Shown here: one piece after another, positions 1 to 64,000 of the stretch
How the letters are laid out: every line of letters begins with the position of its first letter
Position numbering within the stretch: the stretch's first letter is position 1
From: Streptomyces niveus
GTDB taxonomy: Bacteria > Actinomycetota > Actinomycetes > Streptomycetales > Streptomycetaceae
DNA length: 64,000 bases
Direction: 5' to 3'
NCBI RefSeq assembly: GCF_002009175.1
Contig: NZ_CP018047.1
Coordinates: 7,493,001-7,557,000 of the forward strand
The notes under the pieces: generated by a model
The model's database searches: none
Seen by the model: only the letters and a program-made list of their open reading frames with translations
What the model was told of the DNA's origin: nothing
Translations under genes and position numbers: made by a program

Positions 1-937
1 CAGAACCGTCGACGAGCCGGTCGATGTACTGACCCAGCAGCGTCAGCGTCTCGCCCTTGGACCCGGAACGGAGCCACAGGTCGTCCAGTGCCGCCTGGTA
101 GCGCTCTACCTCATCGGTCTTGACCAGATAGTCGCCATTCCGGTTGTGGTTCTCCAGGTAGACCATCCGGCCGACGTCGCTGTGATGAGGCTTGAACAGG
201 GTCATGGCCGGGTGTAGGGCGCCGCCGAGCTCCAGCGCCTGACTCGGCAGGATACGGATGTGCACGTTGGGCTTGTTCTCCGCCACGTTGTAGAGCTGCC
301 GCAGTTGCTCGCGCATGGGCCCTCTCCCGCCCAGCGCCTGGGTGAGGACCGATTCGGCGATCAACGCCTCGTAGATCGGAGCGTCGTCCTGGTCGAGCAG
401 GTGCTGGCGCTGCTGGCGCACATGCAGCCGCCGGCGCACCGTCTGCTCGTTCGCCCGGCGCACCTTCTCGTCCGCGTGCGCCTGGTAGAAACCGTGCATC
501 ACGGCGCGCGCGTAGCCCGCCGTCTGAAGCATGCCGGGGATGTTGATCTGCTGGTAGGTACGGATGACCTTGGAACTGGCTTCCAAGGCGAACAGGTGAG
601 CCAGGAATTCGGGCACCACGTCGGAGTAGCCGGCCCACCAACCCTGCTGCAGGGACTGCCGCACGAGCAGGACGGATTCCTCGACGATGATCTCGGGCGC
701 GCCGTAGAAACGGCACAGCGCAACAACCGTGTACTCGTCGAGCTTCGTGCCCGCGTTCTCGTAACGGCTCAGCGTGGAACCGGACTTGATCCCCTGGACC
801 TTGCCGACGACATCCGCCTGGTTCAGACGCTTCTCGGTGCGCAGATGCTGCAGCGCGGCTCCGACGAGCCGCGCTGCAGCATTCGGGGTGGAAGGCGGCT
901 CCTCGCCGCCGACCAACGCCAGAACATGTCCGGCCAC
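1..937 (-). CDS. XRE-family regulator with DUF5753 domain (C-terminus cut by window edge)
   Basis: Partial gene running off the left edge; no stop is seen in 312 codons. Residues about 25-75 form an XRE-type helix-turn-helix (QHLRTEKRLNQADVVGKVQG, then STLSRYENAG). Residues about 110-300 match the Streptomyces DUF5753 (Scr1/WhiJ-type) domain, with the motif INIPGMLQTAGYARAVM. The family is a group of DNA-binding developmental or element regulators that usually work with a small DUF397 protein, and one lies immediately upstream on the same strand. The GTG start is chosen because AGGAG lies 8 bases before it. The specific target is unknown. The family call is secure. Confidence 0.9.
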   Translation of the reverse strand, partial: MAGHVLALVGGEEPPSTPNAAARLVGAALQHLRTEKRLNQADVVGKVQGIKSGSTLSRYENAGTKLDEYTVVALCRFYGAPEIIVEESVLLVRQSLQQGWWAGYSDVVPEFLAHLFALEASSKVIRTYQQINIPGMLQTAGYARAVMHGFYQAHADEKVRRANEQTVRRRLHVRQQRQHLLDQDDAPIYEALIAESVLTQALGGRGPMREQLRQLYNVAENKPNVHIRILPSQALELGGALHPAMTLFKPHHSDVGRMVYLENHNRNGDYLVKTDEVERYQAALDDLWLRSGSKGETLTLLGQYIDRLVDGS

Positions 938-1031
938 GGGTCCTTCTCCTAGCGTGCGGGCGACGCACTGCACGTCGCGCGCTAAGGATGGATAGTCCGC
1001 TCTTCCTCAAGCAAGTCGTGGCCGTTCCTTT

Positions 1032-1268
1032 TCAGACAGTCATTCCGTCGAACTCCCCCTTGGTGGCTCCCTCGACGAACGCCGCGATCTCCGACCGTGT
1101 GAAGACGAGTGCGGGCCCCTGAGGGAAGCGGGAGTTCCGGACCGCGATCTCGTTTTCACCCAGACGTGCAAGTTCGACGCAGTCATGCAGAGCATCACTC
1201 GCTGATGCTTTCACCCATGTCCTGCCGGTGATCCGATCGGCCGCCATGCCGTTGCTGAAGTGAGTCAC
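1032..1268 (-). CDS. DUF397 family small protein
   Basis: 78-residue protein. The core WVKASASDALHDCVELA followed by VRNSRFPQGPALVFTRSEIA is the DUF397 signature: a tryptophan near the N-terminus, the DCVE motif, and an RDS/RNS-type motif before a PxL(V)xFT stretch. DUF397 proteins are small acidic partners of XRE/DUF5753 regulators in Streptomyces (whiJ- and abaA-type loci), and the gene lies 95 bp upstream of such a regulator. The GTG start is chosen because AAGG lies 6 bases upstream; an internal ATG at 1247 would also retain the whole domain. Pairing in function is inferred from family context. Confidence 0.88.
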   Translation of the reverse strand: MTHFSNGMAADRITGRTWVKASASDALHDCVELARLGENEIAVRNSRFPQGPALVFTRSEIAAFVEGATKGEFDGMTV

Positions 1269-1824
1269 GCTGCACCTTGCCCTTCGTGCCTGACCAGCAG
1301 CGATACGCTCGCCACCGGCTCCCGTCGTGTCATCGCCCCCCACTGCTTTCATGTGCCCATGAATTTTCATGCAGCAGTGGGAATGCGTGGAATCATAGAG
1401 GCAGTGGAGCTCCGATCGCTGTCCCCCAAAGGGGCGTTCTCAGTAAAAGGGAAAGCATTAGTATGACGAATTGAACTCGCCCGCGCTGTTGATCTTCACG
1501 GTCGTCCGAGATTGGCCGGAGATGAACGGTGGCGAAGGGGTGGCGCACCCTGGCAGGCGGCGCTCGGGCGGGAACGTCATGGTCGTGCGCCCGGATTTGA
1601 AGGCGCACATGGTTCCCGCCGGGAGGAGAATCAACGGTCAGACGCGGCGTGGCGGCTTGATTACTTAATCCTCCGGATGCGAACGGGGTATGGCGCGGTG
1701 CGTGCCTCTATTCGTGGGAAATGCGGAGACAACAAAGCGAAAGACCTCGCAGGGCCCCGGAAATGAACGGGTCTACATTCGCCGCTCCCATACATCGCGC
1801 CCCCGTACTCAGCGCCCGCCGCGG
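1269..1824. other. Intergenic region, 556 bp
   Basis: Convergence-free gap between the DUF397 gene (upstream end) and the stop of the DUF317 gene. No frame in it has GC-biased codons or a recognisable product. It has lower GC than its surroundings and contains the inverted repeat at 1339-1381, which probably belongs to the promoter of the regulator pair. No integrase or tRNA remnant was recognised here. Confidence 0.5.
1339..1381. repeat. Nested inverted repeat upstream of the DUF397/XRE pair
   Basis: CCCACTGCT at 1339-1347 is matched perfectly by AGCAGTGGG at 1373-1381. Inside it lies TTCATG-TGCC-CATGAA. It sits about 70 bp upstream of the DUF397 gene start, where an operator for the neighbouring regulator would be expected. 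The operator role is an inference; a small hairpin RNA structure is an alternative. Confidence 0.55.
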
Positions 1825-3207
1825 CTATCGCCCCCGGACGGGACGACCGGGCGCCGGCGTGGACGCCACAGCGGGTGTCGCGACGCGGTGGGCATCGTGT
1901 CCGTGCCGAGGCGTCATCGGCGGGTGGGTTGCTCGCGCGGAGTGGGTGAGGGCGAGGTTGTAGGTGAGGTCCTGGAGGACGGCGGCCGGGGTGTGTCGGG
2001 AGAACTCGACGGCCCAGGCTGGCTGTTCGGCGGTGTTGCCGCCCCACACGGTCCAGGCGGGGCCGGAGAGGGCGGTGGTTGCGCCGACCGCGGCGGCGAC
2101 GTCGAGGCGGAGGCCGGTTTCGCCTTTGGGGGCGGGCCAGTTGATGTGGTGCCCGTTGATGGTCTGTGTCCAGCCGAACTCGGTCAGCGGACCGGTGACC
2201 GTGGTCAGGGTGCGTTCGGTGAGGGGAGCGCTGGTCCGCTCGGTCCACGCGGTGTCGGTGTCGAGACTCTTGAGGAGCGTTTCGATCATGTCGGTGGGGG
2301 TGTTGGCGGTGGCGGTGGCGTGCCAGGTGCGTTCCCCGACGGGGGACTGGTAGGAGGCGATGGTCCAGGCGATGTCGTGGCCGCGGGCTTCGTGGTCGAA
2401 CTCGGCGCGCAGGGTGAGTGTTTCGTGGTTGGCGACGGAGGTGTCGTCGGACCATGTCCGGCACTTTTCCCACTCGCCGTTGTCCTCGATGAACGAGGCG
2501 AGCAGGGCCTCGTGGGCGCCGGGGCCGGGAGTGTCGGCGGGCGCGGTTCCTGCTCCCGTGCTGGGGGGTTCGGGCTCGGTGGTCGGTGTGCCGGGTGAGG
2601 TCCGGGCTTCGGCGGTGTCGCGTTCGGTGTCGGTCATCTGGGCGGGGCCGGGGTGCATGGTGTCGGCGTGCATGTCCTCGAAGGCGGTCAGGGCGTGTGC
2701 GGGGGAGTCGAAGGAGTTCGCGATCTGCCGCAGGTGGTTCTCGCCGTGGAGGTAGACGCTCTTGCCGGTGTCGAGGTAGGTCCCGACCGCGACGGTGGTA
2801 TGGACGTCCTGGGCGTGGGCGTGGATGAGGAGGCGCCCGTGGCGGATGTCGTCGTGGATCTTCTGGGCGTCGTCGGAGACTTTCCGGATTTCGGTGCGGG
2901 TGCACCAGGGCATGGGGTATTTGGCCCAGGTCCATTCCTCGTCGATCGCTTCCCGGAGCTGGGGTGTGATCTCGACGGTGATGCCGAGGGTGGCAAGTTG
3001 CTGGGCGGCTTGCTCGGCCCAGTAGGGCTCCTCGTGGTCGATACGGGCCAGGACCAGCATGTTCGTGGCCGCGACATGCCAGTCGGCGGCCTCCAGGCTC
3101 ACGTGGGGAATGTGGGCCTGGGCTCCGGTGAGGGTGGCGGTCACGGCGCTGGGGTGTGTGGGGTGGGTGTCGAGGCGGACGTGCGCGTCGACGGACGGTG
3201 TCGTCAC
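1825..3207 (-). CDS. DUF317 (SPDY)-domain protein, large form
   Basis: 460-residue protein, almost twice the length of the other DUF317 proteins in this window. The N-terminal half (residues 1-190) is unlike them and is rich in short polar helices. It is followed by a Pro/Thr-rich linker (about 195-235). The C-terminal part carries the DUF317-like repeats, seen as TWHATATANTPTDMIETLL and, near the end, WTVWGGNTAEQPAW then AVEFSRHTPAAVL, the usual W-x-A-x-F ... TP-x-E/D-h-(I/L) pattern. The GTG start has GAGAG 10 bases upstream. DUF317 proteins are almost confined to Streptomyces and its mobile elements; their function is not known. It ends the leftmost minus-strand operon. Confidence 0.82.
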   Translation of the reverse strand: MTTPSVDAHVRLDTHPTHPSAVTATLTGAQAHIPHVSLEAADWHVAATNMLVLARIDHEEPYWAEQAAQQLATLGITVEITPQLREAIDEEWTWAKYPMPWCTRTEIRKVSDDAQKIHDDIRHGRLLIHAHAQDVHTTVAVGTYLDTGKSVYLHGENHLRQIANSFDSPAHALTAFEDMHADTMHPGPAQMTDTERDTAEARTSPGTPTTEPEPPSTGAGTAPADTPGPGAHEALLASFIEDNGEWEKCRTWSDDTSVANHETLTLRAEFDHEARGHDIAWTIASYQSPVGERTWHATATANTPTDMIETLLKSLDTDTAWTERTSAPLTERTLTTVTGPLTEFGWTQTINGHHINWPAPKGETGLRLDVAAAVGATTALSGPAWTVWGGNTAEQPAWAVEFSRHTPAAVLQDLTYNLALTHSARATHPPMTPRHGHDAHRVATPAVASTPAPGRPVRGR

Positions 3208-3272
3208 GGAAGGATTGCTCTCTTCTGCCGGCGGCCGGACCAACGTGGTCCGGCCACCGGTGGGTTGAGGGT

Positions 3273-4394
3273 TCAGCGGGGGATGCGTACGGCGGGCGGT
3301 GCCGTGGTCGGCGGCGGGCCGGCGCGGGGTGGTGCCGAGATCCGGTTGCGTTCGGGGGCGTTGGCCTGTGGGGGTGTGGTGGCGTGGTGCCAGCGCACCC
3401 GTACGGCGGACAGGTTGGCGAGTGCGCGGCGGGCGCCGACGACCAATTGGTATGTGGTGGTGGCCGGGTCGTCGGTGAGCGTCTCGATGCGCCGGCCCGT
3501 GTGATGGGCGGTGGCGAGGAGGGAGCGCTGGAGGATCTGCTCGCCCCAGTGCTCCGGGTCGCATCCGTCTGGCTCGGAGAGGAGACCCAGCAGTTCTCTC
3601 GGCTCGGCGGCCTCGGTACCGACAAGGCCGTGGTGCTGCGCTTCCCACAGGACGGTGACCGGATCGATGGGGGTTCCGCGCCGGGTCAGGGTGATCAGGC
3701 ACTGCCACAGCCCGGCGTGCAGGGGGTCGGTTAAGTCGCCGGGGACAAGCCACCGCATCCGTTGGACACTGCCAGGGCGGGCGGTGGCGGTCGCGAGCAG
3801 CAGCCGCTCCTCCTCGCCCGCCGCCTCGTCGCGCGTTGTGACCGGCGTGCTGGCGGGGGTGCGGGGAAGAGGACCGGAGTGCGGCGGGAACCGGGTCGCG
3901 ATGTCGTTGACCACGGTGGTGAGGGTGCCGACTTCGGCGAGGGTGGTGGCCACGCGGTGGGGGAGCGAAGTGTCGAGGGTGGTCTGGATGAGGCGGTGCG
4001 CGGCGGCGCGCAACAGGCGCCGGGAGTACTCCTCTTCGATGATCCGCGCGTACGCGGGCGCGTGCCGGGGCTCGGGGCAGCACTGGATCAGGTGGTGCAG
4101 GTAGGTGGTGGTCAGTCCGCGAGTCTGCTCGCAGGCTGCGGCGAGTACCTGGTTGAGCCACGTCGTGGTCTTCGCGTGCTCGGCGGGTTCGGGGGCGGGC
4201 AGCGAGCGGATCGCGGCGAACAGGGCGGCGTGCGCGGCGGTGGAGAACGCCTCGAAGCTGATCCCGGTCAGGCCGGCGGCGCGGTGGGGTTCGAGGAGGA
4301 GCGCTCCGAGGAGGGCCTGCTCGACGTGGAACACCGGAGGCGGAGGCGGGAGCGAGTCGAGGCCGTCCTCGATGGGGTCGGGGGTACGGGGCAT
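3273..4394 (-). CDS. DnaB-helicase N-terminal-domain-like protein without a helicase domain
   Basis: 373 residues. Residues about 18-115 (EQALLGALLLEPHRAAGLTG, then HAALFAAIRSL) resemble the DnaB N-terminal domain that mediates hexamer packing and primase contact. Residues about 205-270 (EERLLLATATARPGSVQRMR, then HAGLWQCLITLTRRGTPIDP) look like a second copy. No Walker A/B motif or RecA fold follows, so it cannot be a helicase by itself. The ATG overlaps the stop of the methyltransferase gene (TAATG), implying translational coupling. A role as a replication accessory or helicase loader is an inference from the domain; replisome remnants of phage origin are an alternative. Confidence 0.72.
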   Translation of the reverse strand: MPRTPDPIEDGLDSLPPPPPVFHVEQALLGALLLEPHRAAGLTGISFEAFSTAAHAALFAAIRSLPAPEPAEHAKTTTWLNQVLAAACEQTRGLTTTYLHHLIQCCPEPRHAPAYARIIEEEYSRRLLRAAAHRLIQTTLDTSLPHRVATTLAEVGTLTTVVNDIATRFPPHSGPLPRTPASTPVTTRDEAAGEEERLLLATATARPGSVQRMRWLVPGDLTDPLHAGLWQCLITLTRRGTPIDPVTVLWEAQHHGLVGTEAAEPRELLGLLSEPDGCDPEHWGEQILQRSLLATAHHTGRRIETLTDDPATTTYQLVVGARRALANLSAVRVRWHHATTPPQANAPERNRISAPPRAGPPPTTAPPAVRIPR

Positions 4395-5635
4395 TAGGCG
4401 GCCAGGGTGAAGTCGTTGGGGTCGAGGGGTAGTTCGAGGTGGGGGGCCAGCAGGTGCGCGGCGAGCCGGGGCGGCACGGCGTTGCCGATCTGTGAGAACC
4501 GCTGCCCTTTGTTCCCGGCCCAGGGGTAGTCGGCGGGGAAGGTCTGCAGGAGTCCGGCTTCCTGGGCGGTGATCCTGATCGACTCCGGCACCACCAGCTG
4601 CCCGGTGTCCGCTCCGCCGGGGTTCGCGGGCTCGGGCACCCAGACGCATTCGTTGGCTCGGTGTCCGAAGAACAGCGTCCCCGCCGGCTCGGAGAGCGAC
4701 CGGATGGTGGCGTTGGCCTGGTTGTTGCTGCGCAGCGACCACGACCAGCGGGGAGGATCGGTCGGCCGGAGTGACCGGTTGCCGTCGCGCTTGGTGCCGG
4801 CGCTCGCGCGGCTGGACCGCGAAGCCAGGGACGGGTTCTGCGGTTTCCAGGTGCCGCGGTCGCGGGCGTCGGTGAGGGTCTTGCGTGATCCGGAGGGGAA
4901 CGGTTCGGGGCCGCCGCCGGGTCCTCCGCCGGCGCAGACGGTGGGCACGGGGCGGTCGGTGGCGCCCCAGCCGAGCGCGGTGGCCATGGAGACCCACTGT
5001 GCGCGGCCGGGCCCGAACAATGTGTCGGGCTCGGCGGCTTGGGCGTGGGTCGGCGCGGGTGGTTCGGCTGTCCGCACGCGCGAGGCGAGCAGGATCGCCC
5101 GCCTTCTTGTCTGCGGTACTCCGTAGTCGGCGGCGTTCAGGATTCCGGTCCAGACGGAGAATCCCCACCGGCGCAGGATCGCGGCGTACTGCTTCCACAG
5201 GGGCAGGACGTCCGGTACTTCCTCCATGGCGACCCAGTCGGGCTCGCCGACCGTGTTGAGGGCGTGGAGGTAGCGCATGGGCTCGGCGGCGAGCAGGGAC
5301 CGGGTGTCCTGGCAGGAGGCGAGGAGGCGTTCGCGGGTGTCGCGCCCTTGGGCGAGGTCGGTCACCGCCTGGTGGACGAGCGGCTGGTCGAGCAGGCCGA
5401 GGCGTTTGCCGGCCATCGACCATGCCTGACACGGCGGGGAGGCGATCAGCCCGTATGTCCGGCCGACCCATGGCCAGGTGGGGTACATCGCGACGTCGGT
5501 ACGGATCGTCAACTGACCGGCGCCAGCACGCGTTTTGCACGCCCATGGGTCCCATTCCAGTCCGACGTCCCGTACTCCGAGGACGGTCAAGGCATGGCTC
5601 CAGCCGCCGGGACCCGCGAAGAGGTCCAGGATCAA
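4394..5635 (-). CDS. DNA (cytosine-5-)-methyltransferase
   Basis: 413 residues. The C5-methyltransferase motifs are in canonical order: motif I DLFAGPGG at residues 4-11 (AdoMet binding), motif IV SPPCQAWSMAG at about 66-76 with the catalytic Cys, motif VI as MEEVP (ENV in most relatives, here EEV), motif VIII QTRRRAI, and motif X IGNAVPP near the C-terminus. A 170-residue target-recognition region separates VIII and X. No restriction endonuclease is adjacent, so it is probably an orphan enzyme protecting or marking the element. The TTG start overlaps the stop of the upstream gene (TTGA), and its own stop overlaps the next start, so the three genes form a coupled unit. Confidence 0.92.
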   Translation of the reverse strand: MILDLFAGPGGWSHALTVLGVRDVGLEWDPWACKTRAGAGQLTIRTDVAMYPTWPWVGRTYGLIASPPCQAWSMAGKRLGLLDQPLVHQAVTDLAQGRDTRERLLASCQDTRSLLAAEPMRYLHALNTVGEPDWVAMEEVPDVLPLWKQYAAILRRWGFSVWTGILNAADYGVPQTRRRAILLASRVRTAEPPAPTHAQAAEPDTLFGPGRAQWVSMATALGWGATDRPVPTVCAGGGPGGGPEPFPSGSRKTLTDARDRGTWKPQNPSLASRSSRASAGTKRDGNRSLRPTDPPRWSWSLRSNNQANATIRSLSEPAGTLFFGHRANECVWVPEPANPGGADTGQLVVPESIRITAQEAGLLQTFPADYPWAGNKGQRFSQIGNAVPPRLAAHLLAPHLELPLDPNDFTLAA

Positions 5636-6576
5636 GAAGCCAGCCCGAAGTCGCCCTGCACCGGCCCCAGTTCGGCGTCACCGCGACAGGCCCACGGTGA
5701 GCACCCGTCGGCCACCCCGTGCTCTGCCTCGTCCGTGTCGGGTGTTTCGCCGTCGCCGAGCTGCTGTTGGCGGGCGGCCCATTCGGCGGCCGTGACGTGG
5801 TCGATCGGGGCGTCGGAGAGCGGGACGCGGGAGCGGTGGAGGAACGCTTGGCCGAGCAGTTGGTTGCCGGAGGCGGTGGCGCGTGCGTTTCCCTGTCTGA
5901 TCGCGGCGTCGAACTCCACCACGTCTGTCCATTCGGAGGGTGAGGTGTTGCGGATGTGCCGCCACTGGGCGTTGCCGTGGAACGGGCATCCGAGGCAGCT
6001 CGATTTGGGTGTGTCGGCCAGCCCTCGGGATGTGAGGTAGCGGACGCAGTCGGACCGGGACCAGTTCATGTCGGTGATGAGTGGGTGCCGGTTGCGCATG
6101 TATTTCACGTCGGAGTCCTTGGCGCGGTGGAATTCGTCGGTGGATATGCCGACCCACTGCTCGACGAACACGCCCTTGGGGATTCGGGTTGGGTACGGGT
6201 AGCCGAGGAGTTCACGCACCTTCTTTTTGATCGGTTTTATTTTGTATTCACCGGTGCATTGCCGTCTGGTCATCCCGGCCCTGCCGTCCTTGTTCAGGAT
6301 GTGAAGCGGCATGGAAGCGAACCGGTGATCCGGGTCGAGTGCGTCGTTGCGGATGTTGCCGGAGGAAACTCTAAATATTGGGATGCCTGCTGGTCCGGCT
6401 ATTTCCTTTTCCAGGCGGTCGAGGTGATCGTAGACGGCTTTCGGTTCCCATCCGGTGTCGGCAAATATTGCGTAGTCGACTCTGGGGAGTGTTCCTTCGG
6501 CGGATAGGGCGAGCATGGCGCTGGACTGGATTCCGGCGCCGAGCGAGATTGATCTGAATTCGGGAGCAGGGGGAAT
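5632..6576 (-). CDS. PAPS-reductase/ATP-pyrophosphatase-like protein (phage/plasmid type), ATT start
   Basis: 314 residues. SLGAGIQSSAMLAL at residues 11-24 is the PP-loop of the adenine-nucleotide alpha hydrolase fold used by PAPS reductases. FADTGWEPKAVYDHL follows, as in phage and plasmid PAPS-reductase-like proteins, then CTGEYKIKPIKKKVR and a SSCLGCPFH motif typical of this subgroup. The PP-loop lies upstream of the first ATG (6516), and no ATG, GTG or TTG exists between that loop and the upstream in-frame stop. The best start is ATT at 6576, with AAGGA six bases before it. The gene overlaps the methyltransferase gene by four bases. Chemistry is uncertain: the family includes sulfur-transfer and base-modification enzymes. 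Confidence 0.8.
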   Translation of the reverse strand: MPPAPEFRSISLGAGIQSSAMLALSAEGTLPRVDYAIFADTGWEPKAVYDHLDRLEKEIAGPAGIPIFRVSSGNIRNDALDPDHRFASMPLHILNKDGRAGMTRRQCTGEYKIKPIKKKVRELLGYPYPTRIPKGVFVEQWVGISTDEFHRAKDSDVKYMRNRHPLITDMNWSRSDCVRYLTSRGLADTPKSSCLGCPFHGNAQWRHIRNTSPSEWTDVVEFDAAIRQGNARATASGNQLLGQAFLHRSRVPLSDAPIDHVTAAEWAARQQQLGDGETPDTDEAEHGVADGCSPWACRGDAELGPVQGDFGLAS

Positions 6577-6765
6577 GGTGCGTCCTTGCGGCGGGTGATG
6601 TCGTGATCGCGTGGCCCCCGGATTTGTCCGGTGCGGGGGCCGGCGGGAACACGGGAGTCACTGTGGTGGGGTGATCGGTGACTGTTCGGGTGTGGGCTCG
6701 TTGGTCCCTGTGGCAGATGTATGCCGGGGTGTTTCGGGCCTTGGCCCCCGGCGGGCTGTCTGTCG

Positions 6766-6811
6766 GCCCCGCACGCTGGGCTTCCCCTTCCTTGGGGCTT
6801 GCGTGCGGGGC
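6766..6811 (-). terminator. Probable rho-independent terminator after the 6868-7452 gene
   Basis: An 11-bp perfect stem, GCCCCGCACGC at 6766-6776 and GCGTGCGGGGC at 6801-6811, encloses a smaller CCCC-TTCCTT-GGGG hairpin. It lies about 55 bp downstream of the stop of the minus-strand gene ending at 6868, and there is no T-tract in the minus direction, as is common in Streptomyces terminators. The right arm and its flank recur at 10372-10392. Confidence 0.55.
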
Positions 6812-6867
6812 TTTCGCGTGTCCGGTGGTGGAGCACGGGTCCGCGGCCGGTTGGCGCTGGGCGGAGG

Positions 6868-7452
6868 TCAGCGGCGTCGTCCAGCCGGTGGCGTAGGGCT
6901 GGTTGTCGGAGCGACCGCCCTGTTGTGTGGTTCGCGCGGGGGCCTTCGGCTGGGTGTGGTGGGTGGGCTGCTGAAGGCGGGTGCGACACGGTCGAGGGTC
7001 TCGGCCACTTGCCGGGTTTGGTCGTGGGCGTGGCGGAGTTGTGCGGCGATGTCGTCGGGGAGCCGGTCCCACTGGGCCTCGTACTGGTGTCGCTGGATGA
7101 TCTCGGTGGCGTTGCGCAGCTGGTCGGCGAGCTGGTGCAGGATCGCGGTCCGCTGCTCGGGACTGGCCGCGGTGTGGGTGGCCTGGAGGAGTGCGTCGAG
7201 GGCGGTGGGGATCGGGGCTTCGTCCTCGGGGAGGCCGAAGAGGTGGGCGTGCAGTTCCTGGGCGATGCCGGTGACGGGGCCGCCGCGCCCGCGGTGGCGG
7301 AACTCGATGGGTGCCTGGTTCCGGGCGCTGAAGCTGACGATCACGTCGCGCGGGGCGGCGGCGGGGTCGAGGTGGGCGGCGAGGGCGCAGGCGAGGTCGT
7401 GCGCGGTCGGGGTATCGGAAGACGTGGTGGGCTCCCAGGCAGATGTGGTCAA
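6868..7452 (-). CDS. Hypothetical protein
   Basis: 194 residues, not recognised. The middle (about 45-150) is predicted to be largely helical, with the stretch ATEIIQRHQYEAQWDRLPDD, and the last 35 residues are a basic Pro/Arg tail of the kind seen on many proteins of this element. The TTG start overlaps the upstream stop by the TTGA arrangement, so it is co-translated with the small winged-helix-like protein before it. A terminator-like stem follows the stop. No enzymatic motif is visible. Confidence 0.7.
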   Translation of the reverse strand: MTTSAWEPTTSSDTPTAHDLACALAAHLDPAAAPRDVIVSFSARNQAPIEFRHRGRGGPVTGIAQELHAHLFGLPEDEAPIPTALDALLQATHTAASPEQRTAILHQLADQLRNATEIIQRHQYEAQWDRLPDDIAAQLRHAHDQTRQVAETLDRVAPAFSSPPTTPSRRPPREPHNRAVAPTTSPTPPAGRRR

Positions 7453-7826
7453 CGGGTCATCGGACGAGCGGTCACGGCCGGGAGGCCGGCCGGCCGGGCG
7501 GTCGTGAGTGCGGCGGTGCGTGGACGGCCGAAGGTGGCTGCCAGGCCACGGCACCCTTCTGAGGTGAGGTGGACCCGCTCGTCGTGGAGCCGGCGCGGGC
7601 ACGGTTCGCGGGCCACGAGATGGCGGGACTCCAGGGAATGGGCGGTGCTGATCGTGACGCGGATGCCGTCGCGGCGGACGGAGGGCTTGTCGTCGGTGAC
7701 CGTCACCTCGCCCCGCGCGACAGCACGCAGCGCCAGGTCCTGGGCGGGGGACAGCGCGGGCGGACGGTACGAGGGGATGGCGCCCCGGTGGCGCCGTTCG
7801 GTGACGAACACTTCCGCGGTCGTCAC
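7449..7826 (-). CDS. Small winged-helix-like protein
   Basis: 125 residues. The pattern ALRAVARGEVTVT, then SLESRHLVAREP, then ERVHLTSEGCRGLA follows the layout of the winged-helix segments in the proteins at 10258-11022 (PQLAAFRLISQRAV, then LVTRDTG, then ELVLTPAG) and 48271-48964. That similarity suggests a DNA-binding or protein-binding winged helix with a beta wing near residue 85. The GTG start has AGGA four bases upstream. It is first in a two-gene coupled unit. The regulator role is an inference from the fold only. Confidence 0.65.
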   Translation of the reverse strand: MTTAEVFVTERRHRGAIPSYRPPALSPAQDLALRAVARGEVTVTDDKPSVRRDGIRVTISTAHSLESRHLVAREPCPRRLHDERVHLTSEGCRGLAATFGRPRTAALTTARPAGLPAVTARPMTR

Positions 7827-8098
7827 CGCGTCCTGGGCGCCGAGTCCGGTCAGGTCCCGGACAAGGGTGGGGCGGCTGCTGACTTCTCTGGGGGCTTGCG
7901 GGTAGGTCCTCGGTGTCGTGCGGTGAAGCTGGGGTTGTGGGGATCCGAAGTGAGCACGCGGTGAGTCCGAAAGGATCTATGCGGCAATGGTCGCTCTGGC
8001 GCAGAACGTGCCGAATTTGGAAATGTGGCCGGAGGGTCCGCAGGAGGACGTTTGCCTGAGTCTGCTGGGCAGCCCGGTGACCGGGGCGGAGGCTGGGC

Positions 8099-9304
8099 TC
8101 ACTGCGGCGATCTGGAGGGGGGAGAAGCGGGTCGCGGGTCTGGCAGGGTCCCGTGCCAGTCCAGGCAGAGGGCGGTGGCGTCGTCGAGGAGGTGTCCGTT
8201 GCAGGCGGCGGTCACTGCTGCGGTCAGGGTCCGCACGACTTCGCGGGGGTGTTCGGTGGCGGTGTCGCGGATGATCCCGGGCAGGTCGACGGTTTCTGTC
8301 TGGCGTTCTTGCATGCCGTCGGTGTAGAGCAGGAGCCGGTCACCGGGGCGCAGGTCGAGGTGCTGCACCCGGTACGGGTGGGGCGAGGGGGCACCGAAGG
8401 GCAGATCGACGTCCAATGGCACCTGCTGGACCCTGCCCTCGCGCAGGCGCAGCGGCCAGGGGTGGCCCGCGTTGATCAGTTGTGCGCCGCTGCCGTTCAG
8501 CGGGATGCGGAGGAGCAGGCCGGTGGCCAGGGCCTCTGGGCCGTGGTCGGAGAGGGCCTGGTGGGTCTGGCGGGCTTGTTCGCTCAGGTCGGCTCCGGCG
8601 CGGCGGGCGCCGCGGGAGGCGCTGACCAGCAGGGTGGCCAGCAGTGCGGAGTAGACGTCGTGGCCGACGGCGTCGGTGACGGACAGGTGCAGGGTGTCGT
8701 AGTCCAGGGTGTAGTCGTAGGTGTCGCCGGAGATGGCGTCGGCCGGGACCAGAGCGGCGGCGAGGGTGAACTGGGGCGCCTCGCAGGAGGGTGCGGAGGG
8801 CAGCAGCTGGCGCTGGATCTCGGCGGCCAGACTGAGCCGGGTGGTGCGCTGGCCCCAGTGGTAGAGGTCGGTGAAGCGCCGGTCGGCGATGATGATGTAT
8901 GCCAGGGCATGCGCGGCCTCCTCCACCCTGCGCAGCACCTGTGGTGTGGCATTGGTCAGGGTCAGTTCCAGCACGCCGATGACATCGCCCCGGTTGGTGA
9001 CGGGCGCGACGACCCGATGCCCCAGCCCGCTGTCCCCCGCCCGCACCAGCCGCTGGGTGCGCAGCACCTCGTCGTAGACGCTCCCCGCGAGGGGAATCTG
9101 CTCCGCGTGCCGGCCCCTCTGCGAGGCCACTTCCTCACCGACCCGCACCACCCGCTGACCGATGACATCGACGAACAGAAACGACACGTACCGCGCATTG
9201 AACCGGTCCCGCAGATTACGCGCGACGACATCAAGGGACTCCACCGGCGTCGCAGCTTCCGCAGCGGCCAATACCTTGGCCAGCTCGATCCGGTCCCGCG
9301 CCAT
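8099..9304 (-). CDS. GAF-domain PP2C/SpoIIE-type serine phosphatase
   Basis: 401 residues. Residues about 1-150 form a GAF-like sensor domain. Residues about 170-390 are a SpoIIE/RsbU-type PP2C phosphatase: AAEIQRQLLPS at the start of the catalytic domain, the metal-binding SGDTYDY and DAVGHDVYSALLATLL, then NAGHPWPLRLR, GDRLLLYTDGMQERQ, and DDATALCLDW at the end. Such enzymes dephosphorylate anti-sigma-factor antagonists or act in stress signalling; partners are not encoded nearby. The ATG is chosen because GGAGG lies five bases upstream. It is probably a separate transcription unit and may be host-type cargo, as many Streptomyces paralogues exist. Confidence 0.92.
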   Translation of the reverse strand: MARDRIELAKVLAAAEAATPVESLDVVARNLRDRFNARYVSFLFVDVIGQRVVRVGEEVASQRGRHAEQIPLAGSVYDEVLRTQRLVRAGDSGLGHRVVAPVTNRGDVIGVLELTLTNATPQVLRRVEEAAHALAYIIIADRRFTDLYHWGQRTTRLSLAAEIQRQLLPSAPSCEAPQFTLAAALVPADAISGDTYDYTLDYDTLHLSVTDAVGHDVYSALLATLLVSASRGARRAGADLSEQARQTHQALSDHGPEALATGLLLRIPLNGSGAQLINAGHPWPLRLREGRVQQVPLDVDLPFGAPSPHPYRVQHLDLRPGDRLLLYTDGMQERQTETVDLPGIIRDTATEHPREVVRTLTAAVTAACNGHLLDDATALCLDWHGTLPDPRPASPPSRSPQ

Positions 9305-9796
9305 CACAGCCTCCCCTCCCAGCACTTCCCCGAAGTCCTGCGGGTCCCACGAAAACCGATCGCGGTCACCGGGGCGGAGTAACCGCAGCCCGCCGCCCTG
9401 GCTACGAGGGGGCGGGTCAGGCCCCTGCCACCTAGGTGAGGCGGCGGCTCATCAGGGTGAACGGCGGCCCAAGCTTGGACCAGTGGGCCTCAGATTCTGC
9501 GGCCAGTCACTTCTCCACACGGGCTACCGTGCGCTCGGCGGCCTCGGCTTTGAGCCTGATCTCGCCGGCCGAGGGAAGAGCCCTCTCGAACAGTTTCGCA
9601 CTCCGGCTCCCCCACGCCCTGAAACAGCAACGCGACGACGCGCCAGCGACGACGCGACCCTCTTCATGATCGAATGATGCGGCGACGACCCCCAATACAC
9701 GTCAATCCCCACAATTGACGTGACCGTTGTGGGTGAATGGTCCTGCAGAGGAAAGATGATGACGCCTCAGCCGTAGAGCAAGGGATGGCAATACCC
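9305..9796. other. Intergenic region, 492 bp, between divergent genes
   Basis: No coding frame with GC-biased third positions was found. It should hold the promoters of the phosphatase gene (leftwards) and of the mIHF-like gene (rightwards). The right end contains the perfect inverted repeat at 9698-9722. A short frame at 9755-9775 (ATG ATG ... TAG) with a GAGG-type ribosome site directly precedes the mIHF-like start; it could be a tiny leader peptide, but the evidence is weak. Confidence 0.45.
9698..9722. promoter_or_regulatory. Perfect inverted repeat before the mIHF-like gene
   Basis: CACGTCAAT at 9698-9706 and ATTGACGTG at 9714-9722, separated by 7 bp. A second, overlapping pair CCCACAA ... 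TTGTGGG lies partly inside and just after it. TTGACG within the right arm could serve as a -35 box, which would put a bound repressor directly on the promoter. Position, 75 bp before the start codon, supports an operator; the binding protein is unknown. Confidence 0.6.
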
Positions 9797-10111
9797 ATGG
9801 CACTGCCCCCACTGACCCCGTCACAGAGGGCCGAGGCACTGGAGAAGGCGTTGGCCGTCCGTCGGGAACGCGCAGATCTGATGGCCACTCTCAAATCAGG
9901 AGCCCTGACCCTCCCCGCCCTGCTCGCCCGCGAGGACGACGTAGTCGGCAAGCTCCGTGTGCGCCGGATCCTTGAATCACTCCCCGGCATCGGCACCATC
10001 CGCGCCGGCCAGCTGCTCACCGACCTGGATATCTCCGACAAGCGCCGCGTCCAGGGCCTCGGCGCCAAGCAACGCGCCCGGCTTCTCACGCTGTTCAGGA
10101 CCACGGACTGA
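9797..10111 (+). CDS. Actinobacterial integration host factor (mIHF) paralogue
   Basis: 104 residues, the normal mIHF length. It begins MALPPLTPSQRAEALEKAL, continues with DDVVGKLRVRRILESLPGIG and ends GLGAKQRARLLTLF, matching actinobacterial mIHF: N-terminal helix, helix-two-turn-helix and the LESLPG(I/V)G motif. mIHF is a nucleoid protein that bends DNA and supports site-specific recombination and sporulation. This copy differs in the middle (TLKSGALTLPALLARED) from the housekeeping type. It is the only plus-strand gene in the first 45 kb. The ATG at 9797 gives the family N-terminus; one at 9785 is possible. An element-encoded architectural protein is the likely role. Confidence 0.9.
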   Translation: MALPPLTPSQRAEALEKALAVRRERADLMATLKSGALTLPALLAREDDVVGKLRVRRILESLPGIGTIRAGQLLTDLDISDKRRVQGLGAKQRARLLTLFRTTD

Positions 10112-10257
10112 CCGGCGCGCTCCGGGGCCGCGCGCACCGGATGAATTGGAGAGTCAGGGCGGGCAGGTGAAGGCGCAGGCCAGGCTCTCCGGCAGGGGTT
10201 GGTCGAGATGGTCCCGGGCTCCACAGCGGAAAGCGCCGATTGCCCCGTTCCTTTCGG

Positions 10258-11022
10258 TCACCGGGGTCGTTGGTAGGAATGCGACAGATTCCTGCCGGGC
10301 CATCTCCCCTCTTTCCGGTAGTTGTCCGTCGTCCCCGTACGTTGAGCTTCCGTTCCCGGTGCTCGCAGCAGGCGTGCGGGGCTTTCGCGCGTTCCGGCGG
10401 GGGTGAGGACGAGTTCCTGGCCCTCGTCGAGGCTGGTGCCGGTGTCGCGGGTCACGAGTTTCTTGCGTTCCAGTGCGGCGACGGTGGCGGTGACGGTCGG
10501 TGCGGGAACGCTCGTGTGGAGGAACGGCGGCCGTCCCTCACGCTGGCGGATGCGGACGGCACGCTGGGAGATCAGCCGGAACGCGGCGAGCTGCGGATCC
10601 GTCAGCCGTGGCAGCACGTCACCCGGGACGAGAGCCGTGCTGCTGGTGGCGGCGGTGATGAGCGCGGCGGCGTCGAGACAGATGACCGGCGCGTCCCGCA
10701 GGAGACCGGTGGCGGCGCTGAGGTGCCGGCGAAGAGCAAGGTGGTGAATCGAGTTGCGCGGCGTACGGGCTGGGCGCGGCGTGCTGCGGGGGGCGCGGTG
10801 GAGTGCGGTCGCGGCGGGAATGCCCGCGAGAAGGTAGCCGCCGGCGTCGTTGCCCTGACGCGCGGCGCCGGTCAGATGCTCGATGGCGCTGCGCCCGGCG
10901 GCTGTCGCGGCGATGGTGCTGCTGCCGGTGGCCAGGGTGAGGTGGTGAACATCGGCGAAGTCCTCGGCCAGCGAGCGGAGTTGCCGGATCAGGTCCTCAG
11001 GTTGGGTGTCGGGCAAGGTCAG
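10258..11022 (-). CDS. Winged-helix-domain protein following the coupling ATPase
   Basis: 254 residues. The first 140 residues are helical and unrecognised. Residues about 145-225 are a winged-helix segment (PQLAAFRLISQRAVRIRQRE, then VAALERKKLVTRD, then ELVLTPAG) related to those at 7449-7826 and 48271-48964. The C-terminal 45 residues read through a sequence shared with the terminator at 6801-6821, so the true end may be shorter or altered. Start is uncertain: a CTG at 11022 has AGAAAG six bases upstream and fits other genes here; a GTG at 11088 is the canonical alternative. It lies about 100 bp after the VirD4-like gene and is probably co-transcribed. Confidence 0.65.
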   Translation of the reverse strand: MTLPDTQPEDLIRQLRSLAEDFADVHHLTLATGSSTIAATAAGRSAIEHLTGAARQGNDAGGYLLAGIPAATALHRAPRSTPRPARTPRNSIHHLALRRHLSAATGLLRDAPVICLDAAALITAATSSTALVPGDVLPRLTDPQLAAFRLISQRAVRIRQREGRPPFLHTSVPAPTVTATVAALERKKLVTRDTGTSLDEGQELVLTPAGTRESPARLLRAPGTEAQRTGTTDNYRKEGRWPGRNLSHSYQRPR

Positions 11023-11120
11023 GGGGATCTTTCTGGTGGTGGCGTAGAAGGTGGCTGACGGCGCCGGCCGATCTCGCCAGCGGGACACCGGCGTTCAAGC
11101 TCCCGGCGGGTCGCAGCAGG

Positions 11121-12911
11121 TCATGCGGCCTTGTCGAAGCCGCTCTGCTTCGGCGCGTGCTTCGCGACGGCGCGGGTCGTGATGGCCTTCGACGCGCGGG
11201 CGGAAGCTGCGGTGAGTTCGGCGGCGTCGGGTTCCAGGTACCAGGGGCGCAGGTCGAGCATGGCGACGCGCATGCCGGTGGCGAAGCAGAGTGCGGTGCC
11301 CTTGGGCAGGGCGCGGATCGCGTCGGCGGGCAGTATCCGTTCCTGCCGCATCGACACCGACGTGGACTTGCCCGATTCGGAGTGGGAGGTCGACGTCGTC
11401 TGGACATCGTGGTCGCCGATGAGGCGGGAGAGCTTGTCCGCGAAGTCGGGGTCGTCGATGCCGGAGCCGATGACCTTGATCGTGGAGGCGGACCACATGG
11501 CGTCCATGCCCGCATCTCCCCAGACTTTCTGGCCCTGGCGGTAGGACTGAAGGATCGTGATCGGGATGATCCCCCGGGAGCCCAAGTGGGAGTACAGATC
11601 CGGCAGATCGCTGATCTTGCACACGTTCGCGGCCTCGTCGAGGATCGCGAGCAGTGGCGGGTCGAGGCGCCCGCCGGCACGCTCGGCCTGGGCGGTCGCG
11701 GCCCGCATCACCGCGTCCGCGCACGCCGCGATCAGCGCGCTCGCTCCGCCTCCGCCGTCCTTCGACAGCAGGTAGAGGGTGTCAGTGGAGGTGACGAAGT
11801 CGCCCGGCCGGAACTCGGGAACATCTCTCTGCGGGGTGACCCAGGCGGCGATCTCCTGGTTGAGGAGGGCGGCGGCGTACTGGCGGGCGGTTTCGTAGAT
11901 GCCGTCGCGGGTTTCGGGCGGGCCTTCGACGGTGCCCTTCAGTTGGGCGGCGACGGCCCGCAGATCGTGGTCGCGCAGGATGTCGAGCGGGGTGCGGTCG
12001 GCGGGGAACGCGAGCCACTGCATCACGTCGGTGATGGGACGCTCGTCCAGGGCGGCAGCGAGCAGGAGCTGGGTGAGGATGTTGGATCCGGCCTTGGACC
12101 AGAAGTCCCCTTGCTGGGAGGCGTCCACGGAGGCGGCGAGGAAGTGCCCGGCCAGCCGGTTCGCACCGTCGAGGGTTTTCGCACTGTCGAGGGGGTTCCA
12201 CCACATGGTCCGGTCGGCGTGGGCGATCTGCTGCGGGTCCATCGACCACGTCCTTCCCACCTTTGTACGGGCGTCGAGGGTGGCGGTGTAGGCGTCGCCG
12301 CCAGCCTTGTTGGAGGTGAGCAGGACCGGGCCGGGAGCGGCGAGGATGGAGGGGACCGCCAGCGAGGTGGTCTTCCCGGAGCGCGGTGCCATGATCGCGA
12401 CGGCGACGTCCTCGTAGCCCATGCGCACTTCGTGCCGGGTGCCTTGGAGGTTGCCGAGGAGAACACCGGCATCGGCCGCGACGATGCGCTTGGCGTCCTT
12501 GAGACTCGGCCGCAGTGAACGGGCCTTGACGGTGATGGCCTTCGCCATCAGGGGCTCGATGTCCCGGGCCTTGGCCATACCGGTGATCTTCTTCCGGCCG
12601 CTGCTGCTGTTGTTTCTATGGCGGGACCACACGATGGCGGCCAGGGCGCCGAGGACGAGCAGCACCACGACCGGCACGATCCGGGTGCCGAGCAGGAGTG
12701 TCGTATCACTGAGGCGGGGCCAGAGTTGGTCGGGGTGGAGCAGGGCGGTGGTGGGCTGGTATGGCGCCCAGTCGCCGCTGGTCAGCCGGGCGGTGAGGTT
12801 GCCGCCCAGCCAGGCCAGGTTGGACAGGGGCACGGCGACGGCGAGCACTGCGAGGAGGAGCCGGAAGGCCAGGTCGTAGCCGTCCGTGTTCGAGCTGGAG
12901 GGTGGGGGCAA
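11121..12911 (-). CDS. Type IV coupling protein, VirD4/TraG-like ATPase
   Basis: 596 residues. Two N-terminal membrane segments (about residues 14-38 and 74-97) precede the cytoplasmic ATPase domain. Walker A is APRSGKTTS at about 187-195 and Walker B is LLAILDEAAN at about 410-419, followed by LGSRGIIPITILQSYRQGQK, the conserved VirD4 motif after Walker B. The C-terminus carries ALPKGTALCFATGMR and a Lys/Ala tail. The protein would dock DNA-relaxase substrate to the type IV channel encoded at 37.8-45.1 kb. A TTG start has GGAA seven bases upstream. Most Streptomyces plasmids use the single FtsK-like TraB instead, so this indicates a true type IV secretion-like apparatus. Confidence 0.93.
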   Translation of the reverse strand: MPPPSSSNTDGYDLAFRLLLAVLAVAVPLSNLAWLGGNLTARLTSGDWAPYQPTTALLHPDQLWPRLSDTTLLLGTRIVPVVVLLVLGALAAIVWSRHRNNSSSGRKKITGMAKARDIEPLMAKAITVKARSLRPSLKDAKRIVAADAGVLLGNLQGTRHEVRMGYEDVAVAIMAPRSGKTTSLAVPSILAAPGPVLLTSNKAGGDAYTATLDARTKVGRTWSMDPQQIAHADRTMWWNPLDSAKTLDGANRLAGHFLAASVDASQQGDFWSKAGSNILTQLLLAAALDERPITDVMQWLAFPADRTPLDILRDHDLRAVAAQLKGTVEGPPETRDGIYETARQYAAALLNQEIAAWVTPQRDVPEFRPGDFVTSTDTLYLLSKDGGGGASALIAACADAVMRAATAQAERAGGRLDPPLLAILDEAANVCKISDLPDLYSHLGSRGIIPITILQSYRQGQKVWGDAGMDAMWSASTIKVIGSGIDDPDFADKLSRLIGDHDVQTTSTSHSESGKSTSVSMRQERILPADAIRALPKGTALCFATGMRVAMLDLRPWYLEPDAAELTAASARASKAITTRAVAKHAPKQSGFDKAA

Positions 12912-12953
12912 GGGGCTGTTCCAGTTGGGAGGAGCGCAGACCGGTGCGGCGGG

Positions 12954-13718
12954 TCAGCGGGTACGGCGCGGCGGGGGGACGTGCCGTGTGACAGCGGCAG
13001 CGGGCGGTGCTGTGTGCCGTGCGGTGAGAGTGCTGACGCGTCGTTCCAGGGCGGTGGCGATGTCGGCGGCGGGGACGCGGTGGGTGCTGACGCTCATGCG
13101 GTCACGTGCGAAGCCGGGGATTCGGCTCGGGTCGCGGGCGACGGGGGTCTGGTCGGCGAGGGACCGGGTCACGGATGTGATCAGGTGGGCTGGGGTGCTG
13201 CCGGTGAAGTAGGCGCGCCAGATCGCTGGGTTCTCGATCACTGCGGTCTCGACGGTCCACAGGTCGCGGCCGGCGGTGCCGAGGTGTTCCACGCAGGTGA
13301 TGCCGTCGGGTGAGGCCAGCCCGTAGAGGTGGCGCGGGGTGTCCCATTTGGCCTCCCGCAGTGGGGCGTACGGGTCCGCTCCGGTATCGGCCGGCCCCGA
13401 TGGATCGGTGAGGGCGTCGGTGAACGCGGCGATGATCTCGGCCGGGGTGCGGGCGTCGAACGTGGCAGTCCAGGCGGGCTTGTCCGCGTTGCGCGCGTGC
13501 CGGATGGTCCACCACGGATCGTCCGGGTCGGGGTCGATGCGCAGCTGTGTGAGTTGGTCGGGGCTGGTGAGGATGACGCGGGGCATCAGCGGGTCGTGCC
13601 CGTAGCTCCAGCCGGCCGCCCGGTGAAGCGGGACGGTGACCCAGCCGGGGTCACCGCCGCCTGCTAGGTAGCGGGGAGCGACGAGCGCCTGTTCGACGGT
13701 TCCGGCCGTGCTCCTCAC
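12954..13718 (-). CDS. DUF317 (SPDY)-domain protein
   Basis: 254 residues. Begins with the shared motif VAPRYLAGGGDPGW, then two DUF317 units: LTSPDQLTQLRIDPDPDDPW with PAWTATFDARTPAEIIAAFT, and LASPDGITCVEHLG with WRAYFTGSTPAHLITSVT. The SPD motif and the W-x-A-x-F...TP-x-E/H-h-I pattern define the family. The C-terminus is Ala/Arg-rich. Its GTG start overlaps the stop of the gene before it (GTGA). It is one of three such genes clustered between 12.9 and 16.5 kb, directly upstream of the coupling ATPase, which suggests association with transfer. Function unknown. Confidence 0.87.
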   Translation of the reverse strand: MRSTAGTVEQALVAPRYLAGGGDPGWVTVPLHRAAGWSYGHDPLMPRVILTSPDQLTQLRIDPDPDDPWWTIRHARNADKPAWTATFDARTPAEIIAAFTDALTDPSGPADTGADPYAPLREAKWDTPRHLYGLASPDGITCVEHLGTAGRDLWTVETAVIENPAIWRAYFTGSTPAHLITSVTRSLADQTPVARDPSRIPGFARDRMSVSTHRVPAADIATALERRVSTLTARHTAPPAAAVTRHVPPPRRTR

Positions 13719-14332
13719 CGCTGTGCCGGTGGGGTTGTGGGGGCGGCCTCCGGAGGCGGCGGTGCCTTCACGGGGGCCTCCGGGGAACGATGCTGCCGGG
13801 CTTGCTTCTGGGCCTGGGCGTTGATGTCGATGAGGGCCTGGCCGTAGATGCCCCACTGGTCGAGGTAGTGCCAGGCTTCCGCGCGGCTTTCGGCGAGCGG
13901 CTCGTCGTACGCCGCGGTGCCGGGCACGGCATCCTCGGGTAGGTTGCCGCGCAGGTCGAGCCACTGGCGGTGCAGCTCGTACAGCTTCTGTGTGCTGGTG
14001 CGGAGTTCGACGATCTGCCACGCGTGGGCCCGCGCGGCGGAGGAAGCGGGCAGGCGGGCGAGCTGGTGTTCGGCGGTGTCCACCAGTACGTCGGCGTGGA
14101 AGTAGACACGGCCGAAGGCGTTCAGGGTGTCGGTGTCACGCCGCCGCTGACGGATGCCGTACGCGGCCTCGTCGAGAGGCTCGAACGTCTCCGGGTCGCA
14201 GTGTTCGTCGGAGTAGGTGTCCCACGTGTCGAGGATCTGCTTGCTTTCCCGTAGATACGTTGCCAGTTGCCGCAGGTAGAGCTGGTGGGCGTCATACGAG
14301 GGGAGGCTCGGGGGAGGGGAGGAAGTGGTCAA
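13715..14332 (-). CDS. Hypothetical protein, helical
   Basis: 205 residues, not recognised. Mostly helical (residues about 10-165; HQLYLRQLATYLRESKQILD, then VDTAEHQLARLPASSAARAH), with a Pro/Ala-rich tail. The helical, heptad-like pattern suggests a coiled-coil or four-helix fold. Start: a TTG at 14332 has GAGAG seven bases upstream, like other genes in this array; a GTG at 14434 would add 34 Pro/Ser-rich residues with poor third-position GC. The stop overlaps the next DUF317 start. It sits between two DUF317 genes and may be their partner. Confidence 0.65.
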   Translation of the reverse strand: MTTSSPPPSLPSYDAHQLYLRQLATYLRESKQILDTWDTYSDEHCDPETFEPLDEAAYGIRQRRRDTDTLNAFGRVYFHADVLVDTAEHQLARLPASSAARAHAWQIVELRTSTQKLYELHRQWLDLRGNLPEDAVPGTAAYDEPLAESRAEAWHYLDQWGIYGQALIDINAQAQKQARQHRSPEAPVKAPPPPEAAPTTPPAQR

Positions 14333-14451
14333 GGAAGGGCTCTCAGAAGGATCTTGGGCAGCGGAGGCCGGATCGGACGGATGGCCGGGCACCTCCGTGT
14401 CTGGCCGAGGCGGGTCCTGCTGGGGCGAGTTCACCGCGCGGTGACCGATGG

Positions 14452-15273
14452 TCAGCGGCTGCGGGCCGGCAGAGCCGTAATTGTGGAGGGGGCCGGTGGC
14501 TTCTGCGCCGAGAGCGCGGTCCGGCGGGTCTTGCGTGCGGTGGCGCGTGCGGTCTTCAGCCGGGCCTCGTGTGCGTGGGCGAGTTGCTCGCCGCGCGGGC
14601 CGCGTTCCTGGGTGACGAGGTGGGAGCGGGGGACGTCGTAGTGGCGGCGCTGGACCGGTTCGTCGCTGGCCAGTGCGTGGGTGAACGCGGCGATGAGATG
14701 CGGTGGCATACGGTCGTCGAAGTAGGCGTGCCAGATCCGCTCGTGTCCGCCGAGACCGGTGGGCAGAGCGGCTTCAGCGGTCCAGAAGAAGTCTTCACCG
14801 GGTTCGACGGCTCGGCGGCGGAGACTGAGGATGCCGTCCGGATGGCGGGCGCTCTCGTTGCCGTGCTCGTCGCGCTCGTATGCCCAGCCCGCCCAGGCCA
14901 GCGTCGGCCAGATCTCCGGCGCCGTCTCGGGGACCGGCTTGAGGAAAGCGTCGGTGAGGCCGGCGAGAATCTCGACGGGTGTGTTGCCGCCGAACGTCGC
15001 GTACCAGCCGTCTCGATAACCATGGGCCTGGATCCGCCACCACGCCGCGTACGCACTCGTCTCGGGTTCCAGGACCACGGTGTGCTGGTGGTCGGGGCTG
15101 GCGAGGACCACGTGGGGATACTCCGGGTCGGAGTGGTTCTTCCAGCCGGCGGCCCGCAGTGCCTGGGTGATGTGCCGGGGATCGCCGCCACCGGCGAGAT
15201 AGCGGGGGCGGGTCTCGAACCAGATGGTGTGCTCCGGGCCGTCGGCCCGGGTGGGGATGTACGGGTGGGTCAT
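14452..15273 (-). CDS. DUF317 (SPDY)-domain protein
   Basis: 273 residues. RPRYLAGGGDPRHITQALRA is followed by two DUF317 units: LASPDHQHTVVLEPETSAY with GWYATFGGNTPVEILAGLTD, and ARHPDGILSLRRR with IWHAYFDDRMPPHLIAAFTH. The C-terminal 50 residues are basic (KTARATARKTRRTA), which could contact nucleic acid. The ATG overlaps the stop of the upstream gene (ATGA). Close in architecture to the proteins at 12954 and 15667, so this is a local expansion by duplication. Function unknown. Confidence 0.88.
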   Translation of the reverse strand: MTHPYIPTRADGPEHTIWFETRPRYLAGGGDPRHITQALRAAGWKNHSDPEYPHVVLASPDHQHTVVLEPETSAYAAWWRIQAHGYRDGWYATFGGNTPVEILAGLTDAFLKPVPETAPEIWPTLAWAGWAYERDEHGNESARHPDGILSLRRRAVEPGEDFFWTAEAALPTGLGGHERIWHAYFDDRMPPHLIAAFTHALASDEPVQRRHYDVPRSHLVTQERGPRGEQLAHAHEARLKTARATARKTRRTALSAQKPPAPSTITALPARSR

Positions 15274-15632
15274 TGAGCGGCCAACGTCCCGGATCCTTGC
15301 CGGAATTGGCTGCTCAGGCGCTGTATGTCCCCGTGCAGGATGTGCCAGTCGGTGATCTCCTGGGCGGCTTCGCGGAGTGTGCTGACGATGTCGCGTGTCT
15401 CGTCGCTCCAGGGCACGGCCGCCTGTCGGCTGACGATCCGTGCGGCGGCGCGCAGGACGTCGCCGAGCAGCATGGGCACGCCGGTGTTCTCGTCGAGAAG
15501 CGGGGCAAGCAGTGGAACCACGCCGGGGAGCGGGGGCTCCTGGCGGAGGTGGGTGACGAGGCCAGCCAGGATCCGGCTCGCCTGCTGTATCTGTTCTGCT
15601 GTGGGTGCACTGGGTGCCGTGGGGACGGGCAT
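15270..15632 (-). CDS. Hypothetical small helical protein
   Basis: 120 residues, not recognised. Helical pattern through TAEQIQQASRILAGLVTHLR and DETRDIVSTLREAAQEITDW. It resembles in size and layout the 120-150-residue helical proteins elsewhere in the element (for example 50337-51656). The ATG has AAGGA five bases upstream, and the stop overlaps the next DUF317 start. The alternation of one small helical gene with one DUF317 gene in this stretch suggests that they act in pairs. Confidence 0.68.
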   Translation of the reverse strand: MPVPTAPSAPTAEQIQQASRILAGLVTHLRQEPPLPGVVPLLAPLLDENTGVPMLLGDVLRAAARIVSRQAAVPWSDETRDIVSTLREAAQEITDWHILHGDIQRLSSQFRQGSGTLAAQ

Positions 15633-15666
15633 CAACGTCCTTGATACATGGAGGAGATGGGGTCGG

Positions 15667-16467
15667 TCAGCGGCGTCCGTACGCGGCTGCCTTCCGGGGG
15701 CTGGGTGGTGTCGTGCCTGGCCTGCGTATATTGCGGGCCCACGTGGCTGCGCGGGCGGCGGTGATGCGGGTCTGCTGCCAGGCGCTGAGCTGGGAAGGCG
15801 TGACGGACATGGACCGGGTGCGGGTGTGCCGGCTGGGCGGTACGTGGCCGCGGGGTCGCATGACCGGGTCCGGGTGGGCGAGCGCGGTGTTGAACGCGGC
15901 GATGAGGTGCATCGGGGTGGTGGGGGTGAAGGTGGCGTGCCAGGCGATGCCGTGCTCGTTGGCGGCGCGGGCCCACCACATCGCCTGGCCCGGGCCGGTC
16001 TGGTGGAACTGGAGGAAGGCGGTGCCGTCGGGGCTCGACGCCCGCACGTGCGGGGCGCGTTCACTGCGCCAACCCTGCTGGTGCAGGGGTTCCCACACGT
16101 TGGGGGCGTGCGCCGAGCGGGGCTGGGCGAGGGCGTCGGTGAACCCGGCGACGATCTCCACGGGAAGGCGTGGGCCGAACGTCGCGACCCAAGCCTCCTG
16201 TCCGGGTGTGGGCTTGGCGGAGATGGTCCATCCGCCGGGCTGGACGAAGGGGTCGTAGCCGACGCGGATACTGCGGTCGGGACTGTCGAACACCAGCGGA
16301 CCGCCGGTCTTGGACTGGTCCTTCCAGCCGGAGGCGCGCAGGTACTCGGTGACGTGCCGCAGGTCGCCGCCGCCCGCGAGGTGGCGGGGGGTTACGAGGT
16401 AGTGCTGCTCAGGGTGCTCGCCCGGCCCCCAGCCGGCCCACTGGTTCTTTTTCTTCGCCTTGGTCAT
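15667..16467 (-). CDS. DUF317 (SPDY)-domain protein
   Basis: 266 residues. VTPRHLAGGGDLRHVTEYLR, then DUF317 units with FDSPDRSIRVGYDPF / EAWVATFGPRLPVEIVAGFT and ASSPDGTAFLQFHQTG / IAWHATFTPTTPMHLIAAFN. The first unit has the best match to the family SPDY motif (SPDR-x-I-R-V-G-Y). C-terminal 60 residues basic. The ATG overlaps the upstream stop (ATGA). Third of the DUF317 genes upstream of the coupling ATPase. Biochemical role unknown. Confidence 0.88.
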   Translation of the reverse strand: MTKAKKKNQWAGWGPGEHPEQHYLVTPRHLAGGGDLRHVTEYLRASGWKDQSKTGGPLVFDSPDRSIRVGYDPFVQPGGWTISAKPTPGQEAWVATFGPRLPVEIVAGFTDALAQPRSAHAPNVWEPLHQQGWRSERAPHVRASSPDGTAFLQFHQTGPGQAMWWARAANEHGIAWHATFTPTTPMHLIAAFNTALAHPDPVMRPRGHVPPSRHTRTRSMSVTPSQLSAWQQTRITAARAATWARNIRRPGTTPPSPRKAAAYGRR

Positions 16468-16853
16468 CGGTGCCGTCCGACGCCTGTGGCGGACACCGCC
16501 GGTTTCGGCACCGTCACGGTCGCGTCCGGTGGCGGTGTGGCAAGCGCGGAGATGGTGTCGGTGTGCTCGTCGATGTCGAGGCCGATGTCGTGGAGTTCGT
16601 TCGCGGCCCGGCCCAGGGCGAGCCAGATCTCGGGCGGCAGGATGTCACGCATGGAGAGGTCTTTGGCGAAGTGAGATCCGGTGGCCATGAGGCCGGTCAT
16701 CCGGCCGAGCACACCGTCTTCACCGTCGAGAACCTTCGCCAGGATCTGCGCGGCCTCCTGTGGTGTCGCCTGGATGAGGTGTTCGTTGAGGGTGTCCAGC
16801 AGGCCGGCGATGTCGTCGGCGAGGCGTGCGGGGTAGCAGGTCGTGAAGGTCAT
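16464..16853 (-). CDS. Hypothetical protein
   Basis: 129 residues, not recognised. Helical, with LADDIAGLLDTLNEHLIQAT and GRAANELHDIGLDIDEHTDT, and a short Pro/Thr tail. GGGAGG lies three bases before the ATG, a strong ribosome site. It overlaps the following DUF317 gene by four bases, so it is probably made in step with it. Confidence 0.68.
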   Translation of the reverse strand: MTFTTCYPARLADDIAGLLDTLNEHLIQATPQEAAQILAKVLDGEDGVLGRMTGLMATGSHFAKDLSMRDILPPEIWLALGRAANELHDIGLDIDEHTDTISALATPPPDATVTVPKPAVSATGVGRHR

Positions 16854-16912
16854 GGTCCTCCCAGGAGCAAGGGGGTCGTGCGTCGTGCCGGGCCGTTCGC
16901 GGCGTGGGGGTT

Positions 16913-17329
16913 TCAGGCGCCACGGCGCTGGTGGGCCGTGGCGCCGGTGGCCGGCTGGCTGGGTGGTACGGGTTGTGCTGTTTCCGGCAGACCGGGTGCG
17001 GGGGGCCTGATGTCGCGGGCGGCTTCGGCGAAGGCGTCCGGATCGAAGAGGTCGTCGGGGATGTTGACGATGTATCCGGCCATCAGGAGGGCGGGGACGG
17101 CGCGGGTGGCGAGCTGCTTCTTCGCGTCCTCGTCGAGGCGGCCGGGGACTTCGTGCCAGATGTAGGCGGGGCCGCCGGTTTCGACGGTGTGCCGTTCCAG
17201 GCCCAGTTGGTCCAGGAGGGCCAGGAGCGTTTCCGGGGCGCCGGTGGGTGTGTCGGCGTGGACGGTGTCGCTCAGGGCCTTGCGGTAGATCTCGACATCG
17301 GTGCCGTACTCGTCGGCCAGATTGGCCAT
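16913..17329 (-). CDS. Hypothetical protein
   Basis: 138 residues, not recognised. It contains the short motif LATRAVPALLMAGYIVNIPDD, which recurs as LATRAVARLRTVGYHVDCDE in the protein at 18780-19475 and, more weakly, in those at 17344-17997 and 28962-29414. All four therefore share a small alpha/beta unit ending in a GY-x-V strand and an acidic loop. GGAG lies seven bases before the ATG. Pro-rich C-terminus. Confidence 0.68.
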   Translation of the reverse strand: MANLADEYGTDVEIYRKALSDTVHADTPTGAPETLLALLDQLGLERHTVETGGPAYIWHEVPGRLDEDAKKQLATRAVPALLMAGYIVNIPDDLFDPDAFAEAARDIRPPAPGLPETAQPVPPSQPATGATAHQRRGA

Positions 17330-17343
17330 GTGGGTTCTCCAGT

Positions 17344-17997
17344 TCAGCGGCGGCGGGCGGCGGGCGCGGAGGGCTGTTCCACCGGTGTCGTCGCTGTCGT
17401 GCCGGGCGCCGTCCGCTCCGGGGTGCGAGCGAGGTGGTTGCGGGCGAGGAGGATCCGGTGGGCCGTGCGCAACAGCACCTCGGTGCTGTCTGCGAGCTGG
17501 GCGACGGGTTCCGGTTCCGCGCGCAGGGTGTCTGTATCCGCGGCCAGGGCGGTCCAGGCGGTCAGGACGACTTCCCGCACCAGCGTCAACAGGCCCATGG
17601 TGGGAGCGGCGACTGCGGTGAGGACCTCGGCGACCTCCCTGCTGCTGGTGGCGTCGGAGGCCCGTTCGACGAGCTGGGCGAGATGCCGCAGGGCGGCCTC
17701 CCGGTCCCTGTCCGGCGTGGCCAGGGCGTTCAGGGCGGGGTCGAGGTGGACGCTGTGGCCGGCGGCGAGGAGGACGTGGGAGGCGGCCGTGGCCTTCAGA
17801 CGCTGCTCCTCAGTGGCCAGGCCGTGGGGCAGACGGTGATAGTCGCCGCGCGGGCCGGGGTGGTTGACGAAGCCGGTCCGCTGGAGGGTGTCCGCAGCCT
17901 GCTCGGTGCCGCCGATGGCCACGACGAGCCCCGTACGGGGATCCTTGGTGACGGTGAGGTACTCCAGCACCCAGAAGTAGGGCTCTCCGTTTTTCAC
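17344..17997 (-). CDS. Hypothetical protein, paralogue of 18780-19475
   Basis: 217 residues. The N-terminal 90 residues (DTLQRTGFVNHP, then YHRLPHGLATEEQRLKATAA, then LLAAGHSVHLDP) align with the protein at 18780-19475 (ILQRTDWVPVV, YHRLPTGLDTAEETRLATRA, LRTVGYHVDCD). The C-terminal part is helical, and a Pro/Thr tail follows. The GTG start overlaps the upstream stop (GTGA). Function not known; the family seems restricted to this kind of element. Confidence 0.7.
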   Translation of the reverse strand: MKNGEPYFWVLEYLTVTKDPRTGLVVAIGGTEQAADTLQRTGFVNHPGPRGDYHRLPHGLATEEQRLKATAASHVLLAAGHSVHLDPALNALATPDRDREAALRHLAQLVERASDATSSREVAEVLTAVAAPTMGLLTLVREVVLTAWTALAADTDTLRAEPEPVAQLADSTEVLLRTAHRILLARNHLARTPERTAPGTTATTPVEQPSAPAARRR

Positions 17998-18755
17998 CGT
18001 GTCCTGACGGCCGGAGTTCGGGGCGTGACGGCCGTGGACGGCGGTGTGGCGGCCGGCGCGGTGGTGGGCGCGGTCCGGGCAGCCGGATGCTGGAGGCTGA
18101 TGCCGATGCCCAGTGCGTCGAGCTGCGGGCCGATCTCACGCACGGCAAGGGCCTGCGCGGCGGTGTCGTCGCCGGTGAGGCGGTAGATACCGGTCTGCTG
18201 GTCCTGGACGAAGCCGTTGGCCACCAAAACGGCGCCGGCGGTATCGGCGACGGGTGCGGTCGCGATGCTGCCGTCGGGCTGCCAGGTCATCACGACCCGG
18301 TCCGGCTGCGACGGCTGGACGCCGCCGATGGCGTGATGGCGGACTTGGGCGAGCGCGGTGTCGTAGCGGACCAGCAGGTCGGAGGCGACCTGTTCCGCGC
18401 TGATGAAGGGGTCGTCCGTCACGGCGATGCCGTCGGGCTCGCGCACGGCGCGGTATGCCTCGTCGGGCAGTGTGCGGGGGGCGAGGGCGGCGACGAGGAA
18501 CCCGTTGTGTCCGTCGTACCGGTCGAGGACGGCCAGTTGGGCGCCGTCGGTGCGGGTCAGGACAGCGGCCTGCCGCAGCGGATGAGTGGCGAGGGAGGCG
18601 GCGACGAGGTCCAGGTCCCAGATCCGGTCGGTGAGTTCGGAGAGGTCGTCCTTGTCCTCGGGCGGATGGCAGGTACTGGCCCATGCACCGGGGAGTTCAC
18701 CGGCGAGGAGGTCGGCGTAGGAGGCGAGGCGTTCGGAGGTGTCGTGGTCGTCCAT
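17994..18755 (-). CDS. Hypothetical protein, member of a three-copy family (with 29435 and 31982)
   Basis: 253 residues. The central layout is LPGAWASTCH, then RIWDLDLVAASLATHPLRQA, then LAVLDRYDGHNGFLVAALAP, then PDGIAVTDDPFISAEQVASD and a helix RYDTALAQVR. The same order occurs in the proteins at 31982-32506 (LPGTWTSHYH, RVWDLGHVHWAVTQFVLR, LYVIERPLKPGQFLVTPLQP, PSGIAVPGDPARAAAAVARR) and 29435-30616. The C-terminal 90 residues add a second unit (IATAPVADTAGAVLVANGFV). AAGGA lies four bases before the ATG. No known domain recognised. Confidence 0.72.
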   Translation of the reverse strand: MDDHDTSERLASYADLLAGELPGAWASTCHPPEDKDDLSELTDRIWDLDLVAASLATHPLRQAAVLTRTDGAQLAVLDRYDGHNGFLVAALAPRTLPDEAYRAVREPDGIAVTDDPFISAEQVASDLLVRYDTALAQVRHHAIGGVQPSQPDRVVMTWQPDGSIATAPVADTAGAVLVANGFVQDQQTGIYRLTGDDTAAQALAVREIGPQLDALGIGISLQHPAARTAPTTAPAATPPSTAVTPRTPAVRTR

Positions 18756-18779
18756 GGTGTCCTTGAAAAGTGGTGGGGA

Positions 18780-19475
18780 TCAGCGGCGCGGGGCGGCGGC
18801 CACCGGAGGCGGCGGGGTAGCCGGGGCGCGTGGCGGGGGCGGGCAGGCGCAGACGGCGGAGCGTTCGCGCTCCGTGGCGGGGACCTCGTTGGTGCAGGTC
18901 CTGCGGCCGGGCTGCGTCATCTGCCGGTCCGCCAGCGCGTTGCGGGTGTCGGAGAGATCGGTGCGGATGATCTGCAGGTACTCCTCGGCGAGGTGGCGCA
19001 GCCGCCGGGCGATGTGCGGGTCGGCCGGCTCACCGAGGCCCTCGTGGAACGCGGCGGTGGCGACGAGCACGTCGTCCAGGGCGGTGAGGATGCCGTCGTG
19101 CGCGGCGGTCAACTCAGTGAGAAAATCGGCGACTTCACCTGTGGTGGTGGCCGCGCGAATCTGCTCGGCGAGGTGCAGGATCTGGGCGCCGAGCGGGAGG
19201 TGGTGCTGCTCGTGCAGTTCGGTGTCGAACTCCTCGTCGCAGTCGACGTGGTAGCCCACGGTGCGCAGCCGGGCGACGGCACGGGTGGCGAGGCGGGTCT
19301 CCTCCGCGGTGTCGAGGCCGGTGGGGAGGCGGTGGTAGTGCTCGTGGACGCGTACGACGGGCACCCAGTCGGTGCGCTGGAGGATGCTGTGCGCTTCCGG
19401 ATCTCCGCCGCGGGCGAGGACTTCGCCGGAGTGCGGATCCCGGCGCAGGGTGAGCAGGCGGTCGGACAAGGTCAA
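18780..19475 (-). CDS. Hypothetical protein, paralogue of 17344-17997
   Basis: 231 residues. N-terminal unit as described for 17344-17997 (ILQRTDWVPVVRVHEHYHRL). The middle (about 85-175) is a long helical region with GALLEEY-like heptads (LRHLAEEYLQIIRTDLSDTR). The tail holds three Cys and a Pro/Ala-rich end (CACPPPPRAPATPP). The TTG start has AAAGG seven bases upstream. Function unknown. Confidence 0.7.
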   Translation of the reverse strand: MTLSDRLLTLRRDPHSGEVLARGGDPEAHSILQRTDWVPVVRVHEHYHRLPTGLDTAEETRLATRAVARLRTVGYHVDCDEEFDTELHEQHHLPLGAQILHLAEQIRAATTTGEVADFLTELTAAHDGILTALDDVLVATAAFHEGLGEPADPHIARRLRHLAEEYLQIIRTDLSDTRNALADRQMTQPGRRTCTNEVPATERERSAVCACPPPPRAPATPPPPVAAAPRR

Positions 19476-19506
19476 GCGGGGGCCTTTCTGCCGGCGAGGG
19501 GTCGGT

Positions 19507-20373
19507 TCACCGGGGGCTTCGTGCCGCAGGCACCGGTGGTGACGGGGTGGGCATGAGGGGGAGGGATGCCGTCGGGCCGGCCGCTTGACGCAGCGTGGTG
19601 GCGGTGGCGTCGAGGTCCTGCTGGATGCCGTGGAGGCGGCGGGCGATCCACTCCAGACGGTGCGCGGTGCCAGGGCCCTGCGTGCCGGGCTGGCGGGCGA
19701 TGCGGTGAGCGGTGTGCTCGACGAGCGCGCGCACCGCGGCCAGCGGACCGTCCTGTTCGTCGGCCAGTTGGGTCAGAACCGCGGCGAAGTGAGCTGCCGC
19801 GGTGGGCGCCGCCCGGACCGTGGCCGGCTGTTGCGGGGCGACGGGTAGGCGGGTGAGGCGAAGGTCGTGCTCGATGCGACGGGCTTCGTCCACTAGTCGT
19901 TTCACGAGGTCGGTGGGCTGGGGCTGCCAGGCGCCGTCGAGCCGGATGAGATTGGCGATCAGGTCGAGGCGTCCGGGTCTGCCCTGGACGGCGATCCAGT
20001 GGCAGCCGTTGGTGTCTCCCGGTATCTCGATGCCGGCGGTGCGGGCCAGGCGGTGGGCGGTTTCGGCCCACTCCGCACGGGACAGGTCACGGTCCTTTGG
20101 GTGAAGGCGGACGTCGAGGTGGAGGATCGCCCGCCGGTCGTCCTTCGCACTGGCGGCGAACGGATGCTCCAGCAGAGGTTCTTCGAGGTGCTGTGCCCAC
20201 TGGGCGGCGGTCCACGACGTCTGTTCGTCGTCGAGGGTGTAGGAGTCCAGGCCGGGCCAGTAGGCGATCACGGTGTGCTCGGCAAGGCCGTCCTCGAACG
20301 GCACCGGGCGCCCCAGCGCTTCGCTGAGTGGATCGTGTGGGGTGTGCGTGCGCTCGTTGACACGGGGGATCAC
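19507..20373 (-). CDS. Relaxase-like mobilization protein with degenerate metal site
   Basis: 288 residues. The first 190 residues follow the MobA/VirD2-type relaxases of actinobacterial plasmids: an MIPRV start, HTVIAYWPGLD, ILHLDVRLHPKDRDLSRAEW, AHRLARTAGI, HWIAVQGR, NLIRLDGAW and ARRIEHDLRL. In active relatives the segment after the W-x-A-V motif is a D-H-x-H-(I/V) metal-binding triad; here it reads GRLDLIANL, so the histidines are gone. The C-terminal 100 residues are helical with a basic Pro tail. It overlaps the upstream gene by GTGA. It may be a non-catalytic accessory or regulator, or a decayed relaxase; no intact relaxase was found in the window. Confidence 0.78.
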   Translation of the reverse strand: MIPRVNERTHTPHDPLSEALGRPVPFEDGLAEHTVIAYWPGLDSYTLDDEQTSWTAAQWAQHLEEPLLEHPFAASAKDDRRAILHLDVRLHPKDRDLSRAEWAETAHRLARTAGIEIPGDTNGCHWIAVQGRPGRLDLIANLIRLDGAWQPQPTDLVKRLVDEARRIEHDLRLTRLPVAPQQPATVRAAPTAAAHFAAVLTQLADEQDGPLAAVRALVEHTAHRIARQPGTQGPGTAHRLEWIARRLHGIQQDLDATATTLRQAAGPTASLPLMPTPSPPVPAARSPR

Positions 20374-21146
20374 CTGGCTGTGCCCCCGGTACGAGCCTGC
20401 GGGCGAAGGTCGCGGGCGATGGCGATCAGGGAGCGCTCACGCACGAGGTCGGCGTGGACCGTGATGTCGCCCGGCGGCAGAAGATCCAGGGCCCGGTCGA
20501 TGGCCGTGAGCCCTTCGTCGTACCGGCCGAGGCGGCGCAGGGCGCCCGCCATGCGGAAGAGCGCGATCGGGTCGTTGCCGGTGTCGAACGGCGGGCCGGA
20601 GCTGAGGGCCAGGAGCCGCTCGGCGCCCCGGTCCAGGTCCTGGCCGAGCCACAGGCCGTGCAGCAGAACGTGCCGTGTCTTGGCGTGATCACCGGCCGTC
20701 GCGAGGACCTCGTCCATCAGGGCCAGACCCACCTCGTGGGACTGGCCCAGCAGCGCGAACGCGTACAGGGCGCGGCTGTAGCAGTCCAGGGAAGACCGCA
20801 CGCCGGAGGGGAGTTGCTCGACGAACGCCTGAAGGGCCCGGGTGCGGAAGTCGTAGCGCAGCGCGCTCAAGTACAGATGCCGGTAGGCGCGTTCGGTGAC
20901 CGGATCCAGGCCGGCGGCACTGACCTGCTCCGGGCCGAGCAGACCCAGCACACTGTGCCCGGCGGCACGCGCCACCCACGCAGCATCCGCGCACACCTGC
21001 GCCGACTCCCGCCAGTCGGCGCCAAGTTCACAAAGATCCTCCGCCAGGCGTACGGGCCAGGACGGGTCGGCAGGCCAGGCGGAGGCCCGGGCCTGGGCTT
21101 CGAGGAGTGCGAGGATGCGGCCGGGGCCACGGGTGGGGAGGTTCAC
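20370..21146 (-). CDS. Hypothetical protein with TPR-like C-terminus
   Basis: 258 residues, all helical. The C-terminal third contains TPR-like helix pairs (ALRRLGRYDEGLTAIDRALD preceded by GAERLLALSSGPPF). The N-terminus (RILALLEAQARASAWPADPS) has no match I recognise. The GTG start overlaps the upstream stop, and its own stop overlaps the relaxase-like start (GTGA at both ends), so it is tightly coupled to the relaxase-like protein and may scaffold it. Confidence 0.7.
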   Translation of the reverse strand: MNLPTRGPGRILALLEAQARASAWPADPSWPVRLAEDLCELGADWRESAQVCADAAWVARAAGHSVLGLLGPEQVSAAGLDPVTERAYRHLYLSALRYDFRTRALQAFVEQLPSGVRSSLDCYSRALYAFALLGQSHEVGLALMDEVLATAGDHAKTRHVLLHGLWLGQDLDRGAERLLALSSGPPFDTGNDPIALFRMAGALRRLGRYDEGLTAIDRALDLLPPGDITVHADLVRERSLIAIARDLRPQARTGGTAR

Positions 21147-21580
21147 CGGCCGCTCCGCGCGTCGGTGATGTGCACGAGCTGATTGAGGGCGGTGGTGGTG
21201 TACCACCCGCAGTCGATCACCGCGTCGTGTGAGGCGTGCTTCGGCAGGAGGTGGTCCTCCATGGCCCGCAGGTGGATCAGGCAGTCGGGGCAGCGGCGCG
21301 AGAGGTGCACCAAGTAGCGGGGGTGCGCGGTGACGTACGTCTGTGCGCCGCCGGTGGCGTCGCGCAGCCGCCATCCGTTCTCGTCGGTCGGGGTGTGCCA
21401 GGACGGCGCGACCACACGCATCGCATCCCCCCACAGTTCGGCGCTGGCGACGCCTTTGATGACGACGACCTGGTCGCCCGGCTGGAAGTGTGGGTGGGTG
21501 ATGTCGCGGGCCGGGGTGAGCGGGTCGTGGGTCGGCGCGAACGCCGGGGGTGTCGGGGGAGGTGTCCAGGGCGGTGGCAT
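21143..21580 (-). CDS. Hypothetical protein
   Basis: 145 residues. FQPGDQVVVIKGVASAELWG suggests a small beta-barrel of KOW/SH3 type, and CPDCLIHLRAMEDHLLPKHA includes a CxxC pair and His residues that might bind a metal. AAGGA lies nine bases before the ATG. A promoter-like palindromic element (21620-21672) directly precedes it, so it probably begins a transcript with 20370 and 19507. The upstream frame 21277-22236 runs into it. Confidence 0.68.
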   Translation of the reverse strand: MPPPWTPPPTPPAFAPTHDPLTPARDITHPHFQPGDQVVVIKGVASAELWGDAMRVVAPSWHTPTDENGWRLRDATGGAQTYVTAHPRYLVHLSRRCPDCLIHLRAMEDHLLPKHASHDAVIDCGWYTTTALNQLVHITDARSGR

Positions 21581-22236
21581 CGGTGCGGGTCCTTCCGGAG
21601 CGGGGTGGCGGCGGGAGGATCAATGGTCCGGAGGATCGCCGGTTTGGCTAACCGGCGATTCCCGGCTATGTTCCGGCCGCTGTCAGCGGAACGGGGGTTC
21701 TCCGTTCCGCGGTCCGACTCGCCTGCCGCTTCGAGGAGTTCGAGCAGGTCAGCACCTTCTGTGTCGCGTTGGTCTATCCACCATCCGGCCCGGGTGACGG
21801 TGCGGGCCTTCTCCTCCAGTACTGCCCAGTCCTCTTCCTCCCAGGTGCCCTCGGTGACCAGTGCGGTGTGCGCGGCCGTCATCAGCTGGTGGCGCGAGCG
21901 CTCGCCCCAGTCGAGGGCCTTCTCCGGGCCTTCCAGCGGTGGCATGTCGAACCGGTGGGCCCAGGCGCGGGCGGCTTCCTGTTCCTCGGCCCGCCGGGCG
22001 GCGAGCCATTCCTCCTTGCCGGCTCCGCTGTCGCGTGCGGCTTTCCAGCAGTCGGTACAGTCGCGGGCGGCGAGCCAGCGGGTGAACGCGGCGCGCTTGT
22101 CGGCGGGCCGGTTCGACAGGTCGTGGGTGATCTCGTGACCACACGGGTGCTCGATGACGTAGCTGGTCGGGACCCCCGGGGAGTTCCGTTTGATGGGCGT
22201 GACGTTAGAGGTCGGGCTGTTGGTCTGGGGCTTCAA
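21277..22236 (-). CDS. Hypothetical Cys-containing protein; 3' end runs into the next gene
   Basis: 319-residue frame. Residues about 20-190 look genuine: SYVIEHPCGHEITHDLSN, FTRWLAARDCTDCWKAARDS (a CxxC pair with an earlier Cys/His, a possible zinc ribbon), then helical acidic stretches, ending near ADLLELLEAAGES. From there (about position 21690 leftwards) the frame crosses palindromic element A and reads 300 bp of the following gene out of frame without a stop. The natural 3' end seems lost, perhaps by insertion of the element. A TTG start has GAAAG eight bases upstream. First gene after the VWA gene. Confidence 0.55.
   Translation of the reverse strand: MKPQTNSPTSNVTPIKRNSPGVPTSYVIEHPCGHEITHDLSNRPADKRAAFTRWLAARDCTDCWKAARDSGAGKEEWLAARRAEEQEAARAWAHRFDMPPLEGPEKALDWGERSRHQLMTAAHTALVTEGTWEEEDWAVLEEKARTVTRAGWWIDQRDTEGADLLELLEAAGESDRGTENPRSADSGRNIAGNRRLAKPAILRTIDPPAATPLRKDPHRCHRPGHLPRHPRRSRRPTTRSPRPATSPTHTSSRATRSSSSKASPAPNCGGMRCVWSRRPGTPRPTRTDGGCATPPAAHRRTSPRTPATWCTSRAAAPTA
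21620..21672 (-). promoter_or_regulatory. Palindromic promoter/operator element A
   Basis: ATCGCCGGTT at 21635-21644 and AACCGGCGAT at 21650-21659 form a perfect 10-bp inverted repeat with a 5-bp centre. Read on the minus strand the element has AACATAGCCG before it and TCCGGACCATTGA after it; the same order occurs at 49780-49850 (plus strand) and, less perfectly, at 46240-46275. The gene start at 21580 lies about 45 bp downstream in the same direction. Confidence 0.65.
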
Positions 22237-22280
22237 ATCGAGTGCTTTCGTTGGCGGTTGGGGTGGTGGCCTGCGTCGTT

Positions 22281-24080
22281 TCAGCGTGTTCTGCGGATGG
22301 CGTCTGTGGCCGCTGTGGCGATGGCGGCGGGAGCGCTGGAGGGCTGGGGCAGGTGCAGCAAGGTGGTCCCCGGCAGGTGGCGGGATTCCGCGGTGAGGGT
22401 GAGCTGGAGTACGGCGCAGCCGGCGGTGGTGAGCTGCTTGACGCGGGTGACGGCTTGAGTGGTTTCGTCGTTGCTGTACCGGGCGTCGGTGACGATCACG
22501 AGGAGGCGGCCGGCGCCGGGGCGGCTGAGTTCGAGGCCGTGGTCGAGTGCGTCGATGGCGTTGCCGAGGTTGTGGTGGCCGCCGTTGGCAGTGAACGTCG
22601 TCACGCGCTCTGGTGCTCGGTGGGTGGGTCGGGTCAGTGCGGTCAGGTGCAGGTCGTAGGCGATGGTGGCGGTGAGGGAGTCGGGGTCGGTCTGGGCTGC
22701 TGCGCGTGCCACGATCCAGGCGGCGGACGCGACGGGCGCGCAGGCGGCACGCATGGAGCCGGAGACGTCGACGGCGATGCCCACACGCAGCGGTGGGGTG
22801 GGGGAGTTCCGGCGGCGGGTGTGGGTGAACGGTTCCGCGGTGGGGACCGACCCGGCCGCGCGCTGAGCGTCGCGGGCGAGGGCGGCACGCATGTTGAGGC
22901 GGCCGGGCGGGGTGGGGCTGGTGGTCCGCTCCTCGGTCCGCTCGCGGTAGGCGGCGGCGCGCAGGGCGCGGCTCAGGCGCGCGGCGGCACTCTGCTCGGC
23001 GGCGGTGGGCTTGCGGGTGCCGGTGACCGGGTTGCTGCGGGGCGCCGGTGTGCCGTCGGGGGTGACGGTGGTGCCACGGGTGTTGAAGACCGACGTGGCG
23101 GTGGCGGCGGCTTTGCGTCGCTGGCCGGCCCGCTGGGCGCGGTCTTGGGCCTGCGCCTTGGACTGCGCGGCCATGGCGTTGGTCGCTGCGGCCTGTGCCG
23201 CGAGGTCGGCGGCGTCGGTGGCTGCCGTGCTGTCCATGACGACCCCCACGGCGCCGGACAGCAGATCGGTGAGGTTCTCCGGCACGGGCAGGGCGGGGGC
23301 CGCGATGTCCAGAGCGTCGCACCATTCCTTCGCGTGCGCGAGCATGGTCGTGGCGTCGTGGTCGGCGCACCGGTGGGCTGCGGTCCAGATGCGGGTGAGG
23401 GTGGCCAGCAGGTTGGTGCCCAGCACCTTTTCGCACAGATCGGCGACGGCCCGGGTCTCGCCCGGGTCCAGGATGCCGACGTCACGGCGGCCGAGGACCA
23501 GGGCCGCCACGGCGGCTGCGTGCTCGATGCCCTGGAGGGTGGGGTGGGCGATGTCGGGCATGACCAGGGTTCGGGCACTGGTGCGCAGGTATGTGCGGTC
23601 CGTGGGCCGCGTGATGAGGTGTGCGCCTTCGACGCGGCTCTCCTCCAGCAGGAGCGCGGCCTCGACGACACGGGGGTCGGCTCCGGAAGGCTGTGTCCAG
23701 ACGGAGTGGGCCGCGTGCGCGGCCTCGTGGACGAACACTCCCCAGGCGGCGGGATACCGCTCCTCGTCGCCCACGATCCGCGGATGGATCTCGTGGGGCT
23801 TCAGCGGGGCGAACAGGCGGGCGTCGAACTCGACCTCGCCCAGAGTGGGGAAGAACGCGGCCGGTGCGCCGCTGCGCGTGCCGGGGCGGCAGGTGACGAG
23901 GAGGTCCTGGCGGCCGGAGAGGGCGACCAGCCGGTCGCCGAGTTCGGCTCCCACGCGCAGCCACAAGTGCGGGGAGGAACGGGGCTGCGCGGGCGGGGCG
24001 CCGTCGTCGTCCCAACGCGCGATGCCGGCGTCGTCGTCCCGGGTGGTGGCGGGGGACTGGACGTGGTGGTGGGCGCTCAT
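22281..24080 (-). CDS. VWA-domain protein with N-terminal HExxH metallopeptidase-like region
   Basis: 599 residues. N-terminal region (about 40-290): FVHEAAHAAHSVW carries an HExxH zinc motif, with a downstream acidic stretch LLLEESRVEGAH that could give the third ligand. C-terminal region (about 430-590): VGIAVDVSGSMRAACAPVAS is the MIDAS DxSxS of a von Willebrand A domain, and LLVIVTDARYSND supplies the later Asp. This metallopeptidase-like plus VWA layout recalls DUF2201-type proteins and the VWA partners of MoxR ATPases. The ATG overlaps the stop of the AAA ATPase gene (ATGA), confirming the pair. Probably an ATP-driven remodelling or chaperone system; substrate unknown. Confidence 0.88.
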   Translation of the reverse strand: MSAHHHVQSPATTRDDDAGIARWDDDGAPPAQPRSSPHLWLRVGAELGDRLVALSGRQDLLVTCRPGTRSGAPAAFFPTLGEVEFDARLFAPLKPHEIHPRIVGDEERYPAAWGVFVHEAAHAAHSVWTQPSGADPRVVEAALLLEESRVEGAHLITRPTDRTYLRTSARTLVMPDIAHPTLQGIEHAAAVAALVLGRRDVGILDPGETRAVADLCEKVLGTNLLATLTRIWTAAHRCADHDATTMLAHAKEWCDALDIAAPALPVPENLTDLLSGAVGVVMDSTAATDAADLAAQAAATNAMAAQSKAQAQDRAQRAGQRRKAAATATSVFNTRGTTVTPDGTPAPRSNPVTGTRKPTAAEQSAAARLSRALRAAAYRERTEERTTSPTPPGRLNMRAALARDAQRAAGSVPTAEPFTHTRRRNSPTPPLRVGIAVDVSGSMRAACAPVASAAWIVARAAAQTDPDSLTATIAYDLHLTALTRPTHRAPERVTTFTANGGHHNLGNAIDALDHGLELSRPGAGRLLVIVTDARYSNDETTQAVTRVKQLTTAGCAVLQLTLTAESRHLPGTTLLHLPQPSSAPAAIATAATDAIRRTR

Positions 24081-25282
24081 CGCGAGCGGCCCCGTTGTGC
24101 GGAGCCGGTGCTGCCCGGGGGCTGCCGGGCGGCTGAGGCGGGGAGCTGCTTGCCGAGGGTGAGGGGCGCGATCTTCTTGACGCCGGCAGCCTTGATGACG
24201 GCGGCGGCGACGGTGTCGCGGTCCTCCACCGGGGCGATGCCGACCAGGTTCGCGAGCGCGGCCTTGGTGCCGAGGACGGCCTCGGTCTTCTGGTAGCTGA
24301 GCAGTTCCCGCAGTTGGGGGGCCCAGCCCAGCTCGCCGAGTTCGACCTGGCGGGCGAGGTGTCGGGCGACCCGGACCACCCGCGCATCGATCCTCAAGGC
24401 CAGGGCGAGGTCATAGTCCGTGCCGATCTGGATCTGCACGCTGAACCGGCTCGCGAGCGCCTCCGTCAACACCGCGCCGTGGACGCCGGGATTGTGGCCC
24501 GCCACCACGTAGAAGCCCGGCTCGGCCTTGATGGTCTCGCCCTTGTGGGCCTTGACCTGGATCTGCCGGCGCCCGTCCATCGCGGGATACAGCGCCGCCA
24601 GGACCTTCGGTGAGATCAAGGTGGCATCGTCGATCAGCAGGGCGCGGCCCTCAGTCATCGCGGTGACCAGCGGACCGTACTGGAAGACGTAGGCTCCCGC
24701 GTCGCCTTGCGTGTACTCGCCGATCAAGTCGCCGACCGTGGTGTCGCCGTCACCGGCGACGGTGAGCAGGTCCTCGAACGCCGCCTCCACCAACGACGTC
24801 TTGCCGGTGCCCGGAGGGCCGTAGAGCAGCACTGGCACGTCGGCGTCGCGCAGCCGGTTCAACGCCTCGACGTCGGGCAGGTCGGCCAGCTCCCTCGGGT
24901 GGTAGAGCTGGCCTCCCGCGCGGCGGATCGGGCCGGTCTGCCTGGGCGTGGCTGCTGCGGGAACGGTCGTGCGGGCCGTGGCTGCCTGGGCGCGGGGAGA
25001 GTGGGTGCCCGGTGGGCTGATCACAGCCCTCTGCGCGGCTGCGGCGGTTTTCGCGTTCGCGCGGAACTCCGGTTGTCCACTTCCGCCTTGGTCGGCCTCG
25101 CCCCGTCGCACCAGGGTGAGGGCGGCGTTGCGGACGGCGCCGTGGGAGTGGCCCAGCTGCCTGGCCATGTCCCCGATGGTGAGCGTGTCCGCCGGCCGGT
25201 CGGCCAGCAGCCGGGCCACCTTGGCACGTAGTTCGCCGGCCTTGGTACGCGCTGGACTGGTAGGCGTCCCGGGTGTGGTCAA
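24077..25282 (-). CDS. MoxR/CbbQ-type AAA+ ATPase with N-terminal HTH-like region
   Basis: 401 residues. Residues about 10-70 (ELRAKVARLLADRPADTLTI, GDMARQLGHSHGAVRNAALT) form a winged-helix-like segment. The AAA+ domain follows: Walker A LYGPPGTGKTSLVEAAF at about 153, GDLIGEYTQGDAG, Walker B RALLIDDATLISPKVLAAL, sensor 1 in VVAGHNPG, and the arginine-finger region LASRFSVQI. This is the MoxR/CbbQ clade, which remodels proteins with VWA partners; the VWA gene overlaps its stop. The TTG start has AAGGGG seven bases upstream and overlaps the preceding frame (TTGA). Confidence 0.92.
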   Translation of the reverse strand: MTTPGTPTSPARTKAGELRAKVARLLADRPADTLTIGDMARQLGHSHGAVRNAALTLVRRGEADQGGSGQPEFRANAKTAAAAQRAVISPPGTHSPRAQAATARTTVPAAATPRQTGPIRRAGGQLYHPRELADLPDVEALNRLRDADVPVLLYGPPGTGKTSLVEAAFEDLLTVAGDGDTTVGDLIGEYTQGDAGAYVFQYGPLVTAMTEGRALLIDDATLISPKVLAALYPAMDGRRQIQVKAHKGETIKAEPGFYVVAGHNPGVHGAVLTEALASRFSVQIQIGTDYDLALALRIDARVVRVARHLARQVELGELGWAPQLRELLSYQKTEAVLGTKAALANLVGIAPVEDRDTVAAAVIKAAGVKKIAPLTLGKQLPASAARQPPGSTGSAQRGRSR

Positions 25283-25560
25283 AACGAGGCCCCTTCAACA
25301 GGTGCGGGTGCGGGAGGGGTTGGCGTCGCGCAGTGCACGGCGGATGTGGTCGGCGACGAGCAGCTCGCCGGCTGCCGGGCAGGCCCGTGTGCCTGCTCCG
25401 TACCGGGTTCCGTCGCTCGGCAGGCGCAGCCCGGCGTCTCTTCGAAGCCGGCCTGGAGCAGGATCCGCCGGGCGGCGGCGTTGTAGCCGGTGGTGGTGAT
25501 CTCACCGGTGATGGCGTGCCGGATCGTCACGAACAGCGGTTCTGCTGGCGCTTCGGGCAA
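25279..25560 (-). pseudogene. Small alpha/beta protein, probably frameshifted
   Basis: Starts at TTG 25560 with GGGAGA six bases upstream and reads LFVTIRHAITGEITTTGYNA then ARRILLQAGFEE. After about 25435 the frame becomes Cys- and Pro-rich with many A/T third positions, while the neighbouring frame reads RLPSDGTRYGAGTRACPAAG then LLVADHIRRALRDANPS with strong GC3, ending at 25295. The restored protein (about 88 residues) matches the layout of the ILQRT...YHRLP family members at 17344 and 18780. One base seems lost or gained near 25425-25445. Against this, the first frame ends exactly at a TTGA overlap with the ATPase gene. Confidence 0.55.
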
Positions 25561-25645
25561 GGCGGATCTCCCATCGGTGGTGGCGGGAAAGCGGTGGGGT
25601 GTGGGGCGGGATCGATGGATCCGGGCTGGTACCGGGAGGCAGGGC

Positions 25646-26095
25646 TCATCTCGACGAGGTGGAGAGGCCGTGGTGGTGGGCGAACTGATCCATCGCGCGA
25701 TCGAAGAGGTCTTCCAGTTCGTCCCAGGGGCGTTGCGCGAGGGCGCCGAGGACGGCGGGGATACGCGGGTCGAGCGTGCCGTGCGCGTCGAGTCCGGTCG
25801 CGCGGGCAAGGGCAAGCCGGACCTCGGCCTCCACCCAGGACCATTGCGCCGGGTGGGGGTTGGGTACGTCGTCGCTGTCGGCTCCGCCGGGCGGACCAGC
25901 CAGGCCGCGCAGATACTGCCCGCCCCCGGTCAGGATCTGGTCGAGCGGGATCTCGTCGAAGGCCATGTAACAGCCGTGTTCGAGCAGGGTGCGGACGGCT
26001 TCACGCAGCAGCGGCAGTTCGCCAGGGCCGTCCGGGAAGCACGTCGCGCAGTCCTGGAAATGGCGGCTCCAGGCTTCATGGGTAAGGGGGTGCAT
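25646..26095 (-). CDS. Hypothetical protein
   Basis: 149 residues, not recognised. WSRHFQDCATCFPDGPGELP contains a CxxC pair within an early His/Cys stretch, suggesting a small zinc site. The rest is helical and acidic (WSWVEAEVRLALARATGLDA). AAGGAG lies 12 bases before the ATG, a long spacing. It lies between the MFS gene and the frameshifted small gene. Confidence 0.65.
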   Translation of the reverse strand: MHPLTHEAWSRHFQDCATCFPDGPGELPLLREAVRTLLEHGCYMAFDEIPLDQILTGGGQYLRGLAGPPGGADSDDVPNPHPAQWSWVEAEVRLALARATGLDAHGTLDPRIPAVLGALAQRPWDELEDLFDRAMDQFAHHHGLSTSSR

Positions 26096-26137
26096 GAGAG
26101 GGGGTGACTCCTTGGACGTCGTACAAGGGTGCGCAGC

Positions 26138-27391
26138 TCAGCCCGCCGTACCGACCGGAGCGCAGTGCCTCCGGTGCCGGCCGCAGTGGGCGGGGGTCCG
26201 GCCGGGGCGGGCGGGGAGCAGGACGGCTAGGGCGAGGGTGGCGCCGGCGGCGGGGAGCGCGGCGAGGGTGTGGGGGTGGTCGGCGAGGCGTCCGGCCAGC
26301 GCGGTGCCGGCGGCTTGTCCGACGCCGATCGAGAGGATCAGCCACGCGTACGCCTCGGTCGTACGCGTCGGCGGTGCGAGGGTGTCGGTGATGGTGAAGG
26401 CGCGGGCGACGATCAGGGTGAGGAACGCCCCGGGAACGATGGCGGCGGCGGTTGCCGGTGCCGGGGTGGGCAGGGTGAGCAGCGGCAGCCACCCGAGCGC
26501 GAACCCGACTGTGCCGGTGAGGAGTTGGCGGGTGGGTGTGCCGGGCCAGGTGCGGTGTCCGTAGAGGAGTCCGCCGAGGAAGCTGCCGGTGGAGAATGCG
26601 GCGGGCAGCACCCCGGCCAGCAGGTCTGTGTCGTGGCGTTCGGCCATGGCGACGGCCCATACGTTCATGCCGCCGATCGCGACCCCGACGCCCACCAGCG
26701 CGACGAACAGGGCCACGAGCTGACCGCTGAAGAGTCGATCAGAGGTCCTGCTCAGCCCTCCTGGGACGGGTTTCCAGGTCCGTGAGGGTGGCGCTGTCAG
26801 TACCAGGGCGGTGCCGGCCAGGCCGAGGACGGCGGTGACCACGAGTGCGAGGGAAGGGTTGTGGGCGGTGGTGAGGGCGGCGACGAGGAGGGGGCCGGTG
26901 ATGTAGAGAAGGCCCTGGGTGCCGGTGTCGAGGGCGAGTGCCGTGTGGCGCCGGACGGGGTCGGGCAGCACGCTCGGCCACAGGGCTCGCAGCCCGGCCT
27001 CCAGCGGCGGAGCGGCCAGCCCGCCGAGGACCACGATCACGGTGGCGAGGGCGGGGGAGCTGGTGGTGCCGGTGGCCGGGAGGGTGAGCAGGGCGGCGGA
27101 GTTGAGGATCGCGGCGGGGCCGGAGATCCGGGTCTGGCCGTGGCGGTCCATCAGCCGGCCCTTGACCGGCTGGGACAGGGCGCTCGCGAGGCCGTAGAGG
27201 GCGCTCAGCAGCCCGCCGAAGGCGAGGGTGCCGCCGTCCGTGCTGACGAGCAGGACGATCGCGACCGGCGCCATGCCGTTGGGGAGACGCCCGACAAGTG
27301 TTCCGCCGAGGAGGCGGGCGACGTACGGGCTGCCCAGCACCGCGCCGTACGTCGTACGGGCGGACGAAGTCGGGGAATCGGTTGGGGTCAA
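26138..27391 (-). CDS. Major facilitator superfamily transporter
   Basis: 417 residues with about 12 hydrophobic segments. Between segments 2 and 3, QPVKGRLMDRHGQTR is the MFS loop motif (G-x-L-x-D-R-x-G-x-R/K). It is related to the plus-strand transporter at 53051-54292 (AFxLxxYG / DRHG motifs). Likely a drug or metabolite exporter of the plasma membrane; the substrate is unknown. The TTG start at 27391 has only a weak GAAAGA 13 bases upstream. It lies inside the long minus-strand array. Confidence 0.87.
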   Translation of the reverse strand: MTPTDSPTSSARTTYGAVLGSPYVARLLGGTLVGRLPNGMAPVAIVLLVSTDGGTLAFGGLLSALYGLASALSQPVKGRLMDRHGQTRISGPAAILNSAALLTLPATGTTSSPALATVIVVLGGLAAPPLEAGLRALWPSVLPDPVRRHTALALDTGTQGLLYITGPLLVAALTTAHNPSLALVVTAVLGLAGTALVLTAPPSRTWKPVPGGLSRTSDRLFSGQLVALFVALVGVGVAIGGMNVWAVAMAERHDTDLLAGVLPAAFSTGSFLGGLLYGHRTWPGTPTRQLLTGTVGFALGWLPLLTLPTPAPATAAAIVPGAFLTLIVARAFTITDTLAPPTRTTEAYAWLILSIGVGQAAGTALAGRLADHPHTLAALPAAGATLALAVLLPARPGRTPAHCGRHRRHCAPVGTAG

Positions 27392-27420
27392 CGAAACGAA
27401 GAAGTCTTTCGTGGGTACGG

Positions 27421-28605
27421 CTATCGGCCGCGTACGGGCAGCGCGGCAGCGGCGGTGGTAACGGCCGTGGGCGCACTGGTGCTCGGCGCGGTGGTGGCGG
27501 CTGCTTCCGGTGTGGTGACGAAGCGCGGGCGCGGTACCCGGTGCGGGGGCAGCACACCGACGGTTGAAGACAACTCCTCGCCTGCGTCGAAGAGTTCGCG
27601 CGTCAGGGCGCTGAGCTGCCGGGCGACGAAGTTCAGGCGGGCAGCGGTGTGCCGGCCCTGCCGGGTCTCCAGCGCCTCCGCGAACTGCCCGGCCGTACGG
27701 ACGAGTTCGCCCAGGCGCTCCAGCGGTCCGGGTGCGCCGGTGGTGTCGTCGGCGGCGGTCAGCAGGACCTCTGCGACGTCCCCGCTGTGCCCGGCGACGT
27801 TCACGTCGTGGATCAGCTCCTGCAACGAGACCTCGGGAATGGCGAGGTGCTGCTGGTAGCGGGAGCCATCGGGGCGCAGCACGCCGGGGGGCACCGGCGG
27901 CGGGGCCAACTGCCCGGCCTGGTACTCGTTGTCGTGTCGTCCCAGGACCTGCCAGTCCCGTTGGTCCAGATCGCCGGCGAGGACAAGAATGGTGGAGGTG
28001 TCGTCCTCGATGAGATAGGCCAGGGTGATGAGACGGCCCTGGGCGTCGTACCACGACTCGAACGGCTCCAATTCGCCCCGCTCGTGTGCGGCCTGTGCGC
28101 GATCGGTCCACGTGTTCTGCTGGTCACCGGTGAACTCGGGTGCCGGGGTGCGGTGCTGGTCGACGAGGTTGGTGAGGATCGTGCTGTGTTCGGCCCACGC
28201 GGTCAGGTAGGGCCAGAGCGCGCGGTGCTGTTCGCGGGCCGCGTCGCTGCCGGGCGGAGTTGTGTCGGTGAGGATGCGGTGGATGTGGGTGGCGGCGTGG
28301 TCGAGGTCGTCCAGCAGGAGGAGCCACGCACCGTGGTGGCGGGCGGGCGGCATGCTGTCGATCGCGGACCGTGCCGTTGCCAGCAGCGTCTGCGTATGGG
28401 GGAGCAGGTGTTCGGTGAAGGCGGCTGCGGCGTCACGGTTGCGCTCGGCGCGGGCCGTTGTAGCAGCCGGGGGGTCGGTGATGGTCCCGTGTCGGCTGCG
28501 CAGGGTGTCCAGCGTGGTCTCGCACTTCAGGTGGATGACCGAGAAGCGCACGGCGTAGCCGCGGACATGGGCGGCGAGGTCTGACGGGGCGGTGGTGTCG
28601 GGGAT
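27421..28605 (-). CDS. Hypothetical protein, probable ATC start
   Basis: 394 residues, mostly helical, not recognised. Stretches such as HRALWPYLTAWAEHSTILTN and ARLNFVARQLSALTRELFDA recall the 120-190-residue helical proteins of the array; the middle (LITLAYLIEDDTSTILVLAG) is beta. The last 50 residues are Ala/Thr/Pro-rich. The first canonical codon is GTG at 28551, without a ribosome site. Seventeen well-coded residues precede it, beginning at ATC 28605, which has GGAG seven bases upstream. ATC is therefore the probable start. Confidence 0.65.
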   Translation of the reverse strand: MPDTTAPSDLAAHVRGYAVRFSVIHLKCETTLDTLRSRHGTITDPPAATTARAERNRDAAAAFTEHLLPHTQTLLATARSAIDSMPPARHHGAWLLLLDDLDHAATHIHRILTDTTPPGSDAAREQHRALWPYLTAWAEHSTILTNLVDQHRTPAPEFTGDQQNTWTDRAQAAHERGELEPFESWYDAQGRLITLAYLIEDDTSTILVLAGDLDQRDWQVLGRHDNEYQAGQLAPPPVPPGVLRPDGSRYQQHLAIPEVSLQELIHDVNVAGHSGDVAEVLLTAADDTTGAPGPLERLGELVRTAGQFAEALETRQGRHTAARLNFVARQLSALTRELFDAGEELSSTVGVLPPHRVPRPRFVTTPEAAATTAPSTSAPTAVTTAAAALPVRGR

Positions 28606-28632
28606 GGGTTCTCTCCGGAAGCAGGCGTGGGG

Positions 28633-28965
28633 TCAGCGGTGGCGGGCTGCGGGCACGGTGGAGCCCGGGGGTGTGGCCGGCCGGGTTTCGTGGGCGGCGG
28701 CCTGCGGGCTCGTGCGCAGGGTGGGGTCGAGGGTGAGCGGGTAGCGGGCGGCGGTGAGCATGTCGGCGGCCCAGGAGGCGTGTTCGTTCTCCCACTCGAC
28801 GCCCATGTCGAACGGCAGGCGGACCCACTGGCCCGACAGGGTGGGGAAGGTCAGGAACCCGGCCCGCCGGAGCAGCGAGGCGGCGAGCGGGTCGAGAGGA
28901 CCGGTGGCTTCGACCTGACCGCCGCGCCCGCGTGTGATGCGGATCCGCTCGGCGCCGGGCGTCAC
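28633..28965 (-). CDS. Hypothetical protein
   Basis: 110 residues. ATGPLDPLAASLLRRAGFLT, then GQWVRLPFDMGVEWENEHA, then AARYPLTLDPTL has the alpha/beta order of the YHRLP family (LL-R-AGF ... RLP ... A-RYPL-LDP), so it is probably another divergent copy. The GTG start overlaps the upstream stop (GTGA). Function unknown. Confidence 0.7.
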   Translation of the reverse strand: MTPGAERIRITRGRGGQVEATGPLDPLAASLLRRAGFLTFPTLSGQWVRLPFDMGVEWENEHASWAADMLTAARYPLTLDPTLRTSPQAAAHETRPATPPGSTVPAARHR

Positions 28966-29414
28966 CGCGACCGACCGGTCGTGGGGGAGCGCAGGCGGAC
29001 CGTGGGCGTGTAGTCCGGCACCGGCGGGACCGTACGCACGGACGCCGCCGAGGTGATGGGGACCGTACGCCGCTGCGACGAACGCCCCGCTGCCTGCGCG
29101 ATCCGGGCGCGCCGCTCGGAAAGCCCGTTCGGCAGGGCGGGCGTCGTCGGCGGGCCTGCCGACTGGGCGGGGTCGAGGGCGATGTCGGCATGGACGGTGT
29201 ATCCGTGGCGGCGCAGGTCGTTCACGGCCTGCCGGGTACGGCGCCGACCGTCCTTCTCGGGGTCCGTGAGCCGGTAGAGGCCCGGGTCGCCGGGGACGGG
29301 CTCGAACTGGACGCGGGTCAGGAACCAGTCGGCCAGATGCGGGGCCAGCTCAGGAGAGGCGGCGGCGACGAAGCCGTGGTCGGGGTGGGTACCGAAGTGG
29401 AAATGCTCAGACAG
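28962..29414 (-). CDS. Hypothetical protein with CTG start
   Basis: 150 residues. The N-terminus reads SEHFHFGTHPDHGFVAAASP, then HLADWFLTRVQFEPVPGDPG, LYRLTDPEKDGRRRTRQAVN and LRRHGYTVHADIALDP; the last part matches the GY-x-V unit shared by 16913, 17344 and 18780. No ATG, GTG or TTG lies between the in-frame TAG upstream and the GTG at 29225, which is inside the conserved unit. CTG at 29414, with AAAGGG six bases upstream, is the probable start. The stop overlaps the next gene (GTGA). Confidence 0.68.
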   Translation of the reverse strand: MSEHFHFGTHPDHGFVAAASPELAPHLADWFLTRVQFEPVPGDPGLYRLTDPEKDGRRRTRQAVNDLRRHGYTVHADIALDPAQSAGPPTTPALPNGLSERRARIAQAAGRSSQRRTVPITSAASVRTVPPVPDYTPTVRLRSPTTGRSR

Positions 29415-29434
29415 AGGGATCCCTTTCTAGGGCG

Positions 29435-30616
29435 TCAGAGGTGCGCGTTCACCGACGGGGTGGGGAGGGCTGGGCTGGTGGTGAGCAGCCGTGGGCTGGG
29501 TGTGGAGAGGGCGACGTGCCCGCCGGGGACGGCGGCGCGGGCCTGTCGCTCGAACGTCTCGCTGTCGGCGAGCCATGTCCCGATCGCGGGCAGGACCGCG
29601 GTGCCGAGCGTGCTGCGCACCTGGGACCACTCCTGGGCCGACAGGTCTGCGGGGATCGAGTACAGCTCCGCGCGCAGGGCGTTGAACTCGTCCCAGGCGT
29701 TCTGGCTGTCGGCGAGTGCGTCGCGCAGCCGGGACAGTGCGCCGGCGTCCTGCGGCCACGGGCTGGCCGTGGGCCGGCACCGGGCGAGCAGGAGCGGTGC
29801 GTGCTGGAGGACGTCGCGGAAGGAGAGCCAGGCGTGGTCGGCGAACGCCCGCTCCATCTGGGCGTGGAGCCGTGAGCCGGCGTGCGGTGTGCCGTCACCG
29901 GGCCGGTGGGACGCCTTGATCGTCTGAAGTGTTTCGTGCTCCGGACGGATCCGGTTCAGTGCGCTCATGACCGTGTCGAGCCGCCGCTGGTACAGGGCCC
30001 GGCGGTAGTTCGGCAGGAAGGTATGGGCGACGGCGCGTGCGGCACGGTCCACCTCGGCGGGCAGCACGATGCTGCGCGGCGCGTTCGGCTCCTCCCAGTT
30101 GGCGTCGTAGTCCTCGGTGGCGAAGGCGCCCACGAGATAGCCGGTGGCGTGTCCGGGACGCTCGATCAGCAGCAGCTCGGTACCGGCGTGGTTGTTCAGC
30201 TCGACCGCGCAGGGAACGTGGTCGTGGAGCATGGCCTTCAGGAGGTCGCCGCTGTCCCACAGCGAGCCGATGAGGTCCTCCTGCCAGTGCCGGCGGGGGT
30301 AGGTCTTCACCGTGGCGCTCCAGTCGCCGGGCAGCCGGGCGGCGATGTCCGAGCCGATGTCGCCGAGGTAGGGGCGGCTGCTGATGGTGATGCTCGCGCC
30401 GTGCTCGTGGGCGTGGTGCACCAGGGCGTTGGCGGTGGCGCGGGCTGCCCGCGTCTGATGCGGCAGGGCGGCGAAGGCGCCGCCGGGCAGGGGGCTGAAC
30501 CCGGCTTCCCGCAGGGCATCTTGGGCCTGAGGGAACCGTGCCCCGGACGGGACGGCGACGAGGCCGTGGGTGCGGCTGGTCGAGAGGATGATGTCCGCGA
30601 TGGCCGGGTTGGTCAT
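29435..30616 (-). CDS. Hypothetical protein, long member of the three-copy family
   Basis: 393 residues. N-terminal unit: VAVPSGARFPQAQDALREAG. Central unit (about 85-225): LPGDWSATVKTYPRRHWQED, LLLIERPGHATGYLVGAFAT, PRSIVLPAEVDRAARAVAHT, LPNYRRALYQRR, matching 31982-32506 and 17994-18755. C-terminal helical region (about 230-360): FRDVLQHAPLLLARC, RLRDALADSQNAWDEFNALR. AGGAG lies seven bases before the ATG, and the ATG overlaps the stop of the glycosyltransferase gene. Function unknown; the mosaic structure suggests fusion of several element-specific modules. Confidence 0.7.
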   Translation of the reverse strand: MTNPAIADIILSTSRTHGLVAVPSGARFPQAQDALREAGFSPLPGGAFAALPHQTRAARATANALVHHAHEHGASITISSRPYLGDIGSDIAARLPGDWSATVKTYPRRHWQEDLIGSLWDSGDLLKAMLHDHVPCAVELNNHAGTELLLIERPGHATGYLVGAFATEDYDANWEEPNAPRSIVLPAEVDRAARAVAHTFLPNYRRALYQRRLDTVMSALNRIRPEHETLQTIKASHRPGDGTPHAGSRLHAQMERAFADHAWLSFRDVLQHAPLLLARCRPTASPWPQDAGALSRLRDALADSQNAWDEFNALRAELYSIPADLSAQEWSQVRSTLGTAVLPAIGTWLADSETFERQARAAVPGGHVALSTPSPRLLTTSPALPTPSVNAHL

Positions 30617-31407
30617 ACCGGCACTCCTGCGCCAGTCTCCATCGGCCGGTCGCCGAATACGGGCTGGGACTGGTGGTTGCGCAGGGCGGAGCGCAGACTG
30701 CGGCCGTACTGCCAGGCGTGCTCCCGGGCCGCCGACTCCAGCTCGTCGTACCCGGGCTGGGTAGTCATCTGGCCTGGGTGTTTGCGGTATCGGTAGACCG
30801 GCAGGCGCAGGAGGATGCCGGGGGCCAGGCTGGTGACGCCGATGGCCGTCATGTAGTCCTCGCCCTGGACGAGGCCGCCCATCGGGGCTGCGCGCACCAG
30901 ATCGGTGCGGGCGAGGATGGTGGTCGGCCCGATCGGGATGGTGTCCGCCGGGGTTTTCCAGTACGTCCACACGTCGCCGGCCTCGTGCCGTCCCGGCGGG
31001 GCGGGGCATTCCCACAGGGTGGTCGAGCCGTCGGGGTGGAGGTCCTGACTCCAGCCCGCGCTCCAGCCCACCCCGGCCGATTGCAGGGCGGTCAGCCGCA
31101 CGGACATGGCGGCGTCGGTGAACTCGTCATCGTCGTCCGCCCAGTTGACGTACTCGGTGCGGACGTCGTTGAGGGCGAGGTTGCGGGCGCAGGCGGCGCC
31201 GACGGGGCGGGGCAGGGCGAGGATGCGCACGCGCGGATCGGCCGCGAGCGGTGCCGGAAGGCGTTGGGGGTCGGCGCCGTCGATCGCGATCACCGCCTCC
31301 CACGGGACGGTCTGCCGGGTGAGGCTTGTGTGCATGGCGGTCAGATAGTCGAGGCGGTCCTCACGCAGACGGGTGGCGATGACGACCGTGATCAGGGGCG
31401 TGGGCAG
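30613..31407 (-). CDS. GT2-like glycosyltransferase, CTG start
   Basis: 264 residues. The first strand of the GT-A fold, PLITVVIATRLREDRLDYLT, lies upstream of the first ATG (31335); WEAVIAIDGADP, GAACARNLALND, and the DxD-type WADDDDEFTDA and QGEDYMTAI (the catalytic-base ED motif) follow in family order. Because the first strand is needed for nucleotide-sugar binding, the start must be upstream: CTG 31407 has GGAG seven bases before it, and no canonical start is available. The enzyme would transfer a sugar from a nucleotide donor in the cytoplasm. Its place in a conjugation array suggests modification of a surface component. Confidence 0.82.
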   Translation of the reverse strand: MPTPLITVVIATRLREDRLDYLTAMHTSLTRQTVPWEAVIAIDGADPQRLPAPLAADPRVRILALPRPVGAACARNLALNDVRTEYVNWADDDDEFTDAAMSVRLTALQSAGVGWSAGWSQDLHPDGSTTLWECPAPPGRHEAGDVWTYWKTPADTIPIGPTTILARTDLVRAAPMGGLVQGEDYMTAIGVTSLAPGILLRLPVYRYRKHPGQMTTQPGYDELESAAREHAWQYGRSLRSALRNHQSQPVFGDRPMETGAGVPV

Positions 31408-31435
31408 GAGAGCACTCCGGTGCTGTGGAAGGGGG

Positions 31436-31966
31436 TTACCGGCTGGGCGCGGGCCCGGCGGGCGGGGACTTCGGTGGGGCCGGGGGAAGGGACCGCTTCG
31501 CCTGCGGGGTGTCCGTTGTCGGCGCTGGGTCGTACTCGGCGCGCAGGGCGGCGAGGTCGGCTTCGTCGGCGAGGCCGAGTACGGACAGGCTGCGGCTGGC
31601 CGCGTCCAGTAGTTTTCGGGGCGGGGTTCCGGGCTCGGGGTAACTGCGGGGGTTGCGCCAGTGGGCGATGTTCGTGAGGAGGTCGCTCATCGTGCTCAGG
31701 GCGGGTTGGGCGGCGTCGATGAGGTGTTGGGTGATGGCGCTGACCTCGGCGGGTGTTTCGGCGGCGGCGAGCGCGGCGAGGTACGGGGCGGGGTCGGGTG
31801 CCGGGAGGGGCTCGGTGGGGAGCGGGTGTTCTTCGAGGAACTGCTTCGCGTCCCGGCGTGCCCAGCGCAGCAGGTCGCCACGGGTGGCGAGGCCGAAGTG
31901 GGCGGCGGCGATCTGCTCGGCGTCGCGGCCGGCGTTGTCGTACAGCTCGAAGTCGGGATGAGCCAG
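31436..31966 (-). CDS. Hypothetical protein with CTG start
   Basis: 176 residues. Begins AHPDFELYDNAGRDAEQIAA, then FGLATRGDLLRWARRDAKQF, which looks like a small HTH-type helical unit. SAITQHLIDAAQPALSTMSD follows, and a Pro-rich tail. The frame opens at the stop of the upstream gene (TGA at 31982), and no ATG, GTG or TTG occurs until residue 93. CTG at 31966, with GAGGAA six bases upstream, is the only convincing start. Not otherwise recognised. Confidence 0.7.
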   Translation of the reverse strand: MAHPDFELYDNAGRDAEQIAAAHFGLATRGDLLRWARRDAKQFLEEHPLPTEPLPAPDPAPYLAALAAAETPAEVSAITQHLIDAAQPALSTMSDLLTNIAHWRNPRSYPEPGTPPRKLLDAASRSLSVLGLADEADLAALRAEYDPAPTTDTPQAKRSLPPAPPKSPPAGPAPSR

Positions 31967-31981
31967 GGGAACTTCCTCTTC

Positions 31982-32506
31982 TCAGCGGAGGTACGGTGCG
32001 TGCCCGGATGAGGGGCGCGTAGGGAGGCCGTCGGCAAGGGGCAGAGTGTTGCGTGTGCTGGGCGCCGGTTGTCCTGTCCGGGCAGTGGGGCTGTTGCGGC
32101 GTACGGCGGCCAGGGCGTGCTGGTAGCGGGGGAGCAGGCGGCGGGCCACAGCTGCGGCGGCGCGGGCCGGGTCGCCGGGGACGGCGATACCGCTGGGTTC
32201 GTCCACATCGTCGAAGTAATCGATCTCGACGCTGGGTTGAAGTGGTGTGACGAGGAACTGGCCGGGTTTCAGGGGGCGTTCGATGACGTACAGCCGTTGC
32301 CCGTGGGAGCCGTTCAGTTCGGCGTCGTGGCGGAGGACGAACTGGGTCACGGCCCAGTGGACGTGCCCCAGGTCCCACACCCGGTTGCCGAGCGCGAACT
32401 GCTCGGGATAGGCGGCGTGCTGGTGGTAGTGGCTGGTCCAGGTGCCGGGCAGGCGCACGGCGAGGGCGGCGGCGAAGCCGCGCAACTCCATCGGGCGGTC
32501 GGTCAC
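31982..32506 (-). CDS. Hypothetical protein, short member of the three-copy family
   Basis: 174 residues. LPGTWTSHYHQHAAYPEQFA, RVWDLGHVHWAVTQFVLR, LYVIERPLKPGQFLVTPLQP, PSGIAVPGDPARAAAAVARR and LPRYQHALAAVRR define the common core shared with 17994-18755 and 29435-30616. This is the minimal version and sets the domain borders at about residues 15-135. GTG start with AGGTGA nearby; the gap to the OmpA-like gene is only 4 bp. No function known. Confidence 0.7.
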   Translation of the reverse strand: MTDRPMELRGFAAALAVRLPGTWTSHYHQHAAYPEQFALGNRVWDLGHVHWAVTQFVLRHDAELNGSHGQRLYVIERPLKPGQFLVTPLQPSVEIDYFDDVDEPSGIAVPGDPARAAAAVARRLLPRYQHALAAVRRNSPTARTGQPAPSTRNTLPLADGLPTRPSSGHAPYLR

Positions 32507-32510
32507 CCGG

Positions 32511-33059
32511 TCACCTGCCTCGGTGGAAGGTGAGCATCACCCGCCGGTTCTGCTTCCGCCCGGCCTCTTCGCGGTTGTCCGCGACGGGCCGTGCTTCGCC
32601 GTATCCGCGGGCGGTGAGCCGCACCTTGTTCGGCAGGTGCCGTTGCAGTACGCGTGTGACGGCGTCAGCGCGCTGCTTGGACAAGGTGAGCCCGTGGGCG
32701 GCGGAGCCGAGGTCGTCGGTGTGTCCGGCCACGGCAACGGCGCTCGATCCGGCTTCCCGGATCGACCGTGCCGCCTCGATGATCCGGCGCTCGGCGCTCG
32801 CGGAGAGACGCGCGCTGTCCTTACCGAACAGGACACCTGCGGAGAGCGCGACCTCCACCCGGTCGCCGGTTTCCTCCCGGCGGACCTCGGAACTCCCCGT
32901 CACCTTCGAGATCTTCTGCACCACGCTGATGACCCGGTAGGACGGAGCGGTTGCGGCAGGATCCGCGCCGGCCGCGTGCACGGGGCCGGCCGCCACCGAC
33001 GTGGTCAGGACCAGGCCCAGTCCCACCAGAGTTCGCTGCCTGGGAACGAGATTGCTCAT
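32511..33059 (-). CDS. Secreted OmpA-like (peptidoglycan-binding) protein
   Basis: 182 residues. An N-terminal signal peptide (RQRTLVGLGLVLTTSVAAGP, cleavage probably near VHAAGA) is followed by a linker and an OmpA C-terminal domain: GVLFGKDSARLSASAERRII, then VAVAGHTDDLGSAAHGLTLS and QRADAVTRVL, with ARGYGEARPVADN and RKQNRRVMLTF. The conserved Asp and Arg that hold meso- or LL-diaminopimelate are present (HTDD, NRRV). In a monoderm it would tether to the cell wall from outside the membrane. The ATG overlaps the stop of the lipoprotein gene before it (ATGA). Confidence 0.88.
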   Translation of the reverse strand: MSNLVPRQRTLVGLGLVLTTSVAAGPVHAAGADPAATAPSYRVISVVQKISKVTGSSEVRREETGDRVEVALSAGVLFGKDSARLSASAERRIIEAARSIREAGSSAVAVAGHTDDLGSAAHGLTLSKQRADAVTRVLQRHLPNKVRLTARGYGEARPVADNREEAGRKQNRRVMLTFHRGR

Positions 33060-33658
33060 CGGGCGGCGCCGAGGGGGATGGTGGCGTTGGGGAACGTCGG
33101 CAGCTGGAAGTCGGCGCTGCGCACGCTGGCGGGCGGGGCGGGGAACTGCGCGAACACGGGCACCATTTCACCCGCGTCGAGGGCGCGCAGGGCGGTGGAG
33201 CACAGGCACCCCCCGGCGGTGTCGCGCAGGACGTAGTACCGCAGAGAGTTCGCCGCATCGGTGAGGGTCGCGCCGGCGAGGCTGTGCATGCGGCCCGTGA
33301 TCGAGGCGTCGGTGCCGCCGTACGCGCTGATCCCGAAGAAGCTCTTGGTCCCGGTGTTCTTCAGCGTCGCGGAGACGGTGATGCTCTTGCCCGACGCCGA
33401 GCGCTCGACGTGGGTGATGGTCAGGACGATGCTGTCCCGCCCGGTCACCTGGGCAAGGCCACTGCCACCACCGTCGTCCGGAGCAGCGGTTCGGTCGGGG
33501 GCGGGGGGCTGCTCGGGTTCCGGGGCGGTGGTACGGGACTCCGATGCCCGGTCCTTCTGCGGTGGGGAGGGGTTGTCGGCGGAGCAGGCGGTCAGGGCCA
33601 GGGTGAAGGTGCCGGCGGCGAGGACGGCGGCTGTGCGAAGGCTGTTTCGTATGGTCAC
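33056..33658 (-). CDS. Secreted lipoprotein, partner of the OmpA-like protein
   Basis: 200 residues. The lipobox LALTAC (Cys at about residue 25) follows a basic and hydrophobic signal sequence. After a Pro/Glu/Asp linker, residues about 75-195 form a beta-rich domain (DSIVLTITHVERSASGKSIT, VSATLKNTGTKSFFGIS, then a CLCS pair), of the type seen in DUF4352-like extracytoplasmic domains. GGAG lies before the GTG start. The overlap with the OmpA-like gene suggests a cell-surface complex, possibly anchoring the transfer channel in the cell wall. Confidence 0.82.
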   Translation of the reverse strand: MTIRNSLRTAAVLAAGTFTLALTACSADNPSPPQKDRASESRTTAPEPEQPPAPDRTAAPDDGGGSGLAQVTGRDSIVLTITHVERSASGKSITVSATLKNTGTKSFFGISAYGGTDASITGRMHSLAGATLTDAANSLRYYVLRDTAGGCLCSTALRALDAGEMVPVFAQFPAPPASVRSADFQLPTFPNATIPLGAAR

Positions 33659-33681
33659 AGGGTGGTTCTCCGGGGGGCTGG

Positions 33682-34251
33682 TCAGCGGGTCGGGTTCGGC
33701 CCGGACGGGGTCGGCGGCGCGGGCGGCAGAGCGCTGGCCGTCGCATGTGCGGCTATCTCCGACGGGGTCGGCGGACGACGGGGGCGGTCGTCGACGTGGT
33801 CGGCGTCGTGGCTCATGCCCCCGGCGGCGACGTCCAGTTGGGCGCTGGCATCACGGAGGGTCTGTTCCAGGCCGTGGTGGGTGTGGTGGACTGCGGCCTG
33901 CTGTTCGTCGGTCGGTTCGTACGCGTCGAGGGTGTGCAGGGCGCCGAGCTGGGCGACGGCCTGCCCGAGGCCGGCGAGGGCGAGGCCGACGGGAATCGCG
34001 GCGCGTGCCACCGCGGCGGTGCCGCGGCGCAGTTCCGGTGTGTGCTGGTGAGGGTGTCGGGCGGTTTCGTCGAGCTGCCACGTCACCGCGTAGGTCAAGT
34101 CGTCGAGCAGTTCCGCGAGGTTGGACGTCTCGTCGCCGAGTCTGCTCTGCAGGTGCCCGGCGGGTGTGGAGGCCGCGGCGGCGACAGCACGGGCACGGTC
34201 CCTGAGGCGGGTGGCCAGGATCCGCAGGTGGGCGGGATTGTCGAGATCCAA
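33682..34251 (-). CDS. Hypothetical helical protein, paralogue of 34280-34843
   Basis: 189 residues, all helical. DLDNPAHLRILATRLRDRAR, LDDLTYAVTWQLDETARHPH, ELRRGTAAVARAAIPVGLAL and AGLGQAVAQLGALHTLDAYE align in order with the next protein upstream (VDFDEAGHLHMVMNELAGIA, ... QLREGTTALAHAATPTGRAL, AALGEAVTATGHLHHLA). TTG start with GGAG ten bases upstream. Such antiparallel helical proteins resemble WXG100-like or ESX-substrate-sized folds in layout only; no WxG motif is present. Confidence 0.68.
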   Translation of the reverse strand: MDLDNPAHLRILATRLRDRARAVAAAASTPAGHLQSRLGDETSNLAELLDDLTYAVTWQLDETARHPHQHTPELRRGTAAVARAAIPVGLALAGLGQAVAQLGALHTLDAYEPTDEQQAAVHHTHHGLEQTLRDASAQLDVAAGGMSHDADHVDDRPRRPPTPSEIAAHATASALPPAPPTPSGPNPTR

Positions 34252-34279
34252 CGGGAAGACACTCCAGGACACGAAGGGG

Positions 34280-34843
34280 TCAGCGGCCGTGCCCCCGGTG
34301 CGAGGAGGACGCCGCCGGGACGGGAAGCGTGGTGAGAGCCGAAGGCGCGGCCGGTGCCTGCGCGGTGAGCAGACGGTGTGCGTCCGCGCGGAGTTGCCGG
34401 GCGGCGGCGAACAGGTGGGCACGCGCCTGGGTGACGTGGACGCCCAGTACCTCGATGGTGTGCTGGAGGTCCTCCGCGTGCCCGGGGCCCGGTGGGCTGT
34501 GGGCGAGGTGGTGCAGGTGCCCGGTGGCGGTGACCGCTTCGCCGAGCGCGGCAAGGGCACGGCCGGTGGGTGTGGCGGCGTGGGCCAGGGCGGTGGTGCC
34601 TTCCCGCAACTGTGCTGTGTAGCGGCCGGGGTACCGGCGGGCTTGGCGGTCGCGGGTGGCGACGGTGTGGGAGAGGTAGGTGAAGTGGCGGGTCAGGTCC
34701 CGGATCGCGTCCTCCAGGTCCTCGGTCGTACTCGACCGTGAGGTCGGGTAGATCTGGGTGACGAGCGGGAGCCGGTCGGCGATGCCCGCCAGTTCGTTCA
34801 TGACCATGTGCAGGTGGCCGGCCTCGTCGAAGTCGACGGCCAG
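34280..34843 (-). CDS. Hypothetical helical protein, probable CTG start
   Basis: 187 residues, tandem paralogue of 33682-34251. Aligning the two N-termini (DFDEAGHL with DLDNPAHL) puts the start at or near CTG 34843, which has AAGG five bases upstream; no ATG, GTG or TTG fits (the first ATG is within the helix). An AGGAG further upstream is followed by CTAGAA and would not give this frame a normal start. Helical through its length with a Pro/Ser tail. Function unknown. Confidence 0.62.
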   Translation of the reverse strand: MAVDFDEAGHLHMVMNELAGIADRLPLVTQIYPTSRSSTTEDLEDAIRDLTRHFTYLSHTVATRDRQARRYPGRYTAQLREGTTALAHAATPTGRALAALGEAVTATGHLHHLAHSPPGPGHAEDLQHTIEVLGVHVTQARAHLFAAARQLRADAHRLLTAQAPAAPSALTTLPVPAASSSHRGHGR

Positions 34844-34904
34844 GGTGACCTTCTTCGGTTCTAGGGAACTCCTCGCGTCCGGTGAGCACGCTCGGCGTCG
34901 GCCT

Positions 34905-35282
34905 CTAGCGGCGTCGGCCGGATACGTTCGTCGGCGGCGCAGGCGTCGGCAGGGCGCCGGCCGACGAGTGCGTGACCCGGACGGAGCGTTCGGGGGGCGA
35001 TGTGGTGAGGGCGCGCATCCGGTCGACGGCGAGGTGCAGGTCCTCATTCAGCCGCCGGATGTCGACGGCGGCTTCCTCGAAGTCCTGGGCGAGGTCGAAC
35101 CCGTCGTCCGCGTCGGACTCCTTGGCCTTCTCACCGGTGGCTTCGAAGAAGTCCGCGAGGCGTTCCAGGGCACCTTCGACCGGGTCAAGAATCTCCTCGA
35201 CCAGGTCGGCGGCCTGGTCGTAGGTCTCGGTGCCTTGGAGCTGGTCGGTCAGGGCGAGAAGGTGACGTCCGTGCTCGCTCAC
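34905..35282 (-). CDS. Hypothetical acidic helical protein
   Basis: 125 residues. A strongly acidic helical core (QAADLVEEILDPVEGALERL, then DADDGFDLAQDFEEAAVDIR) with a Pro/Arg tail. The GTG start overlaps the stop of 35279-35782 (GTGA). Third in a run of helical proteins (33682, 34280, 34905) next to ParB. No recognised domain. Confidence 0.68.
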   Translation of the reverse strand: MSEHGRHLLALTDQLQGTETYDQAADLVEEILDPVEGALERLADFFEATGEKAKESDADDGFDLAQDFEEAAVDIRRLNEDLHLAVDRMRALTTSPPERSVRVTHSSAGALPTPAPPTNVSGRRR

Positions 35283-35782
35283 AGGCCGGGGAGGTGGGCC
35301 TGGCCGCCGGCTTCGGTCCAGTTGAAGGCGACGCGCTCCAGTTCACCGAGGTAGACGATGTCGGGATAGGCGCGGAAGGCGTCCGCCCGCAGGTCGGCGT
35401 ATTCCTGTATCTCGGAGTCGGCTTCGTCGACCCGTGCCCGGTTACGCAGGGACAGCCGGCTCCACTGCAGGACGTCGGAGTCGGTCGCGCGGTCCATCCA
35501 CACCCAGATCCCGTTGCCCAGCTTCAGGATGTCCTGGGGGTGGAAGAGGGACCCGTTGCGTCTGCGGCGGGGGTTGCGGTGTTCGCCGAAGCCGGTGACA
35601 AGGCTCTGGGCGAGGGTGTCCAGGGCGGCGGCCCTGACACCCGGATCGAGGTCATCACGGGCGAGCTGCTCGCGAACGGCGTCGGTGAGCCGGTTCCTGT
35701 GGAACCGGCCGTCGGCATCGGTCAGATCGACCGCGGTCTGCTCGACGATGCCCCGCAGGCGGATGAGCGCGGGGGCTGTCAC
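35279..35782 (-). CDS. Hypothetical protein coupled to ParB
   Basis: 167 residues. LIRLRGIVEQTAVDLTDADG, HRNRLTDAVREQLARDDLDP, GSLFHPQDILKLGNGIWVWM and RLSLRNRARVDEADSEIQEY are seen; mixed alpha/beta. The GTG start overlaps the ParB stop (GTGA), so it is made with ParB. This pattern is common in actinomycete elements where a small protein follows ParB; a partition or regulatory accessory role is inferred from position only. Confidence 0.7.
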   Translation of the reverse strand: MTAPALIRLRGIVEQTAVDLTDADGRFHRNRLTDAVREQLARDDLDPGVRAAALDTLAQSLVTGFGEHRNPRRRRNGSLFHPQDILKLGNGIWVWMDRATDSDVLQWSRLSLRNRARVDEADSEIQEYADLRADAFRAYPDIVYLGELERVAFNWTEAGGQAHLPGL

Positions 35783-36591
35783 GGCAGGTCACGCTCCTGC
35801 CAGACCTGGTCCATCTCCGACAGCGCGGTCATGGCGTGCGCGATCGTCTCCCGGGTGATGGGCCCGGACCCGGCGAACGCGGGGTCGTACCGGGCGAACG
35901 TACGGGTGCCACGGGCCTGGGCGAGCGGCGGGACGAGCTCATCCAGCAGGCGGGTGGCGACCCGGCGCTGCCGCTTGTCCTCCTCGACCCGCTCGGTGCG
36001 CTCCGCCCACGCCCCGGCCAGCGTCAGCGCGCCCTCGACGACGCGTTCGGCCAGTTCCGGGTCTTCCTCCCGCAGCCGGGCGAGCTGGACCTCGGCGGAG
36101 TTGGCCTTGGCCTTGTTCTCCCGCGCGAGGGCATACGCCTCGTCCAGGCCCATGGCGCCGTTGATGACGGCTTCCACGAGGTCTGCGGCGTGCAGCAGCA
36201 CAATGTTGGCCTGGCTGATCCGCCCCAGGGACAGGCCCGTCCGTTCAGAGACTGAGCGTGTGGTCTGCTCAGCGTCTGAGCCTGGCGGATGCTCAGACTC
36301 TGAGCGTGCTTTTGCGGAGATCATCGCCGCCTGACCTCTGCTGATGTTGCGGCGACGAAGGTTCACGGCGAGGGCGTAGCCGCTCGGGTCGCTTCCTTCG
36401 TAGGTCACGAACGCCGGTTCGACGGAGGCGGCTTCGCACGCCTGGAGCCTGCCGCGTCCGTCGAGGAGGCGGCCCTGGGGATCCAGAACGATGGGGTGGA
36501 GCAGGCCGCGTTCCTGAATGTCGTCGGCGAGGGCGCGCAGCTCGTCTTCGTCGAGTGGGGGAAAGAGCGTGGTGATCGGGTGAGCTTCGAT
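35779..36591 (-). CDS. ParB/Spo0J-like DNA-binding protein, ATC start
   Basis: 270 residues. The N-terminal ParB nuclease/CTPase-like domain: HPITTLFPPLDEDELRALAD, then GLLHPIVLDPQGRLLDGRGR, then CEAASVEPAFVTYEGSDPSG. LRRRNISRGQAAMISAKARS and LSLGRISQANIVLLHAADLV follow, the ParB helix-turn-helix region. The first 61 residues lie upstream of the first canonical codon (GTG 36408), so initiation must be at a near-cognate codon: ATC 36591, seven bases after AGGAG (an ATC at 36594 is adjacent). No ParA gene was found. Such ParB proteins can also regulate element transcription. Confidence 0.88.
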   Translation of the reverse strand: MEAHPITTLFPPLDEDELRALADDIQERGLLHPIVLDPQGRLLDGRGRLQACEAASVEPAFVTYEGSDPSGYALAVNLRRRNISRGQAAMISAKARSESEHPPGSDAEQTTRSVSERTGLSLGRISQANIVLLHAADLVEAVINGAMGLDEAYALARENKAKANSAEVQLARLREEDPELAERVVEGALTLAGAWAERTERVEEDKRQRRVATRLLDELVPPLAQARGTRTFARYDPAFAGSGPITRETIAHAMTALSEMDQVWQERDLP

Positions 36592-36673
36592 GATGGGGCT
36601 CCTGGTGGTGCGGGGAAGGGTTGCTGGCGCCGGGGTTCAGGGAGGACGCGGGTCCGGCGGGAAGGTACGGCGG

Positions 36674-37240
36674 TCAGTGGTGGCGGCTGCCCGGCCCGGG
36701 CAGCGGGGACGGCGCGATCTGCTGCCGGGAGGGTTCGGGGAAGAAGCGGTGGAGGCCGAGGTGGTCGTTGAGTTCCGTGGCAGCGTCGCGGAGCGATTCC
36801 GATGCGCGTCGCAGGTAGGCGCGGGCCGTGGCGTGGTCGATGACCATGCGGTTTGCCTGGTAGTGCCGGTCGGTCGTCCCGGTGGCCGCCATGGAGAGCG
36901 CGGTCTCGGCGGTCTCGGCGAAGTGCGGTGCTGCGTGGCTCGACAGGGTGGCCGCTGTGGCGAGGTGGGTGAGGACGGCTCGGCCGGCGCGGGTGGTGCT
37001 GTGAGGGCTTTGGGCGAAGTCGGCGGCCAGCCGTACGACGTCGCGGGAAAGGTCCTGTGCAGCGGCGGCATGCTGGACCAGATCGGCGTACGCCGGGGTG
37101 CTTGGGACACGGCCGGTGTCGTCCAGCAGCTGCCACTGCTCGGCGGCGTCGAGGAGCTTGGCCTTCATCCCGTCGAGCACGCCGATCAGGCGCAGGACCT
37201 CGTCGCGGGGCATCAGCTGGTGCCGGGCATCAGGATTCAT
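36674..37240 (-). CDS. Hypothetical helical protein
   Basis: 188 residues, all helical (MPRDEVLRLIGVLDGMKAKL, YADLVQHAAAAQDLSRDVVR, RAYLRRASESLRDAATELND). Its C-terminal sequence SLRDAATELNDHLGLHRFF resembles the ending part of the protein at 37230-37775 (DQISSHHHFFTPATD). The start overlaps that gene by 11 bp. Function unknown. Confidence 0.68.
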   Translation of the reverse strand: MNPDARHQLMPRDEVLRLIGVLDGMKAKLLDAAEQWQLLDDTGRVPSTPAYADLVQHAAAAQDLSRDVVRLAADFAQSPHSTTRAGRAVLTHLATAATLSSHAAPHFAETAETALSMAATGTTDRHYQANRMVIDHATARAYLRRASESLRDAATELNDHLGLHRFFPEPSRQQIAPSPLPGPGSRHH

Positions 37241-37775
37241 GAACGTGCGGACTCTTGTCTGTTGGGCCGTCAGTTCGTGTGGGCGTGTCGGCGGTGGGGT
37301 TGCCGCCCAGCAGAGAAGCGTTGGTCTTGAACTGGTTCGCGGTGGCGTAGATCGCGGTGCGAGCGTGCTCGATGTTCTGCTGCAAGACCGGGAGCAGACT
37401 TTCCGGGGCTTCGATCTGCGCGTCCGTGGCGGGCGTGAAGAAATGGTGGTGGGAGCTGATCTGGTCCATGGCCTTGGCAAGGTAGTGGTGGGCGAGCCCC
37501 AGAGGCGACGCACATCGGCGAATGGCCGTCGCGTGCATGTCGCGGTTGTCGCCCTTGCCGTTGAAACTGGTGACCAGGTCATTGGCGAGGCAACCCGATT
37601 CCCAGGTGATCTGTACGAGCGCCGCACCGATCGCGTTGCTGATGGCCTCGCCCTGTCCTTTGGCGACGGACTGCGGGAGGTGGTCTGCGGACCATTCGAG
37701 GCTCCGCGCCGCTGCACGGAGGTAGTCGGGGTTGGTTCTACGGATTTCATAGGGGTGGGTGGAGGTGTCGTACAT
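37230..37775 (-). CDS. Hypothetical protein, lower GC than neighbours
   Basis: 181 residues: YLRAAARSLEWSADHLPQSV, LVQITWESGCLANDLVTSFN, LGLAHHYLAKAMDQISSHHH. Helical. More A/T at third codon positions than its neighbours, suggesting a more recent arrival or low expression. AGGA lies before the ATG. It follows the VirB4-like gene after a 63-bp gap, so it is the first of the ParB-region genes. Confidence 0.68.
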   Translation of the reverse strand: MYDTSTHPYEIRRTNPDYLRAAARSLEWSADHLPQSVAKGQGEAISNAIGAALVQITWESGCLANDLVTSFNGKGDNRDMHATAIRRCASPLGLAHHYLAKAMDQISSHHHFFTPATDAQIEAPESLLPVLQQNIEHARTAIYATANQFKTNASLLGGNPTADTPTRTDGPTDKSPHVHES

Positions 37776-37838
37776 CCCTGTCCTGTGTGTATCCCTGAGT
37801 CGGCCGGGACCGGCTGATTTGCGGAACCTGTCAAGTTT

Positions 37839-39353
37839 TCAGTTCATGCGGGCGTCGGTGTCGAAGAGTGCCAGTTCGTGGGGGTGGAGCTGGTGCTGGA
37901 CGATGAAGGACCGGCCGGCGACTTTCCACAGGCCACGGCCGCGGTTGAGGTGGGCGATGGCGTCCATCTCGACGCCTGTGAGGCCGAGGAGGGAGGCGGC
38001 GGCGTGGAGCTGGTCGGTTTCCTGGCGGTAGATGATGCGGGTGGAGCAGTCCGCGAGGAGCCCTTCGGCCAGTGCCCGGCCTTGTGATCCGGCGTCGCCT
38101 GCGGTGAGGAGGTCGGACAGGCGGTGGATGACCATGAGGTTGGCGATGCCGAGGCCGCGGGAGAGTTTCCACTGGGCCTGCATGCGCTGCAGGAGGCCGG
38201 GGTGGCGCATGAGGCGCCAGGCTTCGTCGTAGACGATCCAGCGCCTGCCGCCGTTCGGGTCGGTGAGGGCGGATTCCATCCAGGCGCTCGCGCAGGTCAT
38301 CGCGAGGACGAGGGCGGTGTCGTCGCCTGAGCCGCCGAGGCGGGACAGGTCGATGGTGAGCATCGGCGCGGCGGGGTCGAAGGCGACGGTGGAGGGGGCG
38401 TCGAACATGCCGGCCAGGTCACCGTGGACCAGTCTGCGCAGGGCGTGGGCGAGATCGCGGGCGGCGTCGCCGAGGTGCCCGGACATCATTCCGGCGGCCT
38501 CGTCCAGCGTGCTGGGGTTGTTGAGGGCGGTGGCGATGTCGCCGAGCAGCGGTACCTGGTTGCCGCGGGCGGCGTGGGTGACGACCGTGTCGAGGGCGAC
38601 GTCGAGCGCGGTGTGCTCCATCGGCATCAGGTCCCGCCCGAGGACGGTCCGGGCCAGTGAACCGAGCAGCAGCAGGCGCCGTTTGCGGATCTCGCCCGCC
38701 CAGTCCGTCTCCGATACGGAGGCGGGGCGCGGGGCCGCGTCCAGTGGGTTCAGCTTGCCGGGGAGCCCCGGTCCCAGGGCGACGGACGTGCCGCCCAGCG
38801 CGCTCGCGACGGGTGTCCATTCGCCTTTGGGGTCGCACGGGACGTAGACGCGGTAGCCGAACGCCACGGAGCGCAGCGCGAAGGACTTGGCCAGGGCGCT
38901 CTTGCCCTGGCCGATCACCCCGGCCAGCAGGATGTTGGGGTTGGTGAAGCCCTCGATCTTCCCGTAGAGGGCGAACGGGTCGAACACGAAGCTCGCTTCG
39001 GCGTGGACGTCACGGCCGACGTAGATGCCCTCCGCGCCGAGCCCGCCTTCGGCGAGGAACGGATAGGCCCCGGCGGCGACGGCGGTGGTCATCCGGTGGG
39101 CCGGCAGGCGCAGCCTGTTCCCGCGGGCGGAGCTGGACCCGGGTCGTCCGCCCGCCGGATACAGCGGTGCCGGTGTCTCGTGGTCGGCTGGCGTACTGCC
39201 GGTGGTGTGGGCGGCGGTTTCGGTGCGGGCTTTGGCGGTGGCTTCGGCGAGCCGGCGGCGGGCTGCCTTCTTGCTGGCGCGGTCGGTGCCGTGGGGGGTG
39301 AACAGCGGGCTGGCGGAGGCGCGTCGGGCGCGGCGGGAGGGGCGGTGGTTCAT
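37839..39353 (-). CDS. VirB4/TraC-like conjugation ATPase
   Basis: 504 residues, the length of the C-terminal ATPase portion of VirB4 proteins. A basic N-terminus (RPSRRARRASASPLF) precedes NPNILLAGVIGQGKSALAKS (Walker A at about 143-150), VYVPCDPKGEWTPVASALGG, PMLTIDLSRLGGSGDDTALV, GRRWIVYDEAWRLMRHPGLL (Walker B, the typical VirB4 YDEAW), LSRGLGIANLMVIHRLSDLL and ADCSTRIIYRQETDQLHAAA. It would energise assembly or substrate passage of the type IV channel at the inner face of the membrane. The ATG overlaps the stop of the small gene before it (ATGA). Confidence 0.93.
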   Translation of the reverse strand: MNHRPSRRARRASASPLFTPHGTDRASKKAARRRLAEATAKARTETAAHTTGSTPADHETPAPLYPAGGRPGSSSARGNRLRLPAHRMTTAVAAGAYPFLAEGGLGAEGIYVGRDVHAEASFVFDPFALYGKIEGFTNPNILLAGVIGQGKSALAKSFALRSVAFGYRVYVPCDPKGEWTPVASALGGTSVALGPGLPGKLNPLDAAPRPASVSETDWAGEIRKRRLLLLGSLARTVLGRDLMPMEHTALDVALDTVVTHAARGNQVPLLGDIATALNNPSTLDEAAGMMSGHLGDAARDLAHALRRLVHGDLAGMFDAPSTVAFDPAAPMLTIDLSRLGGSGDDTALVLAMTCASAWMESALTDPNGGRRWIVYDEAWRLMRHPGLLQRMQAQWKLSRGLGIANLMVIHRLSDLLTAGDAGSQGRALAEGLLADCSTRIIYRQETDQLHAAASLLGLTGVEMDAIAHLNRGRGLWKVAGRSFIVQHQLHPHELALFDTDARMN

Positions 39354-39814
39354 CGGATGCAGGTGGTGGTGTGGCCGTGGAGCGGGGTGTTGAGGTCGGT
39401 GGGGGTGGTCTTGCGGCGGATCGTGTGCCCGGCGGCGAGGTGCCGCTGGCAGATGGTCAGCACGGGCGGTCCTTCCGGCAGCTGCTCCGGATGGCACTCC
39501 GACGCCGCTGCGGTACTGGTGGTGGCGGGCAGCAGGTGGAAGGCGTCGTGAACCGCGGTGGTGGCCTGCCACAACCGGGTGTGGGCGGTGGCGAGTTGGC
39601 GGCCTGCGGCCGGGTGCGGCGGGCGCGCCGTCTCGGCGATCTGGTCGAGGAGCCGGTGCAGGGCGGTGAGGTGGGCGTGGAGTACGTCGAGGTGGGGGCG
39701 GCCCACCGGTTCCGGAGGTTCTGAGCGTTCCTGGGCGCGGGTGTGGTGGCGGATACCGGCGGTCGAAGCACGCAGGTAGGGGTGCGCGTCGTCGGCACGC
39801 GGGGGAGAGGTCAA
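39350..39814 (-). CDS. Hypothetical protein between SCO6880-like and VirB4-like genes
   Basis: 154 residues. Helical N-terminus (LDVLHAHLTALHRLLDQIAE, TAHTRLWQATTAVHDAFHLL), then PPVLTICQRHLAAGHTIRRK with two Cys near the end. AAGGA lies six bases before the TTG start. Its conserved position between two transfer ATPase-type genes and four-base overlap with VirB4 suggest a transfer accessory role. Confidence 0.7.
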   Translation of the reverse strand: MTSPPRADDAHPYLRASTAGIRHHTRAQERSEPPEPVGRPHLDVLHAHLTALHRLLDQIAETARPPHPAAGRQLATAHTRLWQATTAVHDAFHLLPATTSTAAASECHPEQLPEGPPVLTICQRHLAAGHTIRRKTTPTDLNTPLHGHTTTCIR

Positions 39815-39881
39815 AGGGGTTCCTTCCTGCCGGGAGGGCAGGGGTATCGGCGCTGGGCGCTGGTGGTGCGGTGCCTGGTCG

Positions 39882-41354
39882 TCAGAGGGCGGTGCGGGCC
39901 AGGGGGAGGGCGGCGAGGGTGAAGGCGTCGGGCTGCTGGAAGTTGAGCCGTCTCAGGTCGACGCCGGCGGTGACGGCGGCGGTCTCGATCTGCGCGCACG
40001 CGGCGTCGAGGAGGGCGTCGGTGTCGGCGGTGACGGTGACGAGCCCGGTGAGGGCGACGTCGGCGTGCCCAGCGATGAGCTGCCGTTCGCGCTGTTTCAC
40101 ATCCGCGTACTCGACGGAGTCCTCTTCGCTGTCGACCTGTCCGCGGCGGGTGCGTTCGTTGGCGTCGGCGATGATCGCGGACTTCGTCCGCTGGACGTCC
40201 CGCAGCGCGGATTCGAGTCCCTGGGGCACGTAGATGAGGGACAGGGTGCGGCGGATCCCGGCGGTGAACATGAGCCCGTGGAGGAATCCGGCGCCCATCT
40301 CGGTGCGGGGCCAGTTCTCCACCCAGTAGGTGGTGTGGCGGGCGGTGTCGGTGGTCAGCCGGTCGTACTCCTCGACCTGGACGACAGGGCCGGCGGCTGC
40401 CGGGTCTGCTTCCGCCCGCCCGGACTGCGACCACTGCTGAAGAGCGGCGAGCGCTTTGGGGTCGTAGGCGGTGCGGATGACGGCCGCGATCTCGCGTGAA
40501 CTCAGCCACCCGGTGATCATGAGTCCCGCGTTGCGGGCGGCCTGCGCGATCGAGGCGGTGGTCTGCTCCATCACGGTGAACGCCCCCGGCAGCCCGCCGC
40601 CGGCCTGCGCGACCAGTCGCCTGGCGGCTTTGAGGTCGAGGCTGATGGCGAGGTAGGTCTCGTGCGGGGCGGCGGCCGGACCGGCGGCGGTCACCAGCTC
40701 GCCGTAGACCTGCCCGGCGACCGGTGCCTCGGCCCGGCCGTGCTGGGTCCAGTGGCGGGTCAGGGTGTCGCCGGAGTCGGGGACGGTGCGCTCCAGGACC
40801 TGCACGGTGGCGACGTGCCCGGTGCGGGCGATACCGGCCAGGGCGCGCCCCCACCCGTTGACCTGGTGGTTCTGGGTGGCCGGGTCGAGCAGGACGAACG
40901 CTCGGCTGCTGACGCGGGCAATCGCGGTCAGGGTCTGTGCGTGCGGGTCGTGGACGGCGGCGGCGCCGGTCGCGGAGTCGCCCGGAGTGACCACCCTGAG
41001 GGAGGCGGTGGTGCCCGGAAGGTGCAGGACACCGTCCCGGCGGGGGCGTGTGACGGGGCGGGCGAGCCACAGGATCTGGCCGGTGCGGCGGCGGTACGCG
41101 TAGCGGGCGACGACCGGAGCCCAGTCGATCAGCGAGCGGCCGTGCCGGCGGACCGTGACGAGTGCGGCGACCACCACCCACAGCGGGGTCATGACCAGGG
41201 CGCCGAGGAGCCCGGTGGAGACGACCGTCACCAGCAGCAGCGCCAGCGCGGCGGAGACGAGGACGAGTTGGGGAAGGGAGAGGCCGAGAAGAATCCCGCG
41301 GCGGGAGCGGTGCGGGAACTTCACCGTGACCGGAGCGACGGAGGGAACAGACAA
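39882..41354 (-). CDS. SCO6880-family type IV secretion-like membrane protein
   Basis: 490 residues, the usual SCO6880-family length. Two adjacent membrane segments (about residues 22-65: LLGLSLPQLVLVSAALALLL and GALVMTPLWVVVAALVTVRR) resemble the PrgI/VirB3-type anchor. A large cytoplasmic domain follows, with GVLHLPGTTASLRVVTPGDS, TLTAIARVSSRAFVLLDPAT, THETYLAISLDLKAARRL-like and YWVENWPRTEMGAGFLHGLM, and a C-terminal part like the inactive N-terminal region of VirB4 (VKQRERQLIAGHADVALTGL). In actinobacteria it occurs beside VirB4-, DUF6112- and NlpC/P60-type genes, as here. The TTG start has AGGA eight bases upstream. Confidence 0.9.
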   Translation of the reverse strand: MSVPSVAPVTVKFPHRSRRGILLGLSLPQLVLVSAALALLLVTVVSTGLLGALVMTPLWVVVAALVTVRRHGRSLIDWAPVVARYAYRRRTGQILWLARPVTRPRRDGVLHLPGTTASLRVVTPGDSATGAAAVHDPHAQTLTAIARVSSRAFVLLDPATQNHQVNGWGRALAGIARTGHVATVQVLERTVPDSGDTLTRHWTQHGRAEAPVAGQVYGELVTAAGPAAAPHETYLAISLDLKAARRLVAQAGGGLPGAFTVMEQTTASIAQAARNAGLMITGWLSSREIAAVIRTAYDPKALAALQQWSQSGRAEADPAAAGPVVQVEEYDRLTTDTARHTTYWVENWPRTEMGAGFLHGLMFTAGIRRTLSLIYVPQGLESALRDVQRTKSAIIADANERTRRGQVDSEEDSVEYADVKQRERQLIAGHADVALTGLVTVTADTDALLDAACAQIETAAVTAGVDLRRLNFQQPDAFTLAALPLARTAL

Positions 41355-41436
41355 GAGGCAGGTCCTGGGGGACTGGGCGGGGCCCGGGGACGGGGAAGTG
41401 TCGAGCACGTCCTCGCCCCCAGGATCGGGCGGACTA

Positions 41437-42789
41437 TCAGAGGCCAGTCGGGGGAGGCGGCGGCCCGCCATTACTGATGTTCCCGGCGGACTGTGACCCG
41501 GGCGACGGCGGTGCACCCTGCGGAGGCGGAGCCGTGGTCGGCGGGGCGGACCAACCGGGCGCCTGACCGGAGGTGGCACTTGCTCCCGAACCACCGAGTT
41601 GGCTGCTCGCCTCGTCGGCAGGGCTGGTCGGCGCCGGTTGAACGGCCTTCTCCAGACCGGACTTGAGCGCGTCACCGCCGGGGGAAAGCCCCGTCCCGCC
41701 GCTGTCCTGACCACCGTTGCCGCTGGTGGGGTTGGCGGCGATGTCGCCGGGGAATCCCCCACCGCTGCTGGAGGGGTCGGGTCCCTGGGCGGCGCCTGCT
41801 TCGGCTCCGGCCGCCGCACCGCCGGTCGCGGCGGTCGTGGCCAGCGAGGCGGCCTTCCGCGCGGCCTTCTCGGCGTGCTGCTTGGCGAGCTGGGCGCCGG
41901 CTCCGCCTGAGCGGTGGATCGACTCGCCGTCGGTGCCTTCGGCCGCCCAGTGCACGAACTTGAACGTCGCGTACGGGGACAACAACACCAGGAGCATGAT
42001 GACGATGCCGGACATGACGTCCGCGAGCGCGGCCATGCCGTCCTTGGAGTCGGTGTTGCCCATCGCGGCGATGCCGAGCACGAAGATTACGGTCATCAGG
42101 AGCTTGGAGACGACGAGGGTGGCGGTGGCCTCGATCCAGCCGCGGCGCCAGCGGCGTGCGGCTTCCCACCCGCCGCCGGCCCCGGCGAACACGGCAAGGG
42201 TGACCATGACGAGGATGCCGACCTTGCGGACCATCATCACGCACCAGTACATCAGTGCGCCGATCGCGGCTCCCAAGGCGGTGATGCTGGGGATCATCCA
42301 GCCCAGCCCGGACAGCGCTCCGAGCTGGCTCACCTTGACGATGCGCCGCACCGCGGTCTCGATCGACAAGTCCGCGGCTTTGAACAGGCCGTCGGACAGG
42401 GCGTCGACCACTTCGATGGCGACCGTCGTCAGGGCGATGGCGCAGAACGCGAACAGCACCCCGCTGATCGTGCCGGTGAACGCCTGCGTGAGGGCTTGGC
42501 CGTCGCGTTTGACAGCCGCGCGTACGAGCTGCGCGCAGAACGTGGCGACCAGGACGATCAGCCCGATCGGCAGCAGCGCCTCGTAGTTGTCGCGGAACCA
42601 GCCCGCGTTCAGGTCCGGGGTGGTGGTGGCGTTGACCGCGGTCGCGGCGAGATCGGCCGCGGCGGCGGCGAGTTCACCGGAACTCTTCGCGACCCAGTCA
42701 CCGATCGCCTTGCCCGGATCGGACGCGAAAGTGGCCGCGTCACCCACAGCACACAGCGTCTCTGCCAGCGGAAAATCACAGAAACCCAC
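41437..42789 (-). CDS. Polytopic VirB6/TrbL-like membrane protein
   Basis: 450 residues. N-terminal extracytoplasmic region of about 70 residues, then six to seven hydrophobic segments between about 72 and 300 (LLPIGLIVLVATFCAQLVRA, FTGTISGVLFAFCAIALTTV, MIPSITALGAAIGALMYWCV, VGILVMVTLAVFAGAGGGWE, LVVSKLLMTVIFVLGIAAMG, VMSGIVIMLLVLLSPYATFK). A soluble Gly/Pro/Ser-rich tail of 150 residues follows. This is the layout of VirB6/TrbL pore proteins. GTG start with GAGAGGA nine bases upstream. It lies between the bitopic protein and SCO6880-like genes, as expected for the channel core. Confidence 0.87.
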   Translation of the reverse strand: MGFCDFPLAETLCAVGDAATFASDPGKAIGDWVAKSSGELAAAAADLAATAVNATTTPDLNAGWFRDNYEALLPIGLIVLVATFCAQLVRAAVKRDGQALTQAFTGTISGVLFAFCAIALTTVAIEVVDALSDGLFKAADLSIETAVRRIVKVSQLGALSGLGWMIPSITALGAAIGALMYWCVMMVRKVGILVMVTLAVFAGAGGGWEAARRWRRGWIEATATLVVSKLLMTVIFVLGIAAMGNTDSKDGMAALADVMSGIVIMLLVLLSPYATFKFVHWAAEGTDGESIHRSGGAGAQLAKQHAEKAARKAASLATTAATGGAAAGAEAGAAQGPDPSSSGGGFPGDIAANPTSGNGGQDSGGTGLSPGGDALKSGLEKAVQPAPTSPADEASSQLGGSGASATSGQAPGWSAPPTTAPPPQGAPPSPGSQSAGNISNGGPPPPPTGL

Positions 42790-42825
42790 GGGACGTTGTC
42801 CTCTCTTATATGTCGGTCGAGTGGG

Positions 42826-43515
42826 TCACTGGGTGACGGTGGGCGCGAGGGCGGCCAGGGAGCAGTCCTTGCTGGGACGGCACTGCACGGCGAGCGTCAC
42901 CGCGCGCTCCTCCGCACCAGCACCACCCTTCGACCATCCGATCCGCTGCGTGCCGTTGACGGTGACGACGTAGATGTACGCGTCGGTGATCGCCGACGGG
43001 TCCTCCGCCAGGGCCTGCTTGAACGCGGAGGGGAAGTGGCCCTCGGTGACCGTGGCGGTGGTGTGCTGGTCCTGATCCGCCAGGCGCGACCAGAGCAGCG
43101 GATCGGGCACCTGACCGGCGACGGACACCCAGTCGGCGTACTCGCCTTCCTTGGTCAGCCACTCCCGCATACCGGCGAGTTGCTGATCACGGCTGGTCGT
43201 GCGGGTGTCGTAGGACCAGAGCATGACGGCTGCCGCTTTCGCGAAAGCGACCGGCTCAGCGATCTGCGCAGGGGCGGGCACCGAACCCGCCCCGGTTGAG
43301 GTGGGCGGCTTCTGGGTGGGTACGCCCGCGGAGGAACTGCTGGTGGCGCCAGGGGTGATGGAGTTGTTGTGCTGGTCGGCGCGACCGGTGAACCACGCGA
43401 CGGTGCCGGCAACGGCCAGCAGTGCTGTGAGGACGAGCACCACGATGAGGATGCGGCGATTCGCCGACCAGCCCATTCCGTACCGGTCTAGTGCGGGGAA
43501 GCGATTCGGTTTCAC
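42826..43515 (-). CDS. Bitopic membrane protein, VirB8/TcpC-like
   Basis: 229 residues. A short cytoplasmic N-terminus, one membrane segment (ILIVVLVLTALLAVAGTVAW at about 19-38), a Ser/Pro linker, and an extracytoplasmic alpha/beta domain (about 90-229) with AEPVAFAKAAAVMLWSYDTR, ITDAYIYVVTVNGTQRIGW and a C-terminal Cys pair (VQCRPSKDCSL). The layout and size suit the VirB8/TcpC assembly factors that share an NTF2-like fold; sequence similarity alone is not decisive. The GTG start overlaps the DUF6112 gene stop (GTGA). Confidence 0.75.
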   Translation of the reverse strand: MKPNRFPALDRYGMGWSANRRILIVVLVLTALLAVAGTVAWFTGRADQHNNSITPGATSSSSAGVPTQKPPTSTGAGSVPAPAQIAEPVAFAKAAAVMLWSYDTRTTSRDQQLAGMREWLTKEGEYADWVSVAGQVPDPLLWSRLADQDQHTTATVTEGHFPSAFKQALAEDPSAITDAYIYVVTVNGTQRIGWSKGGAGAEERAVTLAVQCRPSKDCSLAALAPTVTQ

Positions 43516-43826
43516 TGGACCTGCTCCCCCAGCGCGGAGAAGAACTCCACGACCCCGTTGGCGGCACCGAGCCCCAGTGCGGCGCCGGCCGCGACGACCG
43601 CGCCCTTCTTGCCGTTGGCCTCGGCCTGGTGGCCGCCGGAGTGATGGCCCCAGGCCCACACACCGAGCGAGACGGCGAGCGCGCCGACGACGGCGACGAT
43701 CCCGAACAGGTTGATCGAGTTGACGACGTTCTTCAGTACGGCCAGGCCCGGCAGACCACCGTCCGACGGGGTGATGCCCGGGTCGTAGGCCAGATGCCGC
43801 AGACGGTCAGCGAGGAACAGGGAAAT
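43512..43826 (-). CDS. DUF6112-like small membrane protein, ATT start
   Basis: 104 residues. SLFLADRLRHLAYDPGITPS, GLPGLAVLKNVVNSINLFGI, VAVVGALAVSLGVWAWGHHS and GAVVAAGAALGLGAANGVVE give two membrane segments and the small-protein pattern of DUF6112, a VirB2-like or pilin-like subunit position in these loci. AAGGAG is followed, after seven bases, by ATT at 43826; the GTG at 43847 lies before that ribosome site and has none of its own. So ATT is the probable start. The stop overlaps the next gene. Confidence 0.83.
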   Translation of the reverse strand: MSLFLADRLRHLAYDPGITPSDGGLPGLAVLKNVVNSINLFGIVAVVGALAVSLGVWAWGHHSGGHQAEANGKKGAVVAAGAALGLGAANGVVEFFSALGEQVQ

Positions 43827-43940
43827 GGCGGAACTCCTTGCATACACGGGCCAAATGAGACCGGCGGAAGGGAAAGGGCGAGAGCGGTCGCCGGGGGCGA
43901 AAGGGGCCCCGCCAGAGCAGTGCCCGGATGGAGTACGGCG

Positions 43941-45092
43941 TCAGAGGACGCGGCGCACGGTGAGGATCGTCCAGTCCTTCAGCGGTGTGATCCGTACCGG
44001 CTTGCCGGTCCTGGGCGCTTCGATGACGAGTCCCTCGCCCATGTACAGGCCGACGTGCTCGGGACGTGCGGCGGTGCCGCGGCTGAAGATCAGGTCACCG
44101 GGCTCCAGGGCCTTCGCCGAGACCGCGACGCCTTCGTTGACCTGGGTGTATGTGGTGCGGGTGAGGGCGACGCCGGCGTGCTTGTACGCCTGCTGCATCA
44201 GGGAGCTGCAGTCGCAGCGGCCCATCGGGTCGGGGCCGTGGGCATCGGTGCAGGTGCCGCCCCACTGGTAGAGCGTTCCGAGCCGGCCCATCGCCCACCG
44301 GATCGCCTCGCGGGCCTCGGCCGGGGCGTCCTTCGGGATCACATAGCCCTTCGGCACGCTGCCTTCGGGGATCCGCCCGTATCCGGAGCCGTCCTCGCCC
44401 GGCTCACACCCGGAGACGTCCGTCTCTGCGGTCGGGTTGTCGCCGGTGTTGGGGAAGGTGTCGGCGATGGCCTTCTGCAGGGCGGTGGCCAGGTCCTCCC
44501 ACTGCGCGTACGCGTCCGGGTGCCCGGACTGCTGCACGGCCTGGGCCGCCTGGGTGACGGTCAACTGCTCCCAGCCGTCTACTCCGAGCAGCCGTTGGTA
44601 GAACTTCTCGCTCGCGTGGATCGGGTCCCGGATCTGCTGCGCGGTGCCCCAGCCCTTCGACGGGCGCTGCTGGAAAAGGCCGAGCGAATCGCGATCGCCG
44701 AAGCCGAGGTTGCGGAGCCGGGATTCCTGCAGTGCGGCGGCGAGCGCGACGATCTGCCCCCTCTTCGGCACCTTGAGACCGATGCCGGTGGCGACGATCT
44801 TCCTCGCGTTGGGGACCTGCTCGGCGGGCAGGTCCAGACCCGGGATTCGCACGGTGTCGCTGTCCGCGCCGTCGAGGAGCTTGGCGACCTGATCAGTGAT
44901 CCTGCCGGTGTCGAAGGTGCAGCCCGTGAACTGGCCGCCCTCTTGGGCGGCTTCGCCGGCGGAGGCCGCCATCAGGGCGGCACCGGTCAGGAGGAGAGGG
45001 GAGAGGCAGAGGACGCCGATACCGGCGGCTACACCCTTCAACCCGGCCCGTCCTGGCGGATGTTCGGCAGGAGGGTGGTCGGGGGCGGGCAA
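43941..45092 (-). CDS. Cell-wall hydrolase: lytic-transglycosylase-like plus NlpC/P60 (C40) peptidase
   Basis: 383 residues. A membrane anchor (GIGVLCLSPLLLTGAALMAA) is followed by a goose-lysozyme/SLT-like region, VALAAALQESRLRNLGFGDR with SLGLFQQRPSKGWGTAQQIR, and a C-terminal NlpC/P60 domain with the nucleophile in GRCDCSSLMQQAY, the His in RPEHVGLYMGEG and the third polar residue in VIEAPRTG. Equivalent to VirB1/TcpG hydrolases that open peptidoglycan for the channel. Start uncertain: TTG 45092 is chosen from codon bias; ATG 45161 would add 23 poorly biased residues. It is the first gene after the leftward promoter at 45194-45222. Confidence 0.88.
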   Translation of the reverse strand: MPAPDHPPAEHPPGRAGLKGVAAGIGVLCLSPLLLTGAALMAASAGEAAQEGGQFTGCTFDTGRITDQVAKLLDGADSDTVRIPGLDLPAEQVPNARKIVATGIGLKVPKRGQIVALAAALQESRLRNLGFGDRDSLGLFQQRPSKGWGTAQQIRDPIHASEKFYQRLLGVDGWEQLTVTQAAQAVQQSGHPDAYAQWEDLATALQKAIADTFPNTGDNPTAETDVSGCEPGEDGSGYGRIPEGSVPKGYVIPKDAPAEAREAIRWAMGRLGTLYQWGGTCTDAHGPDPMGRCDCSSLMQQAYKHAGVALTRTTYTQVNEGVAVSAKALEPGDLIFSRGTAARPEHVGLYMGEGLVIEAPRTGKPVRITPLKDWTILTVRRVL

Positions 45093-45193
45093 CGAGACGT
45101 CACAAGACCGTCCTTCAGGAGGCGTTGACGGGGGATTGGGGTGCCGGACAGAGAAGCCCATCGGTGGGGCGGCGCTTGTCGGGTGGTTCAAAA

Positions 45194-45222
45194 ACTGTAG
45201 GCCCGGATCGCCGGTCGACCAA
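45194..45222 (-). promoter_or_regulatory. Leftward promoter of the minus-strand transfer array
   Basis: Reading leftwards: -35 TTGGTC (45222-45217), 17-bp spacer, -10 TACAGT (45199-45194). The spacing is ideal for a housekeeping sigma factor. The box lies inside one arm of the 19-bp inverted repeat that also contains the rightward promoter, so both are likely to answer to the same regulator. The first downstream gene is the cell-wall hydrolase. Confidence 0.75.
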
Positions 45223-45283
45223 AAAGTCGGCGTGAGGGGCCGGAATCCGGCCCCTCAGTGACGCACTTTTTGGTCGACCGGCG
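45209..45283. repeat. 19-bp perfect inverted repeat enclosing a strong hairpin
   Basis: CGCCGGTCGACCAAAAAGT at 45209-45227 is repeated in inverse orientation at 45265-45283. Between them TGAGGGGCCGGA (45233-45244) and TCCGGCCCCTCA (45246-45257) form a 12-bp perfect stem with a single-base centre. The arms overlap the -35 boxes of both divergent promoters, and the central stem could act as a transcriptional insulator for both directions. The GTCGAC core of each arm is itself palindromic. Confidence 0.85.
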
Positions 45284-45298
45284 TTTCACCTCTACAGT
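45270..45298 (+). promoter_or_regulatory. Rightward promoter of the plus-strand array
   Basis: -35 TTGGTC (45270-45275), 17-bp spacer, -10 TACAGT (45293-45298): the exact mirror of the leftward promoter. Transcription would start near 45305, about 113 bases before the first gene (45418). The leader of that transcript is C/T-rich and shows no clear riboswitch. Confidence 0.75.
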
Positions 45299-45417
45299 TT
45301 TTGGATTCCCCTCGCCCCTCTGTCCGCCGCTCGCGTTCTCCTTCTCGGCCGGCCGGTCTGCCTTTGCGCGACGGGAATCCCCTCCCTCACTCTCCCCACC
45401 CGAATCGGGGTTCCTCT

Positions 45418-46173
45418 TTGCCTTTTTCCCTGCACCAGGGGGACGCGCTCAGCGTCCTCACCACCCTGCCGGAGGACTGCGTCGACTCCGTGATCACCGA
45501 CCCGCCGTACAACTCCGGCGGCCGGACGGCGAAGGAACGCACGTCGCGTTCCGCGAAGCAGAAGTACACCTCCGCCGACGCGCAGCACACCCTGCCGGAC
45601 TTCACCGGCGAGAACATGGACCAACGCTCTTACGGGTTCTGGCTGACGCAGATCATGACCGAGGCCCACCGCCTCACGAAGAGCGGCGGGACGGCGCTGC
45701 TGTTCACCGACTGGCGCCAGCTCCCCGTCACCACCGATGCGATCCAGGCGGCCGGCTGGCTGTGGCGCGGGGTACTGGTCTGGCACAAGCCGCAGGCCAG
45801 ACCGCAGAAGGGCCGCTTCACCCAGAACTGCGAGTTCATCGTCTGGGCCTCGAAGGGGCCGATCGACGCCGCCCGCAACCCGGTCTACCTCCCCGGCCTC
45901 TACAGCGCCTCGCAGCCCTCGGGCAAGAACCGGCAGCACATCACGCAGAAGCCCGTCGAGGTCATGCGCGAGCTGGTGAAGATCTGCCCCGAGAAGGGCA
46001 CGGTGCTCGACTTCTGCGCCGGCTCCGGCTCCACCGGGGTCGCCGCCCTCCTCGAAGGACGTGACTTCATCGGCGTGGAGAAGACCGAGACGTACGCGTC
46101 CGTCGCCGCCGACCGGCTCACCGAAACCGTCCGCCAGACCCTCGGCCAGGACGACGTCGTCCTGACCGCCTGA
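45418..46173 (+). CDS. Beta-class DNA methyltransferase (N6-adenine/N4-cytosine)
   Basis: 251 residues. SLHQGDALSVLTTLPEDCVD then SVITDPPYNSGG gives motif IV (DPPY) at about residues 23-26. HITQKPVEVMRELVKIC and TVLDFCAGSGSTGVAALLEG supply motif X and motif I (FxGxG, here FCAGSGSTG) in the circularly permuted beta-class order. No restriction enzyme adjoins it. DPPY favours adenine-N6 methylation, though N4-cytosine enzymes can have it. TTG start chosen because GGGG-TTCCTCT precedes it, as before other genes of this array; an earlier frame extension overlaps the promoter and is unlikely. Confidence 0.92.
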   Translation: MPFSLHQGDALSVLTTLPEDCVDSVITDPPYNSGGRTAKERTSRSAKQKYTSADAQHTLPDFTGENMDQRSYGFWLTQIMTEAHRLTKSGGTALLFTDWRQLPVTTDAIQAAGWLWRGVLVWHKPQARPQKGRFTQNCEFIVWASKGPIDAARNPVYLPGLYSASQPSGKNRQHITQKPVEVMRELVKICPEKGTVLDFCAGSGSTGVAALLEGRDFIGVEKTETYASVAADRLTETVRQTLGQDDVVLTA

Positions 46174-46239
46174 TTTCCCAAATCCATTGCCGCAACGGCC
46201 CACCGTGCCGCCCCGAGCTGTGATGCGGGGGGTTTGTAG

Positions 46240-46280
46240 CACGGGTTCGCCGGTTGGCCAAGCCGGTGCTTATCCGGATC
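46240..46280 (+). promoter_or_regulatory. Palindromic promoter/operator element C
   Basis: GCCGGTT-GGCCA-AGCCGGT at 46249-46267 (imperfect inverted repeat) followed by TATCCGGATCGTTGA. It corresponds base for base, with a few changes, to the elements at 49780-49850 and 21620-21672. The DUF4913 gene begins about 55 bp further on in the same direction. TTGGCC-17 bp-GATCGT is a possible but weak promoter pair. Confidence 0.55.
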
Positions 46281-46332
46281 GTTGACGGCGTGTTCGTCCG
46301 ATGGCCGTGGCTTCAAGGAGGCCCCTATTTCC

Positions 46333-46995
46333 ATGCCCGAATCCATATCTAACTCTGATGGCGGGGAAATGGACCCGGTCCGTATCCCGGACGATGATCT
46401 CGACGGTGTCGAGGCCGGCGTCAGGAAGCTGATGGAGCGCTCCACCCGGCAGGCCCGGCAGCTCGAACACCTCGCCCCATCTGCTGCTCCTGGTGGTGCG
46501 TCGCCGTTCGCGGCGTTCGGTCTGCCGGGATTCAACGGCCCGGGACCGGCTCCTGCGCCGGAGCCGCGTCCGATTCTGGAGCTGGAGGGCGAGGAGTACG
46601 AGGACGAACTCGACGGCCTCGGCGACTGGGTGGACGACTTTCTGCTCCCCGTCTACGGGGCGGAGGTCACGACGGCGGCGCCGTGGTGCCTGCGGTGGCA
46701 GGAGCACGACGGTGTCGTTGCGTGGCTTCACGCGCTGTGGCTGGCCTATCAGCAGCATAAGGACCCGGAGGCGGGTCTGGCCGGGATGTTCGTGTGGCAC
46801 CGGGACTTCCTCATCCACGCCATGGCCGCGGTGCGGGCGCCGGGTGGTCCGTTGTCGGCGTGCATGACGTCCCCGGACCGGCCCACGCACCGTCTGCTGC
46901 CCGGCCCGCCGCCCTCCGCCCGCACGCAGGAGACCACTCCCGCACAGGCGCCGGAGTCGGAGCCGGACGAACCGCAGTCCGGACCGGTGTTGTGA
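46333..46995 (+). CDS. DUF4913 domain protein
   Basis: 220 residues. An acidic N-terminus (residues 1-100, with ELEGEEYEDELDGLGDWVDD) is followed by the DUF4913 domain at about 105-190: APWCLRWQEHDGVVAWLHAL, WLAYQQHKDPEAGLAGMFVW, HRDFLIHAMAAVRAPGGPLS, then the C-terminal Cys and His (ACMTSPDRPTH). The spacing of Trp, Cys and His residues is typical and suggests a structural metal. The domain is frequent on Streptomyces and other actinobacterial plasmids, often near transfer genes. AAGGAGG precedes the ATG. Its last bases overlap the RelE-like gene. Confidence 0.87.
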   Translation: MPESISNSDGGEMDPVRIPDDDLDGVEAGVRKLMERSTRQARQLEHLAPSAAPGGASPFAAFGLPGFNGPGPAPAPEPRPILELEGEEYEDELDGLGDWVDDFLLPVYGAEVTTAAPWCLRWQEHDGVVAWLHALWLAYQQHKDPEAGLAGMFVWHRDFLIHAMAAVRAPGGPLSACMTSPDRPTHRLLPGPPPSARTQETTPAQAPESEPDEPQSGPVL

Positions 46996-47474
46996 GGGCG
47001 GGGCAGGAGTCGGCGTTCGGGCTGAGTTTCGACCCGCGCGCGCTGACCGACCTGTTGCAGGCACCGGTCGACATCCGTGATCTGGCGCTCGCCCAGCTCC
47101 AGGACGTCGTCAACGCGGAGCTGTTCGGCCGCAAGCTGACCGGTGACCTGTCCGGGTACCGCAAGCTGACCCTCGACTACCGCAACCATTGGCGCCTCGT
47201 CTACGCCCTGCGCCCCGCACCACCGGCGGCATCTCACCGCATGGAGATTCGTGTGGTGGCGGTCCGGCCGCGCGCCGGGAACGACATCTACGACACGGTC
47301 GGACGGCGCCTGGGGATGGCCCGCCGGCCGCTGAGTGCCCGCACGCACGCGGCCCGCTCCCGTCCGCCGCAGCTGTTGGCCCGGCGGCCGGTCCCCAAGC
47401 CGGGCCCGCCCCGCGCGGCACCCGGTCCTGCCCACTCCACCCTATTCCCCACGATGAAGGGCTCTGCCCGTTGA
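46992..47474 (+). CDS. RelE/ParE-like toxin-fold protein
   Basis: 160 residues. The first 95 residues have the RelE/ParE layout: LSFDPRALTDLLQAPVDIRD, ALAQLQDVVNAELFGRKLTG, DLSGYRKLTLDYRNHWRLVY and MEIRVVAVRPRAGNDIYDTV (G-x-x-K-L, R-x-x-Y/W-R-L-V-Y, and the final basic strand). A 60-residue basic Pro/Ala tail is unusual for this family. RelE-type proteins cleave mRNA on the ribosome, ParE-type ones inhibit gyrase. The upstream DUF4913 protein overlaps it by four bases and would be the only candidate partner; it does not resemble a known antitoxin. Confidence 0.75.
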   Translation: MRAGQESAFGLSFDPRALTDLLQAPVDIRDLALAQLQDVVNAELFGRKLTGDLSGYRKLTLDYRNHWRLVYALRPAPPAASHRMEIRVVAVRPRAGNDIYDTVGRRLGMARRPLSARTHAARSRPPQLLARRPVPKPGPPRAAPGPAHSTLFPTMKGSAR

Positions 47475-48136
47475 CGACCTTTCCCTCCCCGCTCGACTAC
47501 CTGGCCGGCGCCCTTCACCAGGACCCTCCGCGGAGTGAAATCCCGCACCACCGGGCCCTGCCGGACGCCCACACGGAGGTCCAGCGGCTTGACCAGCAGC
47601 TCCTTGCACAAGCCAACCGCCCCCGCACTGGTGATGGCGGACCACTGGAATCGCTGATCGACCTGCTGGTGGAGCGCCTGGCCGCCGGCGCCGAACTCAG
47701 CCGACTCCTCGCCACCACGGCCTGCTGCCACCCGGACACCTGCTCCCAAGCCGCCGCCCCGCACAGCGACTTCGGCAACAGCCCCAGCCCCGACCAGCAT
47801 GATGACGACGCCGGGAGCGACGAGGAGGAGAGCTTCTCGTCCTGCCCCAAGGATCCTCCCGGTCTTCAGTGCGTGGTTCGCGCCGCGCTGCATGTCTTCG
47901 ACGTCGTCGGTTCCCCGGAGTCCATGGCGTCGTGGGACCTCGTGGACTGCCTGAAGGATCTTCCGGGGCTGGCCGAAGACCGTTGGGCGTACGCCGAGTT
48001 GAACCAGTCCCGGCTCGCCCAGCTCATGGCCCCGTACGGCGTCTTCACCCGCAAGGTCACCTACGACGACGGGCGCCGCCCGAGGTCCTACCGCCGCAAG
48101 GACCTGCTGGCCGCCTTGCCGCACATCGAGCGCTGA
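47471..48136 (+). CDS. Protein with DUF3631-like C-terminal domain
   Basis: 221 residues. The N-terminal 90 residues are helical (SLIDLLVERLAAGAELSRLL), followed by an acidic linker with a Cys-rich segment (ACCHPDTCSQ). The C-terminal 80 residues (ALHVFDVVGSPESMASWDLV, DCLKDLPGLAEDRWAYAELN, LAQLMAPYGVFTRKVTYDDG, SYRRKDLLAALP) match the winged-helix domain at the end of DUF3631 proteins, where it follows a helicase or primase module on plasmids. Here that module is absent. The TTG start overlaps the upstream stop (TTGA). Confidence 0.75.
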   Translation: MTTFPSPLDYLAGALHQDPPRSEIPHHRALPDAHTEVQRLDQQLLAQANRPRTGDGGPLESLIDLLVERLAAGAELSRLLATTACCHPDTCSQAAAPHSDFGNSPSPDQHDDDAGSDEEESFSSCPKDPPGLQCVVRAALHVFDVVGSPESMASWDLVDCLKDLPGLAEDRWAYAELNQSRLAQLMAPYGVFTRKVTYDDGRRPRSYRRKDLLAALPHIER

Positions 48137-48270
48137 CCTGCCCTCGCCTCCGACCGCTCGCCGGATGACGGAGCCCATCGGCTTCCGCAGGCCCGCCCAT
48201 GGCCTGGTCGTGTTGCCTCTCCCGGCCCTGCGGCCGTCATCCCCACTTTCTCTTTCCACGGAGTTCACGT

Positions 48271-49002
48271 TTGTCCCCTCGCCCGCCGTCGGCGCCGCAG
48301 AAGGCGCTCACTGATCTGGACCACCGCATCGAAGCGGCGGTGGGCCGCAGCGTCGACGCGCTCTGGGAGCAGTGCGACGACGGCCTTCTCGACGAGCCGC
48401 ACACCCGCCTGGTCGAAGCCCACCGTGCCCTTGTGCAGGCGGTGATCGGTGTGACGTTCCACCGCACGCTGCTGCACCGTCTGACCGAGGGGGAGTTCCC
48501 CGTCGACCAGGCCCTGTTCGAGCGCATCGACCGTACGGTCGCACAGCTGGAAGAAGCGGCCGGTATCCGCGACGAGCGCCAGAAGGCAACGGTGGCGGCG
48601 CTGGAGAGCGTCGAGGCCGATGCGCCCCGCGCGAACCCGGCGGGGGTGGAGCTGTCTGCCCCGGACTTCGCCGCCCTGCTGGCCATCGCCCGCGGCGCCC
48701 ATCTGCGCCAGCACCTGCTCACCAACCAGCTGTCCGTCGTCACCGCGTCCGGAACCCGTATCCCGCCGTCCGTACTCGACCGGGCTGGAGAGAGCAGGGC
48801 TCGTCGAGCGCGACACCTCACACCGGGTCATCGCCGGCCAGCCGGTCACCCTCACCGATCCCGGACGCACCACTCTGACCAGCCGGCGCCCCGCAATTGC
48901 GGCGGCGACCGCGCCCGCACCCCGCGCCGGAGCGTGGCCCGCCACACCACGCGCCCGCAACTGAACCCGGCCCGAGCACGGGCCGACCGAAAGGCTCTGT
49001 GA
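48271..49002 (+). pseudogene. Winged-helix protein with probable +1 frameshift
   Basis: The frame starts at TTG 48271 (GGAG seven bases upstream), and is helical to about residue 170 (LTNQLSVVTASGTRIPPSVL). At 48781-48784 (CGGG) it should shift by one base: the shifted frame continues LERAGLVERDTSHRVIAGQP, VTLTDPGRTTL and ends at 48964, completing a winged helix that matches 10258-11022 (VAALERKKLVTRD, ELVLTPAG). The unshifted frame gives an Arg/His/Pro-rich tail ending at 49002, in a GTGA overlap with the next gene. A one-G insertion in a GG run is the simplest explanation. Confidence 0.7.
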
Positions 49003-49757
49003 CCATCTCCGACGATTTTCCCGAACCTGAGGAACCGTGGTGGGGCCGTCCCGCATTCGACCTCCGGCTCGACGGCTACGACGCCGACCCCGGGAGGACC
49101 GAGGCGTTCTTCCACCACATCGGCCTGCATCAGCAGGACTTCGTCCCGCTCGCCGAGCACCACACCGCCGACGGCGTGCACAGCTTCTTCGCGCTGCACG
49201 ACGCCTCGGCCACCTGGGGCATTCCGGGTGAGCCCCAGTACATCGGTCTCCACCTGCATCGGGACGTGGAGAAGCGGACGTTCGACTTCGAGCAGGCGAC
49301 GCTGCCGCTGCCCGCGATGGTGCAGTCCTGGCTCATCCACCGGGGCTGCCCGCCGGAGGCCATCGGTCTCAACCCCGACCTGGGCCCACCTGCGGCCGAT
49401 GACGCGACGCGCTCTCTGGAAGCGCGGCTGATGGGCGACGGGGACCACTTCGCCTGCGGGTACTCCTACACCCGCGACGACCCGGGCGACCCGGTCACCG
49501 TGGTCGCCCTGCGCGCACTGACCAACCCGACGGGGTCCGAGTACCGGGTCCTGGTCGAGGAGGTCGACACCCAGGCGTGGACCCACACCCTGCGCGAGGG
49601 CGGTTTCGACATGGTCGAAGCGGCCGTCGGATGGTGCCGCGACCGGCTCGGCGGCACGGCCGGCCCCCTGCCGCCCGTCACCCCCGCCGCGGCACCCGCC
49701 CGCCCGGCGACGGCGCCGAAAGCGCCTGCCCCGCGCCCACCGGGCCGCTCCCGTTGA
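48999..49757 (+). CDS. Hypothetical protein
   Basis: 252 residues, mixed alpha/beta, not recognised: PWWGRPAFDLRLDGYDADPG, HTADGVHSFFALHDASATWG, GEPQYIGLHLHRDVEKRTFD, GSEYRVLVEEVDTQAWTHTL, FDMVEAAVGWCRDRLGG, then a Pro/Ala tail. Several aromatic/His pairs suggest a small-ligand or nucleotide pocket, but no catalytic motif is evident. GTG start with AAAGG four bases upstream. Element B follows its stop. Confidence 0.68.
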   Translation: MTISDDFPEPEEPWWGRPAFDLRLDGYDADPGRTEAFFHHIGLHQQDFVPLAEHHTADGVHSFFALHDASATWGIPGEPQYIGLHLHRDVEKRTFDFEQATLPLPAMVQSWLIHRGCPPEAIGLNPDLGPPAADDATRSLEARLMGDGDHFACGYSYTRDDPGDPVTVVALRALTNPTGSEYRVLVEEVDTQAWTHTLREGGFDMVEAAVGWCRDRLGGTAGPLPPVTPAAAPARPATAPKAPAPRPPGRSR

Positions 49758-49779
49758 ATACCGAATTGGCGAGTGGCGC

Positions 49780-49850
49780 GGTGCAACATAGCCGACGATC
49801 GCCGGTTGGCCAAACCGGCCATTCTCCGGACTCTTGAACGGCTGCCGGGA
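49780..49850 (+). promoter_or_regulatory. Palindromic promoter/operator element B
   Basis: GCCGGTT-GGCCA-AACCGGC at 49801-49819 is a perfect 7-bp-arm inverted repeat with a 5-bp centre. It is preceded by AACATAGCCGA (49785-49795) and followed by TCTCCGGACTCTTGA (49823-49837). The same series occurs, on the minus strand, at 21620-21672. The secreted SH3 protein starts at 49911 in the same direction. A promoter with TTGGCC as -35 and the CCGGACTC stretch overlapping -10 is possible. Confidence 0.65.
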
Positions 49851-49910
49851 CACCAGTCCCGGCCACTTACGACTCCCTTTCTCTTTTCCTGCACGGAGGT
49901 TCATTTCCGC

Positions 49911-50264
49911 ATGCGCTCAACCCGAATTGCCATATCCGCCACGCTGCTCGGCGTCCTCGCTCTGCCGGCCGTCCCGGCGACCGCTGCAACAGCCGTCCCG
50001 GCTTCTGCTTCCGGGTCTGCTCCCACTGCCCTGAGCAGGCCGTGTGAGCGGCCCGGACCTTGGGTCATCGGCACCAAGGCCGTCACGATCCGGTCCAAGG
50101 CGACCACCAAGTCCACCGCCGTCGGCGTCCTGTACAAGGGCCACAAGTTCACCGTCCACAAGAGCAGCGGGAACTGGCACTACATCACCGACCGGACCAC
50201 GGGCGTCAAGGGCTGGGTGTCGGGCACCTACGTCTACCGCGACGTCCGCATCTGCCTCGACTGA
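49911..50264 (+). CDS. Small secreted SH3b-domain protein
   Basis: 117 residues. A signal peptide (RIAISATLLGVLALPAVPAT, cleavage near ATAATAVP) precedes one bacterial SH3 domain (about 50-115): VIGTKAVTIRSKATTKSTAV, GVLYKGHKFTVHKSSGNWHY, GVKGWVSGTYVYRD. Two Cys (near residues 45 and 115) bracket the domain and may form a disulfide. It would bind cell wall or an extracellular partner. It has its own upstream palindromic element, so its expression may be set separately from the array. GGAGG lies 11 bases before the ATG. Confidence 0.87.
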   Translation: MRSTRIAISATLLGVLALPAVPATAATAVPASASGSAPTALSRPCERPGPWVIGTKAVTIRSKATTKSTAVGVLYKGHKFTVHKSSGNWHYITDRTTGVKGWVSGTYVYRDVRICLD

Positions 50265-50336
50265 CACACCTTCCTTAAGACCGGCGCCCGGTCTGTGCGA
50301 CGGCGTGGATTTCCCTCTGGGTGAAAGGAATTCGCA

Positions 50337-50771
50337 GTGAACGACGGTAGCGACGACGACGTTCTCGGTGTCATCACCGAGCAGATCGAAACCCGCTTCG
50401 AAATGAGTCTCACGGACTTGCGCGCGGCTGTTGAGGCGTCCCCCGACGCCAGCCGGCAAGCCACGCAGGTCGTGTACTGGCACGGCATGCTCAGCCAGGC
50501 CCAGACGGCTCTGGAACAGGCGGAGGACAACCTTCTCGCCGCCCTCGACACCGAACCGGGCCCGCTCGGGGACCCGGTGATGAATCTCGCCCAGCGCGTG
50601 AACGCGGCCGTCGCCGTCCGCGACGGACGGGCCCTGATCCTCACCTACCTCCTCGAACCCCGCACCGGTGCGTCCGCCGCTGTGCGGCGCGGGCCGGCAC
50701 TGCGCACCTCACAGCCCGCGCCCGCGTCCGTCCCGGCAACACCGGTTCCGGCCAAGGGGGTCGGCCGGTGA
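50337..50771 (+). CDS. Hypothetical helical protein, tandem paralogue 1
   Basis: 144 residues. RFEMSLTDLRAAVEASPDAS, HGMLSQAQTALEQAEDNLLA, MNLAQRVNAAVAVRDGRALI and a Pro/Ala tail. The same series (LxxLxxxxEx..., L-A-E-E/Q-x-V, LD/NxA-R-x-x-A-A-V-A-(A/V)-R-D) occurs in the next two genes, showing tandem duplication with divergence. AAAGGA lies seven bases before the GTG. Function unknown. Confidence 0.7.
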   Translation: MNDGSDDDVLGVITEQIETRFEMSLTDLRAAVEASPDASRQATQVVYWHGMLSQAQTALEQAEDNLLAALDTEPGPLGDPVMNLAQRVNAAVAVRDGRALILTYLLEPRTGASAAVRRGPALRTSQPAPASVPATPVPAKGVGR

Positions 50772-51223
50772 GCACGAGTGCGAAGCCCAGCAGCCAGGAC
50801 GACCTGCTCGCCGAGACCTTCGGCGCCACTCTTGCCGAGCTGTACGAGACGGCTGCCGTCTCCCCGGATGTCCCGGCGCTGACGCGGGCGCTGGAGCTGA
50901 GGTCGTTCCTCGCCCTGGCCGAGGAGCAGGTCGCCCGGGTGCGCGACCGCGTGCACGGGGCCATGGCACCGGGCCGTGACATGAACGACCTGTCCGCGGA
51001 CGAGCTGCGGTTCGACGCGCAGTGGCTGGCCGCCGCGCTCGACGCCCGCGACGGCTACCTCGCCGCGCTCGGGCAGCTGCTGCGCACCATGCCTCCGCAG
51101 ACCGCTCCGGTCCCCTCGCGTCCGGTGCGGTTCGCCCAGCCGCAGATCACCACCACCCTGCCCCCGGCCACGGCCGCCCCGGCACCACCGCGTGCCGGGG
51201 CGGCCCGGGAGCACCGACCGTGA
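50768..51223 (+). CDS. Hypothetical helical protein, tandem paralogue 2
   Basis: 151 residues. TFGATLAELYETAAVSPDVP, ALELRSFLALAEEQVARVRD, WLAAALDARDGYLAALGQLL. Starts at a GTG that overlaps the preceding stop (GTGA). Same helical layout as 50337 and 51234. Confidence 0.7.
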   Translation: MSTSAKPSSQDDLLAETFGATLAELYETAAVSPDVPALTRALELRSFLALAEEQVARVRDRVHGAMAPGRDMNDLSADELRFDAQWLAAALDARDGYLAALGQLLRTMPPQTAPVPSRPVRFAQPQITTTLPPATAAPAPPRAGAAREHRP

Positions 51224-51233
51224 AAGCCCTCCA

Positions 51234-51656
51234 TTGCCCGATCTCACCTCGACCGAGATAGCGGGGCGGATCGAGGACCTGTACGGCGCCCCGCTGACCG
51301 ACCTCGAAGCTCACGCCCAAGATCAGCCGCCCGGCATGCTCGCCGCCCTGCTCGGCAGCCTCACCGATCTACAACTCGCCGAGCGGAACATCGCCTTCCA
51401 GATGGACCGGCTGCGGGAGCTGACCGGTCCGGAGCGGGTGATCGGCTCGTTCGAAGCGGGCCACCTCCTCGACTGTGCCCGCCGGATCACCGCATCGGTC
51501 GCTGCCCGCGATGCCCACAGCAAGGCCACCGCCGCAGTGCTGCAGAGCCTGCACCGTACGCCCGCTCCGCAGGACCAGGCCCCGGCCCGGACATCGGTCC
51601 CCTCGGCCTCACCCGCTGTTCCAGCTCCGGCTGTTCCCTCCGCCCCCGCGCGCTGA
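51234..51656 (+). CDS. Hypothetical helical protein, tandem paralogue 3
   Basis: 140 residues. IEDLYGAPLTDLEAHAQDQP, LLGSLTDLQLAERNIAFQMD, LDCARRITASVAARDAHSKA. TTG start with GAAAG seven bases upstream, 10 bp after the preceding stop. Third tandem copy of the family; the conserved arginine-aspartate pair in the last helix (ARDxxS/G) may be functional. Confidence 0.7.
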   Translation: MPDLTSTEIAGRIEDLYGAPLTDLEAHAQDQPPGMLAALLGSLTDLQLAERNIAFQMDRLRELTGPERVIGSFEAGHLLDCARRITASVAARDAHSKATAAVLQSLHRTPAPQDQAPARTSVPSASPAVPAPAVPSAPAR

Positions 51657-51681
51657 CACGCTCTCGTACCAGGAGTTCCCT

Positions 51682-52530
51682 TTGGCCACCACCGCCCTGC
51701 CACCGACCGTTGACGCGGACGTCGCCCGGGTCACCGAAGCCCTCGGCATGATCACCCCGCGCTGGAACGTGCGCGTCCTGCTGGCGCTGAGGGCCCAGCC
51801 CCTGCGCTACACCGAGTTGACGGACAAGCTGCCCTGGCTGCGCGGCGGCCAGCTCCACCCCCGGCTCCGGGCCCTTGGCGACGCCGGCCTGGTCGGGCGC
51901 ACCGAGCACTCCGTCCACCACGTCACCTACCACCTCACCGGACGCGGCACGACGCTGCTGCCCGTGCTGCCGGTGATCGCCACCTGGGCCGAGGAGTTCC
52001 TGGAGAAACCGGCAGGGCCCGTCTCGACGGTCCAGAACGTCGAGGACAGCCTCATCCTGCTCACCCGGCGGCACGCCGCACCGATCCTGTGGGTGCTCAA
52101 GACCCGCGAAGAGGCGAGCGCCCGGTACTTGGCCGACATCGTCATGCCCGGCGGCTACTGGACCAACATCTACCCGCCTCTGCGGCAGCTCGTCGACGAC
52201 GGCCTGGTGGACACCGCCGGCACCGGCCTCCCCTACCGCCTGACCGCCTCCGGCCACGGCCTGGGAAGGGTGTTCGGCACGCTGTCCGCCTGGGCCGCCG
52301 GGCGGTCCCTCACCCACGCGTCCCGGCATCCCGTCTGGGGGACACCGGAAACCAACACCCGTACGGAGCCGGGGACGTGGGTCAGCCGCCAGTCCAGGCT
52401 GCCGGCCCCGCCGCTGTCCCCGGTTCTGGAAGCCGGGACATCACGGTCCCCTCGGCCGGTCCCCGAACTGTTCTCCCACGCTGCCCCCGCACGCCCCGCG
52501 GAGGTCCCGGTCGGAGGCGCCCGCCGATGA
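51682..52530 (+). CDS. HxlR-like transcriptional regulator with two winged helices
   Basis: 282 residues. Residues about 10-100 form an HxlR-type winged helix (LGMITPRWNVRVLLALRAQP, LRYTELTDKLPWLRGGQLHP, RLRALGDAGLVGRTEHSVHH, YHLTGRGTTLLPVLPVIATW), and about 125-200 a second one (HAAPILWVLKTREEASARYL, NIYPPLRQLVDDGLVDTAGT). Single-domain HxlR proteins dimerise; this one looks like a fused pair. A Pro-rich tail follows. AGGAG lies six bases before the TTG. It may regulate the downstream exporter and ligase genes with which it is co-transcribed. Confidence 0.82.
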   Translation: MATTALPPTVDADVARVTEALGMITPRWNVRVLLALRAQPLRYTELTDKLPWLRGGQLHPRLRALGDAGLVGRTEHSVHHVTYHLTGRGTTLLPVLPVIATWAEEFLEKPAGPVSTVQNVEDSLILLTRRHAAPILWVLKTREEASARYLADIVMPGGYWTNIYPPLRQLVDDGLVDTAGTGLPYRLTASGHGLGRVFGTLSAWAAGRSLTHASRHPVWGTPETNTRTEPGTWVSRQSRLPAPPLSPVLEAGTSRSPRPVPELFSHAAPARPAEVPVGGARR

Positions 52531-53054
52531 CACCCGGCTTCTCCCGCGAACAGCTGCGGCGCCTGTGCACCACCCTGTCCGAACCCGCGTTGATCCGTCT
52601 GATCACCGAGATCGACGACAACGGGCCCATCCCGCCCCGGAGTGCGGGCCGTATCTTCCCGGACCTGGCCCCGCACCAGATCCGGCACGTCACCGAACGG
52701 GCCCACACCATCGGCCTGATCCACACCCGCGTGGGCGGCGGGCTCGGACTGACCGAGTCCGGCGTCCTGCTGGCGGAGGTCTACGACGTCACCGCCCGCT
52801 GGGCCCGCCGGCACGCCTACCCGGCCCCGACGGGGGACTTCACCGGCCGGGTCCGCCACACCTTCGCCCTGTTGAGTGAACCACGGGTCCACGCTGCCCT
52901 CACCGCCGAGCCTTTCCAGCGCCGTACGGGCGCCGGCACACCGTTGCCGGAGGTTGTCGAGCCCGGTCTGGCGGGGCCGTGGCGGCTGCTGATGCAGTGG
53001 CTGCGGGCCAACCCGCAGGCGGCCGGGTTCGCGGCGGGTGAGCTTGCCGCGTGA
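52527..53054 (+). CDS. Winged-helix regulator
   Basis: 175 residues. FSREQLRRLCTTLSEPALIR, LITEIDDNGPIPPRSAGRIF, HQIRHVTERAHTIGLIHTRV and LGLTESGVLLAEVYDVTARW give a winged-helix layout with a wing at about 75-85, similar to the second unit of 51682-52530. ATG overlaps the upstream stop (ATGA), and the stop overlaps the MFS start (GTGA), so the regulators and transporter are made together. Confidence 0.75.
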   Translation: MTPGFSREQLRRLCTTLSEPALIRLITEIDDNGPIPPRSAGRIFPDLAPHQIRHVTERAHTIGLIHTRVGGGLGLTESGVLLAEVYDVTARWARRHAYPAPTGDFTGRVRHTFALLSEPRVHAALTAEPFQRRTGAGTPLPEVVEPGLAGPWRLLMQWLRANPQAAGFAAGELAA

Positions 53055-54292
53055 GACCGTCCGCCAGGGCGCGGCACGAACGCCGTCCGATGCCCGGTCT
53101 TGTGCGCGGTGTCTATCTGCCGCGGGCCGCAGATGCGGGTGCGTTCAGCCTGGCCACGTACGGGATCCCGATGCTCGTGCTGGCCACGACCGGCTCGGCC
53201 GCGCTCACCGGGCTCGCGTTCGCGCTGGAATGGATCCCGCGCCTGGCGGTCGTCACGTTCGCCGGAACGCTCGTCGACCGGCACGGCCCCGCCCTCGTCT
53301 TCCGGCTCGCCTGCGTGCTCCGGGCGGTGGTCGTGCTCGCCGCCGCGGTCGTACTTCCCGCGCAGACAGGCGGGACGGAGACGACGGTCATCCTCCTCGC
53401 CGCTGCCAGCGGGGCGTTGAACCAATTCTCCTACGTTGCCGCCGAGACCACCGGCGCGGACGCCAGCCGCCGGGCCGGGAGCCGGGCGCACCGGGTGCAG
53501 TCGGTATTGCTGGGGGTGGACCAGACCGCGCTTCTGGCCGGTCCCGCGCTCGCCGGCCTCCTGGTCCAGTGGACCGGTTCCACCGGACTGCTCACCACGT
53601 GCGCCGCCTTCTCCCTGCTGGCAGCGGTGTTGACGCCGCGGCAGCTCGCGCTACGCAAAACGAGCAGCCCCGCGGATGCGGTGCCCGCGCCGGGTCTTCG
53701 GACCGGGTGGACCGTACTGCGGAAGCGTCCCGCGCTGGCGTGGCTGGTGGGCGGGCTGGTCGTGTCGAACCTGTCGGTCGGCGTGCTCCAGGCAGCGACC
53801 CCGGTGATCGTGGTCCAGCAGCTGGGGCACTCCACCGGCTCCGTCGGGCTCATCTGGTCCGCCGCCGCCGTCGCGTCCCTGCTCGCCGTCGCCGCCTGCC
53901 GCGGTGCGATCAGCCGCTGGGGACTCTGGCCGGTAGGGACTCTGTCCGCGACGGTCGCCGCAGGCGCCTGCCTCGCCGTCGCCCAGGCCACCACCTACAG
54001 CATGTATCTCGTCCTGGTGGCCGTGTTCATGGCCGGTGAGGGCGGCCTGACGGTGGTGCTGCGCACCCTGCGCTCGACCCTCATCCCCGCCCAGGTGTTC
54101 GGCGCGACGCTCGCGCTGACCATCCTGCTGCTCCTCGCCCCGTTCCCCCTCGCCGGTCTCCTCGTCGCTGTTCTGCCGCCCGACCGGCTCGGACACGCGC
54201 TCGGCGTCTGCGCCGTCGTCCAGGCCCTGGCGCTCACGGTCACCTTCGCCCGCCTGCGGACCCTGCCCGGCCTGCGCCCGGCACACCCCTGA
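53051..54292 (+). CDS. Major facilitator superfamily transporter
   Basis: 413 residues, about 11-12 membrane segments. AFSLATYGIPMLVLATTGSA, FAGTLVDRHGPALVFRLACV (loop 2-3 motif DRHG), VQSVLLGVDQTALLAGPALA, and further hydrophobic stretches. It resembles the enterobactin/EntS-like and drug-export MFS branch. Paralogous in layout to 26138-27391. Position between two regulators and an ATP-grasp ligase suggests export of a product made by that ligase. GTG start overlaps the upstream stop. Confidence 0.87.
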   Translation: MRPSARARHERRPMPGLVRGVYLPRAADAGAFSLATYGIPMLVLATTGSAALTGLAFALEWIPRLAVVTFAGTLVDRHGPALVFRLACVLRAVVVLAAAVVLPAQTGGTETTVILLAAASGALNQFSYVAAETTGADASRRAGSRAHRVQSVLLGVDQTALLAGPALAGLLVQWTGSTGLLTTCAAFSLLAAVLTPRQLALRKTSSPADAVPAPGLRTGWTVLRKRPALAWLVGGLVVSNLSVGVLQAATPVIVVQQLGHSTGSVGLIWSAAAVASLLAVAACRGAISRWGLWPVGTLSATVAAGACLAVAQATTYSMYLVLVAVFMAGEGGLTVVLRTLRSTLIPAQVFGATLALTILLLLAPFPLAGLLVAVLPPDRLGHALGVCAVVQALALTVTFARLRTLPGLRPAHP

Positions 54293-54319
54293 CCGCCTCA
54301 CACACTGGAGAACTGCCCG

Positions 54320-54645
54320 ATGACCGTACGGACACAGCAGGACCTGCCCGGTTGCGGCTCGTTCTCGCACGCGCGTAAGCCGTCCACGCTCGCCGAGCAG
54401 TGCGAAGACTTCGACCGCGAACACCCCTGGGTGTATACGGCGTTGGAGCAGCTCGTTTCCCAGCGGCTCGCCTCCGGTGCCCGGCGGGTCGGGATGAAGG
54501 CGTCGTTCGAGACCCTGCGCTGGCGCCATCCGCACGGGATGAAGGGCCTCAACAACAACTACACCGCCTTCTACGCAGGCAGCTGCTCGCCGCCCACCCC
54601 GAATGGACCCCGGTGATCGAGCTGTGCCGAAGGCGAACCCCTTAG
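54320..54645 (+). pseudogene. Small plasmid/phage protein with one-base deletion
   Basis: The frame starts at ATG 54320 (GGAG nine bases upstream): FDREHPWVYTALEQLVSQRL, ASGARRVGMKASFETLRWRH, GLNNNYTAFYA. Then at about 54577 it runs into a short tail and stops at 54616. The neighbouring frame continues QLLAAHPEWTPVIELCRRRT and stops at 54645. Intact relatives in Streptomyces and phages have ...LNNNYxxxYAR-x-x-x-x-x-HPEW-x-x-h-F/I-E-x-R-R-L-R. Adding one base restores the whole protein (about 108 residues). The function of the family is not known. Confidence 0.78.
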
Positions 54646-54721
54646 CCCCCGCACCCCGAGCTGCCGTCCGACGCCTGCTTGGCGTCGTCCGTCTCCTTTC
54701 CCGTTTCCTTGGAGCTGTTCC

Positions 54722-55987
54722 TTGCCCTCTCGTCCCACCGTTCTCGTCGTCGCGCCCGCGGACGAGGCGCTGCGCGGCTACTGCCTCGATTCTGTGGCCG
54801 CCGCCTACGACATCGTGCTCATCACCCACAGCGCTCCGACGTGGGAGCGCCGCTGCATCCGCGACGCCGAGATCGCCGATCCCGCCGACGAGGCTGCGCT
54901 GCTGACGGCCGGGCGGGCACTGGCCGCACGGCACACCCTGCATGGGGTGGTGACGTGGTCGGAGTGGGACCTGGTGAACGTGGCCCGGCTCGCCGAGCAC
55001 CTGGGGCTGCGTACGAACAGCCCGCAGGTGATGCGCCATTGCCGGAACAAGGCCGCGCAACGCAGCCTGTTCGCCCGTCACCGTGTGCCGTCCGCGAAGG
55101 CGATGACCGCGCGCACTCTGCTGGAGGCGGCGCTGGCGGCGGAGACGATCGGCTACCCGGTGGTGCTGAAACCGGCGGCGTACGCGGCGAGTATCGGCGT
55201 CAGCCGCGCCGGCCGGTCCGAAGACCTCCCCGGCGCGTTCGACTTCGCCCAGGCCGGCGCCGAACTCAGCCGCGAGTCCGCGGCCGTGCTGGTCGAGGAG
55301 TACCTTCACGGCCCGGAGATATCGGTCGAGTGCGTCACGCACCGCGGTACGACCCGTGCGGTCGCCGTCACCCGCAAGACCCTCGGTCCCGCACCGTACT
55401 TCGAGGAGATCGCCCACTCGGTCGACGCGAACGACCCGCTGCTCGTACAGGTCGGGCCGGTCGCCGCAGCGGCGGTGCGGGCGCTGGGTATCACGGACGG
55501 CATCCAGCATGTCGAGATGCGCCTCACCGGGGACGGGCCGCGTCTTATCGAGGTCAACGCGCGGATCGCCGGTGACCTCATCGGCCAGCTCGTCCACCTC
55601 GCTACGGGTGTTGACCTGGCCCGCGCCGCCGCCGACATCGCCTGCGGCACGGCCCCCGACCTCAGCCCAACGCGCCGTACGGCAGCCGGTATCCGTCTCC
55701 TTTATCCGGAGGTGTCGGGCACGCTCGCCGCCCGCCAGTTCACGGACGGGTTCATGACCCATACGCCGTGGTTGCGGCAGGTGCACTGGCTGCGCGAGGT
55801 CGGCGAGATCCTCACTCTGCCGCCCGCCGGGTCCATGTACTCCGCCCGTGTCGGGTTCTTCACCGTCACCGGCACCAGCACCCGGCAGGTCGCCCAGCGC
55901 ACCCGCCTCGTCCTCGACCAGCTCACCCTGACCACCACCCTGCCCCCACAGCGCTCGCACCTTCCGGAAGCAGGAACTCGTGCCTGA
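54722..55987 (+). CDS. ATP-grasp ligase (amino-acid/peptide ligase type)
   Basis: 421 residues. The N-terminal preATP-grasp domain (VLVVAPADEALRGYCLDSVA), then NKAAQRSLFARHRVPSAKAM, IGYPVVLKPAAYAASIGVSR (the ATP-binding K), VLVEEYLHGPEISVECVTHR (hinge and E), GPRLIEVNARIAGDLIGQLV (E-x-N/R metal-binding end) and a C-terminal domain with QVHWLREVGEILTLPPAGSM. This order is that of L-amino-acid ligase/carboxylate-amine ligases (PurK/BL00235/CARNS-type), which join amino acids or short peptides by an acylphosphate. TTG start with GGAG seven bases upstream. With the adjacent MFS gene it may make and export a small dipeptide-like product. Confidence 0.9.
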   Translation: MPSRPTVLVVAPADEALRGYCLDSVAAAYDIVLITHSAPTWERRCIRDAEIADPADEAALLTAGRALAARHTLHGVVTWSEWDLVNVARLAEHLGLRTNSPQVMRHCRNKAAQRSLFARHRVPSAKAMTARTLLEAALAAETIGYPVVLKPAAYAASIGVSRAGRSEDLPGAFDFAQAGAELSRESAAVLVEEYLHGPEISVECVTHRGTTRAVAVTRKTLGPAPYFEEIAHSVDANDPLLVQVGPVAAAAVRALGITDGIQHVEMRLTGDGPRLIEVNARIAGDLIGQLVHLATGVDLARAAADIACGTAPDLSPTRRTAAGIRLLYPEVSGTLAARQFTDGFMTHTPWLRQVHWLREVGEILTLPPAGSMYSARVGFFTVTGTSTRQVAQRTRLVLDQLTLTTTLPPQRSHLPEAGTRA

Positions 55988-56777
55988 TCTTGACTCCTTC
56001 GGGCCGGACGACCCGGTCCTCGTCTCACCCCGCTACCTCGCCGGTCCCAGGCTCGAACAGCGACCGCTCGCTGCGGCGATGGTCTGGTCGAGCCTGATGA
56101 AGGCCGGCTGGGCCACCTACACACCGGACAACCAGCGGGAACCGTTTCTCTGTGCGAGCCCGTGCCAGCTGGTTCGCGCCGCCCGCATGCCCAATGCGAC
56201 AGACGGTGGCTGGAAGGCGGTCGTCTACGACGATGCAATGGGCACGCCCTGGTGGACCGCGGAGTGGACACAGCAGACACCGGCCGAGCTGCTCACCGAC
56301 TTCCACCGTGCCCTCGCCGAAGCACACGCCACCGGAGCCCTTCACTCCCCGACCAGTCCCGCCGCGGCTGTCTACCTGCCCCTGCTGAACGCCGGCTGGA
56401 GCCACATGGTGGACGAACGCGGCAACCAGACGTTCACCTCTCCCGACCGTCTTGCCACGGTGACCGGCCACCGGCGGCCTTCCCATGGCGGCGACGCCTG
56501 GAGCCTGAGCGTTTTTCCCGACACGACCGGCGGCTGCCGGTGGAGCGCCCGGTTCAGCAAGCAGGTGCCCTGCGCCCTGGTCGCCGCGTTCACCACCTCC
56601 CTTGCCGACACGACACCGGTGTACCGCAGTGCCGGCCAACTGCCCAAGGGACTGGGCTCGTACCTGGTGACCGAACCCGCCCCGCCCTGCGCGCCGGCCC
56701 GATCCGACGCGGGCGCAGCGTCGGCTCCCGTACTTCCGACCGCCGGTCCCGGCCAGGGCACAGCCCGCTGCCGCTGA
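55980..56777 (+). CDS. DUF317 (SPDY)-domain protein
   Basis: 265 residues. VSPRYLAGPRLEQRP, then DUF317 units with CASPCQLVRAARMPNATDGG / WWTAEWTQQTPAELLTDFHR and FTSPDRLATVTGHRRPSHGG / RWSARFSKQVPCALVAAFTT. The first unit has lost the SPD motif (SPC). GTG start overlaps the ATP-grasp stop by eight bases. One of three plus-strand DUF317 genes. Confidence 0.87.
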   Translation: MPDLDSFGPDDPVLVSPRYLAGPRLEQRPLAAAMVWSSLMKAGWATYTPDNQREPFLCASPCQLVRAARMPNATDGGWKAVVYDDAMGTPWWTAEWTQQTPAELLTDFHRALAEAHATGALHSPTSPAAAVYLPLLNAGWSHMVDERGNQTFTSPDRLATVTGHRRPSHGGDAWSLSVFPDTTGGCRWSARFSKQVPCALVAAFTTSLADTTPVYRSAGQLPKGLGSYLVTEPAPPCAPARSDAGAASAPVLPTAGPGQGTARCR

Positions 56778-56801
56778 CCACCATGCCAACCCTGGACATC
56801 T

Positions 56802-57683
56802 ATGCGTCAACCTGAACCGCACGAACCGCGGCACTATGAACTCGACGGGGATGTGTTCGTCTCGCCGCGTCATCTCGCCGGTACAACAGCGGTCGGGGAT
56901 GCCGGTCTTGAACCTCTGCTGGCGCTGGGCTGGGAGCTGCGGCGTGACGAGCTCGCGAACGTCTTCGTCACCGCACCGGACCGGAAGGTGCGTCTCGGCT
57001 ACCTGCCCGAGGGCGAGGACGACGGTCTGTGGCGTATCAACGCCTACAACGATCTCTTCGCGCCGCCGGTATGGGGAGTGTGTTTCAACGACTCCTGTCC
57101 GACCGAGTTCGTCACGGCCTTCACCACTGCCCTCGCCCGGGCGTACGAGCAGGGTCCGGACGCCTACCTCGCGCCGCCCGCCCCCGGTACTGGGGACCGT
57201 GACCCGTTCCTCGCGGTCGTACCGCTCATCGACCGAGGCTGGCTGTTCGAGCGCCCCCGCTGGAATGTCTTCGCCATCCGCTCGCCCGACAAGCTGGCCT
57301 GCCTGGAATTCACCACCGGAGACCTCGACCCCGAAGCGGAGCTGACGACCCGCGACGCCCGCTGGCACCTGTGGGCCGGCACCTCCGCCGCCCGCCCCGC
57401 CTGGTACGCCACCGCCAGCACCGACACCCCCGTGCCCCTGCTCACCGCGGTCACCGAGTCCGTCTCGGATCCGGCGCCGCTGCCCCGCTGGCGCGAGGAA
57501 ACCCACTCCTACGTCCGCGGCCTGGCCCGTCTCACCCCGATCGTCCCGCCTCGACCTCCGGTTCCGACGCCGCTCGACGTGCGGCGGGCCGTCGCGTCCC
57601 GACGCCCGGCCGCCCTGCCTGCGGTCAGCGTTCCGCGCTGGAGCACCACCAGCCGCCCGGCCCTGCCCGGCGCACGCCGCTGA
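56802..57683 (+). CDS. DUF317 (SPDY)-domain protein
   Basis: 293 residues. VSPRHLAGTTAVGDAGLEPL, then VTAPDRKVRLGYLPEGEDDG / VWGVCFNDSCPTEFVTAFTT and IRSPDKLACLEFTTG / AWYATASTDTPVPLLTAVTE. The first unit keeps the R-L-G-Y end of the SPDY motif. Arg/Pro/Ala-rich tail. ATG start, 24 bp after the preceding gene. Function unknown. Confidence 0.87.
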   Translation: MRQPEPHEPRHYELDGDVFVSPRHLAGTTAVGDAGLEPLLALGWELRRDELANVFVTAPDRKVRLGYLPEGEDDGLWRINAYNDLFAPPVWGVCFNDSCPTEFVTAFTTALARAYEQGPDAYLAPPAPGTGDRDPFLAVVPLIDRGWLFERPRWNVFAIRSPDKLACLEFTTGDLDPEAELTTRDARWHLWAGTSAARPAWYATASTDTPVPLLTAVTESVSDPAPLPRWREETHSYVRGLARLTPIVPPRPPVPTPLDVRRAVASRRPAALPAVSVPRWSTTSRPALPGARR

Positions 57684-57717
57684 ACCCGCACGCCGAACCC
57701 TTGAGGGAGAGAGCCTC

Positions 57718-58206
57718 TTGCCCCTGCATACACAGCAGTTCTTCGACGATGTCCTTCAACTTCCCTTCGACGGAACGGTCGTGGGGGATGCCTTCTACGC
57801 CACCTTCGGCTCCGGCTCACCGCTGAGGCTCAGGATCGACTTCGCCGCCACGATCACGCACGGGGAGTACGGCGGACTGCGCCTTGCGGTGGTCCACGCC
57901 GAGCAGGGTGCGATCGACACGGCGATCCTGTCCTTCGCCGATCACCACACGTTCGCCCGCCGCGACGCCCGGCTTGACATCGCACCCGGTGGAGGCGGGC
58001 ACAGCACCTTCCGGGACTGGCATACCCAGCGCAGCGAGCCCCCGTGGAAGGGCGCGGACGGCGCCGATCTGAGGCAGGCGATCGAGCAGTACGCCGAGGT
58101 GTGGTTCCCCGGCAGCAGCGGGCGACCACCGGTTCCTGGCCGGGGCGCGGGACCCGCCCCCCATGCTGCGCCGGGGTTGGTCCGAGGCGGTCGCCGGACT
58201 CGCTGA
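57718..58206 (+). CDS. Hypothetical protein
   Basis: 162 residues. GDAFYATFGSGSPLRLRIDF, GEYGGLRLAVVHAEQGAIDT, SFADHHTFARRDARLDIAPG and HSTFRDWHTQRSEPPWKGAD: an alpha/beta protein with a His-rich central part. It has no SPD motif but lies between DUF317 genes. GGAGAGAG lies four bases before the TTG. Not recognised. Confidence 0.68.
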   Translation: MPLHTQQFFDDVLQLPFDGTVVGDAFYATFGSGSPLRLRIDFAATITHGEYGGLRLAVVHAEQGAIDTAILSFADHHTFARRDARLDIAPGGGGHSTFRDWHTQRSEPPWKGADGADLRQAIEQYAEVWFPGSSGRPPVPGRGAGPAPHAAPGLVRGGRRTR

Positions 58207-58272
58207 CCCAACTCCCCACCATCTTGCGCCCAAGATCTCCGTCTGGTGCGCCCGTTCTGCAGGAGCCCTTTC

Positions 58273-59058
58273 GTGCCCCCCGACCCCCTGAAGAATCTCG
58301 ATCCCGTCCAGAGGGTTAAGATCCTTCCTCGACACCTAGCCGGCCCCGGACCCATGGATCCCCATACGGCCTGGCCCTTCCCCTTCGACGAGGGCTGGAC
58401 ACTGCACGAGTCCGAGAACGGGGTGGCCTTCGCCGTCAGCCCCTGCCTACGGCTTTGGACCCATTTCCACCCCGAACCGGGCACGTCTGGCCCGGGGACG
58501 TGGACCATCGCCGCGAACCGCGTCCCGTTCGGCCCGAGGACCTGGCAGATCACCTTCGACGCCACCACCCCCGTCGAGCTGCTGCACGGCGTCCACGCCG
58601 AGCTGCTCGACCTCTACCTCGAAGACCTGCACAGCGACCGGAACCATCTGTTCGGGGACATGACACCGGCGGCCTATGAGGCGTACGCGCCGCTGGTCGC
58701 CCAGGGCTGGGGCCACAGCGTCAAGACGGACGGCACGCAGACCTTCAACTGCTGGGACGGACTCGCCGGAGTACGGCACCGCTACGCGAGCACCGGTTCC
58801 GACGTGCCCGAGTGGATGGCCTGGGGCGGGTATCTCAGCGAGCCGCTCTGGCAGGCACGCTTCTCCACCGGCACACCCACCGCGCTCGTCGCCGCCTTCA
58901 CCGCCTCGCTGATCTCCACCGAGCCCGTCCACCGCGCGGTGACGGACATCCCGTCACAGTTCCGCCGCCAGCTCTACCTCACGACACCCGTGCCCAAGCC
59001 GGCCCCGGGCACACCGCCCGCCGGCCCACCGCCACCGGGCCCGAAACGAACCCGCTGA
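58273..59058 (+). CDS. DUF317 (SPDY)-domain protein
   Basis: 261 residues. KILPRHLAGPGPMDPHTAWP, then units with AVSPCLRLWTHFHPEPG / TWQITFDATTPVELLHGVHA and FNCWDGLAGVRHRYAST / LWQARFSTGTPTALVAAFTA. Both SPD motifs are eroded (SPC, CWD), yet the W-x-A-x-F...TP pattern is kept, so this copy is diverging. AGGAG lies seven bases before the GTG start. Confidence 0.85.
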   Translation: MPPDPLKNLDPVQRVKILPRHLAGPGPMDPHTAWPFPFDEGWTLHESENGVAFAVSPCLRLWTHFHPEPGTSGPGTWTIAANRVPFGPRTWQITFDATTPVELLHGVHAELLDLYLEDLHSDRNHLFGDMTPAAYEAYAPLVAQGWGHSVKTDGTQTFNCWDGLAGVRHRYASTGSDVPEWMAWGGYLSEPLWQARFSTGTPTALVAAFTASLISTEPVHRAVTDIPSQFRRQLYLTTPVPKPAPGTPPAGPPPPGPKRTR

Positions 59059-59097
59059 CTCCCGCCACCCACCCAAAGCCTCTTCAGGAGTTCGTAC

Positions 59098-60123
59098 TTG
59101 CTCACCCGCCCCCTCGCACCAGCGCTCGCGGCAACCGTCGTCACTGCCGTGACCGGCACTCTGTTCTGGGCCCCGGCCGTATCCGCCCAGACCCCCGAAC
59201 CCACTCCGTCCACCTCCGGGCCCACCAAGGACACACCGACCGAGGCAGAGACCGGTGGTGTCCGGATCCTCAAGAAGGACCCCGGTGGCGACGTCATGTC
59301 AGGGGCCGCGTTCACCCTCCTCGACACCACGGGCGAGGTGGCGGGGAAGGACGCCACGGACGCACGCGGCCAACTCGCCTTCGACGACCTCGCCCCCGGC
59401 GTGTACCGGCTGAAGGAAACCTCCTCCGGCAGCCCGCTGCACGACACCGTGCCCGACCGGGACGTCATCGTCACCCCAGGAACCACCACGCCGCTGACGA
59501 TCACCGACCCGTTCAAGGCCGCCAAGGTCTTCCTCCAGGCCAAGGACGACAAGACCGGCAAGCTCCTTCCCGGCTCCACCGTGAACATCGGAACGGGCGG
59601 TGAAACCGTACTCACCCTCACCACCGGGGCCAAGGGCACTGCCACCGGAGAGCTGACCGTGACGAGCCGGACGACGGAGTTCTGGGTCAAGCAGATCAAG
59701 GCGCCGGCCGGCTATGACCTGTACAAGCCCGCCAAGACATTCACCGCCGACCCCGGCGCGCCGGTCACCGTGACCGTCACCAACGCCAAGACCAGCACCG
59801 GTTCCGGCACACCGCCGGCCCCCGACCCCTCCGACACACCCGCCCCCGGTGAACCCGACGACAACGAGAACACGCCCACCCCGCCCGGCAAGCACCCCGA
59901 CAGCGACACCACCGCCCCGGTCACGGACAACCCTGAGCCCAGCAGCACGCCCCCCTCGCCCGGGGCTGACGGCGCACTCGCCCACACCGGCGCGAACGCC
60001 ACCCCGTGGTGGCTTGCAGCTGGAGGCGGACTGCTGCTCGCCACCGGCACAGCCGCAGTTGCCGTCGCACGTCGTCGTCGTACGGACAACGCCGACGAAG
60101 AAACCAGCCCCACGGAGGGCTGA
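59098..60123 (+). CDS. Sortase-anchored SpaA-like surface protein (LAxTG)
   Basis: 341 residues. Signal peptide (LAATVVTAVTGTLFWAPAVS), then a SpaA/prealbumin-like domain (about 50-145: GVRILKKDPGGDVMSGAAFT, GQLAFDDLAPGVYRLKETSS) and a second one (about 145-230: KAAKVFLQAKDDKTGKLLPG, FWVKQIKAPAGYDLYKPAKT). A Pro/Asp/Glu/Ser wall-spanning region follows. Then LAHTGANA, a hydrophobic segment (WWLAAGGGLLLATGTAAVAV) and RRRR: a class E sortase signal as used in Streptomyces. Lys and Glu/Asn in SpaA folds often form isopeptide bonds. As the last gene of the array it may be an adhesin for mating contact. AGGAG precedes the TTG start. Confidence 0.9.
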   Translation: MLTRPLAPALAATVVTAVTGTLFWAPAVSAQTPEPTPSTSGPTKDTPTEAETGGVRILKKDPGGDVMSGAAFTLLDTTGEVAGKDATDARGQLAFDDLAPGVYRLKETSSGSPLHDTVPDRDVIVTPGTTTPLTITDPFKAAKVFLQAKDDKTGKLLPGSTVNIGTGGETVLTLTTGAKGTATGELTVTSRTTEFWVKQIKAPAGYDLYKPAKTFTADPGAPVTVTVTNAKTSTGSGTPPAPDPSDTPAPGEPDDNENTPTPPGKHPDSDTTAPVTDNPEPSSTPPSPGADGALAHTGANATPWWLAAGGGLLLATGTAAVAVARRRRTDNADEETSPTEG

Positions 60124-60147
60124 CCGACCCGTCTCAACTACGCACCT

Positions 60148-60176
60148 GCCCCCGGAGTCCACGCGACTCCGGGGGC
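60148..60176 (+). terminator. Terminator at the end of the plus-strand array
   Basis: GCCCCCGGAGT at 60148-60158 and ACTCCGGGGGC at 60166-60176 make an 11-bp perfect stem with a 7-base loop, 25 bp after the stop of the sortase-substrate gene. No U-tract follows (TTCCGC), as is usual in Streptomyces. It also lies before the oppositely oriented DUF6233 gene and would stop both. Confidence 0.85.
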
Positions 60177-60228
60177 TTCCGCATGCTCGTTGACCGACAC
60201 GGTTGGCGCAGTTCCTCGACGGACGGTC

Positions 60229-60717
60229 CTAGCTGCTGCCCAGTCCCAGTGCGGGTACGAGAATCGCTGCGGCGTCGCACACCTCGCAGGCGCGAGCGCC
60301 CGGCCGTTCGAGCGCGTCGAGGGCTTCCAGAGTGGTCAGCTCACTCGCGAGCGGAGGCGCGTTCCGGCACGCCATGTCATGAACCGTGCTCTGCCCTGGA
60401 CGTTCACCCGGCCCCACCGTCCACCCCGAAGCGCCGACCGGGGGCTTCGTGGGGAGCTTGTAAGTCACGACGGCGGACAGGTCCACGCCGCTGATCGGCC
60501 GGAGCTGATCGGCGGTGACCCACACCGAATACTCGGCCGCCTCGACGCCCGTCTTGGTGGTCATCCAGGCGGGCACACCGATGAGATAGCGCCACCGCGA
60601 ACCTTCTTCAGCCTCCTGCCTCTCGTACAGCCGAACCCGGACCCTCTGCGCATCGGGCAGCACGAGCATGATCTCGGCATGGCGCCCGGCACGATGATCC
60701 GCAACCCCGCCGCTCAC
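60229..60717 (-). CDS. DUF6233 family protein
   Basis: 162 residues. The C-terminal part (VHDMACRNAPPLASELTTLE, then ALERPGARACEVCDAAAIL) matches the Streptomyces DUF6233 ending, in which a His-x(3)-Cys and a C-x-x-C pair flank an A-L-x-x-L helix; a zinc site is likely. The N-terminal 95 residues are a beta-rich segment (VRVRLYERQEAEEGSRWRYL, VWVTADQLRPISGVDLSAVV). GTG start directly after the stop of the 60718 gene. It is outside the transfer arrays. Confidence 0.78.
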   Translation of the reverse strand: MSGGVADHRAGRHAEIMLVLPDAQRVRVRLYERQEAEEGSRWRYLIGVPAWMTTKTGVEAAEYSVWVTADQLRPISGVDLSAVVTYKLPTKPPVGASGWTVGPGERPGQSTVHDMACRNAPPLASELTTLEALDALERPGARACEVCDAAAILVPALGLGSS

Positions 60718-60954
60718 CTACAGCCTTCCGGACTCCAGCTCCCGGGCCCGACCGCGCAGAGCGACCCGGTCGGCAGGACCGGACGCAGGAGTCGACCAGT
60801 ACGGATGCCACCAGATCTGCGCGGACAGCCTGATCAGCCGCCGCCGCAGCACCGTCGTACCTCCGCGACGCGTAGGTTCCGCAAGCGCCCGGTAGGCGCG
60901 GTCCCAGGCCCGCTGCGCGGCAACTAGATCATCAGGAATACGAACACCGTCCAT
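60718..60954 (-). CDS. Hypothetical small protein, upstream of DUF6233
   Basis: 78 residues. VRIPDDLVAAQRAWDRAYRA, LAEPTRRGGTTVLRRRLIRL then SAQIWWHPYW: a helical basic protein. Its stop touches the DUF6233 start, so the pair is co-translated. Similar small proteins precede DUF6233 genes in Streptomyces; function unknown. Confidence 0.65.
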   Translation of the reverse strand: MDGVRIPDDLVAAQRAWDRAYRALAEPTRRGGTTVLRRRLIRLSAQIWWHPYWSTPASGPADRVALRGRARELESGRL

Positions 60955-61237
60955 CCCTGCATTAGATCACCTGTTCGAATAGTCTCGCTGCGTGGCTTGC
61001 CTCACGAGGCAACTCGTCGGCCGGATACCGGCCCTTGGTCACTTTCCGGGCCCGGTCACCGTGATAGCTGTGCATGGTGAACCGGCGGAGCGTCGCGAGC
61101 ATCAAAGGAAGAGGGAGCCTCCTGGTTCCCCCGAGACGGGCAGTCGTGCCGGGTGACCGGTTCTCCCTGACATCGCCCGTCGTGCCTTCGGCTTCAGCCC
61201 CGGTTCGCGTCCGGACCGGGAAGACAGGAGATGCACC

Positions 61238-62041
61238 ATGCCCGGCAGGGATCTGAGCACCGGCCCCCGGCCGGCCACCGCGGACCGGCGCCGGCTACTC
61301 CTCGGCGTTCTCCCTGCCGCCGCCCTGCTGGCCGCGGGCTGCACCCGGTCGAACGCCGACGAGCCGGCCGAGGAGAGGCCCCTCGCGCTGGTCTACAACG
61401 GCCCTCAGGGCTGCTCCGACTGCGCGCCGACGATCGCCTCCCTGCTGCGCCGGTCGCCGCAGCCCTTCCGCGTCAAGTACGTCGGCCCCGGCACCGGGGT
61501 CCCTCTGACCGCCCACGTTCTGGCCGACGCGCGGCTGTACGTCCAGCCGGGCGGCGGCTCCGACCTCGACGGGGTCTGGCGGGTGCTGCGTGGCTCGGCC
61601 GGGATGATGCGTGACTGGGTGCGGGGCGGCGGCAGCTACTTGGGCCTGTGCTTCGGCGGTTACCTCGCCGGACGCAACCCCGGGTTCGACCTGCTGCCCG
61701 GTGACACCAACGGATACATCGACCTCCCGGACACCACGATCCACGACGATCGCGACACCGTGGTGCCGGTGACGTGGCGCGGCGAGCGGCGGTACATGTA
61801 CTTCCAGGACGGCCCGGCCTTCCTCCTCGACCACGGCGCCGACGCGGATGTCCTGGCCACCTACCCCAACGGGACGCCAGCCGTCGTCGTCGCCCCATAC
61901 GGCCAGGGCAGGGTCGGAGTCAGCGGCCCCCACCCAGAAGCCGACCGCTCCTGGTACGAGGACGCCGGACTGAAGAATCCCGACGGTGTCCGGTTCGACC
62001 TGGCCAAAGAACTGATCGAGAAGACCGTCGGAAGGCGGTAA
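61238..62041 (+). CDS. BPL_N (glutamine-amidotransferase-like) lipoprotein
   Basis: 267 residues. An RRR-containing signal and lipobox LLAAGC (Cys at about residue 34) indicate a lipoprotein. The domain that follows (about 45-262) is BPL_N, the class-I glutamine-amidotransferase-like fold found at the N-terminus of eukaryotic biotin protein ligases: LALVYNGPQGCSDCAPTIAS, VQPGGGSDLDGVWRVLRGSA, GGGSYLGLCFGGYLAGRNPG (nucleophile-elbow Cys), MYFQDGPAFLLDH, GQGRVGVSGPHPEADRSWY (His/Glu). Catalysis outside the cell is not established. ATG start. Confidence 0.87.
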   Translation: MPGRDLSTGPRPATADRRRLLLGVLPAAALLAAGCTRSNADEPAEERPLALVYNGPQGCSDCAPTIASLLRRSPQPFRVKYVGPGTGVPLTAHVLADARLYVQPGGGSDLDGVWRVLRGSAGMMRDWVRGGGSYLGLCFGGYLAGRNPGFDLLPGDTNGYIDLPDTTIHDDRDTVVPVTWRGERRYMYFQDGPAFLLDHGADADVLATYPNGTPAVVVAPYGQGRVGVSGPHPEADRSWYEDAGLKNPDGVRFDLAKELIEKTVGRR

Positions 62042-62136
62042 GTACCTGTTCCTGATGCAGCCATGAAAATTGGAGTGTTGTGAGAGTTGCTGTGTGACAC
62101 TGCTCTGCGAGGGCGGCGGAGCAGATCCCCCGTGTT

Positions 62137-62193
62137 CTGATCACCTGTTGAGGGGGTGCCCGCTAAGCGGGCACCCCCTCAACAGGTGATCAG
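62137..62193. repeat. 57-bp near-perfect palindrome (28-bp arms, 1-base centre)
   Basis: The left arm (62137-62164) begins CTGATCACCTGTTGAGGGGG and the right arm (62166-62193) is its exact inverse complement, ending in AACAGGTGATCAG; the centre is a single A at 62165. It lies exactly where similarity to the transposase fragment ends. It could be a bidirectional terminator between the convergent lipoprotein and reductase genes, or fused ends of a mobile element. Confidence 0.9.
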
Positions 62194-62432
62194 CTTGTTC
62201 TATCGCCGAGAATCCCGGCTTGGCTCGTTGACCACAGGTGCGTCGACCCAGTACGAGGCAGGCGCGCCGGCGCCTCAATCTCACCCGCCTCGTACCGGGA
62301 CCGCCACGCGAGCACCGTCTGAGCACGCCTACCCGGCGGCCGATCGCGGCGTCCGGCACTTCCTCGGAGGTCGGCAACGCCTTCCGAGTCCGCTGCACAT
62401 GCCCCACCGCAGCCGTCGGATCCGACGCCCAT
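62194..62432 (-). pseudogene. IS630-type transposase N-terminal remnant
   Basis: Two overlapping frames give pieces of an IS630-family N-terminal HTH: EEVPDAAIGRRVGVL in one frame and QTVLAWRSRYEAGEIEAPAR, LPRTGST in another, separated by a frameshift. Intact relatives read ...IARRVGVSRQTVLAWRSRYEAGEI.... The catalytic DDE part is absent; the fragment ends at the palindrome 62137-62193. It marks past transposition at this border. Confidence 0.72.
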
Positions 62433-62435
62433 TGG

Positions 62436-64000
<1,565 letters not shown>

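What the first reader, a model, noticed from the sequence alone, without database searches (positions are those of the whole stretch)
28603..36594. Cluster of genes that appear to start at CTG or ATC
Genes at 28605 (ATC), 29414 (CTG), 31407 (CTG), 31966 (CTG) and 36591 (ATC), and perhaps 34843 and 11022 (CTG), have good Shine-Dalgarno sequences 5-7 bases before a near-cognate codon and no usable ATG, GTG or TTG before conserved coding sequence. Together with two ATT cases elsewhere this is far more than expected for a bacterial region. Near-cognate starts lower and condition initiation (IF3 sensitivity), so it could be a way to keep transfer genes at low, tunable levels.
Basis: partly seen in the sequence, partly recalled or inferred. 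Interest (0 to 1): 0.88.

Follow-up and report, generated by a model that had tools for sequence, protein, structure and literature searches.

The report
Conserved near-cognate start codons, Streptomyces element
In a mobile-element gene cluster of a Streptomyces chromosome, several genes appear truly to begin at the unusual start codons CTG or ATC, and related genes in other Streptomyces often keep these weak start codons, which points to inherited low-level protein production rather than sequencing error.

Summary
CTG (29414, 31407, 31966, 34843), ATC (28605, 36591) and ATT (43826) follow Shine-Dalgarno (SD) sequences. Homologues show this is inherited: g30613 has CTG in 40 of 43 distinct sequences, placed relative to the SD rather than the protein; the aligned codon of ParB-like g35779 is ATC, ATA or CTG in 29 of 30 same-genus sequences; g34280 has CTG in 16 of 18, g28962 CTG or TTG in 71 of 81. 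Matched control: canonical-free near-cognate starts with SD in 87 of 470 element homologues against 1 of 89 around infC, that one being infC itself, which starts at ATC. One IF3 gene; initiator-type tRNAs found all have anticodon CAT. In the window weak starts stand at separately initiated genes and most ATG/GTG starts at overlaps; in relatives the second half is weaker. Best reading: conserved weak starts cap translation of accessory genes, probably through IF3 discrimination as shown for sigR. Start sites: strong; function: inferred. ATT 46327 is not supported; CTG 11022 is untestable. New variant of a known kind.

The parts
27421..28605 (-). g27421, 394 aa, unknown; start ATC 28603-28605, SD GGAGAG 28611-28616
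   Evidence: of 27 non-redundant homologues ATC/ATA/ATT 7, ATG 11, GTG 2, unassigned 7; 4 with no canonical alternative
28633..28965 (-). g28633; GTG at 28965 in a GTGA overlap with the stop of g28962 (possible coupled tail)
   Evidence: overlap read from the coordinates
28962..29414 (-). g28962, 150 aa, unknown; start CTG 29412-29414, SD 29420-29427, in-frame TAG 4 codons upstream
   Evidence: CTG 37, TTG 34, ATG 7, GTG 3 of 81 distinct start regions; model confident from the residue after CTG
29435..30616 (-). g29435; ATG overlapping the stop of g30613 (possible coupled tail, comparison gene)
30613..31407 (-). g30613, family-2 glycosyltransferase; start CTG 31405-31407, SD GGAG 31415-31418
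   Evidence: CTG in 40 of 43 distinct sequences
31436..31966 (-). g31436, unknown; start CTG 31964-31966, SD 31972-31978
   Evidence: TTG 8, CTG 7, ATC 2, ATG 2, GTG 1, unassigned 4 of 24
34280..34843 (-). g34280, unknown; start CTG 34841-34843, SD 34849-34856
   Evidence: CTG 16 of 18 distinct, 10 of 12 non-redundant
35279..35782 (-). g35279; GTG at a 4-nt overlap (possible coupled tail, comparison gene)
   Evidence: (GTG 9 of 9)
35779..36591 (-). g35779, ParB-like; start ATC 36589-36591, SD AGGAG 36599-36603
   Evidence: aligned codon ATC 16, CTG 11, ATA 2, CTC 1 of 30 same-genus sequences
37839..39353 (-). g37839, VirB4-like ATPase; ATG (comparison gene)
   Evidence: (ATG 25 of 25)
39350..39814 (-). 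g39350, DUF6238; conserved TTG
   Evidence: TTG 34 of 35
43512..43826 (-). g43512, DUF6112; start ATT 43824-43826, SD AAGGAG 43834-43839
43941..45041 (-). g43941, NlpC/P60; conserved TTG
   Evidence: TTG 18 of 18

Best explanation
Supported by comparison: at least six genes at 27.4-36.6 kb and one at 43.8 kb start at CTG, ATC or ATT placed a few nt after a real SD, and such weak codons are retained in many homologues of the same genus. Inferred: the ordinary initiator tRNA (anticodon CAT) reads them as fMet with one mismatch, so initiation is slow and exposed to IF3 proofreading. Inferred: the weakness is selected. In the window the weak codons head genes that are initiated separately, while most genes behind them start with ATG/GTG in a stop-start overlap. 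Weak heads would thus cap, and through IF3 make adjustable, the output of accessory genes of a T4SS-bearing element.
For: g30613: CTG in 40 of 43 sequences; 29 of 41 assigned ones have exactly 6 nt between SD tetramer and codon, while the linker to the conserved block is 5-8 codons. CTC, 40% of host Leu codons, was not seen at that site. 40 homologues have no canonical option. g35779: aligned codon near-cognate in 29 of 30. S. niveus keeps the codon at four of five compared sites; at g34280, 19 of 30 upstream nt differ yet CTG stays behind a differently built SD. Matched control: 87 of 470 element against 1 of 89 core homologues. Host infC starts at ATC, as in all 15 of 20 fetched genomes where the motif was found; the sigR GTC motif occurs once. 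One IF3 gene; three CAT tRNAs and no other anticodon among matches to the initiator arm pattern that ARAGORN calls tRNA. Window gaps: nine weak starts (CTG, ATC, ATT, TTG) all at 15-114 nt; nine of twelve ATG/GTG starts at 7 nt or less. In relatives overlaps are ATG/GTG 38 of 134, near-cognate 2 of 62, TTG 2 of 78.
Against: No protein or ribosome data. Start-codon identity is conserved in ATG and GTG families too, so retention alone does not prove selection for weakness. g27421, g31436 and g28962 include homologues with ATG/GTG. In relatives 93 of 134 ATG/GTG starts also have gaps of 10 nt or more, so 'weak head, coupled tail' is a tendency, not a rule. The element loci were fetched because they match these genes, which favours the element side. 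By an SD-only rule g35779 gives ATG 2 and unassigned 4 of 29 (pseudomonad rows included). In mycobacteria CTG was not enriched and ATC weak in a reporter (PMC4633059). IF3 action here is by analogy only.
Confidence: 0.65

Rival explanations
1. The CTG/ATC are internal Leu/Ile codons of longer proteins that start upstream at an ordinary codon.
For: Five pseudomonad plasmid relatives of g35779 are annotated to start five to seven codons upstream of the aligned residue and have Tyr or Leu at this site. In many homologues of g28962 the upstream frame is open for more than 50 codons.
Against: In-frame stops in 40 homologues without canonical codon, some inside the SD itself (L179, L189). CTG alone where a Leu site would show CTC too. 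In g30613 the codon follows the SD, not the protein.
Confidence: 0.05
2. Termination-reinitiation: ribosomes finishing the upstream gene restart at the weak codon, so the codon enforces coupling rather than independent weak initiation.
For: Four weak starts lie only 15-28 nt after an upstream stop.
Against: Near-cognate starts avoid overlaps (2 of 62, both in the g29435 family, where the next codon is ATG in the example read), lie 61-114 nt away for g34280, g35779 and g43512 and carry their own SD.
Confidence: 0.2
3. Near-neutral drift: weak starts with good SDs are tolerated in genes needing little protein, with no regulatory role.
For: Start codons of every kind change slowly in these families. 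The genes look accessory.
Against: Families use several weak codons (ATC, ATA, CTG in g35779; CTG, TTG in g28962) while ATG/GTG, one substitution away, are few (10 of 81 in g28962) or absent at the aligned codon (g35779).
Confidence: 0.3
4. A variant initiator tRNA or special IF3 from the element reads these codons.
For: Clustered use in one element.
Against: No tRNA in window or the two 20-kb flanks. Only CAT among tRNAs with the initiator anticodon-arm pattern. One IF3 gene, at 6.70 Mb, far from the window.
Confidence: 0.02

Closest known systems
sigR of Streptomyces, GTC start repressed by IF3 (PMC5472188; abstract, section 6 and Discussion read)
   Same: Same genus, non-canonical start after a strong SD, conserved across species; IF3 control shown there
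   Different: One chromosomal gene with GTC; here CTG/ATC/ATT in seven families of an element, IF3 control untested
infC, non-canonical start
   Same: Host infC uses ATC after AGGAGG, the codon seen in g35779 and g27421
   Different: Housekeeping gene; its IF3 autoregulation is recalled, its non-canonical start is called well documented in PMC5472188
Mycobacterial leadered start-codon reporter (PMC4633059; passages and section 11 read)
   Same: Actinobacterial test in which ATT (9.8%) and weakly ATC (0.2%) act as leadered starts
   Different: CTG was 0.03% and not enriched, whereas CTG is the commonest near-cognate start here
Conserved non-AUG starts in chloroplasts (PMC9845219; abstract read)
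   Same: Evolutionarily conserved non-AUG starts proposed as a control layer
   Different: Organelle genes; said there to serve high expression
T4SS-type ICEs of Streptomyces (PMC9513070; 12 passages read)
   Same: VirB4-like ATPase and coupling protein
   Different: 'start codon' occurs 0 times in its main text; borders and mobility not established here

Membership tests
Near-cognate-started bacterial genes (infC/sigR type) | Non-ATG/GTG/TTG codon at the SD-defined start, no canonical alternative | tested here: met
Near-cognate-started bacterial genes (infC/sigR type) | Conserved across species | tested here: met
   clearest for g30613, g34280, g35779, mixed for g27421, g31436, g28962, g43512
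Near-cognate-started bacterial genes (infC/sigR type) | Translation shown to begin there | not testable with these tools
   needs N-terminal peptides or ribosome profiling
Near-cognate-started bacterial genes (infC/sigR type) | Repression by IF3 | not testable with these tools
   analogy to PMC5472188 only
T4SS integrative and conjugative element | VirB4 ATPase and coupling protein | tested here: met
   TraG-D_C/T4SS-DNA_transf over cut-off at 11121-12899; VirB4-like hits, below curated cut-off, at 37839-39353
T4SS integrative and conjugative element | Integrase, relaxase, att sites, transfer | not tested
   borders not searched
ParB/RepB family (g35779) | ParB-type domain | tested here: inconclusive
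   similarity to plasmid proteins, several annotated ParB/RepB/Spo0J; Pfam and NCBIfam hits below cut-off, the Pfam one not ParB
Family-2 glycosyltransferase (g30613) | PF00535 above cut-off | tested here: met
   41.2 bits, cut-off 23.3

The most novel reading that the evidence does not exclude
These elements carry an IF3-gated translational regulon. A set of accessory genes is fitted with CTG/ATC/ATT heads, often followed by ATG/GTG coupled tails, so one host signal (free IF3 relative to ribosomes, the same that acts on infC and sigR) raises or lowers the whole set without any element-encoded regulator.
Probability: 0.3. Interest if true: 0.88.

Novelty: new variant of a known kind. Interest (0 to 1): 0.72.

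Why it matters
Gene finders that accept only ATG, GTG and TTG would truncate or misplace whole protein families like these. Conserved CTG starts are unexpected given that CTG was not enriched in a mycobacterial reporter. The cluster offers a ready test set, with ATG/GTG neighbours as internal controls, for the question why bacteria keep weak start codons and whether IF3 level is a natural regulator of mobile elements.

Tried and rejected
Codon-agnostic start prediction from single sequences was too noisy: a canonical codon came out best in only 85 of 278 background genes, so homologue comparison replaced it. A second single-sequence scan gave as many hits for control sense codons as for near-cognates in the relatives (45 and 45 of 762). 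The first core control gave false 'forced' cases, probably because the query ran into conserved upstream coding sequence; one search replaced it. In one search the ORF 28633-28992 looks start-less in 19 of 21, 18 of them without SD, which I explain by its modelled coding start lying upstream of the GTGA overlap at 28965. ATT 46327 rejected. A near-cognate hit in the 16915-17416 model and a CTG gene 5 kb right of the window (HTH/MmyB-type regulator) were not followed. Variant initiator tRNA rejected. A first chromosomal control gene had no homologue at the cut-off in 22 genomes. A structure for g28962 was made but not compared with others because the search machine was busy. Passages of PMC8914203, PMC8780764 and PMC4895711 were looked at and gave no start-codon frequency that I could use.

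Rows left out of counts: matches starting beyond residue 22 (25), 12 or 8, matches too near a locus end, and repeated start regions; one search prints at most 16 rows a gene. In one search, not reaching the start: 0 of 143, 19 of 78, 3 of 33, 0 of 18, 1 of 42, 39 of 91 and 3 of 26 for g28962, g30613, g31436, g34280, g35779, g27421, g43512. One search counts for g35779 include the pseudomonad rows. Searches were read by eye.
Full report
Setting. The window is G000:C1:7493001-7557000 of an 8.0-Mb, single-contig genome. Genes from about 1 to 45 kb are mostly on the - strand. A TraG/VirD4-type coupling protein (11121-12899), SPDY/DUF317 proteins, a VirB4-like ATPase (37839-39353), SCO6880- and SCO6881-family proteins and an NlpC/P60 protein mark a T4SS-bearing element. 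Its borders were not mapped, so 'integrated element' is an inference.

The sites. Reading the - strand around each claimed start: 28605 ATC, 29414 CTG, 31407 CTG, 31966 CTG, 34843 CTG, 36594/36591 ATC ATC and 43826 ATT each follow an SD. For 29414 the in-frame TAG lies four codons upstream; the codons between it and conserved protein are AAA GGG ATC CCT CTG. The 29414 gene is not among those five, and one of the five, at 16915, is doubtful.

Homologues. g27421 was matched in 21 of 150 genomes, own included, g28962 in 106 of 392, g35779 in 29 of 392 at E <= 1e-15, g30613 in 48 of 392 at E <= 1e-60. Under a rule that lets any nearby canonical codon with an SD win, distinct start regions, window included, gave: g28962 CTG 37, TTG 34, ATG 7, GTG 3 of 81; g30613 CTG 23, ATG 2, GTG 1, none 1 of 27; g34280 CTG 16, GTG 2 of 18; g35779 ATC 8 of 8; g31436 CTG 8, TTG 8, ATG 2, GTG 1, ATC 1 of 20; g27421 ATC/ATA/ATT 8, ATG 9, TTG 4, none 10 of 31; g43512 ATC/ATT/ATA 7, ATG 11, TTG 2 of 20. 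Comparison genes of the same elements: g37839 ATG 25 of 25, g35279 GTG 9 of 9, g22281 ATG 6 of 6, g36674 ATG 8 and GTG 1 of 9, g42826 ATG 17 and GTG 3 of 20, g41437 GTG 19, TTG 6, ATG 4 of 29. Two are less clean: g29435 ATG 18, TTG 7, GTG 7, CTG 5, ATC 1, none 2 of 40, and g31982 ATG 18, GTG 3, ATC 3, ATA 1, TTG 1, none 11 of 37. Five families are mainly TTG: g24077 12 of 13, g39350 34 of 35, g39882 25 of 30, g43941 18 of 18, g45418 16 of 16. The element leans to weak starts. A redundancy-reduced count over all loci agrees and leaves 40 homologues with a near-cognate and SD in which no ATG/GTG/TTG exists between the in-frame stop and the conserved block.

Two families weigh most. In g30613 (glycosyltransferase, PF00535) 40 of 43 distinct sequences have CTG and one GTG; the other two read CTT/TTG (L221) and CTG behind a weaker SD (L160). 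The distance SD to codon is 6 nt in 29 of 41, while the distance from codon to conserved block is 5 (11), 6 (1), 7 (2) or 8 (27) codons. The codon belongs to the SD, not to the protein. In g35779 (ParB-like) the aligned codon is ATC 16, CTG 11, ATA 2, CTC 1 among 30 same-genus sequences down to about 40% identity, and some have the in-frame stop inside the SD (L179, L189). A blind SD rule on this family gives ATC 14, CTG 6, ATA 2, ATT 1, ATG 2, unassigned 4 of 29. Five pseudomonad relatives are annotated to start five to seven codons before the aligned residue and have Tyr or Leu here, so an internal hydrophobic residue was a serious rival; stops and SD geometry exclude it where present. Host Leu usage is CTG 0.56, CTC 0.40.

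Close relative. Streptomyces niveus (L162) keeps CTG at the sites of 31407, 31966 and 34843 and ATC at that of 36591. At 34843, 19 of 30 upstream bases differ but CTG stays, behind a differently built SD. At g28962 it uses GTG two codons upstream instead, the clearest counter-example.

Matched control. With one procedure for both, canonical-free starts carrying a near-cognate codon with SD occur in 87 of 470 element homologues (25 gene models) and 1 of 89 core homologues (8 gene models around infC); the single core case is infC itself. The element loci were fetched by matches to this cluster, which favours that side. The count is led by g28962 21 of 39, g30613 19 of 24, g31436 8 of 13, g34280 8 of 17, g27421 8 of 22, g35779 7 of 8; g29435 (5 of 25), g31982 (4 of 33), g43512 (4 of 22), g34905 (2 of 18) and g28633 (1 of 21) follow, and 14 models have none. 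The procedure is conservative: it flags infC in only 1 of 15, although infC reads AGGAGG..ATC AGC GCT/C GAG in the 15 genomes of 20 where the motif was found. A de novo scan of relatives (48 of 820 gene models) turned up two more such families not in the window set: a protein of about 190 aa with CTG (8) and, by eye, a lipoprotein whose signal peptide follows the CTG (3), ATC (2) or ATT (1) directly.

Mechanism. The tRNAs found with the usual initiator anticodon arm all have CAT (3 genes) and there is one IF3 gene, so ordinary fMet-tRNA with one mismatch is the likely reader. In Streptomyces, IF3 repression of a non-canonical start is shown for sigR GTC (PMC5472188; abstract, section 6 and Discussion read). 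The host carries the sigR motif once and an ATC-started infC. In the window all nine weak starts between 27 and 45 kb that have a gap in the list, TTG included, have gaps of 15-114 nt to the upstream stop, while nine of twelve ATG/GTG starts overlap or lie within 7 nt (by hand, 220/293930 under random assignment; not every one of those starts was checked against homologues). The GTGA at 28965 adds a coupled case. In relatives overlaps are ATG/GTG 38 of 134, near-cognate 2 of 62, TTG 2 of 78, but 93 of 134 ATG/GTG starts have gaps of 10 nt or more. So weak starts avoid overlaps, while strong starts are not confined to them.

Fold. The g28962 model (residues after CTG; mean pLDDT 71) is confident from its first residue (block mean 91), with the first strand at residues 4-9. 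This fits an N-terminus at the CTG but does not prove it.

Literature. None of the rows listed by eight searches in the held open-access library is, by title and abstract start, on near-cognate starts in Streptomyces conjugative elements; several lists were capped (for example 25 of 2,251), and most subscription papers are not held. In a mycobacterial reporter CTG was 0.03%, ATC 0.2% and ATT 9.8% at the leadered position (PMC4633059, section 11), which makes conserved CTG starts surprising.

Verdict. Real and conserved near-cognate starts: highly likely. Function as IF3-sensitive low-output heads: plausible, untested. It may work like infC/sigR control; membership in an IF3-regulated class is not shown.

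Noticed in passing
L165, L149, L157, L146, L143, L147 (six of eight shown): A family of about 190 aa (LSTRSxIARPT..) outside the window set also starts at CTG after an SD, in 8 gene models without canonical option.
   Followed up: partly
L155, L156, L034, L035, L142, L157: A family that looks by eye like a lipoprotein starts at CTG, ATC or ATT with the signal peptide directly behind, independent support for these N-termini.
   Followed up: partly
window 24077-25282, 39350-39814, 39882-41354, 43941-45041, 45418-46173: Five element families with a mostly or fully conserved TTG start, compared with 14 TTG among 270 crude chromosomal calls.
   Followed up: partly
G000:C1:6702973 (L175) and G000:C1:2542125 (L176): Host infC starts at ATC and the sigR GTC start motif is present once.
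   Followed up: yes
G000:C1:10992-11968: Pieces similar to window gene 10258-11088 (86% over residues 46-251) lie about 11 kb from the chromosome end.
   Followed up: no
L071:4692-6371, - strand (about 7561.7-7563.4 kb): TAGGAGG followed by CTG at the modelled start of an HTH/MmyB-type regulator ORF just right of the window; the HTH begins only at residue 277, so the start may be elsewhere.
   Followed up: no
window 33682-34272, 34280-34843, 36674-37240, 37230-37775: Neighbouring genes encode similar-looking Ala/Leu-rich proteins by eye, perhaps old paralogues.
   Followed up: no
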